Source: Halogeometricum sp. S3BR5-2 (GTDB lineage: Archaea > Halobacteriota > Halobacteria > Halobacteriales > Haloferacaceae). Taken from it: DNA of 64,000 bases. Each line of letters begins with the position of its first letter. The first letter of the stretch is position 1. The notes under the pieces are model-generated. The model was given only the letters and a program-made list of their open reading frames with translations. It was not told the DNA's origin and did not search any database. Where the stretch lies: the NCBI RefSeq assembly GCF_031624635.1, contig NZ_JAMQOQ010000001.1:744001-808000 (forward strand), read 5' to 3'. The position numbers and the translations under genes are program-made. Shown here piece after piece: positions 1-64,000 of the stretch.

Positions 1-338
1 CGGAGCGCCGCGGTGTTGATGGACACCTTGTCGGCCCCCGCACGGAGCGTCTCTTTGATGTCCTCGCGGGTGCGGATGCCGCCGCCGACGGTCAGCGGGA
101 TGAACACCTCGTCGGCGACGCGCGAGACGGTGTCGAGCATCGTCGCCCGCCCCTCCGCGGAGGCGGTGATGTCGAGGAAGACGAACTCGTCGGCGCCGGC
201 CTCGTTGTACCGCTTGGCCATCTCCACCGGGTCGCCGGTGTGCTTCAGGTCCTCGAAGTTGACGCCGGTGTAGACGGCTGGTTCGCCGTCGTCGTCCAGG
301 TCGACGTCGATACAGGGGATGATGCGCTTCGTGAGCAT
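1..338 (-). CDS. hisF: Imidazole glycerol phosphate synthase subunit HisF (C-terminus outside window)
   Basis: This is the cyclase subunit of the HisFH complex of histidine synthesis. It turns PRFAR and ammonia into IGP and AICAR in the cytosol. The first 112 residues are visible: [13 protein letters not shown], with the catalytic Asp at position 11, then a (beta/alpha)8-barrel strand and phosphate-loop sequence ([10 protein letters not shown]) and [11 protein letters not shown]. The gene runs off the left edge, so about 160 C-terminal residues are missing. The ATG at 338 is preceded by an AAGGA-like ribosome site. The product AICAR feeds the PurNH protein encoded later in the window. Family assignment is secure. 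Confidence 0.95.
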
Positions 339-553
339 TCCTTGCTATCGAGTTCGCGTATGGGCCGTTTGACCGTTTCGACTGTCGCCGTTCTCGCGCC
401 GAACGCGGCGCGGACGCCACGAACGTTCATACGGGATGGCGCGGCCAGCGTCGCCGTGCGCTGACCGACGACCCGGCGCGTCCGCGACTGTGCGACACGC
501 CGCGCCGGGAGCGGAGCGGTCCCCGTGTCGCCTGTTCGCCTGCCCTGACCCGT

Positions 554-2308
554 TCACTCGCACCGGTAGACGCGGGCCTCCCACGGGCGGAGGCGGAACT
601 CGCCGGCGAGGAGTTCCGAGACGGCCCGGCCGCCGCCGTCGTAGTTCGAGAGCGCCAGCGTCGCCTCGTCGGCGTCGACGGGAACCTCGACGGTCGTCTC
701 CCCGCTCGCGAAGTTGAGCGCGACGAACAGTCGCTCCTCGCCCAGCGTCCGTTCGTACGCCCACACCCGCTCGTGGTCCTGCACGAACGGTTCGTAGTCG
801 CCGTAGACGACCACGTCGTTCTCGCCGCGGAACTCGACGAGTCGCCGGTAGTACTCGTACACCGACGCGTCGTCGGCGCGTTCTGCCTCGGCGTTCACCT
901 CGTCGTAGTTGGGGTTGACCGCTATCCACGGTTCCGCCTCCGAGAAGCCGGCGTGCTCGTCGTCGGACCACTGCATCGGCGTCCGCGCGTTGTCGCGGCT
1001 GTTGGCGCGGAGGCCGTCGCGGACCGCGTCGAACGACGCCACCTCGCCGGCGTCGAGGGCGCTCTGGACGGGGTTGAGCGTCTCCACGTCGCGGAAGTCC
1101 TCGAGGGAGTCGAAGGGGTAGTTGGTCATCCCCAACTCCTCGCCCTGATAGACGTACGGCGTCCCCCGGAGCGTGTGGAGCAGGGTGCCGAGCAGTTTCG
1201 CCGACTCCTTGCGGTACTCCCCGTCGTCGCCGAACCGCGAGACCATCCGCGGTTGGTCGTGGTTGTTCAGGTACAGCGAGTTCCACCCCTCCCCTTCGAG
1301 GCCGTCCTGCCAGCGGTCGAAGACGGCCTTCAGGTCGGTGAGGTCCCAGTCGCTCGTCTCCCAGATGCGGTCGCCCTGGTCGAGGAGGACGTGCTCGAAG
1401 TGAAACAGCATCGAGAGACCGTCGCCGTCCTCGTCCGGGGAGACGTAGCGACGCGCGTGGTCCAGCGGCAGGGGGTCGCCGATCATCTCGCCGACCGTGA
1501 GGAGTCCGCGGTCGAGGACGCGGTCGCGCATCTCGCCGAGGTACTCGTGGATTCGGGGGCCGTTGATGGGGAGTTCGTCGTTCGGGAGGCCCTCGGGCTT
1601 GGAGATGAGGTTGATGACGTCCATCCGGAAGCCGTCGATGTCCTTCTCTATCCACCAGTTCATCATCTCGAAGACGTCGTCGCGGACGGCCGGGTTCTCC
1701 CAGTTCAGGTCCGGTTGCTTGCGGTCGAACAGGTGGAGATACCACTCGCCGGTGCCCTCGTGGTACTCCCAGGCAGGTCCGCCGAAGAACGACTCCCAGT
1801 CGTTCGGCGGCGCCTCGTCCGCGGGGCCGAGTTCGTACTCGCGGTCCGCCTCCGCGGCGTCGCGCCCCTCGCGCCAGAAGTAGTAGTCGCGGTACTCGGC
1901 GTCCTTCGATTCCAGCGCGTTCCGGAACCACTCGTGCTCGTCGGACGTGTGGTTCACCACGAGGTCCATGATGAGGCGGATGTCGCGGTCGTGGAGGGCG
2001 TCCCGGAGGTCCTCCCAGTCGGCCATCGTCCCGTACTCGGAGTCGATGGCGCGGTAGTCGGCGATGTCGTAGCCGTTGTCGGCCTGCGGCGACTCGTACA
2101 CCGGGTTGAGCCACACGACGTCCACGCCCAGGTCGTCGAGGTGGTCGACTCGTTCGGTGATGCCGGGGATGTCCCCGACCCCATCCCCGTCCGAGTCGTT
2201 GAAGCTCCGCGGATATATCTGGTAGACGACCGCCTCCTTCCACCACCGCCGCCGCTCGCCGTTGGGTAGGCGTTCGACCGCGCCGTCGTCTCCGCTCGCG
2301 TCGTCCAT
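554..2308 (-). CDS. GH13 alpha-glucosidase (oligo-1,6-glucosidase type)
   Basis: A cytosolic glycoside hydrolase of 584 residues, the normal length for the MalL/oligo-1,6-glucosidase group. It starts WWKEAVVYQIYPRSF. The four GH13 motifs are intact: DLVVNHTS near residue 115-121, GFRMDVIN with nucleophile Asp about 230, GEMIG with acid/base Glu about 274, and NNHDQPR with Asp about 351. Val directly after the nucleophile is the residue that in this group goes with alpha-1,6 or isomaltose-type specificity, so isomalto-oligosaccharides are the likely substrate; that is inference. NARTPMQW is also typical. The start at MDDASG is preferred over an upstream in-frame ATG because the eight extra residues are basic and unlike the family. 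No sugar transporter is adjacent. Trehalose or sucrose activity cannot be excluded. Confidence 0.9.
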   Translation of the reverse strand: MDDASGDDGAVERLPNGERRRWWKEAVVYQIYPRSFNDSDGDGVGDIPGITERVDHLDDLGVDVVWLNPVYESPQADNGYDIADYRAIDSEYGTMADWEDLRDALHDRDIRLIMDLVVNHTSDEHEWFRNALESKDAEYRDYYFWREGRDAAEADREYELGPADEAPPNDWESFFGGPAWEYHEGTGEWYLHLFDRKQPDLNWENPAVRDDVFEMMNWWIEKDIDGFRMDVINLISKPEGLPNDELPINGPRIHEYLGEMRDRVLDRGLLTVGEMIGDPLPLDHARRYVSPDEDGDGLSMLFHFEHVLLDQGDRIWETSDWDLTDLKAVFDRWQDGLEGEGWNSLYLNNHDQPRMVSRFGDDGEYRKESAKLLGTLLHTLRGTPYVYQGEELGMTNYPFDSLEDFRDVETLNPVQSALDAGEVASFDAVRDGLRANSRDNARTPMQWSDDEHAGFSEAEPWIAVNPNYDEVNAEAERADDASVYEYYRRLVEFRGENDVVVYGDYEPFVQDHERVWAYERTLGEERLFVALNFASGETTVEVPVDADEATLALSNYDGGGRAVSELLAGEFRLRPWEARVYRCE

Positions 2309-2395
2309 GGGGTGTCGTCGTCGGAGGCGCACTTAGCATCCCTGCCCGTCGCGCGATTCGGATGTTCTTTTAGGCGGGGACCCGAACGACCGCGT

Positions 2396-2614
2396 ATGAG
2401 CGACGACACCCGCGAGAACCCCGACGACGACTACCGGAACCCGAGCGAGGAGTACGAGAGCGACCACGACCAGTACCCCGAGGCGCACCACTCCTCGGAC
2501 CCCGGCCGCGTCACCGCCCCGATGCAGGAGTTCTCGACCGGGAAGGCGGCGATGGGGTTCGTCGTCCTCGTCGTCGGCCTCGCGGTCATCTTCGGCCTGC
2601 CGTTCCTCCTGTAG
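2396..2614 (+). CDS. Small acidic protein with one C-terminal membrane helix
   Basis: A 72-residue protein of unknown function. The first 45 residues are very acidic and rich in Asp, Glu, His and Tyr. They are followed by VTAPMQEFSTGKAAMGF and one hydrophobic helix (VVLVVGLAVIFGLPFLL) that ends the protein. This layout suggests a tail-anchored or C-terminally inserted membrane peptide. I recognise the general pattern from other haloarchaeal genomes but have no function for it. The start at 2396 is chosen because the in-frame upstream part is basic and lies over the divergent promoter region. It is divergent from the glucosidase gene and 51 bases before the oxidoreductase. Confidence 0.8.
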   Translation: MSDDTRENPDDDYRNPSEEYESDHDQYPEAHHSSDPGRVTAPMQEFSTGKAAMGFVVLVVGLAVIFGLPFLL

Positions 2615-2665
2615 GTCCGCTTCCGGCTTCCGGTCTCTTTTGAGCCGAGCGACCGAAGGACCGGT

Positions 2666-3634
2666 GTGAAATCCATCGTCGTCACCGAGTTCGGTTCCAG
2701 CGACGTGCTCGAAACGCGAGAGACCGACGTCCCGGAACCCGGTCCGGGCGAGGTCAGAATGGACGTCGCCGCCGCGGGTCTCAACTTCGCGGACGTGATG
2801 CAGCGCCGGGGCCACTACCGCGGCGGTCCCGAACCGCCGTTCGTCCCCGGCATGGAGGCCGCCGGCACCGTCGACGCCGTCGGCGACGGGGTCGACCGCG
2901 AGGTCGGCGACCGGGTCGTCGCCCTCGCGTCGGAGGCGTACGCCGAGTACGTCGTCGCGCCCGCGGCGTCGCTGTTCGAGGTGCCCGAGTCGATGTCGTT
3001 CCCGGAGGCGGCCGGCTTCCCCGTCCAGTTCCTCACCGCGCACAACTGCCTGCACAACTGGGGCGACCTGACCGCTCACGACCGCGTCCTGATACACGCC
3101 GCGGCGGGCGGCGTCGGCACGGCCGCCGTCCAGTTGGCCGACCACGCCGGCGCCGAGTCGTTCGGCACCGCGAGCACCGCGGAGAAACTCGAACTGGCCG
3201 CCGACCTCGGCCTCGACCACGGAATGAACTACGAGGAGGAGGACTTCCGCGAGACGGTCGACGCCGAGACCGACGGGGAAGGCGTCGACCTCGTGTTGGA
3301 CGGCGTCAACGGCGAGACGTTCGAGCGGAGCCTCGACGCTCTCGCCTCCTTCGGGCGCATCGTCGTCTACGGCGCCGCCTCCGGGGACGTGGCGACGCCG
3401 GACACCACCGACCTCCTGTTCGAGAACAAGTCGGTGCTCGGCTTCCACCTCGGCAACGCCATCGAGGAGGAACCCTCGCGCGTCCTCGGCGCGGTCAGCG
3501 ACCTCCAGCGACTGCTCGCGCAGGGGGAACTCGACGTCGTCGTCGGCGAGACGTTCTCCCTCGAAGACGCCGCCGAGGCGCAGGAGTATCTGGAGAGCCG
3601 TCGGAGCGTCGGGAAGGTCGTCCTCGAACCGTAG
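2666..3634 (+). CDS. Zinc-free NADPH:quinone oxidoreductase (MDR superfamily)
   Basis: A 322-residue medium-chain dehydrogenase/reductase of the quinone oxidoreductase (zeta-crystallin) type. It has the GroES-like N-terminal half (GPGEVRMDVAAAGLNFADVM, PGMEAAGTV) and a Rossmann nucleotide site AAAGGVGTAAVQLA at about residues 145-158. The structural and catalytic zinc cysteines of alcohol dehydrogenases are absent, as expected for this branch. The role is one- or two-electron reduction of quinones or enals with NAD(P)H in the cytosol. The start codon is GTG at 2666. The natural substrate is not evident from context. Confidence 0.88.
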   Translation: MKSIVVTEFGSSDVLETRETDVPEPGPGEVRMDVAAAGLNFADVMQRRGHYRGGPEPPFVPGMEAAGTVDAVGDGVDREVGDRVVALASEAYAEYVVAPAASLFEVPESMSFPEAAGFPVQFLTAHNCLHNWGDLTAHDRVLIHAAAGGVGTAAVQLADHAGAESFGTASTAEKLELAADLGLDHGMNYEEEDFRETVDAETDGEGVDLVLDGVNGETFERSLDALASFGRIVVYGAASGDVATPDTTDLLFENKSVLGFHLGNAIEEEPSRVLGAVSDLQRLLAQGELDVVVGETFSLEDAAEAQEYLESRRSVGKVVLEP

Positions 3635-3710
3635 CGCCGCAGCGCGGAAGCGACGCGACGGTCGGAGCTTCGGCTACCAAGCTTTTCATCGGCGGGTCCG
3701 AAGCCGGGAT

Positions 3711-4229
3711 GTGCCCACCGCCAAGTTCGAAATCGCGGACTACGACGTCGCGGTCGAGCCGTGGAGCCCCATCAAACGACGCATCGTTCTCCGGTCGCCG
3801 GCCGACGGCAGCGCCGGCGACGCCCGAGACGGGAACGAGGTGTCACGCGACGAGGCGACGCTGTTGTTCACGCCCGACCGGACGGAGACCGGAGAGACGG
3901 GGGTCGCTTCCGGCGTCGGCACCGACGAGGGCGTCGGCGTCTGGGCGTACTTCGATATGGCCGAGTTCGACGACGTGCTCCGCCTCCTGGAGTCGAAGCC
4001 GGAATCGGAGTCGGCGGCGTACCTCCACTTCGGCCACGTCGGCGGCTCCGGCGACGCGCGGTCGCTGTACTTCGTCTCGGTCGAGACGTCGTCGTCCGTC
4101 CCCGGCGACGACGAGGAGGGCCTCGGCGCCTCGCTCCCGTTCGGCGCGCAGAACGGCGAGGAGTCGCTGGAGCTACCGGTCGAGGAGGAGGCCCTCGAAC
4201 GCGTCGAGGGGCGGAGAGAGCGGAACTGA
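3711..4229 (+). CDS. Conserved acidic protein of unknown function
   Basis: A 172-residue acidic soluble protein with no motif I recognise. The first 25 residues (TAKFEIADYDVAVEPWSPIKRR) and the middle (VWAYFDMAEFDDVLRLLESK, then AYLHFGHVGG) look folded, and the C-terminus is acidic. The start is GTG at 3711; an overlapping ATG two bases upstream opens the wrong, Arg/Ser-rich frame. The stop codon lies inside a small tandem repeat (4223-4237). It is convergent with purL, so it is probably a single-gene unit. Confidence 0.65.
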   Translation: MPTAKFEIADYDVAVEPWSPIKRRIVLRSPADGSAGDARDGNEVSRDEATLLFTPDRTETGETGVASGVGTDEGVGVWAYFDMAEFDDVLRLLESKPESESAAYLHFGHVGGSGDARSLYFVSVETSSSVPGDDEEGLGASLPFGAQNGEESLELPVEEEALERVEGRRERN

Positions 4230-4262
4230 ACTGAACTGAGCCGAATCGAAACCGAACCGAGT
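4223..4262. repeat. Pentanucleotide tandem repeat between convergent genes
   Basis: Three exact GAACT units at 4223-4237 are followed by degenerate units (GAGCC, GAATC, GAAAC, CGAAC). The repeat contains the stop codon of the preceding gene and fills the short gap before the purL stop. It is probably replication slippage. Confidence 0.7.
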
Positions 4263-4265
4263 CGG

Positions 4266-6419
4266 TCAGTCGAGTTCTCTCGCGATGGCGTCTCTGAGCT
4301 CTGAGACGGCCGCCGCGTCGTACTCCAGCGTCTCGTCGGCGACGGACAGCGACAGCGTCCCGTCCGTCGTCGCCGACCCGAGCGTCGTCACGGGGGCGAC
4401 GCCGTCGAAGGCGTCGCGGACCGCGTCGGGGTCCGTCGTCTCCACGACGGCGCGCCCCGGCGTCTCGTCGAACAGGGTGAGCGCGCTTCCGAGCGCCACG
4501 TCCGCGCCCGCGTCGGCGGTGACCATCTCCGCGAGCGAGACGGCGAGGCCGCCGTGGCTCACGTCGTGGACGGCGAGCGTCTCCTCCATGTCGGCCACGC
4601 CGGCCAGCGCCGTCAGCACCTCGCTCGCGTTCTCGGGGAGGTCGGGGAACGCGTCGGACCCGCCGGTCCGCGCCAGATACTCCGACCCCCCGAGGGCGCC
4701 GCCGGAGGCGCCGACGAGGAGGAGTTCGCCCTCGCCCGCGAACGCGGCCGGCGGGGCGTCGTAACCGGCCTTCGTCCCGACGACGGCCAGCGTCGGCGTC
4801 GGCGGAATCGGCCCCGAGACGGAGTCGTTGTACAGCGAGACGTTGCCGCCGACGACGGGCACGGAGAGGTCCCGGCACATGTCGGCGAGGCCGTCGACGA
4901 TGCCGCGGAAGCCGCCGTACACCTCGGGTTTCTCCGGGTTGCCGCCGTTGAGGCAGTCGACGGCGGCCAGCGGCGTCGCCCCCTTCGCCGCGAGGTTCGT
5001 CGCGTTCTCCAGGGCGACGGCGCGCGCGCCGTCGTACGGGGCGCACGTCGTCCAGTTCGGGTTGGCGCCCGAGGAGATAGCCAACCCCGTACCCGCTTCT
5101 CTGATGGCCATCACGGCCGCGTCGTCGCCCGGTCGGACCGCCGTCCGGAGGCCGACCTCGTGGTCGTACTGGCGGTACACCCACCGCTTGGAGGCCGTGG
5201 AGGGCGACCCGACGACGGCCTCGAACGCGTCTTCGACGTCGGCCTTGGGGAGATTTCGCTCGGGTTGTTCGGGTTCGACCGAGTCGAGGTCGTTCATCGG
5301 CGCGCCCTCGGCGAGGAACTCGGGGGGCACGTCGACGACCGTCTCGCCGCCCTTGGTGCAGACGTAGTTGCCCTCCGCGACTTCGCCGATGACCGAACAG
5401 CCGAGGTCGTACTTCTCGGCTATCTCGGCGACTCGGTCGACGTTCTCCGCGCGCACCTCGTAGCACATGCGCTCCTGCGATTCGGCGAGGAGAATCTCCA
5501 AGGCGCTCATGTTCGGTTCGCGCTGGTGGACACGGTCGAGGTCGATTTCGGCGCCGAAGTCGCCCTTGGCGACGAGTTCCGAGGAGGCGCCGCCGAGGCC
5601 CGCGGCGCCGAGGTCCCGCGCGGACTCCACGAGGCTCTCGTCGACGAGTTCCTCGTTCGCTTCTATCAGCAGTTTCTCCGAGTAGGGGTCGCCGACCTGC
5701 ACCGCCGGCCGGTCCTCCGTCTCGGCGTCCTCCGCGAGGTCCTCGCTCGCGAAGGAGGCGCCGCCGAGGCCGTCTCGACCCGTCGCGTTGCCGACGAGGA
5801 CGAGTTTGTTGCCCGCGGACTGCGCCTCCGCCGTCACGAGACGCTCCTCGTTCAGGAGGCCGACGCAGGCGACGTTGACGAGGGGGTTGCCCTCGTAGCC
5901 GTCGTGGAACTCGACGCTGCCGGCGACGGTGGGGACGCCGATGGCGTTGCCGTAGTCGGCGATGCCCTCCACGACTCCCTCGAGGAGATAGCGGGAGTGC
6001 TCGCGGTCGAAGCCGCCGAAGTAGAGGCTGTCCGCGAGGGCGATGGGGTAGGCGCCCATCGACAGCGTGTCGCGGACGATGCCGCCGACGCCCGTCGCCG
6101 CGCCGTCGTAGGGGTCGACGTACGAGGGGTGGTTGTGGCTCTCGATGCCCAGCGTGACGTACGTCTCGCCGGCGCTGTCGGTCGAATCGACCTCGGCCCC
6201 GCTCTCATCGTACGTCGGCAGGCGGACGACGGCGGCGTCGTCGCCGGGGCCGACGACCACCTGCTCGCCCTCCGAGGAGAACGCCGAGAGGAGGGGACGC
6301 GAGGAGCGGTAGGCGCAGTGTTCGCTCCAGAGGTTCTCGAAGAGCACCGTCTCCGCAGGCGTGGGGTCGCGTCCGAGTTCGGCCACGACGAGTTCGCGGT
6401 CCGCGTCGGAAAGACTCAT
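4266..6419 (-). CDS. purL: Phosphoribosylformylglycinamidine synthase II (FGAM synthetase)
   Basis: The large ATP-dependent subunit that converts FGAR plus ammonia to FGAM, step four of purine synthesis. At 717 residues it is the short archaeal/Gram-positive form that works with separate PurQ and PurS subunits, which are not in this window. Seen motifs are [14 protein letters not shown] near residue 30, [20 protein letters not shown] around 92-111, and two AIR-synthase-like halves with the second ATP region [11 protein letters not shown]. The ATG at 6419 sits 25 bases after a TATA box, so the mRNA is likely leaderless. Together with purB and purNH this makes three unlinked purine loci in 48 kb. 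Confidence 0.97.
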
Positions 6420-6443
6420 TCATTGGTGTGGTCAGAACGCAGG

Positions 6444-6451
6444 CTATAAGG
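6444..6451 (-). promoter_or_regulatory. TATA box of purL
   Basis: Read on the minus strand the box is CCTTATAG, centred about 28 bases before the purL ATG, the usual distance for a leaderless haloarchaeal transcript. Confidence 0.6.
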
Positions 6452-6472
6452 CCTTTCTATGTCCACAAACGT

Positions 6473-6485
6473 GCGTATCGTACGC
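6473..6485. promoter_or_regulatory. Short perfect dyad upstream of purL promoter
   Basis: GCGTA-TCG-TACGC is a perfect inverted repeat 22 bases upstream of the purL TATA box. A regulator or a purine-related operator is possible, but the arm is only five bases, so chance is a real alternative. Confidence 0.3.
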
Positions 6486-6599
6486 CCTCGTCGGCGCGGC
6501 GAATCCCCGTCGGACCGACCGTCGAACCGCGACCGACCCGACGGTCGGTCGGCGCGTCGGACCGCGTCGCTTTTCTAACCGGAGCGGTAAGCTTCACCC

Positions 6600-7283
6600 G
6601 TGTTATCGGTCGAGTTGCACGCGCATTCGTCGCTGTCGTACGACGGCAACGACCCGATAGAGCTCCTCCTGGAACAGGCGCAAGCGGTCGGGTTGGACGC
6701 CCTCGCCGTCACCGACCACGACGAGATAGAGGAGAGCCTGCGCGCCGCGGAGATAGCCGAGGAGTACGGCCTCGTCGGCATCCCCGGCATGGAGGTGACC
6801 TCCGCGGCGGGCCACGTGCTCGGACTCGGAATCGACGAACTCGTCCCCGCCGGCCTCTCGTTCGACGAGACGCTGACCGAGATACGCGACCAGGGCGGCA
6901 TCGCCGTCGTCCCGCATCCGTTCCAGTCCTCCCGGCACGGCGTCGCCCCGCATATCACTCGGACGCAACTCGCCGGCGCCGACGCCATCGAGGTGTACAA
7001 CTCGCGGCTGTTCACCGGCCGCTCGAACCGCAAGGCCGAGAAGTTCGCCACCGCCCGCGACCTCCCGCGGACCGCCGGCAGCGACGCCCACATCAGCGAG
7101 ATGGTCGGACAGGCCGTCACGCAGGTCGGAACCGACGACCGCTCGGTCGACGGAATCCTCGACGGCGTCGTCCGCGGAGAGACGAGGGTCGTCGGCAAGC
7201 GGACGCCGTGGCGCATCTCGCTCCGGCAGTTCGGGGGCGGCGTCACCCGCCGCGTGAGACGCGGCGTCGCCGACTTCTTCTGA
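6600..7283 (+). CDS. PHP-domain metal-dependent phosphoesterase
   Basis: A 227-residue member of the PHP family (TrpH/YciV-like 3',5'-nucleotide phosphatase or 5'-exonuclease group). The metal ligands are visible in order: ELHAHSSLSYDG (residues 5-16), VTDHDEIEES near 39-48, the Glu of GMEVTS, PHPF near 108, and GSDAH near 160. The start is GTG at 6600 and no Shine-Dalgarno site is seen, so it is probably leaderless. Its stop overlaps the next gene's ATG by one base (TGATG), which implies translational coupling with the asparagine-synthetase-like protein. The substrate is not known. Confidence 0.88.
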   Translation: MLSVELHAHSSLSYDGNDPIELLLEQAQAVGLDALAVTDHDEIEESLRAAEIAEEYGLVGIPGMEVTSAAGHVLGLGIDELVPAGLSFDETLTEIRDQGGIAVVPHPFQSSRHGVAPHITRTQLAGADAIEVYNSRLFTGRSNRKAEKFATARDLPRTAGSDAHISEMVGQAVTQVGTDDRSVDGILDGVVRGETRVVGKRTPWRISLRQFGGGVTRRVRRGVADFF

Positions 7284-8386
7284 TGCTCCGCGGCGCCGAC
7301 CCGGAGACGGTTCGCGCCGCCGTCGAGTCGGGCGACCCGCTCCCCGACACCGCCGGCTTCGCGGGCGAACTCGACGGCGCCCTCGTCCGCGACGTCCTCG
7401 GCCGGCAACCGCTCTTCTCCGAACGCGGAGCCGCCGACCCGAGTGCGCCCGACGCCTGGTCGTTCGACCGGCGTGACCTCGACGACCCCGTCCGCCTCCC
7501 GGCCGGCGTCCGGCGGAGGGCCGACGGCGACGAGGCGGTCTGGACGCTGCCGACGCCACCCGCCGAGGCGAATCGAGAGAGAGCGCTGTCGGCCGTCGAG
7601 TCGGCCGTCGCCGAGTCGGTGCGCGGCGTCGACGACGATGGATTGGCGGTTGCGTTCTCCGGCGGCGTCGACTCCGCCGTCGTCGCCGCGGGCGTCCCCG
7701 ACGCCCCCTGCTACGTCGCCGGGTTCGAGGGGAGCCACGACGTATCCGCCGCGCGCGACGCCGCCGACGCGATGGACCGGGAGGCGGACCTGCGCGTGGT
7801 CGAACTGACGCACGAGGGAATCAGGGAGGCCGTCCCCGAACTCGTCTCGACTCTCGGACGGACGAACCCGATGGACCTCCAGATAGCCCTCCCCCTGTAC
7901 CTCGTCGGAAAGCGCGCGGCCGCCGACGGCTTCGACCGACTCGCCGTCGGGCAGGGCGCGGACGAACTGTTCGGCGGGTACGCCAAGGTGGCGAAGGCGC
8001 CGGAGGACCCCCGCGTCGAGGCCGATACCGTTCGCGGCGCGGCCGCCGAGATGGTCCGGACGCTTCCCGACCAACTGGAGCGAGACGTGCTCGCCCTCCG
8101 CGCGGCGGGCGTCGAACCCGTCGCGCCCCTGCTCCACGACCGGGTCGTGGCGGCGGCGCTTCCCCTCCCCGACGAACTGCTCGTCGCCGACGGCCGCCGG
8201 AAGGTGGCGCTCCGGGAGGCGGCGCGCGGACTCGTCCCCGAGTCGGTCGCGGCGGCGGAGAAGAAGGCCGTCCAGTACGGGACCTACGCGTCGCGGGAGT
8301 TGGACCGACTCGCCCGCCGGGCGGGCTACAAGCGGCGGATGGACGACCACGTCGAGAAGTACGTCCGGTCGCTGGTCGACTCGTAG
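7283..8386 (+). CDS. Asparagine-synthetase-like ATP pyrophosphatase without a functional glutaminase domain
   Basis: A 367-residue protein whose residues from about 100 on match the AsnB synthetase domain. It has the PP-loop AFSGGVDSAVVAA with SGGVDS at 126-131 and GQGADELFGGY near 225-235, so it should adenylate a carboxylate or amide acceptor. The N-terminal 95 residues look like a cut-down remnant of a class II amidotransferase and lack the Met-Cys catalytic start, so glutamine cannot be its nitrogen source by that route. Free ammonia or another amine donor is plausible. It is coupled to the PHP gene by a one-base overlap. Whether it makes asparagine or another amide is unknown. Confidence 0.85.
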   Translation: MLRGADPETVRAAVESGDPLPDTAGFAGELDGALVRDVLGRQPLFSERGAADPSAPDAWSFDRRDLDDPVRLPAGVRRRADGDEAVWTLPTPPAEANRERALSAVESAVAESVRGVDDDGLAVAFSGGVDSAVVAAGVPDAPCYVAGFEGSHDVSAARDAADAMDREADLRVVELTHEGIREAVPELVSTLGRTNPMDLQIALPLYLVGKRAAADGFDRLAVGQGADELFGGYAKVAKAPEDPRVEADTVRGAAAEMVRTLPDQLERDVLALRAAGVEPVAPLLHDRVVAAALPLPDELLVADGRRKVALREAARGLVPESVAAAEKKAVQYGTYASRELDRLARRAGYKRRMDDHVEKYVRSLVDS

Positions 8387-8387
8387 C

Positions 8388-8864
8388 TCAGTCCGCCCGC
8401 TCGGCGGCGTCGATGGCCTCCAAGGCGAACTGCACCGTGTCGGGGTCCACGTCGCTCTCTCGTAAATCTGCCTCGTCGTACCACGCCCATACCTCCGCGT
8501 TCGCCTCGCCGTCGCCCGCGGGGGCCACCTCGCGGGCGTCGACCGTCGCGTAGTAGACGTGGTCGACGTGTTGGTGGACGACGCGGCCGTCCTCGCGGGC
8601 GTCGACGTCGTACAGCATCTGGTGGCGGGGGTCGGGGAGCACCTCCCCGGCGGGGGCGTCCACCGGGTCCGTCTCGTCGAGCAACTCGGGGTCGAGTCCC
8701 GTCTCCTCGCGGACTTCCCTCAGACCGGCCTCGTGGGGGAGTTCGTCCCGGTCGACGTGGCCCCCGGGCGGGACGCGGATTCCGAGTCGGTCGTGGCGGT
8801 GCAGGGCGACGGCGCCGTCGTTGACGATGTACACCGTCGCGGTGAAGTGTCGCGTCGTCTCCAT
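8388..8864 (-). CDS. Nudix hydrolase
   Basis: A 158-residue Nudix protein. The Nudix box is complete: a glycine, five residues, Glu, seven residues, then REVREETGL, at about residues 41-63. It is followed by a sheet region and QHVDHVYYATV, which is typical of this group. It should hydrolyse a nucleoside diphosphate linked to a moiety X, with Mg2+. The ATG at 8864 is preferred because the family begins with METTRHFTATVYIV-like sequence; an in-frame start 17 codons upstream adds unrelated residues. The stop is one base from the stop of the convergent upstream gene. The substrate cannot be told. Confidence 0.88.
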   Translation of the reverse strand: METTRHFTATVYIVNDGAVALHRHDRLGIRVPPGGHVDRDELPHEAGLREVREETGLDPELLDETDPVDAPAGEVLPDPRHQMLYDVDAREDGRVVHQHVDHVYYATVDAREVAPAGDGEANAEVWAWYDEADLRESDVDPDTVQFALEAIDAAERAD

Positions 8865-9006
8865 GGGCGCCGGTTCGCGGGCACCGGATTGGACCTTACG
8901 CTCTCCGTCGAGCACGCCGAACGGAGGCGTCGCTCGCCCGGGAGCGAAGAGCGAAAAGCGGGAAACAGAGAGGAAGAAGTCGAGCCGAGCGGAGCGGAGG
9001 GTCGCG

Positions 9007-9999
9007 TTAGGCGACCAGGTGCTCTTCGGCTTCGAGCAGTTCGTGATAGCGGTTTCTGATGGTCACTTCCGAGATGTTGGCCACCTCGCTCACCTCGCTC
9101 TGCGTCACCTTCTCGTTGGCGAGCAGCGAGGCGGCGTAGATGGCGGCGGCGGCGAGGCCGACGGGCGATTTGCCCGAGTGGATGCCCTGCTCTTTCGCCG
9201 TCTTCAGGAGCTGTCGGGCGTGCCGCTCGGACTCGTCCGAGAGGTCGAGTTCGGAGGCGAACCGCGGGACGTACTGCTCGGGGTCGGCGGGTTCGATCTC
9301 CAGGGAGAGTTCGCGGACGACGTAGCGGTACGTCCGGGATATCTCGTCTTTGCCGACGCGGGAGACGTTGGTTATCTCGTCGAGCGAACGCGGGGTGCCG
9401 GCCATCCGGGCGGCCGCGTACAGCGCCGAGGTGGCGACGCCCTCGATGGAGCGGCCGGGCAGCAGGTCGTCGTCAAGCGCGCGGCGGTAGATGACCGACG
9501 CCGTCTCGCGGACGTTGTCGGGGAGGCCGAGCGCCGACGCCATGCGGTCGATTTCACCGAGCGCCTGTTTCAGGTTGCGCTCTTTCGAGTCGCGGGTGCG
9601 GAAGCGCTCGTTCCACGTCCGCAGGCGCTGCATCTTCTGGCGCTGGTTCGACGACAGGGAGTTGCCGTAGGCGTCCTTGTCCTGCCAGCCGATGTTGGTC
9701 GACAGCCCCTTGTCGTGCATCATGTTCGTCGTCGGCGCGCCGACGCGGGACTTCGAGTCTCGCTCCGAGGAGTCGAACGCCCGCCACTCGGGGCCGCGGT
9801 CGACGGCGTCCTCCTCGACGACCAACCCGCACTCCTCGCACACCGTCTCGCCGTGTTCGCTGTCGTTCACGAGGTTCGTCGAACCGCACTCCGGACAGCG
9901 AAGCGTCTCGTCGTCCTCCTCTCGGGTCTCTTCTTCCTCTCCTTCGTTCTCGCGCGCGCGTGCGCTACGCGTACGAAAACTTCGGGTGCTTTCGGTCAT
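9007..9999 (-). CDS. tfb: Transcription initiation factor IIB (TFB)
   Basis: A 330-residue general transcription factor that binds TBP, the BRE and RNA polymerase. The zinc ribbon is at residues 35-57 (Cys35, Cys38, Cys54, Cys57). The B-finger/linker with GAPTTNMMHDKGLSTNIGW is at about 87-105. Two cyclin repeats fill about 125-320. The C-terminal helix-turn-helix (SEVANISEVTIRNRYHEL) reads the BRE. The Lys/Arg-poor N-terminal 30 residues are mainly acidic. Haloarchaea carry many TFB paralogs, so which one this is cannot be told here. The ATG at 9999 is chosen because upstream in-frame sequence overlaps the divergent gatC promoter and is Arg-rich. Confidence 0.96.
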   Translation of the reverse strand: MTESTRSFRTRSARARENEGEEEETREEDDETLRCPECGSTNLVNDSEHGETVCEECGLVVEEDAVDRGPEWRAFDSSERDSKSRVGAPTTNMMHDKGLSTNIGWQDKDAYGNSLSSNQRQKMQRLRTWNERFRTRDSKERNLKQALGEIDRMASALGLPDNVRETASVIYRRALDDDLLPGRSIEGVATSALYAAARMAGTPRSLDEITNVSRVGKDEISRTYRYVVRELSLEIEPADPEQYVPRFASELDLSDESERHARQLLKTAKEQGIHSGKSPVGLAAAAIYAASLLANEKVTQSEVSEVANISEVTIRNRYHELLEAEEHLVA

Positions 10000-10062
10000 T
10001 TTGATTGGGTGCAGAGAATGGGTCGGAGGGTTCTCCGTAGCACACACTACGCGCGCGTTGGG

Positions 10063-10070
10063 CATATATC
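10063..10070 (-). promoter_or_regulatory. TATA box of tfb
   Basis: CATATATC (GATATATG on the minus strand) lies about 65 bases before the tfb ATG. Transcription from it would give a leader of roughly 40 bases, unusual in a mainly leaderless genome. Confidence 0.45.
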
Positions 10071-10180
10071 TGATGGCTAGCGGACGACGAAATCGGCTCG
10101 CGGGGTCGCCGCGGCGGCGTCTCGGGCGTCTCGGCGCCGACACCGAAACCCTTACTCTTGGCCCCCGGTTCGTGACGAAC

Positions 10181-10459
10181 ATGAGCGATACGCCCGTGGA
10201 CGCCGATGAGGTGCGTCACGTCGCGGAGTTGGCGCGGGTGAACCTCGACGAGGAGGAAGTCGAGGCGTTCGCCGCCCAGTTCGCAGACATCCTCGACTAC
10301 TTCGACGCTCTCGACGAGGTTCCGGAAGTCGAGGCGGAATCCGACCTCGTGAACGTCATGCGGACCGACGAGGTGCGCGACGGTCTGAGCCAGGAGGAGG
10401 CCCTGCAGAACGCCCCCGAGTCGGAGGACGGCTTCTTCAAGGGTCCGCGGGTGTCGTAG
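10181..10459 (+). CDS. gatC: Glutamyl-tRNA(Gln)/aspartyl-tRNA(Asn) amidotransferase subunit C
   Basis: The 92-residue GatC belt subunit. It stabilises GatA in the GatCAB complex that amidates mischarged Glu-tRNA(Gln) or Asp-tRNA(Asn). It has VRHVAELARVNLDEEEVEAF at the N-terminus and the conserved end EDGFFKGPRV. The gene ends immediately before the gatA ATG with no spacer, so the two are an operon. GatB is not present here. It is divergent from tfb across about 180 bases. Confidence 0.95.
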   Translation: MSDTPVDADEVRHVAELARVNLDEEEVEAFAAQFADILDYFDALDEVPEVEAESDLVNVMRTDEVRDGLSQEEALQNAPESEDGFFKGPRVS

Positions 10460-11752
10460 ATGGGGGCGAACATCTTCATCACCGAGGAGACGGTCGACGG
10501 CGCCGACGACGGCCCCCTCGCGGGGACCACCGTCGCCGTCAAGGACAACCTCAGCACCGAGGGCGTCCGCACGACGTGCGGGTCCGCGATGCTCGAAGAC
10601 TACGTCCCGCCGTACGACGCCACCGTCGTCGAACGCCTGAAGGACGCCGGCGCGACCATCGTCGGCAAGACCAACATGGACGAGTTCGGGATGGGCGGCA
10701 CCACCGAGACGTCGGCGTTCGGTCCGACCGAGAACCCCGTCGACGCGGAACGCGTCCCCGGCGGGTCGTCGGGCGGGTCGGCCGCCGCCGTCGCCGCCGG
10801 CGAGGCGGACGTCGCCCTCGGCACCGACACCGGCGGGTCGGTTCGCAACCCGGCCGCCTTCTGCGGCGTCGTCGGCATCAAGCCCACCTACGGGCTGGTC
10901 TCGCGCTACGGCCTCGTCGCCTACGCGAACTCCCTCGAACAGGTCGGTCCCATCGGGTCGACCGTTGAGGACGCCGCCGCCCTGTTGGACGTGATTTCGG
11001 GCGCCGACGAACGCGACGCGACGACGCGGTTCGACGAGTCGATGGGTACCCACCCGGCCGCCGACTCGGAGTACGCCGCCGCCGCGGACGGCGACGTGGA
11101 GGGCCTCACCGTCGGCGTCGTCGCGGACCTCCTCGACGGCGCGGACGACCGCGTCGTGGAGACCTTCGAACAGTCCGTCTCGGACCTCGAATCGCGGGGC
11201 GCCGAGGTGGTCGAAGTGAGCCTCGAATCGGTCGAACACGCCGTGCAGGCGTACTACGTCATCGCCATGTCGGAGGCCTCCTCCAACCTCGCGCGCTACG
11301 ACGGCGTGCGCTACGGTCTCTCGACGGGCAAGGACGGCAACTGGAACGAGACGTACGCCGAGACGCGCGAGGAGGGTCTGGGGGAGGAGGTCAAGCGGCG
11401 CATCCTCCTCGGCACGTATGCCCTCTCGGCCGGCTACCACGACAAGTACTACAAGAAGGCTCAGGACGCCCGCGCGTGGATCAAACAGGACTTCGACGCG
11501 GCGTTCGAGGAGGCGGACGTCCTCGCCACGCCGACGATGCCCGTCCTCCCGCCGAAACTCGGCGAGAGCCTCTCGGACCCCCTCCAACTCTACTTGATGG
11601 ACGCCAACACCGTCCCGGTGAACCTCGCGAACCTGCCGGCGATTTCGGTGCCGGCGGGCGAGGCGGACGGCCTCCCTGTCGGACTCCAACTCATCGGCCC
11701 GAAGTTCGGCGAGGAGACGATGATTCGGGCGGCCTCCGCGGTGGAGAACTGA
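10460..11752 (+). CDS. gatA: Glutamyl-tRNA(Gln) amidotransferase subunit A
   Basis: The 430-residue amidase subunit that releases ammonia from glutamine or asparagine for transamidation. The Lys-cisSer-Ser triad is visible: Lys in TTVAVKDN near residue 30, Ser in VPGGSSGGSAAAVA near 100-112, and the nucleophile Ser in GTDTGGSVRNPA near 120-132. It is shorter than bacterial GatA (about 480) mainly at the start, where the protein opens directly with an acidic MGANIFITEETVDGAD. It starts directly after the gatC stop. Confidence 0.96.
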   Translation: MGANIFITEETVDGADDGPLAGTTVAVKDNLSTEGVRTTCGSAMLEDYVPPYDATVVERLKDAGATIVGKTNMDEFGMGGTTETSAFGPTENPVDAERVPGGSSGGSAAAVAAGEADVALGTDTGGSVRNPAAFCGVVGIKPTYGLVSRYGLVAYANSLEQVGPIGSTVEDAAALLDVISGADERDATTRFDESMGTHPAADSEYAAAADGDVEGLTVGVVADLLDGADDRVVETFEQSVSDLESRGAEVVEVSLESVEHAVQAYYVIAMSEASSNLARYDGVRYGLSTGKDGNWNETYAETREEGLGEEVKRRILLGTYALSAGYHDKYYKKAQDARAWIKQDFDAAFEEADVLATPTMPVLPPKLGESLSDPLQLYLMDANTVPVNLANLPAISVPAGEADGLPVGLQLIGPKFGEETMIRAASAVEN

Positions 11753-11778
11753 GTTCCGCGAGTCTCTCCTTAGTCGGC

Positions 11779-11793
11779 GGACGCTTCGCGTCC
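11779..11793. terminator. Stem-loop after gatA
   Basis: GGACGC-TTC-GCGTCC forms a perfect six-base stem 27 bases after the gatA stop. A second tight dyad (TCGCT-C-AGCGA) follows shortly after. There is no long T-tract directly behind, so a termination role is only possible. Confidence 0.3.
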
Positions 11794-11921
11794 ACCGAAC
11801 TTCGCTTCGCTCAGCGAGACGGGTTTTGTGAGTGCGAGGAAGTCGGGAACTGAGCGGCCGCCGAGGCCGCACCGACGGCTCACGAACGGGCGACCGAAAG
11901 AATCGAATCGCGAATCGGACG

Positions 11922-12053
11922 TTACTTGTTGGTCAGCGCCCGCAGCGCCACGCCCGCGAGGATGGTCACGACGCCGATGATGGTGGCGATGGGCGGGATG
12001 GGGATGAACAGGAATACGACACCGACGAGTATCACGATGGTCGAGAGCTTCAT
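11922..12053 (-). CDS. Small two-helix membrane protein
   Basis: A 43-residue hydrophobic protein. It starts MKLSTIVILVGVVFLFIPIPP, followed by a second helix ATIIGVVTILAGVALRAL and a short basic end LTNK. The hairpin layout with a Pro-rich turn is typical of tiny haloarchaeal membrane proteins of unknown role. The ATG at 12053 is preferred to an in-frame start 26 codons upstream because the hydrophobic helix begins there. Confidence 0.6.
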   Translation of the reverse strand: MKLSTIVILVGVVFLFIPIPPIATIIGVVTILAGVALRALTNK

Positions 12054-12306
12054 GTCCCGTTCGACGCACATCAGAGTGAAAAGCGTGGTTGCCACACGTC
12101 CCGCTCCGAGACTGTATCCGAATCGGACCATTCAGGGTCGGCTCTGCGCTCGGGGCCGGTGCGTGGTTCGTCGGCACGCCCGAGTGGCCGGGCGCGGGCG
12201 CGCTCCTCGGCCCCGCCGCGCCCGGTCGTCTGCGGGTTCGCCCCTCGAACGGACGTGTCACCTCGGCCCCGAAAAACTGTTTACGGCGACACCGAGACCC
12301 GCCCGT

Positions 12307-12597
12307 ATGGACGATTCCTTCGCCGAGACGGTCCCCAGGTGGGCGCTGCGCTTCGCGGCCGGGAGCGCGGCGCTCGCGGTGCTCTCCTTCCTCTTCGGGG
12401 GGCCCGGAACGGAACTGCTGACCGGCGCGCTCGTCGCGGCGTTCCTCGCCGTCTCCGGCTACATCCTCTATCGGTCGAGACGCGAGGAGGGGCCGCCCGG
12501 AGGCGGAGGCGGAAGCGGGGGACAGGAACCGACGCGCCGGTCGGAGACGACGGCCGAGACGGGCACGAACGGGTACGGTGGCGACGGCGACCTGTAA
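12307..12597 (+). CDS. Small membrane protein of unknown function
   Basis: A 96-residue protein with two predicted helices (about residues 12-30 and 36-57), a basic YRSRREEG stop-transfer and a disordered Gly/Thr/Glu-rich tail. No family is recognised. The 250-base gap before it shows no other gene. The ATG at 12307 opens the acidic frame; upstream in-frame sequence is not protein-like. It is convergent with trkH, 36 bases from its stop. Confidence 0.6.
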   Translation: MDDSFAETVPRWALRFAAGSAALAVLSFLFGGPGTELLTGALVAAFLAVSGYILYRSRREEGPPGGGGGSGGQEPTRRSETTAETGTNGYGGDGDL

Positions 12598-12633
12598 CGC
12601 GCGCTCCCCCTTCTCGCCTCCCCGCCGGACGCG

Positions 12634-14238
12634 TCACCGACGCCAGTACTCCGGCGTCAGGAGCACGAGCACGGGGAGAATCTCCAGCCGTCCGATCCAC
12701 ATCAGCGCGACCATGAACAGCTTCGCCGCGTTCGAGAAGCCGAGGTAGCTTCCCATCGGGCCGGCGACTCCGAACCCCGGACCGACGTTGCCGAGCGTGG
12801 ATGCCGCCGCCGCCATCGTCTCCAAGAGCGTGAGCGTCTGGCCGTGACGCACGCCGTCGAGGAACAGGAGGCCCGTGGCGACGAAGAAGATGACCAAGTA
12901 GAGGAGCGTGAACGCGTAGATGCCGCGGATGGCGCGTTCGTCGAGGGCGCGACCCGCCAGCCGAACGGGGCGGACCGCCTCGGGGTGGGCCGTTGTGTAC
13001 AGTTCCCGACGGACGGACTTGACGATGACGTACCAGCGGACGACCTTCACCGAACCGCCGGTCGACCCGGCGGAGCCGCCGATGAACATCGCGAACAGGA
13101 GCACGTACTTCGCCGGGGTGCTCCACGCGTTGAAGTCGATGCTGGCGTACCCCGTCGTCGTCACGATGGCGACGACTTGGAACGCCGCGTGGCGGAGCGT
13201 GGGCTCGACCTGTCCGACGATTATCCCGCTGACCTCGCCGAGGTAGGCCGCGTCGAACGTTCCGTCGGCCGGCGCCGAGGCGGTGAAGCCCGCGCCGGTG
13301 AACAGGAGCACCGAGAGCAGCGCGGTCAGCGCCGCCATCACGCCGACGTAGGAGCGGAACTCCGTGTCCTCGAAGACGTGCCGGGGGTCGCCCGTCAGCG
13401 CGTGCCAGAACAGCGCGAAGTTGACGCCGGCGGCGACCATGAACGGGATGATGATCCACTGCGCCGCCGCGGAGAGCGCCTCGATGCTGCGCGCCTCCGG
13501 GGAGAACCCGCCAGTCGGCATCGTCGTCAGCGCGTGCGCGACGGCGTTGTAGAGGGTCAGGTTCGGGTCGATTCCGAGTAGGAAGAGACCGTACAGCAGC
13601 GCCGCTTCGAGGACGGTGAAGCCGATGTACGCGCCCCAGAGCGCGCGCGCCGTCTCGGCGATGCGGGGGGTGAGCTTCTCGATGCCGGGGCCGGGCGCCT
13701 CGGCGTCCATCAACTGCGCGCCGCCGACGGAGAGTTCCGGCAGGATGGCGACGGCGAGGACGACGATGCCCATCCCGCCGAGCCACTGGGTCAACTGCCG
13801 CCACATCATGATGCCGCGGGTGTGGGCGTCGAACGATATCTCCCCGAGCACCGTCGCGCCCGTCGTCGTGAACCCGCTCATGCTCTCGAAGAGGGCGTTG
13901 GCCGGGTTGCCGAGCGTCGAGGCGGGGCGGACCGGGGCGACGGCCGGCGGGATGCCGTGCGCCTCGATGAGGTACGGGACGGCGCCGACGACGGCGACGG
14001 AGAGCCACGTCAGCCCGACCATGAGAAAGCCCTCGCGGGCGCGGATGTCCGGGTCGGGGTCCAGTCGCTCCAGTCCCGCCCCGAGGACGACGGTCAGGGG
14101 AATCGTGACCGCGAACGGGACCACCGTCTCGCCGTAGTACAGCGCCACGAGGAGCGGAAAGCAGAGCGGGACCGCGAGGTACTTGAGGATGCTCCCGACG
14201 AGACTGAGGCTGGCCCGGTAGTCGACGCGTAGCTTCAT
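12634..14238 (-). CDS. trkH: Trk potassium uptake channel subunit TrkH
   Basis: A 534-residue K+ translocating membrane subunit of the SKT family. The four selectivity-filter segments are visible: SMSGFTTTGATV near residue 119, TTMPTGGFSPEA near 245, VAIVTTTGYASIDF near 355 and AASTLGNVGPGFG near 482. It needs the cytosolic RCK protein TrkA, which is encoded 88 bases upstream on the same strand, so the order is trkA-trkH in one transcriptional direction. Potassium uptake is central to the salt-in strategy of haloarchaea. The C-terminal GRLEILPVLVLLTPEYWR is the standard end of TrkH. Confidence 0.95.
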   Translation of the reverse strand: MKLRVDYRASLSLVGSILKYLAVPLCFPLLVALYYGETVVPFAVTIPLTVVLGAGLERLDPDPDIRAREGFLMVGLTWLSVAVVGAVPYLIEAHGIPPAVAPVRPASTLGNPANALFESMSGFTTTGATVLGEISFDAHTRGIMMWRQLTQWLGGMGIVVLAVAILPELSVGGAQLMDAEAPGPGIEKLTPRIAETARALWGAYIGFTVLEAALLYGLFLLGIDPNLTLYNAVAHALTTMPTGGFSPEARSIEALSAAAQWIIIPFMVAAGVNFALFWHALTGDPRHVFEDTEFRSYVGVMAALTALLSVLLFTGAGFTASAPADGTFDAAYLGEVSGIIVGQVEPTLRHAAFQVVAIVTTTGYASIDFNAWSTPAKYVLLFAMFIGGSAGSTGGSVKVVRWYVIVKSVRRELYTTAHPEAVRPVRLAGRALDERAIRGIYAFTLLYLVIFFVATGLLFLDGVRHGQTLTLLETMAAAASTLGNVGPGFGVAGPMGSYLGFSNAAKLFMVALMWIGRLEILPVLVLLTPEYWRR

Positions 14239-14326
14239 CGGCGAACCGTCTCGACTCTCTCGGGCCGGCGTGTATTAGTTTGCGATACCGTCCGCGGGTT
14301 CGTCGTCGGGGCGAACGGTGGACGGC

Positions 14327-15664
14327 TCACAGTTCGGGAGTCACCTCGCTGACGACGGCGGCGTCGACGAACAGGACGACGTGGTCGCCCGCCTCGACGA
14401 CGGTGTCCCCGCGCGGCGTGATGAACTCCCGGTCGCGCGTGATGGCGCCGACGACGACGCCCTCGGGGAGTTGTTGGATGGATTCGCGTATCTCGCGGCC
14501 GGCGAGGACGCTCGCGTCGTCGACCTCGATTTCGAGCACCTCGGCCTTGTCCGACTCGATGAGCGCGACGTTCTCCGCGCCGCCCTCGCGGGTGAACCGC
14601 GTTATCTCCTCGGCGACCACCTCGCGCGGGTTCACCCCCACGTCGACGCCGACGGCCTCGAACAGGTCGACGTACTCCGTCGTGTCGATGACCGCGACGG
14701 TGCGCTCGACGCCGATGCGGGCGGCCAGAAGCGAGACGAGGAGGTTCTTCTCGTCGGACTCCAGGGCGGCGACGACGAGGTCGGCGTCGCCGACGTGCTC
14801 GCGTTCGAGGAACTCCGTGTCGGTCGCGTCCGATTCCATGACGACGGTGTCCGGCAGTTTCTCGGCCAGATTCCGCGCCCGTTCGGGGTCGCGTTCGATG
14901 AGGCGCGGGCGGAAGCCGCGCTCTTCGAGCAGTCGGGCGACGTGGAATCCGATCTCCGACCCGCCGACGACGACCACCTCCTCGGCGGTTCCCGGCGACT
15001 CGTCGGGGGCGACCGTCCGCGCGAACTCCTGGACGCTCTTGGGCGTGCCGATGACGACGACGCGGTCGTTGGGTTGGATGACCGTCTCCCCGCGCGGTAT
15101 CTCGACGGTGCCGTTGCGCAGGATGGCGGCGAACGTCAGCGCCTCGAAGCGGTCGGCCTCGCGGATGGTGACGTTCGAGACGGGGCTGTTCTCGGCCACC
15201 TCGAACTCCGCCATCTGCACCCGCCCGCCGGCGAAGGGGTCGACGTCGCGCGCCGCCGGCAGGCCGATGATGCGCACGATGGACTCGGCGGCCAGCAGGT
15301 TCGTACACACCATGAAGTCGATGCCGAACGCCTTCTTCGAGCGCTGCCACGTCCGCAGGTACTCGGTGTTCTTCACGCGGGCGATAGTGAACGCGTCGCT
15401 GATGGCCTTCACCGTCGAGCAGACGACGATGTTCGTCTCGTCGTCGTCCGTCGAGGCGATGACCATCCCGGCGTCGTCGACGCCCGCCTCTTCGAGCGTC
15501 GAGACGGCCGTGCCGTCGCCGGCGATGGCCAACACGTCGTGCGAGTAGTTCATGTCCTCGACGCGTTCGGCGTCCGAGTCGATGACGACGACCTCGTGCA
15601 CGTCGGCGAGGTCGGCCGCGATGCTCGACCCGACCTGTCCGGCACCGACGATAACTACGCGCAT
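14327..15664 (-). CDS. trkA: Trk potassium uptake protein TrkA (double RCK)
   Basis: A 445-residue peripheral gating subunit with two TrkA-N/TrkA-C pairs. The first nucleotide site is MRVVIVGAGQVGSSIA (residues 1-16). The second is VVVVGGSEIGFHVARLLEERG, around residues 227-247; its GGSEIG loop keeps the glycine pattern. Each TrkA-N is followed by a TrkA-C ligand domain. It binds NAD(H) or ATP/ADP and gates TrkH, whose gene follows. Confidence 0.95.
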   Translation of the reverse strand: MRVVIVGAGQVGSSIAADLADVHEVVVIDSDAERVEDMNYSHDVLAIAGDGTAVSTLEEAGVDDAGMVIASTDDDETNIVVCSTVKAISDAFTIARVKNTEYLRTWQRSKKAFGIDFMVCTNLLAAESIVRIIGLPAARDVDPFAGGRVQMAEFEVAENSPVSNVTIREADRFEALTFAAILRNGTVEIPRGETVIQPNDRVVVIGTPKSVQEFARTVAPDESPGTAEEVVVVGGSEIGFHVARLLEERGFRPRLIERDPERARNLAEKLPDTVVMESDATDTEFLEREHVGDADLVVAALESDEKNLLVSLLAARIGVERTVAVIDTTEYVDLFEAVGVDVGVNPREVVAEEITRFTREGGAENVALIESDKAEVLEIEVDDASVLAGREIRESIQQLPEGVVVGAITRDREFITPRGDTVVEAGDHVVLFVDAAVVSEVTPEL

Positions 15665-15770
15665 CTGTCGCCCCCTCCGAGTACCATTTCTGTGAGGGAT
15701 TTCGACCCGACCGGTATTCTTCTTTCGACATCCACGCGGAACCGCACCGGCGCGCGTGGAGGGGCGTTCG

Positions 15771-16307
15771 CTAGTCCTTCCGGCGGTCGACGGTCAACTC
15801 GACCGGGCGCCGGCGGCCTTCGAGGTCCTCGACGATGCGCTCGACCACCTTCTCCGCCTCCTTCTCCAGGGCGGGTTTCAGTTTGTCGATGACCCACCCG
15901 AACGAGACGAACCGCGGGAGGTTGAGCGTGCTCTCGTCGGCGGAGTCGGCGTCGTAGGACACCTCGAAGACGACGCGACAACCCGTCTCGGCGTCCTCGG
16001 GGGCGTCGTCGGGGAGTTCCGGCAACTCCTCGACGTGCCAGTGCCCGTGCGCGCGGAAGTCCTTGACGATCCGCCAGTCGATTCGGTCCGGCGGGTGGAG
16101 TTCCGTCACCTCCGAGACGGCCGTGTAGTTGAGTTTCCACCACGAGAAGCGCATCGCGTACCGCGTCCCCGCCCCGCCGTCACCCGCCCGACGCGTCACG
16201 TCGGTGAGGTGGTCGGAGTAGTGTACGTATCGAGGGAAGTCGGCGAGAAAGTCGTACACCTCCTCGGGGGGCAGGTAGACGACGGTGCTGACGACGATTT
16301 CGTCCAC
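15771..16307 (-). CDS. SRPBCC (START/Coq10-like) lipid- or ligand-binding protein
   Basis: A 178-residue helix-grip protein. It begins VDEIVVSTVVYLPPEEVYDFLADFPRY, the classic polyketide-cyclase/Coq10 opening, and ends with a long C-terminal helix (VIDKLKPALEKEAEKVVERIVEDLE). It likely binds a hydrophobic ligand such as a quinone or polyprenyl compound, which is family inference. The start is GTG at 16307, since upstream in-frame residues do not fit the fold. It is divergent from the next gene across 97 bases. Confidence 0.8.
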   Translation of the reverse strand: MDEIVVSTVVYLPPEEVYDFLADFPRYVHYSDHLTDVTRRAGDGGAGTRYAMRFSWWKLNYTAVSEVTELHPPDRIDWRIVKDFRAHGHWHVEELPELPDDAPEDAETGCRVVFEVSYDADSADESTLNLPRFVSFGWVIDKLKPALEKEAEKVVERIVEDLEGRRRPVELTVDRRKD

Positions 16308-16404
16308 GACTTCGGGGTTCGGAGGCTGCGAACAAAGCCTTGTGGGAAACGAGCGCGGCGGAACCACAACGTTGATAGCTCTGACAGCGAACTGTCGGGT
16401 CGAG

Positions 16405-17307
16405 ATGGTGGGTGGGACCCTCAGAGACATTCGAGCGCACGTGAGCGGACTGGCCGCGCCGACGGGGCCGTACGCCGTGGTGTGTGCGCGCACGGCGCGC
16501 GAACCCGTTCCGCTGGCCGGCGAGCGCTTCGACAGCCGCGAGGACGCCGAACGCGCCGCCGACGTGGCCGACGAGTATCACTCCGCGCTCCGGCGGTACG
16601 ACCCGGAGGCGCCGCGGCATCACCTCGTCGTCCGCGACGCCGCCGGCCCGCCGGCGCCTCGGTCGAACGCCGACTCCGACGTCCGACTGCGCTACGTCGC
16701 CCTCTGTCACGACGTCTCCGGCGCGGTGTTCGAGGCGCTCTCGGAGACGGGCTTTCGGACCGCCGAGTCGGCCGCGATGGAGACGTACCTGACGCTGGCG
16801 GAGGTGGTCGAAGACCGCGACGACTTCTGTCTCACGATGCTGTGGAGCGCGATGAACGAACTCGACGTCCGACTCGACGCGGCCGACCAGCGGACCGTCG
16901 TCGACGCCGCGGCCGGCCTGCTCGGAGGGGCTACCCCCGAGGGACGGACTGAACCGACGGTCGGGTCGGCCCTGGAGCGAACGCTCGCGCGACTCGACGA
17001 GGCCTCGTTCGTCGACGGCTACGACGTGGCCGCCTGTCCCGGCGGCGACGCGTGGGAGGCGACGTTCGCCGACTACGCCCTCGCCGAACGGACCGGTCGG
17101 CTCCCGACGCTTCCCATCGCGGTGGACCTCGTGCGCCGACTGCCCGACCGCCCCGTCGCGTTCACCGAGGCGACCCCGCTGGCGGACCGCCGCTGGCGGC
17201 TCCGCGTCGAGACGGTCGACTCCGAAGAGTCGAGCGACCGCTGCGGCCTCGTCAGCCTCGACGCGACGGACGAGGGGCGCCTGAACGAGACGGACTACCG
17301 GCTCTGA
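16405..17307 (+). CDS. Haloarchaeal protein of unknown function
   Basis: A 300-residue acidic protein with no recognised catalytic motif. The first 95 residues (LRDIRAHVSGLAAPTGPY, then an EDAERAADVADEYHSALRRYD helix) look like one small domain. The middle and C-terminal parts are helical (METYLTLAEVVEDRDDFCL, VDAAAGLLGG) and end in a beta-rich segment (RRWRLRVETV). Two-domain architecture is my reading only. The ATG at 16405 is chosen because 40 upstream in-frame residues lie over the divergent promoter and have low-quality composition. It precedes the flavoprotein gene by 49 bases and may be co-transcribed. Confidence 0.65.
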   Translation: MVGGTLRDIRAHVSGLAAPTGPYAVVCARTAREPVPLAGERFDSREDAERAADVADEYHSALRRYDPEAPRHHLVVRDAAGPPAPRSNADSDVRLRYVALCHDVSGAVFEALSETGFRTAESAAMETYLTLAEVVEDRDDFCLTMLWSAMNELDVRLDAADQRTVVDAAAGLLGGATPEGRTEPTVGSALERTLARLDEASFVDGYDVAACPGGDAWEATFADYALAERTGRLPTLPIAVDLVRRLPDRPVAFTEATPLADRRWRLRVETVDSEESSDRCGLVSLDATDEGRLNETDYRL

Positions 17308-17356
17308 GCGCCGCCGAAACCGACGGACTCATCCTCACAAGCGCGGTACCCCGTCC

Positions 17357-18160
17357 ATGGAGCGAGACGATGGCGAACACGCGCACGGCCCGACGGACGT
17401 ACTCGTGGTGGGCGGCGGCGTCGCCGGCCTCACCGCCGCGACGTTCACCGCCCGCGCCGGCCTCGACACCCTCGTCGTCAACGACGGCGAGAGCATCCTG
17501 AACCGCAACGCCCACGTGGAGAACTTCCCCGGCTTCCCGGCCGGCGTGAACTCGCGGCTGTTCGGCGACCTACTCGCAGAACAGGCCGACCGCAACGACG
17601 TCCGGCGGCGCGAGGGACGCGTCGCGGACGTCGAACGCGTCGAGGAGGACGGCGAGACGGGCGTGCGGTTCGTCGCCAGCGTCGAGGCCGACGGGACCGT
17701 CGAGACGGTTCGCACCCGGTTCGTCGTCGCCGCCTCGTGGTCGGACGCCGACTACCTCGACGGCCTGAACGCGACCACCCGCGACGCCGGGAGCAAGCGC
17801 TACGTCGACGTGGACGAACGGGGCCGCACCTCCGTCGAGGGCGTCTACGCCGCGGGCCGACTGACGGAGAAGTACCACCAAGCGGTCGTCTCGGCCGGGC
17901 ACGGCGCCGAAGTCGGTCTGACCGTCGTCCACGACAGCGACGTCTCCTACTACCACGACTGGGTCGCCCCGGAGGGTTACTTCACCGACCGCGGGCGCGA
18001 GGTGCCGCCGGGATGCGAGGAGATAGACGCCGAAGAGCGGAAGCGCCGCGAGGCCGAATCCCGCGAGGTGATGACCGAGTTCTTCGCCGACCCCCACGAG
18101 GAACCCCAGCGGACGCATCCGAGTCTGGTCGAGGACGAACGCGGGCGACTGGACGAGTAG
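17357..18160 (+). CDS. Thioredoxin-reductase-like FAD protein lacking the redox CxxC
   Basis: A 267-residue flavoprotein of the pyridine nucleotide-disulphide oxidoreductase fold. The FAD site VLVVGGGVAGLTAATFTARAG lies at residues 15-35, NFPGFPAG at 56-63, and the second FAD motif VEGVYAAGR at 160-168. It is about 50 residues shorter than thioredoxin reductase in its core. The NAD(P)H-binding insert and the CxxC pair are missing, so classical thioredoxin reduction is not possible. A long acidic C-terminal tail (about 195-267) carries YYHDWVAPEGYFTDRGREVPPGC. It may be a regulatory or non-disulphide FAD enzyme. Confidence 0.82.
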   Translation: MERDDGEHAHGPTDVLVVGGGVAGLTAATFTARAGLDTLVVNDGESILNRNAHVENFPGFPAGVNSRLFGDLLAEQADRNDVRRREGRVADVERVEEDGETGVRFVASVEADGTVETVRTRFVVAASWSDADYLDGLNATTRDAGSKRYVDVDERGRTSVEGVYAAGRLTEKYHQAVVSAGHGAEVGLTVVHDSDVSYYHDWVAPEGYFTDRGREVPPGCEEIDAEERKRREAESREVMTEFFADPHEEPQRTHPSLVEDERGRLDE

Positions 18161-18363
18161 GGCCACGAGGACGGTGCAACCGCGGCGACTTCTCCCGGGT
18201 CCGGCCGCGCGATTGCCGCCGGTCGGCCGCCGCGGGCGGGACTGGAAGGGGCCGCCGTCCGAGTTGTTCACGACACTCTTCTCGACGGCGCGACCGATAA
18301 CCGAGAAACATCCCACGCGGAACACCGGACCGCTTTACTCCGCCCGCCTCGAACCCCACGACG

Positions 18364-19518
18364 ATGTTGGAAGGCGTGAACGTCGCCCTCGGCGTCTCGG
18401 GCAGCATCGCCGCGGTGAAGGTGGTCGAGTTGGCCCACGAACTCCGGCGGCGGGGGGCGTCGGTCCGCGGCGTGATGACCGAGAGCGCCCGGGGTATCGT
18501 CCACCCGTGGGCCGTCGAGTTCGCCACCGGCGAGGAGGTTGTGACCGAGATAACGGGCCGCGTCGAACACGTCGAACTCTGCGGCCGCGACGGGTGGGCG
18601 GACGTGCTCCTCCTTGCGCCCGCGACGGCGAACACCGTCGGGAAGATAGCCGGCGCCGTGGACGACACGCCGGTGACGACGTGTGCGACGACGGCCCTCG
18701 GCGCGGACGTCCCCGTCGTCGTCGCCCCCGCGATGCACGAACCGATGTACGACCACCCCGGCGTGTTAGACGCTATCGACCGCGTGGAGTCGTGGGGCGT
18801 CCGGTTCGTGGCCCCCCGAGTCGAAGAGGGGAAGGCGAAGATAGCGACGGAGGAGGCCATCGTCACCGACGTGGCCCGCGCGACGACCGAACGGAGCCTC
18901 GCCGGGAAACACGTCGTCGTCACCGCGGGCGCCACCTCAGAACCCGTCGACCCGGTGCGCGTGCTGACGAACCGCTCCTCCGGTAAGACCGGACGGGAAG
19001 TCGCCCGCGCCTGCTACGTCCGTGGCGCAGACGTGACGCTGGTACAGGACGGCGAGGACGTGCCGTACGCCGAGACGGTCCGGGTGGAAACGGGCGCGGA
19101 GATGCTGGCGGCCGTCCTCGACGCGGCGGGGGACGCCGACGCCCTCGTCTCCGCGGCCGCCATCTCGGATTACACCGTCGACGCCGCCGCGGAGAAACTC
19201 CGCTCGGGCGAACCGCGGACGCTCGAACTCGAACCGACGCCGAAACTCATCGACCGAGTGCGCGAAGCCCACCCCGACCTGACCGTCGTCGGGTTCAAAG
19301 CCGAGACGTCGGGCGACGACGACGAGATGACGGCCGCGGCGCGGCGGATTCTCGACCGCGCCGGACTGGCGTTCGTCGTCGCCAACGACGCCTCGGTGAT
19401 GGGCGAAGAAGAGACGCGGGCGCTTCTCGTCCGCGCCGACGAGGTGACCGAGTTCTCGGGGTCGAAAGCCGACCTCGGCGCGCGCGTCGCGGCGGAGTTG
19501 GCCGCGGTGCTCGCGTAG
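18364..19518 (+). CDS. coaBC: Bifunctional phosphopantothenoylcysteine decarboxylase / phosphopantothenate-cysteine ligase
   Basis: A 384-residue CoaBC protein for two steps of coenzyme A synthesis. The flavin-dependent CoaC half has GVSGSIAAVKVVELAHEL, the catalytic-His region RVEHVELCGRDGWADVLLLAPATANT, and the archaeal-type PAMHEPMY. The CoaB half starts near residue 180 with VVVTAGATSEPVDPVRVLTNRSSGKTG and includes EPTPKLID. The start ATG at 18364 gives a normal length. It lies 203 bases after the flavoprotein gene, so it probably has its own promoter. Confidence 0.95.
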   Translation: MLEGVNVALGVSGSIAAVKVVELAHELRRRGASVRGVMTESARGIVHPWAVEFATGEEVVTEITGRVEHVELCGRDGWADVLLLAPATANTVGKIAGAVDDTPVTTCATTALGADVPVVVAPAMHEPMYDHPGVLDAIDRVESWGVRFVAPRVEEGKAKIATEEAIVTDVARATTERSLAGKHVVVTAGATSEPVDPVRVLTNRSSGKTGREVARACYVRGADVTLVQDGEDVPYAETVRVETGAEMLAAVLDAAGDADALVSAAAISDYTVDAAAEKLRSGEPRTLELEPTPKLIDRVREAHPDLTVVGFKAETSGDDDEMTAAARRILDRAGLAFVVANDASVMGEEETRALLVRADEVTEFSGSKADLGARVAAELAAVLA

Positions 19519-19603
19519 GTCGACAGGGTTCCCGACGCGCGAGTCCACCGCCGAGGCGCGACTCGGGTCCGGCCCGGATCGACGCCGAACGCCGCTCCGA
19601 GAG

Positions 19604-19611
19604 CCTTATAC
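19604..19611 (+). promoter_or_regulatory. TATA box of the gene at 19639
   Basis: CCTTATAC is centred about 31 bases before the ATG at 19639, which fits a leaderless or nearly leaderless start. Confidence 0.5.
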
Positions 19612-19638
19612 GACTCGCTCGGGAGGTTCACATGGGAG

Positions 19639-19992
19639 ATGAGTGACGACCGAGACTCCGTATTTGACGACGTCTATCCCGACGAATACCGCGGTCCGAG
19701 AGCTCGGATTCCCAACGTCGACGTGCCGAAAGTCGACATCCCGACGACGGACTCGGACGCGATGTCGGACTCGTCGATCACCACGCTGTTCGTCCTCCAC
19801 GTCGTCATCTGGAACGCCGTCCTGCTGTGTTTCAGTCTCGGACTGATGCTTATCTACTTCCGGCAGAACGGAGCCCTCGGCGGCCAACTGCTCAGCGTCA
19901 GCCTCATACTCGCGCTCTACGGGGTGTACCGGTGGCCGAGAGGCGAAGACGGTGACGGCGATAGCGACGACGACGGCAACGACGACAACTGA
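19639..19992 (+). CDS. Haloarchaeal two-helix membrane protein of unknown function
   Basis: A 117-residue protein. The first 45 residues are acidic and cytosolic and contain the small repeat VDVPKVDIP. Two membrane helices follow (about 48-71, TLFVLHVVIWNAVLLCFSLG, and 78-98). A very acidic Asp/Asn tail ends the protein. It is convergent with the Mrp operon. No function is known to me. Confidence 0.7.
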   Translation: MSDDRDSVFDDVYPDEYRGPRARIPNVDVPKVDIPTTDSDAMSDSSITTLFVLHVVIWNAVLLCFSLGLMLIYFRQNGALGGQLLSVSLILALYGVYRWPRGEDGDGDSDDDGNDDN

Positions 19993-20089
19993 CCGGAAAC
20001 TCGGAGTCGAAGCGAACGTTCGGGTGCGCTCCGGTGTTTCGCGAGACGGCGCACCCGGAAGCCGGCCGGTCGGGTCGGTCGGGTCGCGT

Positions 20090-21862
20090 TCAGACGAACA
20101 TCGCGACGAGGACGCTCAGGATGACGAGCGTCACGAGCGCGACGCTCGTGCCGATGTCCGCCCGCATCGAGACGTCGTCGTCTCGGTCCGCAGAGCGCGC
20201 GACGACCGCACGCGGGTCTCTCACCGCGGCGCCGAGAGAGCGCGTGAGGCGCACCGCCGCCCGGTCGACCGCGGCGTACAGTTCTGTGACGCCGACGACG
20301 ACGGCGCGCGTTCCGTACAGCGCCGCTGGGTTGTAGAGTCTGTCGACGTCGGGAACGCGACCCACCTTCGACAGCGGCTTCTTGATGAGGACGAACCCGA
20401 CGAGACCGATGACCGCCAGCGCGACGCCCTCGATGACGTGGTCGACGGTGTAGGTGACGTACTCGTGGGAGACGACCGCCTCGGTGGTCACGTCGTAGGG
20501 GAGCAGGGCGAACAGCGCCGAGTCGACGACGCCGAAGAACACGCAGAGCGCGGCGACGGCGACCATCGCGACGGTTTGTCCGCGGTTGGCGTCGTCGACG
20601 CTGCCCTCGTACTCGCCGTGGAAGAAGGCGTAGTAGCCGAACTTGATGAACGAGAGGAACGTCCCGACGCCCCCGACGAGCAACAGGAGCTCTAAGGTGT
20701 GGAAGTCGCCGACCGCGAACGGTCCGGCCGGGAAGTCGTAGTGGCTGGCCGAGATGATGATACCCTTGCTGACGAAGCCGTTGAACAGCGGGAAGCCGGC
20801 GATGGAGAGGGCGGCGACGGTGAAGGCGACGGCGGTTATCGGCATCTCGCGGCCGAGACCGCCGAGTTTCTTCAGGCTCTCCCTGTCGGTCCGGTAGATG
20901 ACGACGCCGGCGGTCATGAACAGGAGCCCCTTGTAGAGGATGTGGTTGAACACGTGGGCCATCGCGCCGGACTGCGCGAGCGTCGTCCCGATGCCGACGC
21001 CGGCGACCATGTAGCCGACCTGCGACTGGATGTGATAGGAGAGCAGCCGCCGCATGTCGTTCTGGAACAGCGCGTAGGTCGCCCCGAACACCGCCATGAT
21101 GCCGCCCATGTAAGCGATGGCGACGTTCCCCTCCGGGAACGCCCGGTACATCCCGTAGACGCCGGTCTTGGTCGTGAACACGCAGAGGAAGACGCTCGCG
21201 GCCACGTGCGGCCGCGGGTAGGTGTCGGGCAGCCACGCGTGGAGGCCGACGAACCCGACGTTGACGCCGATGCCGAGGGCCGCGAGCAGAGGCGCGACGG
21301 GGCCCGCCATCCCGCCGGCCGTGGCGGTGAACAGAAAGGAACCGACCTCGACGTAGTGCCACGCGACCGCGCCCAACAGGAGCGTGCCGCCGACACCGTG
21401 CAGGAGGGCGTACCGGTAGCCGGCGCGCACCGCCCGGCCGCCGTGGTGCCAGACGAGGAGCGTGCTGGTGACGGCCATCAGCTCCCAGAAGAAGATGAGC
21501 GACAGCCAGTCGCCGCCGAAGACGGCGCCGAGGCTCGTCCCGACGTACGAGAGGGCGAACGCGGTCTGGAGCGCCGACGCCTCGGAGTACCACGAGTAGA
21601 GGACGCCGACTGCGCCGATGAAGCCGAATATCAGCCCCATGAGCGTCGAGAAGGGGTCGACGTTGTACAGCACCGCGTCGAAGCCGAACAGCTGTACCGG
21701 GAGGTGCTGGCCCTCGGGGGTCAGCCAGACGTACGGCACGACGACGGCCGTCGCGAGGATGCCGAGGACGTGACCCGCGCGCCGGCCGACGAGCGGAAGC
21801 AGCACCGCCGCCAGCAGCACGGGCACGAACGGCGGGACGAGGGGGAGGAGAGAGTCGACCAT
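20090..21862 (-). CDS. Mrp-type Na+/H+ antiporter, third MrpD/NuoL-like subunit
   Basis: A 590-residue polytopic proton-antiporter-like subunit, the last of three in this operon. The key proton-path residues are present: Glu in LSLIFFWELMAVTS near residue 140 and Lys in HILYKGLLFMTAG near 300. The C-terminal 120 residues carry an extra soluble segment with PDVDRLYNPAALYG and a final helix, which resembles NuoL/MrpA-type extensions. The ATG at 21862 overlaps the upstream gene's TGA by one base. A 55-codon upstream extension lies inside the preceding gene and is rejected. It may stand in for the N-terminal part of MrpA. Confidence 0.88.
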   Translation of the reverse strand: MVDSLLPLVPPFVPVLLAAVLLPLVGRRAGHVLGILATAVVVPYVWLTPEGQHLPVQLFGFDAVLYNVDPFSTLMGLIFGFIGAVGVLYSWYSEASALQTAFALSYVGTSLGAVFGGDWLSLIFFWELMAVTSTLLVWHHGGRAVRAGYRYALLHGVGGTLLLGAVAWHYVEVGSFLFTATAGGMAGPVAPLLAALGIGVNVGFVGLHAWLPDTYPRPHVAASVFLCVFTTKTGVYGMYRAFPEGNVAIAYMGGIMAVFGATYALFQNDMRRLLSYHIQSQVGYMVAGVGIGTTLAQSGAMAHVFNHILYKGLLFMTAGVVIYRTDRESLKKLGGLGREMPITAVAFTVAALSIAGFPLFNGFVSKGIIISASHYDFPAGPFAVGDFHTLELLLLVGGVGTFLSFIKFGYYAFFHGEYEGSVDDANRGQTVAMVAVAALCVFFGVVDSALFALLPYDVTTEAVVSHEYVTYTVDHVIEGVALAVIGLVGFVLIKKPLSKVGRVPDVDRLYNPAALYGTRAVVVGVTELYAAVDRAAVRLTRSLGAAVRDPRAVVARSADRDDDVSMRADIGTSVALVTLVILSVLVAMFV

Positions 21863-23628
21863 CAGACCGCCACCCCCGTCACGCCCTCGACGATCAGTCT
21901 CACGATTCGCAGGAAGACGGCGGCGTCGGGGACGATACCGAGGAGTATCGACCCCGTCATCGCGAACAGAATCGGACCCAGCATGAACCACGTGGACTCG
22001 TCGCCGTTCCAGCGGCGGTGCTCCCACGCGGGGCTGGCGTCGGGGCCGTGTTCGGTGCGGATGTGCGCGGCGGCCTCGGCTCGGTCCGTCATCCCCTGTC
22101 CCTCGTGGTCGGACGCGTAGCCGTGGTCGTCGCTCTCGCCGTCAGCGGCCGCGGAGGCGTCGCCGCCGTCGGTCGCCTCCTCGTCGTCAACGGGGGCGTT
22201 CCCGCCGTCGGTGGCCGCGTCGGGGTCCGAGCCGGATTTCGACGCGCCGAACCGGCCGCCGAGCACGTGCTCGATGACGGGTTTCTCGTCGCTGTCGGCC
22301 GGCGCCTCGAAGAAAGCGGCGTAGACCACCGGCCAGAAGTACGCGATGTTGAGCACGCCCGAGACGAGCAGCGCGGCCGTGAACACGATATCGCCCGCCT
22401 GAATCGTCCCGATGAGCAGGAAGTACTTGCTGACGAACCCCGCGACGAGGGGAATCCCGGCCATCCCGAGCGCCGCCACGCCGAAGGCGGTCATCGTCAG
22501 CGGCATCCGCTTTCCGATGCCGGCCATGTTGCTGATGTCGTCGGTGTGCGTCTCGACGTGAATCGCGCCCGCACAGAGGAACAGGGTGAGCTTCATGAAC
22601 GCGTGCGCGGGGATGTGCAGGAGGCCGCCGACGAGCGACAGCGGGTTGAGGACGGCCAACCCGAGAACGATGTAGGATAGCTGACTCACCGTCGAGAACG
22701 CCAGCCGCCGCTTGAGGTTGTCCTGCCGGAGCGCGATGATGCTGGAGACGACCAGGGTTATCGCCGCCACGGAGGCCAACAGCACGCCGAGACCGAGGTC
22801 GGAGAGCAGTCCGGGACCGTACACGTCGAGCACGAGGCGGGCGATGCCGAACACGCCGGACTTGACGACGGCGACCGCGTGCAGGAGTCCCGAGACGGGC
22901 GTCGGCGCGACCATCGCGTCGGGGAGCCACGAGTGAAGCGGCATGAGCGCGGCCTTCACCCCGAAGCCGGCGGCCAACAGCGCGAACGCGGCCCGCGCGA
23001 ACGTGGGGTCGGCGCCGCTCAACCCGGCGATACCGCCGGGGGTGAACGCCGTCGTCCCCGTCGTCCAGAACACGAGCACCGTCCCGGCGAGGACGGCGAC
23101 CCCGCCGCCGAACGTGTACGCGAGGTACTTTCGCCCGGCGGCGCGGGCCTCCGCCGTCTCGTCGTGCGCGACGAGCGGGTAGGTCGCCACCGTGAGCAGT
23201 TCGTAGAAGACGAACAGCACGATGAGGTTCGCCGAGAAGGCGATTCCGATGGCCGCCGAGATGCTGCCCGCGAACGCCGCGAAGTAGCGGGTCTGGTTGT
23301 GCTCGGACAGCCCGCGCATGTAGCCGACGCTGTAGAAACTCGTCACGAGCCACAGCATACTCGCCAGGAGGCCGAACAGGATGCCGAGCGGGTCGGCTCT
23401 GAGCGCGAACTGCACCCCGGGCAGGAAGGTCCCGAGGTTCGTCACGTACACCGTCCCGGCGAGGATGCCCGGGACCATGCTCGCGACGACGCCGAGTTTC
23501 GTCACGGCGGCGAGGAAGGTCCAACCTTCCCGGAGGTTCGGTCGCCCCGCCGAGGCGAGAATCGGGACGATGGCGATGGCCGAGACGAGCACTGCGACGA
23601 TCGGTCTGAGTGAGGCGACTTCTGTCAT
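21862..23628 (-). CDS. Mrp-type Na+/H+ antiporter, second MrpD-like subunit
   Basis: A 588-residue antiporter-like membrane subunit. The conserved Glu is in FVFYELLTVATYPLV and the Lys in HAFMKLTLFLCAGAI. Residues about 465-545 form a long acidic, Asp/Ala/Gly-rich loop before one last helix, which is unusual for MrpD and probably cytoplasmic. Its ATG overlaps the upstream mrpD stop by four bases (ATGA), so the two are translationally coupled. Confidence 0.9.
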   Translation of the reverse strand: MTEVASLRPIVAVLVSAIAIVPILASAGRPNLREGWTFLAAVTKLGVVASMVPGILAGTVYVTNLGTFLPGVQFALRADPLGILFGLLASMLWLVTSFYSVGYMRGLSEHNQTRYFAAFAGSISAAIGIAFSANLIVLFVFYELLTVATYPLVAHDETAEARAAGRKYLAYTFGGGVAVLAGTVLVFWTTGTTAFTPGGIAGLSGADPTFARAAFALLAAGFGVKAALMPLHSWLPDAMVAPTPVSGLLHAVAVVKSGVFGIARLVLDVYGPGLLSDLGLGVLLASVAAITLVVSSIIALRQDNLKRRLAFSTVSQLSYIVLGLAVLNPLSLVGGLLHIPAHAFMKLTLFLCAGAIHVETHTDDISNMAGIGKRMPLTMTAFGVAALGMAGIPLVAGFVSKYFLLIGTIQAGDIVFTAALLVSGVLNIAYFWPVVYAAFFEAPADSDEKPVIEHVLGGRFGASKSGSDPDAATDGGNAPVDDEEATDGGDASAAADGESDDHGYASDHEGQGMTDRAEAAAHIRTEHGPDASPAWEHRRWNGDESTWFMLGPILFAMTGSILLGIVPDAAVFLRIVRLIVEGVTGVAV

Positions 23629-25151
23629 GCGAGGAGACGCGCGATGGTTGGTTCAAGGAGCTGTCCGTACTCGAACGCGGCGACGCCGAGGACGACGGCG
23701 AGGACGGCGGCAAGCACCACCGTTGCTCGCATTCCGGTCGAGACGGGGGGGCGTCCGGCGTCGTCCGCCTCTCTCTCCCCTTCGCCGTCGGTGAACAGCG
23801 TCTCGTCGGGCGCCGTCTCGGCGCCCGCGTCGACGTCGGGCGACTCGCGGAAGAATATCCGCTCTATCACGCGCGCGAAGTACGCCAGCGTCAGCAGCGT
23901 GCTCAGGAGGAGGACTACGACGAGCGGCCAGGCCTGCGCCTCGACGGCGCCCAGGGCGATGTACCACTTGCCGACGAACCCGACCGCCGGCGGCACGCCG
24001 ACCATGGCGAGCGCGAGGACACCGAACGCGGTCGACCCGACCGGGAAGCGTTCGGCGAGCCCCCGGTAGTCGTCGACCGTCCGAGCGTCGGTTTCGTCGG
24101 CGATGAGTCCGCTCGTCAGGAACAGCCCGCCTTTCATCACCGCGTGGCCGACGAGGTGGATCATCGCTCCCGTCAGCGCGGTCCCGTTGGCCACCGCGAC
24201 GGCGCCGACGATGAGCCCGAACTGCGAGACCGACGAGTAGGCGAGCATGCGCTTTATCTCCCGCTGCGTGACCGCGAGGACGCTCCCGGCGACGATGCTC
24301 ACGACGGCGGCGGCGACGAGGACGGTCTGCGCGAACGGGTTCGCGGCCAGGAACTCCACGGTGAAGACCGTGAAGACGATTCGAATCAGCGCGTACGCCG
24401 CGATGGTCGAGACGAGCGCCGAGATGAGGGCGCTCACGGAGTCCGGCGCGCCGGCGTAGGCGGCCGGCTGCCAGGTGTGTATCGGGAACACCGCTATCTT
24501 GACGAACAGACCGACGACGAGGAGGCCGAAGGCCGCCCGGACCAGCGGCGACTCGTAGCCCACCGCCGCGAGTTGCGCCGAGAGGTCGGCCATGTTGAGC
24601 GTGCCCGTGGCGACGTACGCGAACCCGATTCCGAGCAGGAACAGCGACGCGCCGACCGTCCCGACGAGGAGGTACTTGAGCGCGGCGCGGGCCGAGCGCC
24701 CGCCCTCCCCGCTGGCGACCAGCGCGTACGCGGCCAGCCCCGTTATCTCCAAGAAGACGTACATGTTGAACACGTCGCCGGTGATGCTCATCCCCGACAG
24801 CCCGGCGACGAGCAGCAGGTACGTCGCGTAGAACGCGTTCGACCGCGGCCCCGCGACCCGCGCGTACCCGAGGACGCCGAGGGCGACGACGGCCACGAGC
24901 ACGGCCATCGTCGCGGAGAGGCCGTCGATGACGAGTTCGATGCCGAACGGCGCGGAGAACCCGCCGACGACGTACCGAACCGGCTGCCCGCTGAACGCGC
25001 GGCTCGCGAGGACGGCGGCCATTCCGGTCTGGACGAGCGCCGTACAGACGGCGACGGGCCACCCGCTCCGGGAGCGGACGAGTCCCGCGAGCAGCGCCAG
25101 GACCGAGCCGAGGAGCGGGACGGCGACGAGGAACGGCGGGAGGTCATTCAT
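23625..25151 (-). CDS. mrpD: Mrp Na+/H+ antiporter subunit D
   Basis: A 508-residue core antiporter subunit with about 14 helices. The proton-path Glu is in MYVFLEITGLAAYAL and the key Lys in GHAVMKGGLFLTSG. FPIHTWQPAAY is typical of MrpD rather than NuoN. A soluble acidic loop at about 430-465 precedes the last helix. It overlaps the mrpC gene upstream by eight bases and the next gene by four. Confidence 0.92.
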   Translation of the reverse strand: MNDLPPFLVAVPLLGSVLALLAGLVRSRSGWPVAVCTALVQTGMAAVLASRAFSGQPVRYVVGGFSAPFGIELVIDGLSATMAVLVAVVALGVLGYARVAGPRSNAFYATYLLLVAGLSGMSITGDVFNMYVFLEITGLAAYALVASGEGGRSARAALKYLLVGTVGASLFLLGIGFAYVATGTLNMADLSAQLAAVGYESPLVRAAFGLLVVGLFVKIAVFPIHTWQPAAYAGAPDSVSALISALVSTIAAYALIRIVFTVFTVEFLAANPFAQTVLVAAAVVSIVAGSVLAVTQREIKRMLAYSSVSQFGLIVGAVAVANGTALTGAMIHLVGHAVMKGGLFLTSGLIADETDARTVDDYRGLAERFPVGSTAFGVLALAMVGVPPAVGFVGKWYIALGAVEAQAWPLVVVLLLSTLLTLAYFARVIERIFFRESPDVDAGAETAPDETLFTDGEGEREADDAGRPPVSTGMRATVVLAAVLAVVLGVAAFEYGQLLEPTIARLLA

Positions 25152-25500
25152 CGGAGGTCACTCTCCGAATGGCGTCCTCGTTCAGGGTGCCGTACTCCTC
25201 GTAGATGCGGACGATGAGTCCGAGGGCGACGGCGGTGAGGCTGACGCCGACGACGATGGCGGTCAGTATGAGCACGTGCGGCAGCGGACTGACGTACGGC
25301 TCCGGGGCCGTCAGGAGCGGCGGACTCGCCCCGTCGACGAACGCGGTCACGATGAAGAACAGGAAGATGCCCGTCTGGAAGACGTTCATCCCGATCACCT
25401 TCTTCACCAGGTTCGCGTTTCCGATCATCATGTAGGCGCCGAAACCCAGCAGGAGGAACGACACGAGGTAGTAGATCCGAGAGACCAGAAAGTCGATCAC
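25144..25500 (-). CDS. mrpC: Mrp Na+/H+ antiporter subunit C (NuoK-like)
   Basis: A 118-residue, three-helix NuoK-like subunit. It has GAYMMIGNANLVKKVIGMNVFQTGIF, corresponding to the conserved Glu/Lys region of NuoK, and DPLPHVLILTAIVVG-like sequence (here SPLPHVLILTAIVVGVS). It contributes to the antiporter's lateral ion path. Its start overlaps the end of mrpB by four bases. Confidence 0.92.
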   Translation of the reverse strand: MIDFLVSRIYYLVSFLLLGFGAYMMIGNANLVKKVIGMNVFQTGIFLFFIVTAFVDGASPPLLTAPEPYVSPLPHVLILTAIVVGVSLTAVALGLIVRIYEEYGTLNEDAIRRVTSDE

Positions 25501-25982
25501 TGTGTATCACTCCAGTTGTTCCGTAGTCCGGAGGCGATGACGAAAAAGAGGCCGGTTACGATCCCCGAGACGACGAGACCGATGGCCAACTCGACGAACT
25601 CGATACCGTACTTCGTGGCGTGGTAGAAGCCGTACGCGCTGTACTCGAGGAACCCGCCGCCGAGCAGTACCGAGCCCATCCCGGTCAGCAGGAACGCGAG
25701 GACGCCGAGACAGATCATCGCGATGGGAAGTTTCGGTCCGATCCAGTCGCGGGTCGCCTCGATGCCGAAGGCGATGCCGAGCATGAGGACGACGGTCCCC
25801 ACGATGACGCCGCCTTGGAAACCGCCGCCGGAGGAGTCCGCCCCGTGGAACATCACGAACAGTCCGAGCGTGAAGACGAACGGCATGATCACACGGACGG
25901 TCGTCATGATGAGCGGGCTCTCGACGTACGGTGAGCGCCGCTCGGTCGATTCGGTCTCGGACGTCTCGGTGTCTGTGCTCAT
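25497..25982 (-). CDS. mrpB: Mrp Na+/H+ antiporter subunit B
   Basis: A 161-residue MnhB-domain protein with four helices and the signature HGADSSGGGFQGGVIVG near residues 46-62. The first 20 residues are a charged Thr/Glu-rich tail. It overlaps the MrpA-C-like gene upstream by four bases and mrpC downstream by four bases. Confidence 0.92.
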   Translation of the reverse strand: MSTDTETSETESTERRSPYVESPLIMTTVRVIMPFVFTLGLFVMFHGADSSGGGFQGGVIVGTVVLMLGIAFGIEATRDWIGPKLPIAMICLGVLAFLLTGMGSVLLGGGFLEYSAYGFYHATKYGIEFVELAIGLVVSGIVTGLFFVIASGLRNNWSDTQ

Positions 25983-26515
25983 TCGAACACCTCCTTTTTC
26001 AGGACGACGAGGAGGCTGACCCCCGCCGCGTAGACGACGGCGGCCTCCCCCATCGTGTCGAAGCCTCGGTACGCCGCGAGCACGGCCGTCACGGCGTTCT
26101 GCACCTCGGTCACCTCGTACGCGTTCGCCAGGTAGTACCTCGTCACGTCGTCGGTCACGACCGCCGTGTCGGCGGCCCCCACCGGCGGGAGCGCGACCAG
26201 CGTCGTCGAGAGGACGGCGACGAGAGAGATTGCGACCGCGGCCGCGCGGTAGTCGATGCGCTCTATGGTTCGCTCGTCGGTCGGTCGGGTCGTCTTCGCG
26301 ATGGTCAACAGGAACAGTATCGTCATCACGCCGGCGCCGACCGCCGCCTCCGTGAGTCCGACGTCGGGCGCGCGGAGGTACACCCAGACGATGGCGATGC
26401 CCAGGCTGTACGCGCCGAACGCGATGATCGCTCCGAGCACGTCCCGGAGGAACGCCGTCGCGAACGCGCAACTCACGACGAACACGAGCAGGGCGACCTC
26501 TATCGGTTCGATCAC
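25979..26515 (-). CDS. MrpA C-terminal-domain-like subunit (MbhD plus MbhE modules)
   Basis: A 178-residue membrane protein corresponding to the C-terminal end of bacterial MrpA, here a separate gene. Residues 1-75 are DUF4040/MbhD-like (VYLRAPDVGLTEAAVGAGVMTILFLLTI, with the proton-path Glu). The last 40 residues are MbhE-like (VTAVLAAYRGFDTMGEAAVVY). This split is the same as in archaeal membrane-bound hydrogenases. It lies between mrpG and mrpB with four-base overlaps on both sides. Confidence 0.87.
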   Translation of the reverse strand: MIEPIEVALLVFVVSCAFATAFLRDVLGAIIAFGAYSLGIAIVWVYLRAPDVGLTEAAVGAGVMTILFLLTIAKTTRPTDERTIERIDYRAAAVAISLVAVLSTTLVALPPVGAADTAVVTDDVTRYYLANAYEVTEVQNAVTAVLAAYRGFDTMGEAAVVYAAGVSLLVVLKKEVFE

Positions 26516-26832
26516 TGCTCACCCCCCTCCGCGTCCTCGGTCCACGGTTCGATACCCTGTTCGGCCGCCGCCCGGACGATGGCGTGCGCGGCGGTCGGAT
26601 TCGTGATGAACATGAACAGTAACAGCAGCGCCGTCTTGACCGTCGACATGCCGCCGTCGAACGCTATCGTCACGGCCGCGAGCGTCAGGACGGCCCCGAG
26701 CGTCTCGCTCTTCGAGGTGCTGTGCGCGCGCGTGTACAGGTCGGGGAGACGGACGAGTCCGACGGCGGCGACGATGGCGAAGAAGACGCCGCCGCCGACC
26801 AGCGCGACGATGGCGATCTCTCGCGGCGTCAT
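26512..26832 (-). CDS. mrpG: Mrp Na+/H+ antiporter subunit G
   Basis: A 106-residue, three-helix MnhG protein with the signature GLVRLPDLYTRAHSTSKSETLGA near residues 25-47. The tail is acidic. The ATG overlaps the mrpF stop by one base, in the order F-G as in bacterial mrp operons. Confidence 0.93.
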   Translation of the reverse strand: MTPREIAIVALVGGGVFFAIVAAVGLVRLPDLYTRAHSTSKSETLGAVLTLAAVTIAFDGGMSTVKTALLLLFMFITNPTAAHAIVRAAAEQGIEPWTEDAEGGEQ

Positions 26833-27107
26833 CAGAGCACCCCTCCCCGCTCGACGGTGAACTTCGAGATGGCGATGCTCAACAGGAAGTTCAACAGCGC
26901 GTACACGAGGGCGATGTCGAGCGCCCCCGGTTCGCCGATGGCGGCAGCCAGCAGGGCGATGACGATCACCACGTTCGACCCGATGACGTTGACCGCGATG
27001 ACGCGGTCGGGCATGGTGGGTCCCCGGACGATCCGGAAGACGCCGACCAACGAGGTGAGGACGAACACGGCGGCGGCGGTCAACAGCACGTTCTCGACGA
27101 ACGTCAT
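26832..27107 (-). CDS. mrpF: Mrp Na+/H+ antiporter subunit F
   Basis: A 91-residue, three-helix MnhF protein with FRIVRGPTMPDRVIAVNVIGSN near residues 24-45, where the Pro-Asp-Arg is the family signature. The ATG at 27107 overlaps the mrpE stop by four bases. Longer in-frame readings upstream lie inside mrpE and are rejected. Confidence 0.93.
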   Translation of the reverse strand: MTFVENVLLTAAAVFVLTSLVGVFRIVRGPTMPDRVIAVNVIGSNVVIVIALLAAAIGEPGALDIALVYALLNFLLSIAISKFTVERGGVL

Positions 27108-28153
27108 CGCTCTTCGTCCTCCGCTTGTCGACGTTCGAGGGGCGTCTGGATGCGCGCGGCCGCCCGCCCGTAGAAGACGAATCGGACCGCCCGCTCGAGA
27201 GCGCCGGAGAACAGGTCGTCGCGCGAGTCGCCGGTGAGCGTGTGCACCGTGAAGTGCTGCCGCGAGACGTCGACCGTCAGCGTCCCGGGGGTGAGCGTGA
27301 TGCTGTTGGCGAGCGTCGTGACCGGCAGTGCGGACCAGACGGCCGCGTCGAACTCGACCACCTCGGGGTCGATCGGCAGGTCGGGATGGAGCACGACGTA
27401 CGCGATGGACACGTTCGCCTTCACGATCTCCCACAGCAGGTACGGCACGTAGAGGGCGAACCGGCCGATCTGTTTCGCCGTCCGGACCGGTTTCAGCGGC
27501 GTGGTGAGCGAGATACCCCACAGCGCCACGGAGACGATGGCCGCGCTGATCGCACCCGTGACGAGTTCGAACACGGCGAACGACCCGGCGAGCAGGAGGT
27601 AGAAGCCGTAGGAGACGGCGAACAGGCTGAGAAACTGCGCGAGCGTCGCGCGCTGTACCAAGAGCGGGTTGCGCCGCTCCCGTTGGACCGGCGCCTCCTC
27701 CACCTCGATTCCGCTCCGGCGGACCTCGTTCTCCATCGGCGGGAGCAGCGGCGCCGTCCCGAGGGGGTTGAACCCGGGGTCGAACACGACGGTGTCGAGG
27801 TCGTTGCGCCGGGCGTACTGCACGAGCACGTCCGCGTAGTCGCCGGGGCTGAACAGGTACTGGCGGGTGCCGATGGTCGCCGTCTCGAAGGTCACGGCCT
27901 CGTCGTTGTCGCCGCGGTCCTCCTCGGCCCAGACGCTCACCCGTTCGAGGAGCGACTGGCCGGTCTGCGTCTCCTCGGTCTCCGAGCCGACCGTGATCCG
28001 TTCGGAGAGCGGGTAGACGAAGTGGACCGACGACTGCGAACCGGTTTCTTCGGCGCGTTCGATCGCTCGCCGGACGGCGAACTCGACCGTACTCCGGAGC
28101 GTCCCCGACTCCGAGACCGGAACGAGTACTCGCGAGCTGGTCAACGAAACCAC
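27104..28153 (-). CDS. mrpE: Mrp Na+/H+ antiporter subunit E with N-terminal UspA-like domain
   Basis: The first gene of the operon, 349 residues, twice the usual MrpE length. Residues about 1-150 resemble a universal-stress-protein fold: RVLVPVSESGTLRSTVEFAVRRAIERA, then YARRNDLDTVVFDPG. The G-rich ATP-binding loop of UspA is not obvious. Residues about 170-340 are the MNHE domain, with helices then VPYLLWEIVKANVSIAYVVLHP and TTLANSITLTPGTLTVDV. The Usp-like part may sense nucleotide or stress state and tune Na+/H+ exchange; that is inference. Confidence 0.9.
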   Translation of the reverse strand: MVSLTSSRVLVPVSESGTLRSTVEFAVRRAIERAEETGSQSSVHFVYPLSERITVGSETEETQTGQSLLERVSVWAEEDRGDNDEAVTFETATIGTRQYLFSPGDYADVLVQYARRNDLDTVVFDPGFNPLGTAPLLPPMENEVRRSGIEVEEAPVQRERRNPLLVQRATLAQFLSLFAVSYGFYLLLAGSFAVFELVTGAISAAIVSVALWGISLTTPLKPVRTAKQIGRFALYVPYLLWEIVKANVSIAYVVLHPDLPIDPEVVEFDAAVWSALPVTTLANSITLTPGTLTVDVSRQHFTVHTLTGDSRDDLFSGALERAVRFVFYGRAAARIQTPLERRQAEDEER

Positions 28154-28388
28154 CTCATCGGCGAGAAGTTCTGGTTCGAACGGGAACGAGATCGATAGTC
28201 CTTGAAACCAACATCTACTCTGAGTTGTTCGACCGAGGCCGTTAAGGGTTTCTTTTCCCCGGGCCCCTTGTCGCGGGTTCGTCCGGAAGAGCGGCTGTGA
28301 GGACGGTTGCGAGGCTGCGTGTCGGACCGCGGTCGTCGTTCGATTCGCCGAGCGACGGCGAGTCGCGGAATCGGTGTCGCGAGCATGC

Positions 28389-30566
28389 TCAGAACGTGAG
28401 GCGTTCGAGGAGCCGGCGCGCGAACCGGGGCCGACCCGACCGGCGCGGATAGACGGTGATCGTGGTGCATCCGGGGGTCGGGATGACCGGACGCTCGTCG
28501 AGCAACGCGTTCCGGAGTCGCTCGTCGGTCCCCCGGCGCACCACCAAGTCCGGCGCCGACGGGCGGCCGCCGTCGGCCCGAATGGACTCCGTGCGGACCG
28601 GAGCCGAGAGCATCTGTGAGAGTTCGGATTGGTAGTCCTCGATGGTGCGTTCGTACTGGTGGGAGTCCTTCCGGTCGGCGGGATACCACAGCGAGACGCC
28701 GCTGCCGTTCGCCGCGGCGAGGGCCTCCGTGACGTTCACCGCCAGCGGGAGGTACGGCCCCCCGTCTCCGGAGAGGGCGATGCGCTCCGGCGCGTCGTAC
28801 CCGAGGTTGTCCACTAGGAGCACGTCGCAGGGGGCGTGGCGGACGACCCAGTCGATGGGGTCGCCGAACAGCCGGGACCGGAGCCGGAGCGGTTCGTGCT
28901 CGGCTACGACCGTGTCCACTCCTCGGTTCTCCGCGAAGTTGACGACGGCGTGCTTCGTATCGTGGCTCACTATCTCGTCGGCCTCGACGTCGACGCCCAG
29001 TTCCGCCGAGAGCCCCTCCATCCGCGTCTCGAAGGAGATATCGTCGGACGACTGCACCGTCACGTCGTCGGTGAGCGGGGCCTGGTCGGGGACCTCCTCG
29101 AAGCGGACGACGACCACGCGGCCGTCGTCGGGTCGGACCAGGTCCGCGGCGATGGCGACCAGCGAGCGCTCGCGGCCCTCGTCGAGGTTCTTCGTGAGCG
29201 CGACGAGCACTTCACGGGAGGGGTCCTCGATGCCCGTCTCGGTCTCCGCGAGCACGTCTCTGCCGACGCGCCGGCGGACCGCGTCCGTCGCGGCTCCCTC
29301 GCGGCTCACCCGCGGCCGGACGTAGAAGAGGTACCAGCCGACGCTCCCGACCGTGATGACGGCCGCCCCGACGAGGGCGACCGTCCCCATCTGGGTCAAG
29401 AGGAGCGCCCCGGTGACGGCGCCGAACACCTGCATCCACGGGTACAGCGGCGACGTGAACTCGGGCTCGTACTCGGCGCTGCCCTCGCGGAAGGCGACGA
29501 CGGCGAGGTTGATGAGCCCGAACACGAGTATCTGGAAGGCGCTGGCGAGTTTCGCGATGTCGAGGATGGGGACGAACGCGATGAGCACCAACAGCACCGC
29601 ACCGGTGAGCGTGATGGAGGTCACGGGGGTTCCGAACCGGTCGCTCACCGTCGAGAGCGAGGGCGGGGCGAGTTTGTCCCGGCTCATGGCGAACGGGTAC
29701 CGCGACGAGGAGAGGATGCCGGCGTTCGCCGTCGAGATGAGCGCGAGGATGGCGGCGAGGATGACCGCGACGACGCCGGCCTGACCGAGCGTCGCCTCCG
29801 CGGCGACCGCGACCGGCGTCAGCGACCCGGCGACGCTTCCCGGCGTCGTCACGCCGACGAGCACCGCAACGATGCCCACGTACAGGACCGTCGTGAACGC
29901 GAGCGACCCGAGTATCCCGATAGGGATGTTCCGACCCGGGTCCTCGACCTCCTCGGCGACGCTCGCGACCTTGGTGACGCCGGCGTACGAGACGAACACC
30001 AGACCGGTCGCGGCGAGGAGGCCGCCGACGCCGGCGCCGAAGAAGTTGGCGTAGTTGGCCGACTGGACGCCGGGGGCGCTCCCGGCGGCGAACCAGCCGA
30101 GGGCGGCGAGCATGACGACGACGATGGCGACCTGGAGCCGCCCGGTCTGCTTCGCGCCGACCACGTTGATGAGTATCAGCACCGCCGCCAGCCCCAGCGC
30201 GACCGGTTTCAGCGGCAGGTCGAACAGCAGGAGGAGGTACGGGACGCCGCCGACCAGCGCGAGGGCGCCCTTGAACGACAGGGAGAACCACGTTCCGACG
30301 CCGGCGATGGTGCCGAGCAGCGGACCCATCCCCCGCTCGATGTAGATGTACGTCCCGCCGGCCTCGGGCATCGCGGTCGCCATCTCGGACTTCGAGAGGG
30401 CGGCCGGCACGACGAGCAGGCCCGCGAGCGCGTACGCGAGTATCACCATCGGCCCCGCGATTTCGAGCGCGAGAGCCGGGAGGATGAAGATGCCGCTGCC
30501 GATCATCGCCCCGATGCTGATGGCGAGGACGGACGGAAGCCCGAGGTCGCGTTCCAGTTCCTTCAC
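28389..30566 (-). CDS. APC-family amino acid permease with C-terminal UspA-like domains
   Basis: A 725-residue transporter. Residues 1 to about 430 are an APC permease, about 12 helices, with the opening GLPSVLAISIGAMIGSGIFILPALALE. Residues about 450-590 and 600-725 look like two UspA-like repeats (VVVVRFEEVPDQ, ENRGVDTVVAEHEP, and APCDVLLVDNLGY, then PYLPLAVNVTEALAAA). The start is GTG at 30566, which overlaps the upstream TrkA-N gene's TGA by four bases (GTGA). Substrate is unknown; amino acids or a cation are both plausible. It belongs to the operon repressed or activated from the Lrp-facing promoter. Confidence 0.88.
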   Translation of the reverse strand: MKELERDLGLPSVLAISIGAMIGSGIFILPALALEIAGPMVILAYALAGLLVVPAALSKSEMATAMPEAGGTYIYIERGMGPLLGTIAGVGTWFSLSFKGALALVGGVPYLLLLFDLPLKPVALGLAAVLILINVVGAKQTGRLQVAIVVVMLAALGWFAAGSAPGVQSANYANFFGAGVGGLLAATGLVFVSYAGVTKVASVAEEVEDPGRNIPIGILGSLAFTTVLYVGIVAVLVGVTTPGSVAGSLTPVAVAAEATLGQAGVVAVILAAILALISTANAGILSSSRYPFAMSRDKLAPPSLSTVSDRFGTPVTSITLTGAVLLVLIAFVPILDIAKLASAFQILVFGLINLAVVAFREGSAEYEPEFTSPLYPWMQVFGAVTGALLLTQMGTVALVGAAVITVGSVGWYLFYVRPRVSREGAATDAVRRRVGRDVLAETETGIEDPSREVLVALTKNLDEGRERSLVAIAADLVRPDDGRVVVVRFEEVPDQAPLTDDVTVQSSDDISFETRMEGLSAELGVDVEADEIVSHDTKHAVVNFAENRGVDTVVAEHEPLRLRSRLFGDPIDWVVRHAPCDVLLVDNLGYDAPERIALSGDGGPYLPLAVNVTEALAAANGSGVSLWYPADRKDSHQYERTIEDYQSELSQMLSAPVRTESIRADGGRPSAPDLVVRRGTDERLRNALLDERPVIPTPGCTTITVYPRRSGRPRFARRLLERLTF

Positions 30567-30988
30567 ACTACCTCACCCACGGCGTCGGACAGCGTCGTCG
30601 TCACGCAGAACGACTCGTGTCCCGCGTCCGTGAAGAGCGAGCGCCGCTCGGGGTCGTGCACGAACACGATGACCCGCGGCCCGTCGAACCGGGCCCGGAC
30701 GAGTTGTGCGATGAGCAGGTTCCGGCGGTCCGACCGCGTCGCGACGATGACCGTCGAGTCGCTCGTCACTCCGGACTCCGAGAGGACGTCGACAGCCGTC
30801 GGGTCTCCGGTCACGCCGGGGACGTCCTGAGACTCGTAGGACTCGTCGATGACGGCGACTCGGTGGCCGCGGTCCCGCAACCGCTCGGCGATGGCGGTGC
30901 CGACGTGGGCGCCGCCGAGAACGTAGTGTGTGGGCTGTGCGGTCTCTTCCGCGCCGTTGGACGGCTGGGTGGTGTCTGATCTGGTCAT
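30563..30988 (-). CDS. Stand-alone TrkA-N (RCK) nucleotide-binding protein
   Basis: A 141-residue protein made of one RCK_N domain with no TrkA-C. After a polar 20-residue leader it has YVLGGAHVGTAIAERLRDRGHRVAVIDE at about 22-49, a Rossmann motif in which the first Gly pair is GGAHVG. The natural partner is the APC permease encoded next, to which it is coupled by a four-base overlap. It could gate that transporter by NAD(H) or nucleotide binding. Confidence 0.85.
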   Translation of the reverse strand: MTRSDTTQPSNGAEETAQPTHYVLGGAHVGTAIAERLRDRGHRVAVIDESYESQDVPGVTGDPTAVDVLSESGVTSDSTVIVATRSDRRNLLIAQLVRARFDGPRVIVFVHDPERRSLFTDAGHESFCVTTTLSDAVGEVV

Positions 30989-31064
30989 GAGGATCGGTTG
31001 TGCGTTCGTCGGAGCAATCTCGTTCGTCCATCGTCGACGGAGAGCAATAAATTAGCGGGTTATT

Positions 31065-31076
31065 TTGACGAGTCAA
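31065..31076. promoter_or_regulatory. Palindrome TTGAC-GA-GTCAA in the permease/Lrp divergent promoter
   Basis: A perfect 12-base palindrome between the divergent genes, about 80 bases before the trkA-N-like ATG and 118 before the lrp ATG. Lrp/AsnC proteins bind such dyads and often control their neighbour. Two direct GTCATAA copies follow at 31087-31093 and 31106-31112. Confidence 0.4.
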
Positions 31077-31157
31077 CGATTAGTATGTCATAAATATCGG
31101 GACCCGTCATAATACGCCGGGAGAACGCTCGCGTTTCGCGGGCGGCCGACGGAACAA

Positions 31158-31166
31158 GATTATACC
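31158..31166 (+). promoter_or_regulatory. TATA box of lrp-like gene
   Basis: GATTATACC is centred about 32 bases before the ATG at 31194, consistent with a very short or absent leader. Confidence 0.55.
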
Positions 31167-31193
31167 GTTCGAGCGCGCGAACATCCATCATCG

Positions 31194-31697
31194 ATGAAAG
31201 ACGGCGAACTGGACTCCGTCGACCGGCACATCTTGTACTACCTCCAACAGGACGCGAGGGCGACGTCGTCCACGGATATCGCGGAGAAACTCGGCCTGTC
31301 GTCGAGCACCGTCCGAACGCGGCTCAACAAACTGGAGGACAGCGGAATCATCCGCGGCTATCACGTCGACATCGACTACGACCTCGCCGGCTACCCGCTG
31401 TACACCAAAATCATCTGCACGGCGCCGGTTCCTGACCGGGACGCACTCGCGAACAGGGCGAGGGACATCCGCGGCGTGACGGCCGTCCGCGAAATCATGA
31501 CCGGGGAACGCAACGTCTACGTGAACGCCATCGGACGGAACCACGACGACCTCAACCGCATCAGTAAGGAACTGGACTCGATGGGGCTCAAAATCGCCGA
31601 CGAACAGCTGATCCGCGACGAGTTTATCTGTCCCTATCAGGGGTTCTTGGACGAGGACGAGGAGGCGGGGCTGTCCGGTGCGGACGGCGACGCCTAA
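31194..31697 (+). CDS. Lrp/AsnC-family transcriptional regulator
   Basis: A 167-residue DNA-binding protein. The N-terminal HTH is at about residues 8-50 (LDSVDRHILYYLQQDARATSS, then SSSTVRTRLNKLEDSGIIRGY). The C-terminal ligand/oligomerisation domain covers about 60-145. It is divergent from the TrkA-N/permease operon and is likely to regulate it, and perhaps itself, through the palindrome in the shared promoter. Effector is unknown; amino acids are common for the family. Confidence 0.9.
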   Translation: MKDGELDSVDRHILYYLQQDARATSSTDIAEKLGLSSSTVRTRLNKLEDSGIIRGYHVDIDYDLAGYPLYTKIICTAPVPDRDALANRARDIRGVTAVREIMTGERNVYVNAIGRNHDDLNRISKELDSMGLKIADEQLIRDEFICPYQGFLDEDEEAGLSGADGDA

Positions 31698-31798
31698 CTC
31701 GGGCAACTGTGCCGAAACCGACCGTCGTCACGTCCGACGGCGTCGAACCGACGTTACGCTCGGGAGCTGTTTCCCTCACAGATGTAATTCTCACAAAG

Positions 31799-31809
31799 AT
31801 TTATATTCG
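31799..31809 (+). promoter_or_regulatory. TATA box of leader-ORF operon
   Basis: ATTTATATTCG lies with its centre about 27 bases upstream of the ATG at 31831, so transcription should start at or within a few bases of that ATG. Confidence 0.6.
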
Positions 31810-31830
31810 AGGGAGAGTATCTAGAAATAC

Positions 31831-31899
31831 ATGAATGTTCCAGGCGTGGACTCGGGGGATGGGAGACTCCCGCGTCGGAACGGAGGAGAAGCGGTATGA
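31831..31899 (+). CDS. 22-codon leader ORF coupled to the next gene
   Basis: A short reading frame starts with ATG (MNVPGVDSGDGRLPRR...) exactly where a leaderless transcript would begin after the TATA box at 31799. It ends with TGA that overlaps the next ATG in ATGA (31896-31899). A strong Shine-Dalgarno sequence GGAGGAG (31882-31888) is embedded in its last codons, seven bases before that ATG. This fits a leader peptide that governs translation of the following gene. Translation has not been shown, and its codons are less GC-rich at third positions than the neighbours. It is not similar to a known attenuator peptide. Confidence 0.55.
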   Translation: MNVPGVDSGDGRLPRRNGGEAV

Positions 31900-32315
31900 T
31901 ACACAACCCAGCTCAGATGAAGAGTGCGAACTGGCCGGGTCCGAACCGCGACGTGGCGATGGGGACGCTGCGTGAGGCGGCCGACGAACCGCTGGACCTC
32001 GTCGCCGTCTACGGCGCGACGTCGTTCGACCTGTTCCACGTGAGCGACGCGCTCTCGGAGTCGTGTAACGACCGCGCGTCGCTCGTCGAGATCATCACCG
32101 AGTTGGCCGAGGAGATGCGCGAGGAGTTCGTCCGCCACGGACTGTTCTCGGGCCTGCGTCCGACGCAGAAACGCGTCGAGTACAAGTCGAGCATGCTCAA
32201 CGGCCGGAAACTGCTACAGGTGTACTGCGGCGGTCGCGGGATGGTTCTTCTCGTTCATCCCGACCAACGGGAGGAGCCGTTGGTCCGCGCCGCGATGGAA
32301 CTGCTCGGCGTCTGA
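31896..32315 (+). CDS. Haloarchaeal protein of unknown function, leader-coupled
   Basis: A 139-residue soluble protein, apparently alpha/beta. It starts MIHNPAQMKSANWPGPN. A helix-rich middle (LVEIITELAEEMREEFVRHGLFSGLRP) precedes RVEYKSSMLNGRKLLQVYCGGRGMVLLVHP, a two-strand end that resembles a small regulator or sensor fold. I do not recognise the family with certainty. A real Shine-Dalgarno site precedes the ATG, which is rare in this genome and supports translation from a transcript that already carries the 22-codon leader. Confidence 0.75.
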   Translation: MIHNPAQMKSANWPGPNRDVAMGTLREAADEPLDLVAVYGATSFDLFHVSDALSESCNDRASLVEIITELAEEMREEFVRHGLFSGLRPTQKRVEYKSSMLNGRKLLQVYCGGRGMVLLVHPDQREEPLVRAAMELLGV

Positions 32316-32381
32316 ACGACCGCGGGAGGCGGTGGCACGACCCGTGCGGACGGCCCGTACGCGGGGGGACGAACCGCCAGC

Positions 32382-32389
32382 TTTTATTT
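32382..32389 (+). promoter_or_regulatory. TATA box of hpt
   Basis: TTTTATTT is centred about 25 bases before the hpt ATG at 32411, giving a leaderless transcript. Confidence 0.55.
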
Positions 32390-32410
32390 CCGAACCGATG
32401 AACCGGCGAC

Positions 32411-32977
32411 ATGGACCAGTTGCGGCGGTCGCTCCTCGAAGCGCCGATAATCGAGAAAGGGGACTACGAGTACTTCGTCCACCCCATCAGCGACGGGGTG
32501 CCGATGCTCGAACCCGGCCTCCTCCGCGAGATAGTCATCCGGATCATCCGGAAGGCCGACCTCGAAGACGTCGACAAGATAGTGACGCCGGCGGCGATGG
32601 GCATCCACATCTCGACCGCCGTCTCGCTGATGACCGACATCCCCCTCGTCGTCATCCGCAAGCGCCAGTACGGCCTCGACGGCGAGGTATCTCTGAGCCA
32701 GCAGACGGGGTACTCGGAGAACGACATGTACATCAACGACGTGTCGGCGGGCGACCGCGTCCTCGTTCTCGACGACGTGCTCTCGACGGGCGGAACGATG
32801 TGCGCCGTGCTCGACGCCCTGAAGTCGACGGGCGCGGACGTCGTCGACACCGTCGCCGTCATCAAGAAGGCCGGCCCGAACGAACTCGACGACACCGACC
32901 ACCACGTCAAGACGCTCATCAACGTCACCGTCGAGGACGGCGAAGTGGTCATCGTCGACGAGGACGGCGACGACTGA
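32411..32977 (+). CDS. hpt: Hypoxanthine/guanine phosphoribosyltransferase (archaeal HPRT family)
   Basis: A 188-residue purine-salvage enzyme that makes IMP or GMP from hypoxanthine or guanine and PRPP. The PRPP-binding motif [13 protein letters not shown] spans residues 117-129, and [19 protein letters not shown] at 83-101 is typical of the archaeal Hpt group. The acidic C-terminus ends EDGDD. A close relative, adenine phosphoribosyltransferase, is the main alternative. It has its own promoter. Confidence 0.9.
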
Positions 32978-33165
32978 CCGTCGGAGTCGGCGCTCCCGTT
33001 CCGGTACGACGGTCGTGAATGTTAGATAGTTACATACTCGGGTTCCTGAACCTCTTCTTCACACACTCGATCCGAATATTATCGACCGGACGTTCGACAA
33101 CTCCCGGAATCGCCGAACGAGTTTCCACCGTATCGCTCCGGAAGAGTGATAACGCGCTGTCCATT

Positions 33166-33184
33166 CCGTCACACTGTGTCACGG
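33166..33184. promoter_or_regulatory. Dyad abutting the ABC-transporter operon start
   Basis: CCGTcACACtGTGTcACGG is symmetric at all positions except three central or paired ones (16 of 19). It ends directly before the ATG at 33185. It could be an operator blocking initiation or an RNA hairpin. Which of the two start codons is used decides the reading. Confidence 0.4.
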
Positions 33185-35083
33185 ATGTACGACCGACGCG
33201 GCGACGACGAGCGAAGGGGGATGAACCGTCGGGCCTGGCTCAAAGCGCTGGGCGTGGCGGGCGTGACCGGACTCGCCGGCTGTAGCGGCGACGACGGGAA
33301 CGCGAGCACGGGGACCGAGTCTGCGACCGCGACCGACGGCTCCGAACTGGGGACGTCGGAGGGGACGAGCACCGGGATGGACGAACTCCCGGAAGTCAGC
33401 GGCACGTATCGGACGGACATCTCGGGGTCGCTGGCGACGCTGAACCCGCTCTACAACAACGAGCAGGGCGCGGCGGACGTCATGTCCTACGCGCTCGATT
33501 TGGGTTACGGTTTCCGCCCCGGCACGGAGTACTTTCCCCAACTGTACGACCTGACCACAGACGGCGGCGACGTGTGGGTCGCCAGCCTCCGCGAGGGACT
33601 GCAGTTCGGCGGCGACTACGGCGAGGTGACCGCCGAGGACTTCGTCTATCAGATAACCGAACTCCACCAGAGCGACTGGGCCGCGACGGCGGACGCCCCC
33701 TCGTGGCCGAGCGAACTGAACGTCGAGCGGACGGGCACCTACGAGTTCCAGATCGAACTGCCGAACCCGAACCCGCTGTACCCCGAGACGTACGACCCGC
33801 TGCTCTACCCGATTCCCAAGGCCCTCCTCGAACCGTTCGTCGGCGAACAGGACGCCCAAGGACTGGAGAACAACGCGGAACTCACCGAACTCCAGTTCGT
33901 GGAGGGGGGGAACCTCGGCGCGTACTCGCTGGAGTCGTGGAACCGGTCGAGCAACATCACGTTCACCCGAAACGAGAACTACTACCTCAGGGAGGCCGAG
34001 GACGTGCCGGACCGCTTCGGCAACGCGCCCTACTTCGAGGAACTCGAAGTGCAGGTTACCCAGGAGCAGGCGGCCCGTCTGGGTGCGCTGGAAGCGGGAC
34101 AGACCGACAGCGTCGCGGTGCCGCCGAACCGGGTCACCGAGTTCGACGGGATGGACGGCGTCGACGTCTATCAGATCCCGCAACCGTTCAACGAAGTCTG
34201 CGTCTACAACATGCGCGACAACGGCTGGACCGCGGGTCCCGGCAACCTCTTTCAGAAGAAGAAGTTCCGACAGGGACTCGGCTGTGCGGTCAACAAGCAG
34301 GCGCTCGTTCAGGGCGTGTTCCGCGACTACGCGCAGGTGCAGTACACCTGGCAGCCCCAGTGGTCGCAGTGGTACCCCGACGAGAGCGAAATCATGCAGT
34401 TCGGCACCGGGGACCTGTACGGCCCGGAGGCGACGCGGAGCCGGATTCGAGAGGCCATCTCCGACACCGACTACAGCTACGGTAACGACGGGCAACTGCT
34501 CACCCCGAGCGGCGACCAGGTCGAACTGAGCCTCTACCACAGCGCCGGGCAGAACACCGAGCGCAACATGGCCCAGTACATCGCACAGGAGTTCGGCGAC
34601 AACGCCGGGATTCAGGTGAACGTGCAGGCCATCGACGGCACGCAGTTCACCAACAACTACTGGCAGCAGCAGGTGCCCGACGACCCGAGCCAGTACGAGT
34701 GGTCCAACGGGCCGTACAACGCCGGCCCCCGCGAAGTGACGAGCGCGAACCCGTGGGACATGAGCGTCGTGTTCGGCCTCAACACCTACCCGCTGAACCC
34801 GACGACGGCGAGCGTGTTCTTCTCGCGTGACTCCTCGTACAATCCGTACGGCTACTACCCCTCTTGGGACGCCGAGGAACTGTTCCAGCGGGCGAACAGC
34901 GCGGCCAGCGAGGAGGAACTCCAGCCCATCTTCACGGAGATATTCAAGAACGTCGCCGAGGACCAGCCGATGGGAATGCTCGCGTTCCCCGCCGACACCG
35001 TCGGCTACTCCGCCGGCATCGTCGGCCCCGCGGAGAACTTCTTCAGCGGCTGGAACTTCCCGACGTGGTACCGCAACGAGTGA
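33185..35083 (+). CDS. Peptide/nickel-type ABC transporter substrate-binding lipoprotein (Tat-exported)
   Basis: A 632-residue extracytoplasmic solute receptor of the SBP_bac_5 (DppA/OppA) family. The signal has the twin-arginine motif NRRAWLKALG and the lipobox LAGC (Cys follows Gly), so it is exported folded by Tat and lipid-anchored. Thr/Ser/Glu-rich linker residues 50-75 precede the receptor. The receptor includes LKDSDWA-like helices, YDPLLYPIPKALLEPF, and NPW/DPYGYYPSWD, typical of peptide-binding SBPs. An alternative start at 33221 (MNRRAW) would remove 12 residues and put the arginines at the very N-terminus. It heads the five-gene operon to 39914. Confidence 0.88.
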   Translation: MYDRRGDDERRGMNRRAWLKALGVAGVTGLAGCSGDDGNASTGTESATATDGSELGTSEGTSTGMDELPEVSGTYRTDISGSLATLNPLYNNEQGAADVMSYALDLGYGFRPGTEYFPQLYDLTTDGGDVWVASLREGLQFGGDYGEVTAEDFVYQITELHQSDWAATADAPSWPSELNVERTGTYEFQIELPNPNPLYPETYDPLLYPIPKALLEPFVGEQDAQGLENNAELTELQFVEGGNLGAYSLESWNRSSNITFTRNENYYLREAEDVPDRFGNAPYFEELEVQVTQEQAARLGALEAGQTDSVAVPPNRVTEFDGMDGVDVYQIPQPFNEVCVYNMRDNGWTAGPGNLFQKKKFRQGLGCAVNKQALVQGVFRDYAQVQYTWQPQWSQWYPDESEIMQFGTGDLYGPEATRSRIREAISDTDYSYGNDGQLLTPSGDQVELSLYHSAGQNTERNMAQYIAQEFGDNAGIQVNVQAIDGTQFTNNYWQQQVPDDPSQYEWSNGPYNAGPREVTSANPWDMSVVFGLNTYPLNPTTASVFFSRDSSYNPYGYYPSWDAEELFQRANSAASEEELQPIFTEIFKNVAEDQPMGMLAFPADTVGYSAGIVGPAENFFSGWNFPTWYRNE

Positions 35084-35151
35084 CTTCGCTCCGCGCTCGG
35101 TAGACGCATCGCAGACGACCGCCCTTTCGGACAACTTACAGAGACAACAAC

Positions 35152-36126
35152 ATGGGACTCGGATGGTACATCGCTCGTCGGGTCGCGTGGTCGTTCGTCG
35201 TCACGTTCATCATCGTCTCGGTGACGTGGGGACTGCTCACCGCCGCGCCGAACCCCGAGGTACAGCAGGCGGCCCAACAGGCCGCGCTCGCGGGCGACGA
35301 CCCCGCAGAGGCACAGGACAGGGTACGACAACTCCGCGGACTGGACAGGCCGTTGCACGAACAGTACATCGGCTACATGACCAACATCTACACGCTGAAT
35401 TGGGGGTGGTCCGACTCCCGGGCGCAACCGGTGACGGAGGCGGTGACCGAGGCGCTGTACTACACCGTCCAGTACTCCGTCCCGTGGACGCTGCTCGTCG
35501 TCACGCTGGGACCGCTGGTCGGACTGTACTCCTCGGCCAACCAGTACTCCTGGAAGGACCACCTCGCGACGGGGTTCGCCTTCTTCGGCTACGCGATACC
35601 GAACTTCTTCTTCGGTATCATCCTCCTCCTCATCTTCGGGGTGGAGTTGGGCTGGATTCCCATCACGTACAACACGGACGTCCCGGTGTTCAGCGTCGAG
35701 AACGCGATTCAGCTCGCGATACCGGTGTTCGTGTTGGTGACGGGGTCCATCGGGGGCATCATGCGCGTCTCGCGCAACGAGTCCTCGGAGTTCATGAACG
35801 CCGACTTCGTGAAGACGGCGCGCGCGAAGGGCGTCTCGACGTACCGCATCTACGCGCGACACGTCCTTCGACCGACGATGGTCCCCCTCTCGACGACGAT
35901 GGTCGCGCAGTTGCTCGCGCTCTTCACGGGGTCGTCGATACTCGTGGAGGTGGTGTTTTCGATACCCGGCCTCGGTCGGTTGCTGTTCCGCGCCATCGTC
36001 GCGCAGGACACGAGCGTCGTGCTCGGCACGTCGCTGTTCTTCGTGTTCGTCGCGACCATCGGAAACCTCCTGCAGGACCTCGTGTACACCGTACTGGACC
36101 CGCGAATCAGCTTCGACGATAGATAA
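35152..36126 (+). CDS. Peptide-type ABC transporter permease (DppB-like)
   Basis: A 324-residue membrane permease with six helices. N-terminal GLGWYIARRVAWSFVVTFIIVS is standard for DppB. The EAA loop that contacts the ATPase is visible as NADFVKTARAKGVSTYRIYARHVLRP. The N-terminal extracytoplasmic loop is the usual 60 residues. Its TAA stop overlaps the next ATG (TAATG), 68 bases after the receptor gene. Confidence 0.93.
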   Translation: MGLGWYIARRVAWSFVVTFIIVSVTWGLLTAAPNPEVQQAAQQAALAGDDPAEAQDRVRQLRGLDRPLHEQYIGYMTNIYTLNWGWSDSRAQPVTEAVTEALYYTVQYSVPWTLLVVTLGPLVGLYSSANQYSWKDHLATGFAFFGYAIPNFFFGIILLLIFGVELGWIPITYNTDVPVFSVENAIQLAIPVFVLVTGSIGGIMRVSRNESSEFMNADFVKTARAKGVSTYRIYARHVLRPTMVPLSTTMVAQLLALFTGSSILVEVVFSIPGLGRLLFRAIVAQDTSVVLGTSLFFVFVATIGNLLQDLVYTVLDPRISFDDR

Positions 36127-37313
36127 TGGCCACGCAAGACTCACCGCGGTTCGACACGGTCGATTGGGACGAGATAGCGAGCGGCGGCGGCCGGGAGGTG
36201 ACGAAGAGCCTCGCCGCCCTCGGCGCGATACTCGCGGGACTCGCCGCGTTGTTCCTCTACGACCTCCTCGCCGTCCCCGACCGCACGGCGACGTTCGCCG
36301 CCGTCGGGTGGGGCTACGACGTGACGCGACTCGACTGGCTGCTCGCGCTCTCGCTGCTGTTCGTCGGGTTCTACGGCGTCCTCCCCCTGTACCGGAACAG
36401 GCGGATGACGCGCTACTACTGGGCGGAGTTCAAGAAGAACCGCCCGGCGGTCGTCAGCCTCGCCTTCCTCGCCGTCGTCTTCGTCGGCGGCATCCTCGGA
36501 CCGGTCGTCGTCAGCCCCCCCGAGTCGGAACTGCTCCGGCAGTTCCAGCCGCCCGTGTTCATGGAGATTCAGCGCAACTACGTCATCGAGTGCGTCGGCG
36601 AGGCCGCCGGCGGCGTCTGTCAGGGGACGTGGCAGCACCCGCTCGGAACCACGCCCGACGGGCGCGACATCTTCTCGATGATCGTGTACGGGATGCAGAT
36701 ATCGATGAAAGTCGGACTCATCGCGACGCTCATGGCCGTCGTCATCGGCGCGAGCGTCGGCACCGTCAGCGCGTACGCCGGCGGGATGGTCGACGAGGTG
36801 CTGATGCGCTACGTCGACATCCAGCAGTCGTTCCCGACGCTCGTGCTCTACTTGCTCATCATCTACACGTGGGACGCCGACCTGTTCACCATGGTCATCC
36901 TGTTCGGCCTGTTCTCCTGGGAGGGGACCGCCCGGTACGTGCGGAGCAACGCGCTCGCGAAGACCGAAGAGGAGTACATGAAGGCCAGTCGTCTCAGCGG
37001 CGCCGGGACGTACCACACCATCCGGCGACACCTCGTTCCGAACACCGCGAGCAGCATCATCACCGACGCGACGCTCCTGATTCCGGCGTTCCTCCTCGCC
37101 GAGGCGCAGTTGTCGTTCCTCGGACTGGGCGACACGAGCGTCGCCTCGTGGGGCCAACTCATCAGCATCGGACGGGACCACCTCTCGTACGCGCCGTGGA
37201 TCACGCTGGCGCCGGGACTGGTCCTCTTCTTGACCATCCTCGCGTTCAACTTCCTCGGCGACGCGCTGTTGGACGCGCTGAATCCCGAGGCGCGGGCGGA
37301 GGCGGAGTCGTGA
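36126..37313 (+). CDS. Peptide-type ABC transporter permease (DppC-like)
   Basis: A 395-residue second permease. The family core begins near residue 100 (WAEFKKNRPAVVSLAFLAVVF). The first 90 residues form an extra hydrophobic segment (TKSLAALGAILAGLAALFLYDLLAV and WLLALSLLFVGFYG) not found in bacterial DppC. The EAA loop is EYMKASRLSGAGTYHTIRRHLVPN. A cysteine pair lies in the periplasmic loop (IECVGEAAGGVC), which may bind the receptor or form a disulphide. It overlaps the downstream ATPase start. Confidence 0.92.
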   Translation: MATQDSPRFDTVDWDEIASGGGREVTKSLAALGAILAGLAALFLYDLLAVPDRTATFAAVGWGYDVTRLDWLLALSLLFVGFYGVLPLYRNRRMTRYYWAEFKKNRPAVVSLAFLAVVFVGGILGPVVVSPPESELLRQFQPPVFMEIQRNYVIECVGEAAGGVCQGTWQHPLGTTPDGRDIFSMIVYGMQISMKVGLIATLMAVVIGASVGTVSAYAGGMVDEVLMRYVDIQQSFPTLVLYLLIIYTWDADLFTMVILFGLFSWEGTARYVRSNALAKTEEEYMKASRLSGAGTYHTIRRHLVPNTASSIITDATLLIPAFLLAEAQLSFLGLGDTSVASWGQLISIGRDHLSYAPWITLAPGLVLFLTILAFNFLGDALLDALNPEARAEAES

Positions 37314-37315
37314 AC

Positions 37316-38584
37316 ATGAATCCGAACACGAACGCAAACGCGAACGCGAACACGAGCGTGACCGCGAACGCACGGACGGACAGACCGCTGCTGTCGGTCG
37401 AGGGCCTGCGGACGACGTTCGACACCGACGCCGGCCTCCTCACCGCCGTCGACGGCGTCGACTTCGACGTCCGCCGGGGTGAGACCGTCTGCATCGTCGG
37501 CGAGTCGGGGAGCGGGAAGACCGTCGCCAGCGAGTCGGTGACCCGGCTGATTCCCTCGCCGCCGGGAACGGTCGAGGGGTCGGTTCGGTTCGGCGAAGTG
37601 GAGACCGTCCGCGAGTTCGCCGAGCGGTTCCCGAAGCGGGTGGTCGACGCGGCCGGCGCGACCGGACGCGGCGGGGCCGGCCGGACCGACGACCCCGACG
37701 ACGACAACGACGACCGGTTCGTCGTCGTCGAGGAGCGGACGAACGGAGAGATAACCCGCGGCTACGTGGACCTCGCGCGCGCGCCGGAGTCGGCGCTGCG
37801 GCGCGTCCGCGGGGCCAACATCAGCCACGTGTTCCAGAACCCGCAGGACGCCCTCAACCACTGCTACACGGTGGGCTGGCAGATCGTCGAGGCGATTCAG
37901 GTCCACGAGGACGTCGGGAAGACGGCGGCCAGAGAGCGGGCGGTCGACCTCTTAGAGCGGGTCGGCATCGCCAACGCCGCGGCGCGGTTCGACGACTACC
38001 CGCACGAGTTCTCCGGCGGGCAGAAACAGCGCGTGATGATCGCGATGGCGCTGGCCACGAACCCGGACCTGCTCGTCGCCGACGAACCGACGACGGCGCT
38101 GGACGTGACCGTCCAGAGCCAGATTCTGGACCTCGTCGCCGACCTCCAACGGGAGTACGGGATGGGCATCCTGTTCATCACGCACGACCTCGGCGTCGTC
38201 GCGGAGATAGCCGACCGCGTCGTCGTCATGTACGCCGGGAAGGTGATGGAGCGCGGCGACGTCTACGAGATATTCGAGACCCCCTCGCACCCGTACACGC
38301 GCGCGCTCATCGACTGTCTCCCCGGCGGCGACCGGGCCGCCGGCGGCATCGAGGGGACGCTCCCGAATCCGGTCGACCCGCCGGACGGCTGTCGGTTCGC
38401 CCCCCGCTGTCCGCACGCGGTCGAGGAGTGCACCGTCGGCGAGCAACCGCCCGAACACGTCCTCTCGGAGAGCCACCGCGTCTCCTGCGTGTACTACGGC
38501 GAGGGGTTCGACGAGTCGGTCATCGTCGGGTCGGCCGACGACGAATCGGCGGCCGGGGAGGCCGGAGGGACCGCCGATGACTGA
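37316..38584 (+). CDS. Peptide-type ABC transporter ATP-binding protein (DppD-like)
   Basis: A 422-residue ATPase. Walker A is VGESGSGKT near residue 60, signature EFSGGQKQR, Walker [14 protein letters not shown], and H-loop FITHDLG. The C-terminal oligopeptide extension has [11 protein letters not shown] with Cys. Between Walker A and the Q-loop ([12 protein letters not shown]) there is an insertion of about 65 Asp-rich residues, larger than in bacterial DppD. The N-terminus has Asn-Thr-Asn-Ala repeats encoded by hexamers at 37324-37371. A GTG at 37310, overlapping the permease TGA, is an alternative start. It overlaps the next gene by eight bases. Confidence 0.9.
37324..37371. repeat. Eight hexanucleotide units in the DppD N-terminus
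   Basis: Units GAACAC, GAACGC, AAACGC, GAACGC, GAACAC, GAGCGT, GACCGC and GAACGC run in frame and encode the Asn/Ala/Thr-rich leader. Such a run can lengthen or shorten by two codons through slippage without loss of frame. Confidence 0.7.
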
Positions 38585-39914
38585 CGGACCGCTCCTCTCG
38601 GTCCGGAACTTGGAGAAGCACTACCCCATCACCGAGGGTATCCTCTCGCGGCAGGTCGGCGCGGCGCGGGCCGTCGACGGCATCAGCTTCGACATCGCGC
38701 GCGGGGAGACGCTCGGCCTCGTCGGCGAGTCCGGGTGCGGGAAGTCGACGGCGGCGTCGTCCATCGTCCGGTTGGAGGAGCCGACGGGGGGACAGGTGCT
38801 GTTCGACGACGGCCGCGAGGAGGGCCCGCGGGACGTCACGCGGTTCGACGAGGCGGAACTGAAGGCGTTCCGCCGGGACGCCCAGATGATATTCCAGGAC
38901 CCCTCCTCCAGCCTCGACCCGCGGATGACGGTCGGAAGCTCCGTCGCCGAGTCGCTCGCGGTCCACGGGATGGCGGACAGAGAGCGACGCCGGACGATAG
39001 TCGAGAACCTCCTCGAAGACGTCGGCCTCTCGGCGTCCGACTACGACCGCTACCCCCACGAGTTCTCCGGCGGGCAGAAACAGCGCATCGGCCTCGCCCG
39101 AGCGCTCGTGCTCAACCCGGAACTCATCATCGCCGACGAACCCGTGAGCGCCCTCGACGTCTCCGTTCGCGCGGAGATACTCTCGCTCGTCGACCGGCTA
39201 CAGGAGCGCTACGGGCTATCGATGCTGTTCATCAGCCACGACATGTCCGTCGTCAGAGACGTCTGCGACCGCGTCGCCGTCATGTACCTCGGGAAAATCG
39301 TCGAAATCGGGGAAACCGAGGAGGTGTTCTCGGACCCCCAGCACCCCTACACCGAGGCGCTGCTCTCGGCGATTCCGACGCCCGACCCGAGACAGCGACG
39401 GAAGGGTATCGACCTGACGGGGAAGGTGCCGAGTCCCGTCGACCCGCCGTCCGGGTGTCGGTTCCACACGCGCTGTCACCGCGTGATACAGTCCGACGAG
39501 TACGACCTCGAACAGGCCAACTGGCGCTCGCTCCTGAACCTCCGCGACGAGGTGGTCGCCGGCGCCGTCGACGTGGAGGCGGTCCGCGAGTCCGTCGGCG
39601 GCGAGGGGACCGACGCGGCGGGCGGCGTCGAGACGGCGTCGGATGACGCCGTCGAACGGGAGATTCGGGACGACTTCGGCCTCCCCGAGCGACTGTCCGA
39701 CGAGGCGGCCGAGCGACGCCTCGGGGACGCGTTCGACCGACTGCTGGACGGGAACGAGACGGCGGCCGCGGAGGCCCTCGCCTCGGCGTTCGTCACCCCC
39801 TGCGAGGAGTCGACCCCCGAGTTCACCGACCACGGCGGCGGTCACCGCTCGGCCTGCTTTCTCACCGCCCGCGACGACCGCGCGCTGGAGCGACCCGCGA
39901 ACGCAGAGCGGTAG
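38577..39914 (+). CDS. Peptide-type ABC transporter ATP-binding protein (DppF-like)
   Basis: A 445-residue second ATPase. Walker [12 protein letters not shown]-loop [15 protein letters not shown], signature [10 protein letters not shown], Walker [14 protein letters not shown] and H-loop FISHDMS. The C-terminal part has the oligopeptide-type Cys region [11 protein letters not shown]. That motif is split by about 110 residues from a second Cys near the end (PCEESTPEF...). The long helical insertion is common in haloarchaeal DppF. It is the last gene of the operon. Confidence 0.92.
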
Positions 39915-39994
39915 GCCGGGCGGAGGCGCGAGGTCCGCACCGGGCTTCCGGTGCCGGGTCGCTTTTTCCTCGCGCGTCCCTAGGGAGAAACACC

Positions 39995-40687
39995 ATGTCC
40001 GATACGACAGCGCTGTTCGTCGTCAGCGAGGCGGGGTATTGGGGCGAAGAGTGCACCGAACCGCTGACCACGCTCTCGGACGCCGGCGTCGACGTCACCG
40101 TGGCGACGCCGACGGGCGAGAAACCGGTCGTCGACGAGCGCTCCGTCGACCCCGACGAGGTCGGCGAGGAGACCTCCGAGGAGGTCTTGGAGGTCCACGA
40201 GAACGACGAGCGACTGGCGAACCCCGAGCCGATAGCGACGGTGGACGCCGCGGACTACGACGTCGTCGTGTTCCCCGGCGGGCACGGCACCGCGTGGGAC
40301 ATCAACCAGGACCGCCACGCCCGGCAGGCCCTCCTGAGCGCCGTCGGCGGCGACGACGGGAAGGCGCTGGTCGTCTGTCACGCCGTCGGACTGCTCGGTT
40401 TCACCCGCGAGGCCGACGGGAGTTTCCTCGTCGAGGACCGCGAGGTCACCGGCTTCCCCAACGAGTGGGAGGAGGGAATCGTCGACGAGAACGACCTGAT
40501 GCCCGACGGCCGGAAACTCCCCTACTGGGTCGAGGACGAGGTGAAGGCCGCCGGCGGCGTCTGGGACGCCGAACTCGACGCGGACGAGAGCGTCACCGTC
40601 GACGGCGACCTGATCACCGCGCGCGGCCCCGGGTCCTCGCACGCCGCGGCCGAGACGCTGCTCGACGAACTCGGTATCGAGGCGTAG
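39995..40687 (+). CDS. DJ-1/PfpI (Hsp31-like) class I glutamine amidotransferase-fold protein
   Basis: A 230-residue protein of the Hsp31 branch. The nucleophile Cys128 sits in the elbow ALVVCHAVG. The acidic partner lies in YWGEEC near residues 15-20, and FPGGHGTAWD is at 93-102. A His follows in the later EVTGFPNEWEE region typical of the branch. The likely role is glyoxalase III or repair of glycated proteins and amines; both are family inference. It has a T-rich promoter-like stretch at 39963-39968. Confidence 0.88.
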   Translation: MSDTTALFVVSEAGYWGEECTEPLTTLSDAGVDVTVATPTGEKPVVDERSVDPDEVGEETSEEVLEVHENDERLANPEPIATVDAADYDVVVFPGGHGTAWDINQDRHARQALLSAVGGDDGKALVVCHAVGLLGFTREADGSFLVEDREVTGFPNEWEEGIVDENDLMPDGRKLPYWVEDEVKAAGGVWDAELDADESVTVDGDLITARGPGSSHAAAETLLDELGIEA

Positions 40688-40757
40688 AGAAAGGGGAGAA
40701 CGCCCCGGAACCGTTCCGGTCACCAACACTTTTTGCGGCGGGAGGCGACCGGGGGAC

Positions 40758-41597
40758 GTGCGACTCGCGGACCTCGAACTCGAACCCGGCGCCGCCTACG
40801 ACGCCTCGGACCTGCGCGAGGCGTTCGACCGCGGGATGACCGGCCGGGGCATCGAAATCTGTTACGACGCGGACGAGCAGCGCTACCTCCGACTGTTCTC
40901 CGCCGACACCGGCCCCTACGCCGACGAGGTGACCGGCGGCCAGTTCACCTACGTGGGCGAGGGGCAGACGGGCGACCAGACGCTCACGGCCGGCAACCGC
41001 TATCTGGCGAACGCCGCGGACGCGCCGCTCCCGATATTCTTCTTCCATCGGCGAAGCGACGGCGCCGCGTGGGAGTACCAGGGACAGGTGGACGTCGTGG
41101 ATTGCGAGGCCGTCGAGGAGGACGGGCGCCGAGTCTATCGGTTCACCCTCCAGCGACGCGGCGAGGGGAGGGAGCGAATCGACCGCGCGGAGGCCGCCGC
41201 GGACCTCGACGCGCCGGAGCGAGTCGAGACGAGTCGGACCCGAGTCGTCCGAAACACGCCGCTGGCGACGGCGTTGAAGCGGCGGTACGACTTCGCGTGT
41301 CAGGTCTGCGGCGCGCGCCGGCGACGAGAAGCCGAGGAGGGGTACTCCGAGGCCCACCACGTCAGACCGCTCGGACGCCCGCACGACGGCCCCGACGCGG
41401 AGGCGAACCTCCTCGTCCTCTGTCCGAACCACCACGCCGACTTCGACTACGGCCTCGTCACCGTCGACCCGGATTCGCACCGCATCGCGCACGCCTACGA
41501 CGCCGTCGTCGACGGCGGGACGCTGTTCGTCCGCGGGGACCACGCGCTCGACGCGCGGTTTCTGGAGTATCACAACCGCGAAATCGCGGAGTTTTAG
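40758..41597 (+). CDS. SRA-like plus HNH nuclease: candidate modification-dependent restriction enzyme
   Basis: A 279-residue protein. Residues about 25-135 look like a YDG/SRA-type fold: GRGIEICYDADEQRYLRLFS, then the diagnostic FTYVGEGQTGDQTLTAGN at 63-80, IFFFHRRSDGAAWEYQGQV, and VYRFTLQR. Residues 165-230 are an HNH nuclease with zinc ligands Cys181, Cys184, Cys222 and the catalytic His200-His201 and His225-His226 (EAHHVRPLG, LCPNHHADFD). This SRA-HNH order is that of McrA-like/Type IV enzymes that cut 5-modified or phosphorothioated DNA. The start is GTG at 40758. Nothing here encodes a methylase. It is convergent with a small HTH gene. Confidence 0.82.
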   Translation: MRLADLELEPGAAYDASDLREAFDRGMTGRGIEICYDADEQRYLRLFSADTGPYADEVTGGQFTYVGEGQTGDQTLTAGNRYLANAADAPLPIFFFHRRSDGAAWEYQGQVDVVDCEAVEEDGRRVYRFTLQRRGEGRERIDRAEAAADLDAPERVETSRTRVVRNTPLATALKRRYDFACQVCGARRRREAEEGYSEAHHVRPLGRPHDGPDAEANLLVLCPNHHADFDYGLVTVDPDSHRIAHAYDAVVDGGTLFVRGDHALDARFLEYHNREIAEF

Positions 41598-41598
41598 C

Positions 41599-41928
41599 CT
41601 ACTCTATCTTGAACACGGCCTCCTCGATGCGCTCGGAACGGCAGTCCGGGCACCGTGAGGGGTAGTTCACGGGGTCGTCGAACGCGGAGAAGCCGCACTC
41701 GCGGCACTCCGGCGGCGCGACGAGAAACCGCTCCTCGCCGCTCGAGTCGACCGACTGGGCGACGTGTCTCAGGTGGCGGTACGCCGACGACTGCGGGACG
41801 CCGACCGTCTCCGAGAGTTCGCTCGCCGTCCGCGGCGCCTCCCGCAGGGCGTCGGCGATGCGCTGGCGCGTCGTCGCGTCCGAATCCTGATCCCGATTCC
41901 GGTCTCGGTCCGGGTCCGACTCCGACAT
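41599..41928 (-). CDS. HTH plus zinc-ribbon transcriptional regulator
   Basis: A 109-residue protein. A disordered Asp/Arg N-terminus is followed by a winged-HTH at about 20-65 (RIADALREAPRTASELSETVGVPQSSAYRHLRHV) and a zinc ribbon at about 72-95 (CRECG...CPDC). This is the archaeal predicted-regulator type of HTH fused to a zinc ribbon. The target is unknown. It is convergent with the SRA-HNH gene, one base between stops, and divergent from the nucleotidyltransferase gene. Confidence 0.85.
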   Translation of the reverse strand: MSESDPDRDRNRDQDSDATTRQRIADALREAPRTASELSETVGVPQSSAYRHLRHVAQSVDSSGEERFLVAPPECRECGFSAFDDPVNYPSRCPDCRSERIEEAVFKIE

Positions 41929-42065
41929 GCCCTCGCGTAGGCGCCGAGCGGTGGTTAGTCCTTCCGCCCGCCTCCCGGTTCGACCCGCCGCAGTGGTTCG
42001 AAGTTAGTATCACGAAACGGGCAAGATGGGAAAAGAACTTGACAGAGCGGTAAGTCCATTCGAGC

Positions 42066-43025
42066 ATGAAGGCAGTCGTCCTTGCAGGAGGGTACGCGAC
42101 GCGAATGTGGCCCATCACGAAACACCGCCCCAAGATGTTTCTCCCGGTGGGCGAGGAGACGGTGATAGACGTCATCTTCGAGGACTTAGAGGAGGACGAC
42201 CGCGTCTCGGAGGTGTTCGTCAGCACGAACGAGCGCTTCGAGGAGGTGTTCGAGGAGTACCTCGCGGACTCGCCGTTCGAGAAGCCGACCCTCTCCGTCG
42301 AGGAGACGGTCGAGGAGGACGAGAAGTTCGGCGTCGTCGGCGCGCTCGAACAGCTCATCGACCGCGAGAACGTCGAGGAGGACCTCGTCGTCATCGCCGG
42401 CGACAACCTGCTGTCGTTCGACGTGAGCGAGTTCGTCGACTTCTTCGAGGAGAAGAACACCCCCTCTATCGCCGCCTACGACGTGGGTTCGAAGGAGCGG
42501 GCGAAGTCGTACGGCCTCGTCGAACTGGAGGGCGACAAGGTGGTCAACTTCCAGGAGAAGCCCGACGAGCCGAACAGCACGCTCGTCTCCATCGCCTGCT
42601 ACGCGTTCCCGGCGGAGACGCTGCCGAAGTTCGACGAGTACCTGACGGGCGGCAACAACCCCGACGAACCCGGCTGGTTCATCCAGTGGCTCCAGGGCAA
42701 GGGCGACGTGCACGCGTTCACGTTCGACGGCGCCTGGTTCGACATCGGAACGCCCGAGAGCTACCTCGACGCGGTGTCGTGGTATCTCGGCGGCGAGAAC
42801 TTCATCCACGAGACGGCGAGCGTCGAGAACAGCGACCTCGGCGAGAACGTCCACGTCATGGCCAACAGCGTCGTCGAGGACTCGACGCTGGAGAAGACGG
42901 TCATCTTCAAGGACTCGATCATCCGCAACGCCGACATCCGCAACACCATCGTCGACGAGGACACCCACATCGAGAACCTCGACCTCTCGAACGCCCTCAT
43001 CGGCGCGCACTCGCACCTCGAATAG
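42066..43025 (+). CDS. NDP-sugar pyrophosphorylase (nucleotidyltransferase plus left-handed beta-helix)
   Basis: A 319-residue sugar-1-phosphate nucleotidyltransferase. The opening KAVVLAGGYATRMWPITKHRPK is the GxGTR(L/M)xPxTxxxPK signature. VIAGDNLLSF is the metal/phosphate site, and WFDIGTPESYLDAV the end of the catalytic domain. The last 65 residues (ASVENSDLGENVHVMANSVVEDSTLEKTV) are hexapeptide beta-helix turns. It makes an activated sugar for glycans, probably glucose-1-phosphate thymidylyl- or uridylyltransferase; the nucleotide is not certain. It is monocistronic. Confidence 0.9.
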   Translation: MKAVVLAGGYATRMWPITKHRPKMFLPVGEETVIDVIFEDLEEDDRVSEVFVSTNERFEEVFEEYLADSPFEKPTLSVEETVEEDEKFGVVGALEQLIDRENVEEDLVVIAGDNLLSFDVSEFVDFFEEKNTPSIAAYDVGSKERAKSYGLVELEGDKVVNFQEKPDEPNSTLVSIACYAFPAETLPKFDEYLTGGNNPDEPGWFIQWLQGKGDVHAFTFDGAWFDIGTPESYLDAVSWYLGGENFIHETASVENSDLGENVHVMANSVVEDSTLEKTVIFKDSIIRNADIRNTIVDEDTHIENLDLSNALIGAHSHLE

Positions 43026-43054
43026 CGGTCGGCGCGGAGGCCTGACGGCCCCGA

Positions 43055-43795
43055 TTACTCCGCTTTTTCCCGCTCGCCGAGGCGCGCGTCCGTCACGTCG
43101 ATTCGACCGCGCGTCCCCTCCCACACCGTCTCGTACTCCAGTTCGATGGGTCGGGCCATGTGCGGGCCGTCGGTGACGAACGTCTCGAACTCGCCGCCCT
43201 CGCCGAGGGGGTGGACGCCGTACCGCTCCTGTAATTCTACCAGTTCCTCCAGCGCCTCCCGGTCGAGCGTCCGGCCGAGCCACGACTCGTCGAGGCCGTG
43301 CGCCGCCACCTGCACGATTGTTATCTCGAAGCCGGCGTCGAGCATGGCTTCGCCGAGTTCGCGGGGGTCCTCCCGCCAGAGCGGCGCGAACAGGTCGATG
43401 CCGAGGCGGTCGCACATCGCCTGGATGCGGTTCGTCTGGAACTCGCTCTCTATCGCGCCGGCGGTGACGCCCGCGAGGTCGAGGTCCGAAGCGAGGTCCC
43501 GGAGCGCCGCTTCGAGCGGTTCGAGTTCGGCGTCGCCCTGCGCGCCGGAGTCCGTCGCGTCCGCCGCCCCGAGGTCGTCGGGCGTCACCTCCACGAGGTC
43601 GATACCGACGCTCTCGGCCGCCAGCGACGCGAGGTGCGTCGCCGGAACGTGGTACATGTAGGAGTCGGAGCCCTCGCCGGGGTGGACGGTCAGCAGTCGG
43701 GTGACGTTCAGTCCCGCCTCGAGCGCGCGGTAGAGCGCCCACGAGGAGTCCTTGCCGCCGGAGAAGAGGCCGACCCAGTCGCCGGATTCGGTCAT
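43055..43795 (-). CDS. dph6: Diphthine-ammonia ligase (DPH6)
   Basis: A 246-residue N-type ATP pyrophosphatase. It amidates diphthine on the EF-2 histidine, the last step of diphthamide synthesis. The PP-loop VGLFSGGKDSSWALYRA is at residues 7-24. YMYHVPATHL, GAIESEFQTNRIQAMC and GEGGEFETFV are family hallmarks, and PLWREDPRELGEAMLDAGFE is the conserved middle. It is oriented with the two PAPS-reductase-like genes, 80 bases away. Confidence 0.93.
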   Translation of the reverse strand: MTESGDWVGLFSGGKDSSWALYRALEAGLNVTRLLTVHPGEGSDSYMYHVPATHLASLAAESVGIDLVEVTPDDLGAADATDSGAQGDAELEPLEAALRDLASDLDLAGVTAGAIESEFQTNRIQAMCDRLGIDLFAPLWREDPRELGEAMLDAGFEITIVQVAAHGLDESWLGRTLDREALEELVELQERYGVHPLGEGGEFETFVTDGPHMARPIELEYETVWEGTRGRIDVTDARLGEREKAE

Positions 43796-43875
43796 TGGAG
43801 GCGGTAGAGCGGAGCGTCGTATACCTCCTCCGGTTCCGCGGACCGCGGCCGAGAGAGCGCCGAACTACGCGTGGA

Positions 43876-44829
43876 TTACATGTAGCCGAGGTCGCGCAGG
43901 CGGCCCATCAGGTCCTCTTTGTCCTGCGCGCGGCCCGCCCGCTCCTTGCTCGCGCCGAGGTCCTGCACCCACGCCGGGCGGTCGTCGGACTTCGCGGACC
44001 CCGACTCGGTGCCGAGCGAGCGGAACCCCTCGAAGTACTTCGGCGAGACGGGGATATCCGTCGCCTCGATTCCCTCCGGGAAGTCCTCGGAGTGTTCGGG
44101 AACGCGGCCCGTCGGGTAGCCGTCGGTCGCGTCGGGGACGATGTAGTCCCAGAACGCCGCCCAGATGTCGGCCTCCTCGAACTGGAGGATGGAGTGGACG
44201 CGGTCGTGCGGCGGGTACTTCTCGGAGTCGTGTCGCGGCGAGAAGAACGTCTCGCCGGCGCGGGACTCCTGTTCGTCCCAGCGGACGCCGGAGAAGATGC
44301 CGTCGAACTCGCGTTCGGTTATCACGTCGTTCAGCGCCACCGTCTTCAGCAGGTGGTTCCCCTCGAAGGAGTCGGCGTCGAGGGTGAGCGTCTCGCCCTC
44401 GTGCTCCAGTCGTTCGAGTTCGCGGCGGTTCCCCGCCGAGAGGTCCGAGAGGGGAATCTCGTCGCCGGGGGTGGCCCCGAGACGGACGAAGTCGTCGTTC
44501 TTCGCGACCACGAGGTCGAGGTCCCAGGCGTCGGTCCAGCGTTCGACGAACGCGACGGTCTCGGGGAAGTGCTCGAAGTGGTCGATGAACACGACGGGCG
44601 GGACGTCGACGCCCATCTCGGCGGCGACTTCGCGGACGACGTAGAGGACGACGGTGGAGTCCTTCCCGCCGGTCCACATGACCGCGGGTCGCTCGTACTG
44701 TTCGAGGGCCGCGCGCGTCACCTCGACGGCTTTGCCCATCTTGTCTTCGAGCGTCGGGTAGTCGGCGGCGCTCTCGCCGCGGCCGGCGTCGTAATCGAGC
44801 GTCACGTACGAGGGGAAGGAGGAAGTCAT
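43876..44829 (-). CDS. PAPS-reductase/CysD-like ATP pyrophosphatase, paralog 2
   Basis: A 317-residue protein of the PAPS reductase family. The PP-loop MWTGGKDSTVVLY has the Lys/Ser at residues 53-59. The second site SGVRWDEQESRAGETFFSPRHD (about 176-197) resembles CysD (ATP sulfurylase small subunit), not CysH, since the CysH C-terminal ECG(L/I)H is lacking. It is about 60% like its neighbour at 44978 by eye. CysN, the GTPase partner of CysD, is absent. A role in sulfate activation, assimilation or sulfation is inference. The ATG at 44829 fits the family start; the upstream extension is rejected. Confidence 0.85.
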   Translation of the reverse strand: MTSSFPSYVTLDYDAGRGESAADYPTLEDKMGKAVEVTRAALEQYERPAVMWTGGKDSTVVLYVVREVAAEMGVDVPPVVFIDHFEHFPETVAFVERWTDAWDLDLVVAKNDDFVRLGATPGDEIPLSDLSAGNRRELERLEHEGETLTLDADSFEGNHLLKTVALNDVITEREFDGIFSGVRWDEQESRAGETFFSPRHDSEKYPPHDRVHSILQFEEADIWAAFWDYIVPDATDGYPTGRVPEHSEDFPEGIEATDIPVSPKYFEGFRSLGTESGSAKSDDRPAWVQDLGASKERAGRAQDKEDLMGRLRDLGYM

Positions 44830-44977
44830 TCGATACGACCTATCGCGCGGCGAGGATATCACTGTTGCGTGGCTACTCGTTCGCACGGCGCGTACGCGTC
44901 GCTCAGGAGTCGAACGCTCGAAAGAATGGTCCGCGTGGTTCGCCGGACGGGCGCGCGCGTTCAGGTGCGTCCCGACT

Positions 44978-45949
44978 TCACATGTAGCCGAGGTCGCGCA
45001 GGCGCTCCATCAGGTCCTCTTTGTCCTGTGCGCGGCCCGCGCGCTCGGTCGTGTTCTCCATGTCCTGCAGCCACGCCGGTTCCTCGGTGGTCTTGTCGGT
45101 GGACACCTCGCTGCCCAGCGAGCGGAAGCCGGCGAAGTACTTCGGCGAGACGGGGATGTCGTCCTGCGTTAGACCGTTCGGCAGGTCGTCGGCCGACTGC
45201 GGGACGTAGCCGTCGTCGGGGTAGCCCTCGACCGTATCCGGAACGACGAAGTTCCAGAACGCGTCCCAGACGGACGCCTCGTCGAACTGGAGGATGGGTT
45301 GGATGCGGTCGTGCGGCGGGTAGATGTCGGGGTCGTGCCGCGGCGAGAAGAACGTCTCGTCGGCGCGGGCCTCCTGTTCGTCCCAGCGGACGCCGGAGAT
45401 GACGCCGTCGACGTCGTACTCCTCGAGGGCGTCGTTCAGCGCCACCGTCTTCAGCAGGTGGTTGCCGACGTAGGTGTCGAGCAGGAACGGGAACGTGTCC
45501 TCCTCGTACTCCAGTAGGTTCCGGATGTGGTGCTGGTTGTGCTCCGACAGCGCGTCGACTTCGATGTCGTCGCCGGGTTCGAGGTCGTGTTCGTCGACGT
45601 ACTGGCCGACGTCCTCGTTGCGGGCGTAGATGACTTCGAGGTCCCACTCGTCGGCCCACTTGTCGACGAAGTCGTGAATCTCGTCGAAGTGCTGGTAGTG
45701 GTCGATGAAGACGGCCGGCGGCACCTCGTAGCCGTGCTTCTCTGCCACCTCCTTGATGAAGTACAGACAGAGCGTGGAGTCCTTGCCGCCCGTCCACATC
45801 ACGACGGGGTTCTCGTACTGTTCGAGGCCGTCCTTCGTGACTTCGATGGCCTTCTCTATCTTGTCCTGGATGGACGGATAGTCGTCGGGGGTCTCTCCTT
45901 CGCCGTCCGTGTAGTCGACGTCGAGGTAGTCGGGGAAGCCTTCCGGCAT
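44978..45949 (-). CDS. PAPS-reductase/CysD-like ATP pyrophosphatase, paralog 1
   Basis: A 323-residue paralog that aligns nearly end to end with the protein encoded at 43876: the same DYPSIQDKIEKAIEVTKDGLEQYENP, PP-loop MWTGGKDSTLCLY and SGVRWDEQEARADETFFSPRHD. Both end LMxRLRDLGYM, which implies a recent tandem duplication by gene rather than two unrelated imports. A 148-base gap separates them. The start MPEGFPDYLDV at 45949 mirrors the paralog's start. Confidence 0.85.
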   Translation of the reverse strand: MPEGFPDYLDVDYTDGEGETPDDYPSIQDKIEKAIEVTKDGLEQYENPVVMWTGGKDSTLCLYFIKEVAEKHGYEVPPAVFIDHYQHFDEIHDFVDKWADEWDLEVIYARNEDVGQYVDEHDLEPGDDIEVDALSEHNQHHIRNLLEYEEDTFPFLLDTYVGNHLLKTVALNDALEEYDVDGVISGVRWDEQEARADETFFSPRHDPDIYPPHDRIQPILQFDEASVWDAFWNFVVPDTVEGYPDDGYVPQSADDLPNGLTQDDIPVSPKYFAGFRSLGSEVSTDKTTEEPAWLQDMENTTERAGRAQDKEDLMERLRDLGYM

Positions 45950-46106
45950 ACAGTAATTACATCTAATTACAGCCCTAAAGCGTCTTTCATCCTGTTCAGG
46001 CCGTGGGAACGACTTCCGTGCGGCGATAGCGCTCTCGCGGCGCGCGTGCGACCCCCAGCGCGCGGGAGCGGCGTGCGCGTTCTCCCTCGGTCGCGACTCG
46101 CTCCGC

Positions 46107-47576
46107 CTACGGCCGACGCGAGGAGACGCGCGCCGCCGCGGACGCGGCGGCCCAGAGCGCGCCGACGGCACCCGCTCCGAGGGCGAGCGTCACGTCGAGG
46201 GCCGAGACCCACGACGGGAGGACGTACAGGAGGCCGTGGAGGACGCGGGGCGGGACCACGGAGACGAGCGAGTAGCGGACGTACTCGACCGCGGGTCCGA
46301 CCGCTCCGAGCGCTCGGGCGGCGACGGAGTTCTCCGTCTCCGAGGCGGCGTCCGCCGGGGGCGTCGCGTCGAGCGACGGGCCCACCGCCGCGCCCCGCAT
46401 CGAGGTGTTCCCGTCCCCGACGAGCGAACTCGGCCGCCGGGACCGGAGGTCGAGTTTCGCCGCGCTACTCCCGCCGGCGCTCTCGTCGCCCGTGCCGAGG
46501 AGTTCCACGTCGTAGCTGCCGGTCGGGAACCGCTTCGACCACGCGACGGCGCCGCTCTCCTCGACACTCAGTATTCGCTGGCCGTGCGAGTCCGCGACGA
46601 GCGTCCGGCCGGACGGGAGTCGGTCCGCGTCCCGGGGCCACTGCAGCGTCGTGTCCCGCCACGTCCAACTCCGCGTCCACGACCCGTTTGCTCGTTGAAA
46701 CTCGACGAGGCGGTTGTTCTCCGAGTCGGCGACGACGACGGCCGGCCCGCCCCTCGATTCGGGGATGTAGTCGGGGTTGTGCGCCTCGAAGAGGACGCCG
46801 TGCGCGCCGTCGGCGCCGAGCGTCCAGTTCGACTGCACCCCTTCACCGGGTTCGACGAACACGACCTGGTCCTGATTGCGGAGGTTCACCATGACGCGGC
46901 CGTCGGAGAGCATCTCCACGTCGTTGACGTGCGTCCAATCGGAGGGGTAGCTCCCGCCGCTCTCCGGCGCGAACGCCTCCGCGGCGCGCCACTCCCAGAC
47001 GGTTTCGCCCGTCGTCACGTTCACCATGTACACCCGGTCGGGGTAGCTGATGTCGGCGACGAGGAACGTCGACTCGTTCACCCGGTCGACGTCGTGTATC
47101 TGCGTCGACCCGTTGCGCCGGTGGACGCGCTCGTACACCCGAGTCACCTCCCCGGTGGAGAGGTTCACCCGCTCGATGACGTTCCGCAGGCAGGCGTCGC
47201 CCGCGCAGGCGCTCTCGTCGGCCGCGTCCGAGGCGACGTACGTCACGGTGCGGTCCCTTCCGGGCGTCGGGTCGACGTCGTGGTACAGCGTCAGCGAGTC
47301 GTTCCGGTAGACGACCCGTCCGTCGGCATCGTAGGCGACTAGCTGTCCCGGTCCCACGCCGTCGATAGTGGCGACGACGCGGGCGGGGCCGACGCCGCCG
47401 TCGACGTCGGCCGGTTCGCCCGCCGCCGCGTCCCCGACGGGGTCGACGGGGTCGTACGTCAGAAACGAGACGCCGGCGGAGAGAAGCGCGAGGGCGAGGA
47501 AGCCGACGAAGGCGAAGCGGAGTCCCCGGACCGCGGCGGTCCGACTCGGAAGGCGGGAGCGCCGCTCGCCGGTCAT
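46107..47576 (-). CDS. Arylsulfotransferase (ASST)-like membrane-anchored protein
   Basis: A 489-residue extracytoplasmic beta-propeller of the arylsulfotransferase type. An N-terminal membrane helix (FVGFLALALLSAGVSFL, about 22-38) acts as signal anchor. Propeller segments include VYRNDSLTLYHDVDPTPG, IHDVDRVNESTFLVAD, ETVWEWRA, DWTHVNDVEMLSDGRVMVNLRNQDQVV, and HNPDYIPESRGG. Two C-terminal helices near 430-485 anchor it. ASST transfers sulfate from an aryl sulfate donor, not PAPS, via an active His; the family His could be in THVNDVE or HGVLFEAH. It adjoins the CysD-like pair, but the link is unproven. Confidence 0.85.
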   Translation of the reverse strand: MTGERRSRLPSRTAAVRGLRFAFVGFLALALLSAGVSFLTYDPVDPVGDAAAGEPADVDGGVGPARVVATIDGVGPGQLVAYDADGRVVYRNDSLTLYHDVDPTPGRDRTVTYVASDAADESACAGDACLRNVIERVNLSTGEVTRVYERVHRRNGSTQIHDVDRVNESTFLVADISYPDRVYMVNVTTGETVWEWRAAEAFAPESGGSYPSDWTHVNDVEMLSDGRVMVNLRNQDQVVFVEPGEGVQSNWTLGADGAHGVLFEAHNPDYIPESRGGPAVVVADSENNRLVEFQRANGSWTRSWTWRDTTLQWPRDADRLPSGRTLVADSHGQRILSVEESGAVAWSKRFPTGSYDVELLGTGDESAGGSSAAKLDLRSRRPSSLVGDGNTSMRGAAVGPSLDATPPADAASETENSVAARALGAVGPAVEYVRYSLVSVVPPRVLHGLLYVLPSWVSALDVTLALGAGAVGALWAAASAAARVSSRRP

Positions 47577-47846
47577 TCGGCCCCCGGGTCGACGCGGCGG
47601 CGCTTCCCCTCGCTCTCCCCCCGTCCGCGTTCCGCCCGCCGGCGGTCGGCGGAGCGGGAGACTATCGTCTCGCGGAAACTGTCGTCCACCATCCGGTCTG
47701 CGAGACAGGCCGACGGCGGAAACCTCTGTCGCTCGGCGTCGCCGTCGCTCCGTTCTCGAACGCGGACGCTGTCGGGGCGAGGAGAGGACGAGGACGAGAA
47801 ACGCGCCGTGAGGAACAGCCGTCGGCGACCGGACAGAACGAGGGAG

Positions 47847-48410
47847 TTAGCTGATGAACTTGTTGTCGCGCCAGTTGACGCCGCCGCCGCCGGACCCGCT
47901 CTTCGAGGGGTTCTCGACGACTTCGATGGTCGCGGGGCGCTCTTCGCCCTCGACGATGCGCGTGGCGTCGAGTTCGCCGTCGGACTCGGTGATGGCGGTG
48001 AGCGTCCCCTTCTCGGCTATCAGCGCGAGTTCGCGGAGGACGAGGAACATCGGGAACTGGAGGGCGGTGTTCTGGAGAACCGTCTCCCGGTCGCCCTTGA
48101 AACACGCGAACTCGACGAGTTCGGAGGGAATCTCCTCCTCTTCCTCGCCCCATCGCGGGGCGCCCGCGCGCGGCGGTTCCTCCTCGTACACCCGGTTCTC
48201 GGTGACGCTCGCTTTGAGTTGCGCCGTCGGGGTGTACTTGCTGAGGCTGTCGTCGGCCGCGACGGCCTTGAGGATGAGCGTGTTGTTCCGGCGGGTGACT
48301 TCCACGTCCTCGACTTCCGGCGGGAGGTCGGGGTCGTTCTCGAAGAACTCCATGACGTCTTCGAGTGGCAGTTCGAGCGTTGAGTGAAGTCGGAATACGC
48401 GGCCTGACAT
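47847..48410 (-). CDS. Conserved haloarchaeal protein of unknown function
   Basis: A 187-residue protein starting MSGRVFRLHSTLELPLEDVMEFF, then EVTRRNNTLILKAVA and SKYTPTAQLKASVTENRVYEE, which suggests a small beta-rich, possibly regulatory domain. A central Pro-rich acidic linker and FACFKGDRETVLQNTALQFPMFLVLRELALIAEKG follow. The C-terminus is Gly-rich and ends NWRDNKFIS. It looks like a widespread haloarchaeal family but I have no function. The ATG at 48410 is the natural start. Confidence 0.72.
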   Translation of the reverse strand: MSGRVFRLHSTLELPLEDVMEFFENDPDLPPEVEDVEVTRRNNTLILKAVAADDSLSKYTPTAQLKASVTENRVYEEEPPRAGAPRWGEEEEEIPSELVEFACFKGDRETVLQNTALQFPMFLVLRELALIAEKGTLTAITESDGELDATRIVEGEERPATIEVVENPSKSGSGGGGVNWRDNKFIS

Positions 48411-48544
48411 TGTTGGAGCAGTATCGGTTGGTGCTGGCGCGCGGCGGCGCGACGTCGATACCTGTGTTGATGTACGGTCTGCGAACTTATTAGGCCTACT
48501 CTTTGATTCGTCCGTGCGAACTGAAATACAACTCTCGCGGGCGG

Positions 48545-48886
48545 TCAGGCCGACACCGTCTCGCCGAGTTCGCCGCGCTCGTCGAGTTCCGAGAGGATGT
48601 CGCTCCCCCCGACGAACTCGCCCTTCACGTACGCCTGCGGGATGGTCTCCCAGCCGCTGTGTTCGTTCAGGGCGGCGCGGTAGGCGTCGAGGGCGGGGAG
48701 GACGTCCACCGTCTCGAACTCCTCGCGGTGCTTGCCGAGGAGTTCGACGGCGCGGGCGGAGTAGCCGCACTGCGGCATCAGGCGGTTGCCCTTCATGAAC
48801 AGCACCACCTCGTTCGACTCGATGAGGTCGTCGACGCGCTCTCGAATCTCCTCTTCGGACAGGTCGCTCCCGGGTTGAAACGTCAT
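48545..48886 (-). CDS. Monothiol glutaredoxin family protein
   Basis: A 113-residue Grx4-like protein. The single-cysteine active-site sequence MPQCGYSARAVELLG is at about residues 39-53, in the CGFS-type arrangement (here CGYS). VVLFMKGN and IPQAYVKGEFVGGSDIL complete the fold. It probably handles Fe-S clusters rather than reducing disulphides, based on the family. Haloarchaea use thiols other than glutathione, so the partner is unclear. The ATG at 48886 fits the family; a TTG nine codons upstream is rejected. Confidence 0.88.
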   Translation of the reverse strand: MTFQPGSDLSEEEIRERVDDLIESNEVVLFMKGNRLMPQCGYSARAVELLGKHREEFETVDVLPALDAYRAALNEHSGWETIPQAYVKGEFVGGSDILSELDERGELGETVSA

Positions 48887-48981
48887 GCGCCGAGATAGGG
48901 GACGGCGCGTCAAATGGGTTGCGTCGTCGGCGTCCCGTGTTCGGTGTCCCGCGGCGGACGACGGACGGTGGCCGGCGGGCA

Positions 48982-49024
48982 GCGAACGGCGAACGGCGAA
49001 CGGCGAGTGACGCGGGACGCGGGA
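48982..49024. repeat. Heptanucleotide tandem repeats
   Basis: GCGAACG occurs three times in a row (48982-49002) and a fourth, partial unit follows, then GCGGGAC/CGCGGGACG repeats up to 49024. The stretch lies in the gap between the glutaredoxin and gfcR genes and is not coding. Confidence 0.6.
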
Positions 49025-49042
49025 CGCCGAGAGGCGCCGTGC

Positions 49043-49684
49043 CTACTCCCGACCGACGCCGACCACGTCGATGAGCGAGTAGACCGGGACGTCGTCTATC
49101 TCTTCGAGGCCCTGCTTGTCGACGATGACGACGCAGGCGACGGGCCGGCCGCCCTCCTCGCGGATGGCGTCGATGGTCTCTCGCATCGTCGTCCCCGAGG
49201 TGACGGTGTCGTCGACGACGTAGCACTGCCGGTCGCGTATCTGCGAGAAGTTCCGCGAGAACGACCCGCCGAGTTCGTCGATGTCGCCCTCCTCCCACTG
49301 GTGCTTCGCGGGCGCGTACGTCCCGAGGTCCGTGTCGAGTTCCTGCGCGACGACGGTGGCCAACGGCGCCCCCGCCTTCTCGATGCCGATGGTGAGGTCG
49401 ACGTCGTCGCCCTCCCCCTCCAGCAGGTCCGACATCGCGCGCGCGACGTACCCCATGCGCTTGGAGTCGCGGCCGATGGCGCTCCAGTCGACGTGAATGT
49501 CCTGCGGTCCGCTCGCCTCGGGGGCGGTGGCCGCCGTCCGCTCGGGGCTCGACGCGCCGCTTCGGTCGACGAGCCAACTGGCCGTCTCGCGGGAGACGTT
49601 CAGTTCGTCGGCGATTTCCCCCTTCGACAACCCGCGGTCCGCGAGTTCTGCCGCGCTCTCGATGAGATCATCGACGTTCTTCAT
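49043..49684 (-). CDS. gfcR: Glucose/fructose catabolism regulator GfcR (HTH plus PRTase domain)
   Basis: A 213-residue regulator. An HTH at about 5-45 (LADRGLSKGEIADELNVSRETASWLV) is joined to a phosphoribosyltransferase-type sensor with PRPP motif CYVVDDTVTSGTTM near 155-168. In Haloferax volcanii the homolog is a transcriptional activator of sugar-degradation genes, not orotate PRTase. Its gene overlaps the 3' end of the glucose dehydrogenase gene by 17 bases and is co-directional, so the enzyme and its likely regulator are co-transcribed. Annotations as PyrE-like reflect only the PRTase domain. Confidence 0.9.
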   Translation of the reverse strand: MKNVDDLIESAAELADRGLSKGEIADELNVSRETASWLVDRSGASSPERTAATAPEASGPQDIHVDWSAIGRDSKRMGYVARAMSDLLEGEGDDVDLTIGIEKAGAPLATVVAQELDTDLGTYAPAKHQWEEGDIDELGGSFSRNFSQIRDRQCYVVDDTVTSGTTMRETIDAIREEGGRPVACVVIVDKQGLEEIDDVPVYSLIDVVGVGRE

Positions 49685-50747
49685 ACGTATCGAATTGAAC
49701 GGCTGTTTTTATAGTGGTATCGTCGTCGTCGAACGCCGACGCGAAGTCGTCGAGGCCGTACACGTTCGTGACCAACGCGTCCGTGAACCACGGGGGGAGT
49801 TCGGCCAGCGTGTCGACGGCCGACTCGAAGTGGCTGACGTGGGAGTTGACGCTCCCGACGAGCGCCTTGTTCTGCATGACGAGTTCGTTGTGCAGCGACC
49901 CGCCGTCTATCTCGAACTCCCACGGGCCGGGGACGCCGAGCAGCGCCGCGACGCCGTTCGGCGCGAGGGCGTGGACGCTCTCGAAGGCGTGTTTCGCGTA
50001 GCCCGTCGCCTCGAAGACGAAGTCCATCGGCTCGAACGCCTCCGGCATCGCATCGGCGGGCGTCTTCCGGGAGTCGACGTACGTCGCTTCCAGTTCCTCG
50101 ATGATGTCGATTGTCGCGTCGGGCCGGTCCCGGCGGCCGAGACAGTACAGACGTTCGTAGCCGAACTTGTCCCGCAGGAGCGCGAGCGTCAACAGTCCGA
50201 GGCTCCCGTTGCCGAGGACGGCCCCCGCTTCCGGTTCCCACGTGAAACTCGACCGGGAGGCGTACGCGAGTTCGACCGCCTTCTCGGCGATGGATATCGG
50301 TTCGACGAGGAAGCCGAGGTCCGCGAGCGACGCCGGAACCTCCACGAGGAACTCCTCGTCGCTGACGAAGTACTCCGCCATGAACCCGTGCGCGCCGAGG
50401 ATGCCGCGCTCGTGGTACATCCCCTCGGGTGCCATGTCGGGTTCGCCGCGCTCGAAGTACTCGTTCTCGCCGTTCGGCGGCCGTCGGACCGTCGGGACGA
50501 CCACGTCGCCCGCCTCGAACCGGGTGCCGTTCGGGTCCTCGACGACGCCGACCGCCTCGTGGCCGAGGACGAGGTGGTCCTCCCCGTCGGGGAACCCGCC
50601 GTGCCCGCCCGCGATGACCTCGTGGTCGGTACCGTCGACGCCGACGGAGAGGGTGCGAACGAGGGCCTCACCCGTCGACGGCGTCGGGCGCGGCTTGTCC
50701 ACGAGGACCGGCCGGTTCTCGCCCTGTTTCACTGCGATTGCTCTCAT
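49668..50747 (-). CDS. gdh: Glucose 1-dehydrogenase (zinc MDR family)
   Basis: A 359-residue NAD(P)-dependent enzyme that oxidises glucose to gluconolactone, the first step of the semi-phosphorylative Entner-Doudoroff route. SVGVDGTDHEVI replaces the classical Cys zinc ligand with Asp, which is known for haloarchaeal GDH. HLVLGHEAVGVVE is the His/Glu zinc site, GNGSLGLLTLALL the Rossmann motif. The start MRAIAVKQGENRPVLVDKP is family-typical. A TATA box lies 30 bases upstream. Confidence 0.93.
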   Translation of the reverse strand: MRAIAVKQGENRPVLVDKPRPTPSTGEALVRTLSVGVDGTDHEVIAGGHGGFPDGEDHLVLGHEAVGVVEDPNGTRFEAGDVVVPTVRRPPNGENEYFERGEPDMAPEGMYHERGILGAHGFMAEYFVSDEEFLVEVPASLADLGFLVEPISIAEKAVELAYASRSSFTWEPEAGAVLGNGSLGLLTLALLRDKFGYERLYCLGRRDRPDATIDIIEELEATYVDSRKTPADAMPEAFEPMDFVFEATGYAKHAFESVHALAPNGVAALLGVPGPWEFEIDGGSLHNELVMQNKALVGSVNSHVSHFESAVDTLAELPPWFTDALVTNVYGLDDFASAFDDDDTTIKTAVQFDTYEERR

Positions 50748-50777
50748 GTCGCACGCTACGACCCCAGCCACCAAAAG

Positions 50778-50785
50778 ATTTATTC
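50778..50785 (-). promoter_or_regulatory. TATA box of gdh-gfcR
   Basis: GAATAAAT on the minus strand lies about 34 bases before the gdh ATG, inside the AAAGATTTATTC run. A leaderless or near-leaderless transcript is expected. Confidence 0.5.
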
Positions 50786-50938
50786 TATGATGAGTAAAGG
50801 GAGGCGAGCGGTGAGGGCCGCGCCGCGCCGGCCCGTGGCGTCACAGGAATTCTAGCCCGAGTCGGCGCTCGCCGGACGTGTCGCATCTCCGCCCGCTCCC
50901 GTCTCCGCTGTTCGGGGCTCCGCGCGTTTCGAACTATC

Positions 50939-52324
50939 CTACAGTTCGTCCACGAGTTCCTCGCCGAGACCGACGTACGTCGCCGGCGACAGCGTCCGCA
51001 ACTCCTCCCGCACCGACTCGTCGACGTCGAGTTCGTCGAACAGGTCGCGGAAGTCTCCGAGCGTCACCGCGCGCCCGCGCGTGAGTTCCTTCACCCGTTC
51101 GTACGCCTCGGTGTCGCCCTCGCGCCGGAGGATGGTCTGGACCGCCTCGCCGATGAGTTCGGGGTGCGCCTCCAGTTCCTCGCGCATGACGCGCTCGTTC
51201 GGGACGACCTTCTCCAGACCCGCCGCCGTCTTCCCGTAACCGATGAGGCAGTGCGCGAACGCCGACCCGACGTTCCGCTTGACCGTCGAGTCCGAGAGGT
51301 CACGCTGGAGGCGGGAGTTCGTCACGTAGTCCGCGAGGAAGGTGAGGTCGGAGTTGGCCTTCGAGAGGTTTCCTTCGCTGTTTTCGAAGTCGATGGGGTT
51401 CACCTTGTGCGGCATCGTCGAGGACCCCGTCTCGCCCTCGGTGGTCTCCTGTCCCAGATACTTCTGCGAGACGTACAGCCACACGTCGCGGTCCAAATCG
51501 AGGAGGACGTTGTCGACGCCGCGGAGGGCGTCGAACACGGTGGCGAGGTCGTCGCAGGGGTTCACCTGCGTCGTCAGCGCGGCGTGTTCGAGGCCGAGGC
51601 TCTCGACGAACTGCTTCGAGAACGCCCGCCAGTCCACCTCGGGGTAGGCGGCGACGTGCGCCGCGTACGTCCCCGACGCGCCCGCGAGTTTCCCCGAGAG
51701 CGCGTCCGTCGCCTCCTTCACCCGGCCGAGTTGCGTGCCGAGTCGGGCGGCGTAGACGGCCATCTCTTTCCCGAACGTCGTCGGCGTCGCGGGCTGACCG
51801 TGCGTCCGCGCGAGCATCGGCGTCGCGCGGTGCTCCCGCGCGAGGTCCGCGAGTTCGTCGCGCACCTCCTCCACCGCAGGGACGAGCACCTTCTCCACGG
51901 CCGGCTTGGCGAGCAGACGCTGCGCGAGGTTGTTCACGTCCTCCGAGGTGAGCCCGAAGTGAATCCACGGGTGGACCCGGTCGTCCGTCTCCGTCCGGAC
52001 GAAGTACTCGACGGCTTTCACGTCGTGATTCGTGGCCGAGTACCCCGCCGCGCCCTCGGTTTCGAGGCGCTTGACGAGGCGGGCGTCCTCGCCGTCGAAC
52101 TCCTCGTAGAGGCCGCGAACCGCCTCGCGCTCCGACTCGGAGAGCGACAGCGGCGTCGCGTCGAGGTCCGCGAGGGCGAGGAGGTACTCGGCCTCGACGC
52201 GGACGCGGGCGCGCATGAGGGCCGCCTCGCTGGCGTACGGGACGAGCGGTTCGGTTCGGCCGGCGTATCGACCGTCCAACGGCGACACGGCGGCGAGCGG
52301 GTCCGAGCGGGAGAGGTCGTCCAT
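50939..52324 (-). CDS. purB: Adenylosuccinate lyase
   Basis: A 461-residue tetrameric lyase that acts twice in purine synthesis (SAICAR to AICAR, and adenylosuccinate to AMP). The family signature GSSTMPHKVNPIDFEN is present near residue 285, with the catalytic Ser loop. SPLDGRYA near the start and TSEDVNNLA, HGQPATPTT are diagnostic. The ATG at 52324 is chosen; the upstream extension runs into the divergent promoter. It is divergent from purNH across 168 bases. Confidence 0.96.
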   Translation of the reverse strand: MDDLSRSDPLAAVSPLDGRYAGRTEPLVPYASEAALMRARVRVEAEYLLALADLDATPLSLSESEREAVRGLYEEFDGEDARLVKRLETEGAAGYSATNHDVKAVEYFVRTETDDRVHPWIHFGLTSEDVNNLAQRLLAKPAVEKVLVPAVEEVRDELADLAREHRATPMLARTHGQPATPTTFGKEMAVYAARLGTQLGRVKEATDALSGKLAGASGTYAAHVAAYPEVDWRAFSKQFVESLGLEHAALTTQVNPCDDLATVFDALRGVDNVLLDLDRDVWLYVSQKYLGQETTEGETGSSTMPHKVNPIDFENSEGNLSKANSDLTFLADYVTNSRLQRDLSDSTVKRNVGSAFAHCLIGYGKTAAGLEKVVPNERVMREELEAHPELIGEAVQTILRREGDTEAYERVKELTRGRAVTLGDFRDLFDELDVDESVREELRTLSPATYVGLGEELVDEL

Positions 52325-52420
52325 GCGCGAGGATGCCGCCGGACGCCGCAAAAGCGTGTCGATGGACTATCCCACTCCCGTGCATACATTTCGGGTGTCC
52401 GCGCGCTCACAGCGCCGTTT

Positions 52421-52440
52421 GTGTACTCGAACGTGTACAC
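52421..52440. promoter_or_regulatory. 20-base dyad between purB and purNH
   Basis: GTGTACTCG-AA-CGTGTACAC has arms that match at 8 of 9 positions. It lies in the 168-base divergent region, ending 53 bases before the purNH ATG and about 97 bases before the purB ATG. It is a good candidate operator for purine genes. Confidence 0.5.
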
Positions 52441-52492
52441 TTCGGCGCTGAAGACCGCAACTGTTTTTCTCCCGGCCCGAGGCACTCCAGAC

Positions 52493-54070
52493 ATGACCAA
52501 GATCGCCGGTCTGGCGAGCAATCGCGGGCGGAACCTCCTGCACATCGACGAGCGAGCGCCCGGCGGGGCGGAACTCGCCGTCGTCCTCGCGAACGAGGAG
52601 GGGGCGCCCGTCCTCGACGCCGCCTCCGAGCGGGGGGTTCCCACGGAGGTCGTCGAACGCGACGCCGAGGAGTCCCGCGAGGCCCACGAGCGCCGCGTTC
52701 TCGAACGCCTCTCGGGGTACGACTTCGACCTCGTCTGCCTCGACGGCTACATGCGCATCCTCACCGAGGCGTTCGTCGAGGAGGCGCCGACGACGCTCAA
52801 CGTCCACCCCTCCCTGCTCCCCTCGTTCCCCGGCATGGACGCCCACGAACAGGTGCTCGACGCCGGCGTCCGCACCACCGGCTGTACGGTACACGTCGTC
52901 ACCGAGGAGGTCGACGCCGGCCCCATCGTCACGCAGGAGGCCGTCCCCGTCTACGAGGACGACGACGAGGACTCCCTCAAGGCGCGCGTCCTCCGCGAGG
53001 GGGAGTTCACGGCGTACCCGCGCGCGGTCCGTTGGTTCGCCGAGGGCCGCGTCGACGTCGAGGACGGGACGGTGACCGTCGACGGCGACCGCGGCGGCGA
53101 CTTCCCCGAGCGTCGCCTCGTCTCCGACGACAAGGCCGCCGAACTCCGCTACGGGGAGAACCCCCACCAGGACGCCGCCGTCTACGCCGACGACGCCTGC
53201 GAGGAGGCCTCCGTCGTCCGCGCCGCCCAACTGAACGAGGGCGCGAAGGCGCTGTCGTACAACAACTACAACGACGCCGACGGCGCCCTCAACCTCATCA
53301 AGGAGTTCGACGAACCCGCCGCGGCGGTCATCAAACACACCAACCCCGCCGGGTGCGCCACCGCGGACTCGCTGGCGGAAGCGTACGAGGACGCCCTCTC
53401 GACGGACGCGATGAGCGCCTTCGGCGGCATCGTCGCCCTCAACCGCGAGTGCGACGCCGAGACGGCCGAACTCGTCGTCGACTCGTTCAAGGAGGTCGTC
53501 GTCGCGCCGGGCTACACCGACGCCGCCCTCGACGTGCTGACCGGCAAGGAGAACCTCCGCGTCCTCGACGTGGGCGAACTCGGCGAACGGACGGATCGAC
53601 TCACCGAGAAACCGCTCGTCGGCGGTCGACTCGTGCAGGAGCGAGACCTGTGGGCGCCGACCGTCGACGACTTGGAGGTCGTCACCGAGACCGAACCCAC
53701 GGACGAGCAACTGGAGACGATGCTGTTCGCGTGGAAGGTGCTCAAACACGTGAAGTCCAACGGCATCCTGTTCGCCGACGGGACGGAAACCGTCGGTATC
53801 GGCATGGGACAGGTCTCTCGCGTCGACGCCGTCCGCCTCGCGGCGATGAAGGCCGAAGAGCACGCCGAGGGCAAGGGTCCCGAAGGGACCGTAATGGCCT
53901 CGGACGCGTTCTTCCCGTTCCCGGACGGCATCGAGGAGGCCGCCGACGCCGGCGTCGAGGCCGTCATCCAACCCGGCGGCTCCGTGAACGACGAGGACGT
54001 CATCGCCGCCGCGGACGAACGCGGCGTCGCGATGGCGTTCACAGGCCGGCGGTCGTTCAGACACGACTGA
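52493..54070 (+). CDS. purNH: PurN-PurH fusion: GAR and AICAR formyltransferase
   Basis: A 525-residue fusion. Residues 1-190 are PurN (GAR transformylase) with NVHPSLLPSFPG, catalytic Asn103, His105 and Asp141, each three residues earlier than the E. coli Asn106-His108-Asp144 triad. Residues 205-525 are the AICAR transformylase half of PurH: RYGENPHQDAAVY, KALSYNNYND, the Lys-His motif KHTNPAGCA near 281-289, and AGRRSFRHD-like end. The IMP cyclohydrolase (MGS) domain of bacterial PurH is missing, so another enzyme (PurO) must close the ring, as known for haloarchaea. The ATG is at 52493. Confidence 0.93.
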   Translation: MTKIAGLASNRGRNLLHIDERAPGGAELAVVLANEEGAPVLDAASERGVPTEVVERDAEESREAHERRVLERLSGYDFDLVCLDGYMRILTEAFVEEAPTTLNVHPSLLPSFPGMDAHEQVLDAGVRTTGCTVHVVTEEVDAGPIVTQEAVPVYEDDDEDSLKARVLREGEFTAYPRAVRWFAEGRVDVEDGTVTVDGDRGGDFPERRLVSDDKAAELRYGENPHQDAAVYADDACEEASVVRAAQLNEGAKALSYNNYNDADGALNLIKEFDEPAAAVIKHTNPAGCATADSLAEAYEDALSTDAMSAFGGIVALNRECDAETAELVVDSFKEVVVAPGYTDAALDVLTGKENLRVLDVGELGERTDRLTEKPLVGGRLVQERDLWAPTVDDLEVVTETEPTDEQLETMLFAWKVLKHVKSNGILFADGTETVGIGMGQVSRVDAVRLAAMKAEEHAEGKGPEGTVMASDAFFPFPDGIEEAADAGVEAVIQPGGSVNDEDVIAAADERGVAMAFTGRRSFRHD

Positions 54071-54141
54071 ACGTGGTGATGGAGCGTCTGAGTCTCGAAA
54101 GACGAGGCCGGCGAGTCTTTCGGTCGTTCAGACACGACTGA
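54050..54141. repeat. Duplicated 21-base 3' end of purNH
   Basis: The 21 bases at 54050-54070 that encode the last residues and stop of purNH recur exactly at 54121-54141. The spacer between shares a partial GGCCGGCG. A copy of the gene end thus lies in the gap before the Usp gene. Confidence 0.75.
54096..54122. terminator. Inverted repeat between convergent purNH and usp
   Basis: CGAAAGAC (54096-54103) pairs perfectly with GTCTTTCG (54115-54122) across an 11-base loop. It lies between convergent genes, a plausible shared terminator or processing site. No oligo-T follows. Confidence 0.35.
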
Positions 54142-54162
54142 GCGCAGGCGAGGGAACCCGAG

Positions 54163-54600
54163 TCACTCCTCGCCGATGCTCACCACGAGGATGGGCCGGT
54201 CGGTGTTCTCGACCACCCGCTCCGTGACGCTGCCGAGACTCGCCAGTTTGTCCCGACCCGTTCGGCCGTGCGTCCCCATCACCACGAGGTCCACGTCCGC
54301 CTCCTCGGCGTAGTCGAGGATGCATTTGTACGGGACGCCGTCGCGGACGGCGGTGACGCACTCCGCGTCCGCCCCTCGGACCGTCTCGGCCACGTCGTCG
54401 ACGGCGGCCTCGGCGTCCTCGTGCAGCGACTCCCGCAGTTCGTCCTTCTGGTCGTCGCTCGCCGCCAGGTAGAGCCGTCGGTCCACGACCGAGAGCACGT
54501 GGACCGTCGCCCCCGAGAGGGAGGCGACTTCGAGAGCGTGTTCGAGCGCTTTCTCCGTCCCCTCGCTGCCGTCCGTCGGAACCAGAATCGAGTCGTACAT
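54163..54600 (-). CDS. Universal stress protein (UspA family)
   Basis: A 145-residue nucleotide-binding stress protein. It opens MYDSILVPTDGSEGTEKALEHALEVA. The ATP site near residues 108-125 is VVMGTHGRTGRDKLASLGSVTERVV, and the end is DRPILVVSIGEE. Single-domain form. Free-standing here, unlike the Usp domains fused to transporters elsewhere in this window. It is divergent from folCP. Confidence 0.93.
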   Translation of the reverse strand: MYDSILVPTDGSEGTEKALEHALEVASLSGATVHVLSVVDRRLYLAASDDQKDELRESLHEDAEAAVDDVAETVRGADAECVTAVRDGVPYKCILDYAEEADVDLVVMGTHGRTGRDKLASLGSVTERVVENTDRPILVVSIGEE

Positions 54601-54703
54601 CGAGGGGGACTTAGTCGCCCTCGATAATTAATATCCGTCCGGAGTTCCCCGCAGAAGTGGGCCGGTTCGACACTCCTAAGCGAGACGCTCGTGACGTGCG
54701 CGT

Positions 54704-57205
54704 ATGCAGTACCACGAGGCGGTGGGCTTTCTCTTCGACCTCCGCCGGTTCCAGGTCAAACCGGGGACGGCGTCGGTTCGGGCGCTCCTCGCCGAGTTCG
54801 ACGACCCGCAGGAGGACGTGGCGTTCGTGCAGGTGGCGGGGTCGAACGGCAAGGGGAGCACGGCCCGGATGACCGAGTCGGCCCTCCGGGAGGCCGGACT
54901 GAGCGCGGGTCTCTACACGTCGCCGCACTTCGAGACGCTGCGCGAGCGAATCCAGGTCGACGGGCGGAAGATACCCGAGGCGGCGGTCTGTGAGTTCGTC
55001 GAACGCGCGAAACCGTGGCTGGTCGGACGGGCCGCCGACGGCGACCCGCTCACGTTCTTCGAGGTGATGACGGCGCTGTCGGTCTGGTACTTCGCCGAGG
55101 CCGACGTTGACGTGGCCGTCCTCGAAGTCGGCATGGGCGGGAAGATGGACGCGACGAGCGTCGTCGACCCCGTCGCCGCCGCGGTGACGAACGTCTCGCT
55201 CGAACACACGGCCGTCCTCGGCGATACGGTGGAAGCGATAGCCGAGAAGAAGGCCGCCGTCGCCCCCGCGGGCCGACCGCTCGTGACCGGCGCGACGGGC
55301 GCCGCGCTCTCGACTATCCGCGAACGGGTCGGGAACGTCGTCACCGTCGGCGCGGAGGGGACGAGAGAGTCCTCCGGGGCCGACGCCGAGGCGCCGGACG
55401 TGACCGTGCGCTCGAAGGGACGCGTGAACCACCAGGAGTCCGCCGTCAGCGTCGCCGGCGGCGACTGGCGCGTCGAGGGACGGGTCCCGCTGCTCGGCGC
55501 CTATCAGGCGGAGAACGCCGGCATCGCCTGCGTGCTCGCTCGACAGGTGGCCGACGAACTCGGCGTCGGAGCCGAACTCGACGCCGGGACGCTCGAACGC
55601 GGCCTGCGGACCGCCCACTGGCCCGGTCGCTTCGAGGTGATGGAGACCGACCCCTACGTCGTCCTCGACGGCGCGCACAACCCCGGCGCCTGCGAGTCCC
55701 TCGCCACCGTCTTCGACGACTTCGACGCCGAAGACCTGCACCTCGTCTTCGGCGCGATGCACGACAAGGACCACCGCGAGATGGTCGAGGCCCTTCCCGA
55801 CCCGGACTCCGTCGTCACCTGCCGGCCGAACAACCCCCGCTCGGAGGACCCCGAGGTGCTCGCCCGCGTGTTCGAGGACGCCGGCGTCGGGGAGGTGACC
55901 GTCGGGAACGACGTGGCCTCGGCGCTCGCGTCGGCCCGCGAACGCGCCGACGAGGGCGACTGCGTGCTCGCCCTCGGGTCGCTCTTCCTCGTCGCGGAGG
56001 CGCGCGCGACGTGGACGCGCGTCGTGACGCCGGTGGACGTCCGCGACCGCTCGGACGCCGACCGGGTGCTCGAACGCGCGCACGTCGAACGCGCGGAGGC
56101 CGCCGCGGCGGGCGAGGACGTCGTCCACCGCACCGTCACGCTCCCCCTCCAGCGCCGGCAGGCGCGCACCGCGGAGATGGCGATGCTGGAGGCCGGCGGC
56201 GACTGCGCCGTCTCGGCGGACGCCGGCGACGGCGAACTCGCTCGGGCGGTGTTGTCGGGAACGCGCTCGGAGTTCGAGGGGCTGACCGAGCGACTCGCCG
56301 ACGCGCCGTACGGGTTGCCCGACGTCGCCGCGGACGTACGGGCGCGGGTCGGCCTCGACGCCGAAGAGGGAGGCAGCGCGACCGACTCGGAGTACCCGTG
56401 GAACGACGGCACGGCGGTGATGGGCATCCTGAACGTCACGCCGGACAGTTTCCACGACGGCGGCGAGTTCTACGACACGACCGCCGCCCTCGAACGCGCC
56501 GAGGCGATGGTGGAAGCGGGAGCGGATATCATCGACATCGGCGGGGAATCCACCCGACCCGGCGCGGAGGAGGTGCCCGTCGACGAGGAGATTCGCCGCA
56601 TCGTCCCCGTCATCGAAGCCTTGGCCGACGTGGACGCGCTTCTCTCCGTGGACACCAGGAAGGCGACCGTCGGCGAGGCGGCCCTCGACGCGGGCGCCGA
56701 CATCCTCAACGACGTGACCGGTCTCGAAGACCCGGAGATGCGCTTTCTCGCCGCCGAACGCGACGTGCCGGTCATCGTGATGCACAGCATCGACGCGCCC
56801 GTCGTGCCCGGCAAAGACGTCGACTACGACGACGTGGTCGACGACGTCATCGACGAACTCGGAGAGCGCATCCTCCTCGCGGAGAAGGCGGGCGTCCCGC
56901 GCGAGAACGTCATCGTCGACCCCGGCATCGGCTTCGGCAAGTCGAAGGCGGAGAACTTCAAGATACTCGACAGATTAGGGGAGTTCGACGCCCTCGGCTG
57001 TCCGCTGCTGTTCGGCCACTCGCACAAGTCGATGTTCGAACTCGTGGGAGCGGACGCGGGCGACAACCCCGTCGCCACCGCCGCGGCGTCGGCCCTCGCG
57101 GCGGACCGCGGCGCCGACATCGTCCGCGTCCACGACGTCCCCGAGAACGTCACCGCCGTGAACGTGGCGCTGGCGACGCGGGACTCCGGACAGTTCGAGG
57201 AGTAG
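54704..57205 (+). CDS. folCP: FolC-FolP fusion: folylpolyglutamate/dihydrofolate synthase and dihydropteroate synthase
   Basis: An 833-residue fusion. Residues 1 to about 430 are FolC (Mur ligase fold), with the P-loop AGSNGKGS at 45-52, EVGMGGKMDAT near 144, and VLDGAHNPGACESL. Residues from about 573 are dihydropteroate synthase, MGILNVTPDSFHDGG, GGESTRPGAEEV, SVDTRKATV, LNDVTG, GFGKSKAEN and GHSHKSMF. About 130 residues in between form a separate charged region (residues 440-565). The same fusion is known in Haloferax volcanii as a folate synthase. It makes dihydropteroate and adds glutamate. Its spare spacer includes HRTVTLPLQRRQARTA. Confidence 0.95.
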   Translation: MQYHEAVGFLFDLRRFQVKPGTASVRALLAEFDDPQEDVAFVQVAGSNGKGSTARMTESALREAGLSAGLYTSPHFETLRERIQVDGRKIPEAAVCEFVERAKPWLVGRAADGDPLTFFEVMTALSVWYFAEADVDVAVLEVGMGGKMDATSVVDPVAAAVTNVSLEHTAVLGDTVEAIAEKKAAVAPAGRPLVTGATGAALSTIRERVGNVVTVGAEGTRESSGADAEAPDVTVRSKGRVNHQESAVSVAGGDWRVEGRVPLLGAYQAENAGIACVLARQVADELGVGAELDAGTLERGLRTAHWPGRFEVMETDPYVVLDGAHNPGACESLATVFDDFDAEDLHLVFGAMHDKDHREMVEALPDPDSVVTCRPNNPRSEDPEVLARVFEDAGVGEVTVGNDVASALASARERADEGDCVLALGSLFLVAEARATWTRVVTPVDVRDRSDADRVLERAHVERAEAAAAGEDVVHRTVTLPLQRRQARTAEMAMLEAGGDCAVSADAGDGELARAVLSGTRSEFEGLTERLADAPYGLPDVAADVRARVGLDAEEGGSATDSEYPWNDGTAVMGILNVTPDSFHDGGEFYDTTAALERAEAMVEAGADIIDIGGESTRPGAEEVPVDEEIRRIVPVIEALADVDALLSVDTRKATVGEAALDAGADILNDVTGLEDPEMRFLAAERDVPVIVMHSIDAPVVPGKDVDYDDVVDDVIDELGERILLAEKAGVPRENVIVDPGIGFGKSKAENFKILDRLGEFDALGCPLLFGHSHKSMFELVGADAGDNPVATAAASALAADRGADIVRVHDVPENVTAVNVALATRDSGQFEE

Positions 57206-57256
57206 TCCTACGACTTTCATAGGATTTAATTCAATCCCCAATCAGTCTGAATTCAC

Positions 57257-58081
57257 TCACGGCAAATCCAAATGTTTGTGTCTTTGTTCAATAGACTCTC
57301 CCTGGTTAGTAAGCTCATTCAGCTCGGTCTGAAACCTATTTCTAATCTCAGTACTTAGCCAATCTAATAATTCCACGAGTAGCTCATGGTAATTTGCACA
57401 GCTATCGGAGATACTCATGTCACTCCTCTGGATGTTGTAGAGATAGTATTGAGACGGACTATCCCACCAATTCTGATTCTCTGGTTGTAACCTATCGCGT
57501 TTTATTATAACGTCTTTTTCTGGAGTATCTTCTGGGTGTAATTGGAATGTGTGTTTTGAACGGGGAGGAAGATAAGCCTCGTGTAAATAAATATCTCGTA
57601 AGTTGTTGAAGAATGATCTATAGTAGTGAAGTTCTAGATTTTCCTCTTTTGCCTCAAAGTCACTGATTATCCCACTACCAGATTCTAATTTCTCAAGTTG
57701 GCATAGTAGTGGCTCTTGATTCCTCATATTCATATTACCACCAACAAGATGTTCGGAAAGCGCTTTTGTTACAGCTACAAAATTAATCAGATATCTGACA
57801 ACGTCCCACGCTAAACGCTTAGACTGATCACTAGTAATTGATTCGTTGCTATTTTTGAAATCACTAAGTGCCTCTTCTAGGTCTTCGTAATTGGCCGTAA
57901 CCATGTACCGAAGCTTATCTAAATCACCAATAATTCTATCAACCTCCCATCCATCGGTATCTTTTAACTCTGAAATCTGCTCGATGAGAGAGTCAATATC
58001 CTCATCACTGGCATTGTTCTGCGGGTGATTTTTGGCTCTTTCAAGGTCGTCGATGTAGGGTATATTCGGAACCTTGCCCAT
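57257..58081 (-). CDS. Unknown AT-rich gene, possible HEPN-like protein
   Basis: A 274-residue, mainly helical protein from a block of DNA clearly richer in A+T than everything around it, with codons such as TTT, ATT and AAT that the neighbours avoid. I recognise no family with certainty. A long helix at about 92-112 (WDVVRYLINFVAVTKALSEHL) precedes NNLRDIYLHEAYLPPR, where Arg162 and His167 make an R-x4-H pattern (R-D-x3-H), the catalytic pattern of HEPN ribonucleases. Trp205 and Trp206 and Asp/Glu-rich turns follow. No partner toxin-antitoxin gene is adjacent. Recent transfer is likely. Confidence 0.8.
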   Translation of the reverse strand: MGKVPNIPYIDDLERAKNHPQNNASDEDIDSLIEQISELKDTDGWEVDRIIGDLDKLRYMVTANYEDLEEALSDFKNSNESITSDQSKRLAWDVVRYLINFVAVTKALSEHLVGGNMNMRNQEPLLCQLEKLESGSGIISDFEAKEENLELHYYRSFFNNLRDIYLHEAYLPPRSKHTFQLHPEDTPEKDVIIKRDRLQPENQNWWDSPSQYYLYNIQRSDMSISDSCANYHELLVELLDWLSTEIRNRFQTELNELTNQGESIEQRHKHLDLP

Positions 58082-58163
58082 ACAGTGCCTTTTCGCAAAA
58101 CTACTTCAGATTGCATGCAAGGCCGCCGAACCGTTTTCTCGCCGCCGCCCCTAGACGAGTCCC

Positions 58164-58910
58164 GTGTGCACTCTGACCATCGCGTGGCAGGCGTTCGACG
58201 CGGCGCCCGTCGTCGTCGCCGCCAACCGCGACGAGGCGCTGGACCGACCCTCGACGCCGCCGGGCGTCGTCGACGGCGACCCGGCGTTCGTCGCCCCCGG
58301 AGATAGCGAGGCGGGCGGGACGTGGGTCGGCTACAACGACCGCGGCGTCTTCGTCGGAATCACCAACCGGTGGGTCGACGTCGCGGGCGGCGGCGAGCGC
58401 TCTCGCGGTCAGTTGGTCGTCGACGCCCTCCGCGCCGAGAGCGCAGCGGCCGCCCGCGAGACGGTCGAATCCGCCGTCGAGGCGGACGTCTACGACGGCT
58501 TCAACCTCGTCGTCGCCGACGCCGCCGACGCGTTCGTCTTCGAGTGGGACGGGTCGCTCCGGACGACGCGACTCGACCCGGGCGTCCACGTCGTCGTCAA
58601 CGTCGGCTACGACGGCGACTTCTTCGAACCCGCGGCGCGACCCGAAGCGGGGCGGAAGCAGGCCGACAACGCTCGGCGCGTGCGCGAGGCGTTGCTTCCG
58701 AAGGCGGAGTCCCCCGAGGCGTGGCGCGACCGGGCGGCGTCGGTGCTCGGCGACCACGAGTACGGCGTCTGCGTCCACGACCCGGAGGGCCGCTACGGCA
58801 CTCGCTCGTCGTCGCTCATCACGCTGTGGGCCGACGGCGGCGCCGACTACGACTTCGCCCCCGGGCCGCCCTGCGAGACGCCCTACGAGCGGGTCGAAAG
58901 TCAGGTTTAA
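58164..58910 (+). CDS. NRDE-family protein (TANGO2-like)
   Basis: A 248-residue protein that begins MCTLTIAW, with Cys2 exposed as in NRDE/TANGO2 proteins, and contains the name-giving AANRDEALDRP at about residue 18-28. PGDSEAGGTWVGYNDRGVFVGITNRW, and RSRGQLVVDALR follow. The function in archaea is not settled; an Ntn-hydrolase-like fold is suspected. The start is GTG at 58164. Confidence 0.87.
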   Translation: MCTLTIAWQAFDAAPVVVAANRDEALDRPSTPPGVVDGDPAFVAPGDSEAGGTWVGYNDRGVFVGITNRWVDVAGGGERSRGQLVVDALRAESAAAARETVESAVEADVYDGFNLVVADAADAFVFEWDGSLRTTRLDPGVHVVVNVGYDGDFFEPAARPEAGRKQADNARRVREALLPKAESPEAWRDRAASVLGDHEYGVCVHDPEGRYGTRSSSLITLWADGGADYDFAPGPPCETPYERVESQV

Positions 58911-58935
58911 ACGGGTCGCGGGCGACCCCTCGTAC

Positions 58936-59289
58936 ATGAGCGCAGGCGAGGCCGAGGCCAATCTCTCGGAGGACGAACGCGCGGGACTCGAACTCATCCG
59001 GGAGAGCGGCGGCATCCATCAGAGCGACTTCTGGAAGGAACTGGACATCACCTCCCGGAAGGGGAGCCGAATCGCCGAGCGTCTGTTCGAACTCGACCTC
59101 ATCGAACGCGAGGACACGGTGTACAACGGACACAACACCTACTACCTCGAACCCACGGCCCGCGACCTCGACTTCGCGATGCTGATGGCCGGCGACATGC
59201 TGTCGCCGTTCATCGGCGAGGAGGAGGTCAACCCCAACAGCAACGCGTTCTCGCAGTGGCTGATGAACCTCGCGTACGAGGAGTACTGA
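58936..59289 (+). CDS. Winged-HTH transcriptional regulator
   Basis: A 117-residue protein. The HTH covers about 12-70: SEDERAGLELIRESGGIHQSDFWKELDITSRKGSRIAERLFELDLIERE, followed by the wing (TVYNGHNTYYLEPTARD). A MarR/IclR-like N-terminal half. The C-terminal 45 residues (LMAGDMLSPFIGEEEV, then SQWLMNLAYEEY) may be a dimer or sensor part. It starts 26 bases after the NRDE stop and is likely co-transcribed. It is convergent with psmA, 190 bases away. Confidence 0.82.
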   Translation: MSAGEAEANLSEDERAGLELIRESGGIHQSDFWKELDITSRKGSRIAERLFELDLIEREDTVYNGHNTYYLEPTARDLDFAMLMAGDMLSPFIGEEEVNPNSNAFSQWLMNLAYEEY

Positions 59290-59478
59290 GGCGACGCGCT
59301 CGGTCGTTTTCTCGCGGAGCGAAAGGAGACCGGAAGTCGCATCGCTCGCGGTCGGTCGGGTCCGGTGCGATGCGCGGACGGTACAGACGGCTCTGAGCGG
59401 TCTACGAAGTCCGAAAAGGGAGCCCGAAACCGCGGGACGCGGCGGGTGGTCGTCGCTCCGCGGCGCGTCGGCGGGGCG

Positions 59479-60255
59479 TTACTCCGCCGTCTCGTCGCCG
59501 TCGCCGTCCTCGCCGTCGTCTTCCGCGGGTTCGAGGTCGTTCTCGGCGATGTACTCCGAAATCTCGTCGTTCGTCAGTTCGACGAACTTCTCGGTTTCGC
59601 CGGAGACGGTGCCGACGTCGACGCCGCCGGCGTCGAGTTCGTCGTCGTTCGTCGAGGCGATGGCGCGGAGGGCGAGGCCGATGCCCTCGTCGAGGGTGAG
59701 GTCCTCGCGGTAGTTCTCCTCGAGGTAGTCCTGAAGGTCGCCGCGGTCGGCGCCGATGGAGACGGCCTTCCACTCGTACGGCGTCCCGGAGGGGTCCGTC
59801 TCGTACAGGCGCGGCGTGCCGTTCTCGATGCCGCCGATGAGGAGGGCGACTCCGAACGGGCGGGCGCCGCCGACCTGCGTGTACTGCTGGATGTGGTCGG
59901 TGACGTTCTTCGTCAGCGTCTCGATGCCGATGGGTTCGCCGTAGCGGAGGCGGTTGACCTGCGCCTGCCGCCGGGCGAAGTCGATGAGTTGGCGCGCGTC
60001 GGCGACGTGGCCGGCCGAGGCGATGCCGATGTGGTCGTCGGCCTTGTGGATCTTCTCGACGCTCGTCGGTTCCATGAGCGGCGAGCGCGACCGCTTGTCC
60101 GCGGCGAGAACGACGCCCTCGGAGGTGCGGACGCCGATGCTCGCCGTGCCTCGCTTGACTGCTTCACGCGCGTACTCTACTTGGTAGAGACGACCGTCGG
60201 GCGAGAAGATGGTGATCCCGCGGTCGTATGCCTGCTGTTGGGCTTGTCCCTGCAT
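59479..60255 (-). CDS. psmA: Proteasome subunit alpha
   Basis: A 258-residue 20S core particle outer-ring subunit. It opens AYDRGITIFSPDGRLYQVEYAREAVKRG, the alpha-type N-helix and gate. GVRTSEGVVLAADKR is core fold, and the acidic tail ends GEDGDGDETAE. The gene sits six bases after rnp2 in the order rpp30, methyltransferase, rnp2, psmA, which matches the conserved archaeal RNase P/proteasome neighbourhood. Confidence 0.96.
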   Translation of the reverse strand: MQGQAQQQAYDRGITIFSPDGRLYQVEYAREAVKRGTASIGVRTSEGVVLAADKRSRSPLMEPTSVEKIHKADDHIGIASAGHVADARQLIDFARRQAQVNRLRYGEPIGIETLTKNVTDHIQQYTQVGGARPFGVALLIGGIENGTPRLYETDPSGTPYEWKAVSIGADRGDLQDYLEENYREDLTLDEGIGLALRAIASTNDDELDAGGVDVGTVSGETEKFVELTNDEISEYIAENDLEPAEDDGEDGDGDETAE

Positions 60256-60261
60256 AAGTTA

Positions 60262-60741
60262 TCACTCGAAATCGAGTTGCGTCGCGCCGACGAAGCCGCC
60301 CGTCCCGCGAACGTCGACCCGTGAACCACGGACGACGGCGGACCGCGACTCGTTCTCGAACGCGACGTCTCTCTGTTCCGAGTTTCCGGCCCGGCGTCCT
60401 AAATACCTTTCTTCACAGGCGCGCACCGTCCCGGAGACGCCGGCGACCCGGACGCCGACGGGCGACCCGTTCACCTCGGAGATGCAGGCCAAGGCCGCCC
60501 GCGCCCGGCCTTCCGTCCCGCGGTACGCCCGGACCACCGTCTCGCCGTCGCCGTCGGCGAACGAGAAGGAGAGCACCGTCAGGTCGGCCGCGGCGCTCCC
60601 CGCGTCGCCGTAGAGGTTCTGCGCGGCGTACCACAGTTCGCGCTGGAAGTCCCCCCTGTCGATGCGGGCGTCGGGCCACGACTCCACCTCGACGGCGAGG
60701 TAGCGCCACCGCGGTTGGAGGTGCTTTGGGAGGTGTTTCAT
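60262..60741 (-). CDS. rnp2: Ribonuclease P protein component 2 (Pop5/Rpp14-like)
   Basis: A 159-residue protein component of archaeal RNase P, which processes pre-tRNA 5' ends. It begins LPKHLQPRWRYLAVEVE, and has ELWYAAQNLYGDAGSAAADLTVLSF, the family core, followed by VVRAYRGTEGRARAALACI. It pairs with Rpp30, encoded two genes upstream. A 50-residue C-terminal tail (SEQRDVAFENESRSAVV...) is longer than in most relatives. Confidence 0.9.
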   Translation of the reverse strand: MKHLPKHLQPRWRYLAVEVESWPDARIDRGDFQRELWYAAQNLYGDAGSAAADLTVLSFSFADGDGETVVRAYRGTEGRARAALACISEVNGSPVGVRVAGVSGTVRACEERYLGRRAGNSEQRDVAFENESRSAVVRGSRVDVRGTGGFVGATQLDFE

Positions 60742-60753
60742 CGTTCTCTCAGC

Positions 60754-61392
60754 TCACTCTTCGACGGAGATGCGGTCGCCCGCGTCGCCGAATCGCTCGG
60801 CCACGAGGACGCCGACCTGGTCGTGGACGCGTTCGACGGCGGTGAGCACGAACCCCTCGTCGGTGAGGGCGTCCGCGAGTTCCCCGACCGTCGCCGGGTC
60901 GTCCACCTCGGGGCTGTAGAACGGTTCTTCGGGGTCCGGTTCCCCGAAGAACATCACGTCGCCCAGGACGAACCGGTCGGGGTCGAGGTCCGCGATGACC
61001 GCGATGGCCTCGCGTTTCTCCTCGTCGGAGAGGTGGTGCATCGCGAAGTTCGAGACGACCACGTCCACTTCGCCGTCGTAGTTCGGGTCGCGGAAGCGGC
61101 CCTCGCCGAACTCGACGTTCGTGATACCCTCCGCCTCAGCCTTCTCCCGCGCCCGTTCGAGCATCCCCTCGCTGATGTCGCGGCCGACGACGCGCTTGGC
61201 CTTCGGCGCGAGGGCCAAGGCGATAGCCCCCGTCCCCGTCCCGAGGTCCAAGACGACGTCCTCGGCGGTCGGCGCGGCGTGTTCGACCACGAGGCTCGCG
61301 CAGGCGCGGTACTCCTCGGAGTCCTGCGACTCGTCGTAGTCGGCGGCGATGGACGAGAAGCGGTCGGCGTGTTCCTCAATCGTCTTCTTCAT
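60754..61392 (-). CDS. Class I SAM-dependent methyltransferase
   Basis: A 212-residue methyltransferase. SAM motif I is VVLDLGTGTGAIALALA, motif post-I VVGRDIS, and VDVVVSNFAMHHLSDEEKREA is the later motif typical of UbiE-like small methyltransferases. It lies between rpp30 and rnp2 with a 17-base overlap with rpp30 and 12 bases before rnp2. The substrate is unknown; tRNA or a metabolite are equally possible. The ATG at 61392 is preferred; six more residues would extend into rpp30. Confidence 0.87.
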   Translation of the reverse strand: MKKTIEEHADRFSSIAADYDESQDSEEYRACASLVVEHAAPTAEDVVLDLGTGTGAIALALAPKAKRVVGRDISEGMLERAREKAEAEGITNVEFGEGRFRDPNYDGEVDVVVSNFAMHHLSDEEKREAIAVIADLDPDRFVLGDVMFFGEPDPEEPFYSPEVDDPATVGELADALTDEGFVLTAVERVHDQVGVLVAERFGDAGDRISVEE

Positions 61393-62113
61393 ACCGACCA
61401 CGTTCGACACCCGGGGCTATGAACGACTCGGACAGTCGCTCGCGGTTCCGGGCGGCGATTCGTTTCCACTCCGCGAGGCCCTCCCGGACCCACTCGGCGC
61501 CGAGTCCGATTTCCTCCCCCACCGCCGCGAGTTCTCGCGGGGCGCGGAGTTCGAGATGCGACCGGGCGTTCGCGCTGACGACGTACGGCGCGTCGTAGTG
61601 GTCGAGGATGCGCTTCAGTTTCCGCAGGTCGTCGAGGTGCCGGACGCGGTGTCCGCCGGTCGCCCGGAGGGCGGGGCCGAGGTCGAACTCGATGCGGACG
61701 CCGTTTCGTTTCGCGGCCTTCGCCAGCACGTGATTCACGTCGCCGTCACCGGACCGTGTCTGATGGCCCGACGGACCGCGTCCGTCGACGTCGCCCGCGA
61801 ACGGTCGGGAGAGGACGTCTACGCGGTCCTGCTCGACGGCGAAGCGGTTCAGCCGGTCGGTCCCGCCGCGGACGAGCACGACGGTCCGGTCGGGTCGGAA
61901 GTTCCCCACCGCGCCGCTGGCCTGTTCGGGGCCGTCGGCGACGATTTCGACGCCGTCGACCACGTCGCAGTCGGCTCCGTCCAACTCCCCGTACTCCGGT
62001 CGGGCGTCGTCGGCGCGGACGACCACGCCGTCGTACCCCTGCCTCGCGGCCGTCGCGGCGAACCGCGCCGCGGTGCTGTCGCCGTCGGGGTGGGCGTGGA
62101 CCGCCTCGTACAT
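61376..62113 (-). CDS. rpp30: Ribonuclease P protein component 3 (Rpp30)
   Basis: A 245-residue PHP-fold RNase P protein. It has YEAVHAHPDGDSTAARFAATAARQGYDG, VVRADDARPEYGEL, DVLSRPFAGDVDG, VRIEFDLGPALRATGGHRVRHL and YVVSANARSHLELRAPRELAAV. The order is standard for archaeal Rpp30. It heads the operon rpp30, methyltransferase, rnp2, psmA. Confidence 0.92.
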   Translation of the reverse strand: MYEAVHAHPDGDSTAARFAATAARQGYDGVVVRADDARPEYGELDGADCDVVDGVEIVADGPEQASGAVGNFRPDRTVVLVRGGTDRLNRFAVEQDRVDVLSRPFAGDVDGRGPSGHQTRSGDGDVNHVLAKAAKRNGVRIEFDLGPALRATGGHRVRHLDDLRKLKRILDHYDAPYVVSANARSHLELRAPRELAAVGEEIGLGAEWVREGLAEWKRIAARNRERLSESFIAPGVERGRYEEDD

Positions 62114-62165
62114 ACCCGACCCGACTCCGCCGACGGGTATGGCAGTTACGCTTCGCGAGGAGAGA

Positions 62166-63302
62166 CTACTCGACGCCGACGAGTTCGGCCGTCGCGTCGG
62201 TCACCGCCTCGGCGGCGCGCCGGACGTCCGCGACGCGCACGTACTCGCGGTCGGCGTGGGCCACCGCGCCCTCGCCGTCGGCGAGGACGCCCGGCCCGAA
62301 GACGACGACGGGCGCCGGCGCGAAGTACGACGCCTCCGTCGCCGCCGCGAACGGCCGGACGGTCCCGGACCCGCCCGCGCGTTCGGACGCCGCGGCGAGC
62401 GCCGAGACGAGTTCGTGGTCCTCGTCGGTGGCGAACGCCTCCAGGAACGGCGTCGCGCGGTCGGTGAGGGAGAAGTCGACGCCCACGTCGTCGGGGACGG
62501 CCGCCCGGACGGTCGATTCGAGCGACTCGCGGAACCCCTCGGCCGTCTCCGGCGGGACGCTCCGCCGGTCGAGGACGAGGCGGCACGCCGCGGGCACCTG
62601 ATTCGTCGAGTCGCCGCCGTCGACCATCGTCGGCGTGAGCGTCGCGCCGCCCAACTGCGGGTGTTCCTCGCGACCGTCGTCGAAGGCCCGAATCGCCGCG
62701 AGAGCCTGCTCTAAGGCGAACACGGCGTTGACGCCGGAGTCGGGTTCGGCGGCGTGGGAGGCGACGCCCGAGAGCGTCAGTGTCCCCTGAAATCTCCCTT
62801 TGGCAGCGGTACAGACGTCGAGCCCCGTGGGTTCGCCGACGACGTACATGTCGGCGTCCAAATCGAGCGCCGCCGCGCCCGTCGACAGCACCTCCTCGTC
62901 GGGGGTGACGGCCAGCGTCACGCGAGCGTCCGGAGCGGGGTCGACGGCGAGGAACGCTGCGAGGAGGGCGGCGAGCGGTCCCTTCGCGTCGCAGGAACCG
63001 CGGCCCCGGATATGGTCACCGTCCCGTTCGAAGGGGACGTGCGGCGAGACGGTGTCGACGTGCGTGTTGAAGACGAGATGGGTCTCGGGGTCCGTGGCGC
63101 CCTTCGAGGCGAGGGTGTTGCCCGCGTCGTCCACCGTCGCCTCGACGCCGTTCGATTCGAGCGTCTCGACGAGGAACGCACGCATCTCTTCGACGCTCTC
63201 GTTCGAGGCGATGGGGACGGCGTCCTCCAGAAAGGCTATCGGGTCGAAGCCGCCGGTCGCGTCGGCCGTCGCTCCGTCGGCGGCCGAATCGAACCCGACC
63301 AT
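62166..63302 (-). CDS. dapE: M20-family peptidase, succinyl-diaminopimelate desuccinylase-like
   Basis: A 378-residue dinuclear zinc hydrolase. Metal ligands: His in FNTHVDTVSPH, Asp in GRGSCDAKGPLAA, Glu-Glu in VTPDEEVLSTGA, and VGEPTGLDVCTAAKGR, with a dimer domain in the middle. The ATG follows the dapF TAG directly with no spacer, so dapF-dapE are one transcript. Together they suggest the lysine pathway, though an ArgE/LysK-like or acetylornithine activity cannot be excluded by sequence. Confidence 0.88.
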   Translation of the reverse strand: MVGFDSAADGATADATGGFDPIAFLEDAVPIASNESVEEMRAFLVETLESNGVEATVDDAGNTLASKGATDPETHLVFNTHVDTVSPHVPFERDGDHIRGRGSCDAKGPLAALLAAFLAVDPAPDARVTLAVTPDEEVLSTGAAALDLDADMYVVGEPTGLDVCTAAKGRFQGTLTLSGVASHAAEPDSGVNAVFALEQALAAIRAFDDGREEHPQLGGATLTPTMVDGGDSTNQVPAACRLVLDRRSVPPETAEGFRESLESTVRAAVPDDVGVDFSLTDRATPFLEAFATDEDHELVSALAAASERAGGSGTVRPFAAATEASYFAPAPVVVFGPGVLADGEGAVAHADREYVRVADVRRAAEAVTDATAELVGVE

Positions 63303-64000
63303 CTACCGCGAGCGGACGGCCACGTCGAGTTCGGTCTCGAACTCGTAGGCGGCCGGCCCGGACAGCGTCGCCGACCCGACGTCCGGGACGGTGATTTCGA
63401 GGTCGCCGCCCGGCGGCGAGACGGTCACGGGGTCGTCGCCCTCGACGAGGCCGAGGCGCTTGGCCGCGGCGACGACGGCGACGGCGCCCGTGCCGCACGA
63501 CCGCGTCTCCCCCTCGACGCCGCGTTCGAAGGTGCGCTGGCTGAACGACCCGTCGTCGTTCCGCGAGGCGAGGACGACGTTCGCCCCCTGCGGGAAGACG
63601 TCGGCGTGGCGAACGGGCGGTGCGACGGCCTCTAGGTCCGCCTCGTCCACGTCGTCGACGAACGCCACGGCGTGCGGGACGCCGGTGTTCACGGCGGTGA
63701 CCGTCAGGCCCTCTACGTCCGCTTCGACCAGTTCCTCGTCGCCGGCCAGGGGGACGTCGCGGGGGTGGAAAGAGGGGGTGCCCATCTCGATGGTCACCCG
63801 GCCGCCGTCGACGGCGGCGCGGCGGGTGCCGGCGGGCGTGTCTATCATCAGTTCGTCGCTGCCGGTTCGCTCGGCGGCCCACGCGGCGGCGCAGCGCGCG
63901 CCGTTGCCGCACATCGCCGCGACGGAGCCGTCCGGTTGGACCAATGTCATTACGACGCGCGGCGGCGAGTAGCGGCCTTCGAGGGCGAGAAAGAGGACGC
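63303..64000 (-). CDS. dapF: Diaminopimelate epimerase, partial (N-terminus outside window)
   Basis: The C-terminal 231 residues of the PLP-independent racemase that converts LL- to meso-diaminopimelate. Both active-site cysteines are visible: MCGNGARC near the left part and SCGTGAVAVVA towards the end. The gene continues off the right edge; reading upstream of 63950 gives VLFLALEGRYSPPRVVM in frame. It feeds the dapE-linked lysine operon. Confidence 0.95.
   Translation of the reverse strand, partial: VLFLALEGRYSPPRVVMTLVQPDGSVAAMCGNGARCAAAWAAERTGSDELMIDTPAGTRRAAVDGGRVTIEMGTPSFHPRDVPLAGDEELVEADVEGLTVTAVNTGVPHAVAFVDDVDEADLEAVAPPVRHADVFPQGANVVLASRNDDGSFSQRTFERGVEGETRSCGTGAVAVVAAAKRLGLVEGDDPVTVSPPGGDLEITVPDVGSATLSGPAAYEFETELDVAVRSR

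Follow-up and report, generated by a model that had tools for sequence, protein, structure and literature searches.

The 64-kb stretch of DNA analysed here (the window), from Halogeometricum sp. S3BR5-2, holds a single AT-rich gene whose only neighbours are two housekeeping genes, folCP and an NRDE-type gene (Table 1). The first-pass annotation, made from the letters of the window, regarded this gene as stand-alone cargo coding for a HEPN-like protein. Its open reading frame was confirmed at 57257-58081 between the two flanking genes and is intact; the product is termed P0001. The GC content of the gene is 0.399 (39.9%) vs 0.68 for the whole window, in which 825-bp windows have a standard deviation of 0.039 and, within the first 57 kb, a minimum of 0.578. 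The CAI scored against the neighbouring genes is 0.134 for P0001, while the neighbours themselves reach 0.66-0.78. The GC values agree with the early remark that the gene is lower in GC than its surroundings. Elsewhere in the window, the region 30800-37000 has a moderately lower GC (0.61-0.66) than the remainder. A segment elsewhere in the same genome (G000:C4:381045-381798) shares 70% identity with the folP part of folCP and is a possible paralogue.

Table 1. Features of the inserted segment and its flanks, in window positions
Feature	Position	Strand	Basis
folCP, flanking gene outside the insert	54704..57205	+	ORF; 81-82% match in congeners
Inserted segment, ~0.9 kb, edges approximate	57206..58123	.	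missing at the same place in relatives; GC 0.400
P0001 gene, 274-aa HEPN-like protein	57257..58081	-	ORF call, translation, family homology
Rx4H motif R162-D-I-Y-L-H167, predicted active site	57581..57598	-	family conservation; aligned with HepT RNxxxH
Helix-2 motif [ED]xxRxxxN, residues 93-100 (D93..R96...N100)	57782..57805	-	family conservation; helix 2 in family model
N64, conserved Asn of helix 1	57890..57892	-	N in 23/27
NRDE-type gene, flanking, outside the insert	58164..58910	+	ORF; 84-85% match in congeners

In two genomes of the same genus (G002 and G003), the matches to the flanks (81-85%) end near 57208 and restart near 58124 with a short spacer between them, and the same joined folCP-NRDE empty site with a short spacer was found in three further genomes of the same taxonomic family (G306, G011 and G031), which provides the empty-site check that had been proposed for the locus. 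The P0001 protein was found in none of the four congeners searched. Since the flanks are joined by a short spacer in congeners and the protein is missing from all four, the segment is a clean ~0.9-kb insertion carrying one gene, and the empty sites bear out its description as single-gene cargo. Composition and rarity favour gain in this genome rather than loss in the relatives. A tRNA search of the window returned none and neither direct nor inverted terminal repeats of the insert were convincing, as had been stated for tRNA and flanking direct repeats; integration at a tRNA or through repeats was rejected on these grounds. No second ORF of at least 60 aa lies wholly inside the insert and an Rfam scan gave no match above threshold, the sub-threshold matches being miRNA models that were taken as chance.

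Searches with P0001 alone, and with its profiles, against Pfam, NCBIfam, PADLOC and PDB sequences produced no match above noise, and genome contigs, viral contigs, phage and plasmid records yielded no usable or near relative. When 391 genomes of its class were searched in six frames, with a check by phmmer, distant, nearly full-length relatives emerged, the best being L002 (E 4.6e-8) and L003 (E 8.1e-7). Six other matches of this search (L005, L007, L008, L010, L011 and L013) were set aside as a different, mutually similar protein family, and five (L009, L012, L014, L017 and L018) as unrelated or coiled-coil matches. A six-row profile (A1) matched 37 of the 391 class genomes at E <=0.01, some through fragments, and a 23-row profile (A2) extended the family to other classes of the phylum (L096, L098 and L100). 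tblastn with these three led to plasmid proteins of the Actinomycetota Miltoncostaea, Micromonospora and Rhodococcus, all annotated as hypothetical. The family, represented by a 27-member alignment (A6), has a patchy distribution over haloarchaea, further classes of their phylum and plasmids of Actinomycetota; many relatives are chromosomal, and its members share 12-21% identity with P0001.

A Pfam scan of 23 members gave no match to Abi-type HEPN families or to any Pfam HEPN family; in PADLOC, P0001 is unmatched and its relatives show weak scattered matches, for example NsnC at E 0.0025. The family is new, lacking a model in Pfam and NCBIfam and a confident one in PADLOC, although the kind of enzyme it appears to represent is a known one, found here as solo inserts. 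In the tree of the 27 members, whose branches are long, P0001 clusters with L002, L004 and L016 (support 100/96), all from taxonomic families different from its own, and this grouping is consistent with transfer. Some family members (L116, L117 and L119, matches near 4000-4660) are interrupted by a frameshift or stop codon, which may point to gene decay in part of the hosts.

HEPN domains are defined by an Rx4-6H motif in which the Arg is usually followed by N, D or H; an acidic residue in helix 2 is a frequent further feature (PMC3710099). The R-D-x3-H motif followed by LPPR that had been read from the translation is present as R162-D-I-Y-L-H167 followed by EAYLPPR. Across alignment A6, Arg162 is the sole invariant residue (27/27), whereas position 167 carries His in 21 of the 27 members and Lys in the remaining 6. 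The residue after Arg162, D163 in P0001, is N in 15, H in 5, T in 4, V in 2 and D in 1, so that 21/27 members have one of the polar residues N, H and D at this place. Helix 2 is conserved at [ED]93 (23/27), R96 (22/27) and N100 (23/27), its acidic residue occurring as [ED]xxR vs the Ex3[KR] typical of HEPN.

The six Lys167 members (L006, L057, L058, L060, L061 and L107) all have a His99, immediately ahead of the conserved Asn of helix 2, and no member among the 27 lacks both His99 and His167, an association that is not significant (Fisher p 0.14). His99 is a possible alternative catalytic His in these six, judging from the alignment, and an alternative catalytic His has been proposed for AbiV (PMC3710099). 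The Lys substitution also bears on a different account of the family, namely that a HEPN fold without nuclease activity serves in RNA or nucleotide binding or in regulation, with Arg162 and the helix-2 residues binding a ligand and position 167 being merely basic or polar. An invariant Arg beside a Lys in 6/27 would suit such a function, and HEPN domains with an incomplete motif are known (PMC3710099). This account is nevertheless unlikely, as the full Rx4H is present in P0001 and 20 of the other 26 members, 21/27 have N, H or D next to the Arg, and the six exceptions have His99 as a possible alternative of the kind proposed for AbiV. RNase activity of P0001 is rather probable, although the Lys in six relatives may mean that catalysis is not general in the family.

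A single-sequence AlphaFold model of P0001 was useless (pLDDT 38). The relative L111 of Natribaculum breve (222 aa) was modelled from a 17-row alignment with P0001 among its rows, and the pLDDT was 84.1 and the pTM 0.84. Its model comprises helices at 30-51, 71-103, 126-142 and 196-220. Helices 2 and 3 are connected by an irregular stretch that includes a short helix, and residues 149-167 form a beta-hairpin; R138, the counterpart of R162, lies near the end of helix 3 and H143, the counterpart of H167, directly after that helix. The HEPN domain is described as a four-helix up-down arrangement in which an insert separates helix 2 from helix 3 and the motif stands at the end of the latter (PMC3710099), and the model agrees with this in helix order and motif position, in a member separated from P0001 by a long branch. 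The Foldseek comparison proposed earlier was favourable in rank and short of significance in score: against the PDB, the top match of the L111 model is the HEPN toxin 7ae6_A with E 0.46 and probability 0.60. HEPN-toxin chains make up 9 of the 50 listed matches, from two proteins (7ae6, 7ae8 and 7ae2; 7bxo) and none significant. Because the PDB holds only ~40 HepT-type chains identified by sequence, such a share is unlikely to arise by chance, although chains of one protein are not independent. Foldseek of the family model against viral models gave no match. A HEPN-type fold is quite likely.

The family was further compared by hhalign with an alignment of ten HepT-like proteins from haloarchaea that a PF01934 search had identified. 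Profile A2 scored 28.8 (E 0.0011, probability 20%) and A6 scored 26.1 (E 0.0033, probability 9.7%), both below the usual confidence cut-off. Helix 2 was aligned, and the LRxxxxH of the family fell in register on the catalytic RNxxxH of HepT. Controls with reversed alignments gave E 0.15-0.45, shuffling the columns of the HepT alignment 60 times gave a top score of 17.1, and HepT vs DUF4145, two accepted HEPN families, scored 20.8 as a yardstick. The subset profiles A1, A3 and A4 were weak against HepT, and therefore the signal depends on family breadth. DUF4145 (PF13643), itself an accepted HEPN family (PMC3710099), was considered as the nearest HEPN relative and rejected, since it differs from the new family in showing no profile similarity to it.

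P0001 is probably a member of the HEPN superfamily, because the motif and its polar follower are present and no tested defining feature failed. The HEPN-like assignment made at the outset gains from the Arg in 27/27 and the His in 21/27, from the helix order of the family model and from the HepT profile with its catalytic residues in register. A chance R-x4-H in an ORFan or decaying gene unrelated to HEPN had to be weighed as well, as P0001 alone matches no library family and a single sequence with an Rx4H proves little. Against this stand an Arg162 that is the only invariant residue across 27 members at 12-21% identity to P0001, a motif at the HEPN active-site place in the family model, a HepT similarity above all controls and an intact frame. 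Such a chance origin is very improbable, and the conservation seen across the family largely refutes it.

HepT (PF01934), of the HEPN/MNT modules, resembles the new family in its R-[polar]-x3-H in register at the end of helix 3 and in the aligned helix 2, and the best PDB fold matches of the family model are HEPN toxins, though not at significance. The two differ in size (~235-275 aa vs ~140 for HepT), in the beta-hairpin that follows the motif of the new family and in its lack of an MNT partner gene. PF01934 is absent from the Pfam matches of P0001 and its relatives up to E 1, no MNT antitoxin gene (PF01909) adjoins P0001 next to folCP or NRDE, and the sequence H167-E168-A169 lacks the modifiable Tyr of the RX4HXY motif of HepT/MntA. 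A HepT/MntA identity was rejected for these three reasons.

P0001 might still be the RNase toxin of a toxin-antitoxin pair, held in check by a small RNA, a very short peptide or the product of a gene at another place in the genome. An antitoxin partner is common among HEPN toxins (PMC7641770), and a PF01934 search showed other HepT-like genes in the same genome. Such a pairing appears rather improbable in view of the folCP and NRDE neighbours, an insert without a second ORF of at least 60 aa wholly inside it or an Rfam match above threshold, and the missing RX4HXY Tyr (H167-E-A); moreover, transfer of a single gene would lose an unlinked antitoxin.

Csx1 carries a beta-hairpin directly after its HEPN motif (PMC3710099), a trait also found in the L111 model. 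In contrast to Csx1/Csm6, the family has no Rossmann/CARF Pfam match, the 222-aa model leaves no room for such a domain and P0001 has no CRISPR context; a Csx1/Csm6 identity was rejected for want of a Rossmann/CARF domain. AbiD/AbiF, AbiJ, AbiU2 and AbiV are similar in their HEPN motif, in having no obligatory antitoxin and in their accessory or defence context (PMC3710099), whereas 0/23 members of the new family match their Pfam families.

Some relatives stand in comparable company. L003 has an Mrr-type restriction endonuclease on one side and a 1668-aa protein that weakly matches a Sacsin domain on the other (L082:5934-7403 and 9784-14787 alongside), possibly a defence island. The Rhodococcus relative is near an AbiEi/AbiEii pair, the Halomicrobium relative near a cytosine (DNA) methyltransferase, and the Micromonospora and Halorubrum relatives near integrases, while other relatives have neither defence nor integrase neighbours. 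The defence or accessory context of some relatives is suggestive only. Regarding viruses, phrog_12680, a phage family of unknown function, matches six members (best E 3.9e-5; L098 and L003 at ~4e-5) and is collinear with P0001 (40-258 on 11-219 of 247, E 0.033); it is otherwise very divergent, its match to P0001 being weak and those to L098 and L003 better. A direct search of IMG/VR and phage records, including tblastn, gave no close relative.

The phage match raises the alternative that P0001 is a virus or plasmid gene that served its mobile element, through superinfection exclusion, counter-defence or host take-over, and became stranded in the chromosome. The AT-rich composition, the weak collinear phrog_12680 match and the relatives on plasmids near integrases speak for such an origin; the direct search of IMG/VR and phage records without a match and the many chromosomal relatives speak against it, so that it seems improbable. 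It also overlaps with the antiviral reading, since phage-borne HEPN genes can be antiviral too. An antiviral or toxin-like role, as first surmised, is plausible, with only indirect backing from the accessory and defence context of relatives together with the weak link to a phage family.

The reading preferred here, that of a stand-alone HEPN-like RNase of abortive-infection type, horizontally acquired and without an adjoining antitoxin gene, has about an even chance of being right as a whole. P0001 would be a horizontally acquired solo member of an undescribed HEPN-superfamily family, with a predicted four-helix core in which Arg162, Asp163 and His167 form the active site at the end of helix 3 and the conserved polar residues of helix 2 lie nearby. 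HEPN RNases frequently serve in antiviral cell suicide, and by analogy with them it would act as a dimeric, metal-independent endoribonuclease. As no antitoxin gene adjoins it, the protein would probably remain latent until triggered by a virus or another invader, and the triggered enzyme would then cut cellular or viral RNA and cause a growth stop, i.e. abortive infection with a presumed antiviral effect. A triggered endoribonuclease acting alone has been proposed for Abi-type HEPN proteins (PMC3710099). Defence in archaea is reported to be little explored and to be enriched in candidate single-gene systems (PMC12988326); the P0001 family is a compact, testable defence candidate for which catalytic residues are predicted and the empty sites of relatives offer natural controls.

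Insertion as a solitary AT-rich gene recurs in the family. L002 (in G247) has a GC of 0.424 vs 0.641 for its flank and occupies ~1.1 kb where relatives have 113-259 bp. L057 (G200:C1:2340921-2341526) has a gene GC of 0.377 vs 0.722 for its flank and occupies ~0.93 kb, with the flanks of its site 16-130 bp apart in congeners. Among 30 members, 25 have a lower GC than the DNA on either side, with a mean difference of 9.3 points over the members (Wilcoxon p 3e-6, an optimistic value as the members are related), and no boundary sequences common to the inserts were seen by eye. A bolder generalization is conceivable and unlikely to hold in full: a solitary HEPN RNase family would insert repeatedly into intergenic sites unrelated to one another, each time as a single AT-rich gene of ~0.9-1.1 kb, without integrase, repeats or partner, and act as a one-gene, self-regulated antiviral effector across haloarchaea, other archaea and Actinomycetota plasmids. 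If true, it has to be asked how a single gene that lacks mobility functions gets into clean intergenic sites. At the L057 site, an unrelated ~3.5-kb insert is present in the congener G652 (L152) and the site is empty in the others; because G200 and G652 hold different inserts and the other congeners none, this intergenic site may be an insertion hot spot.
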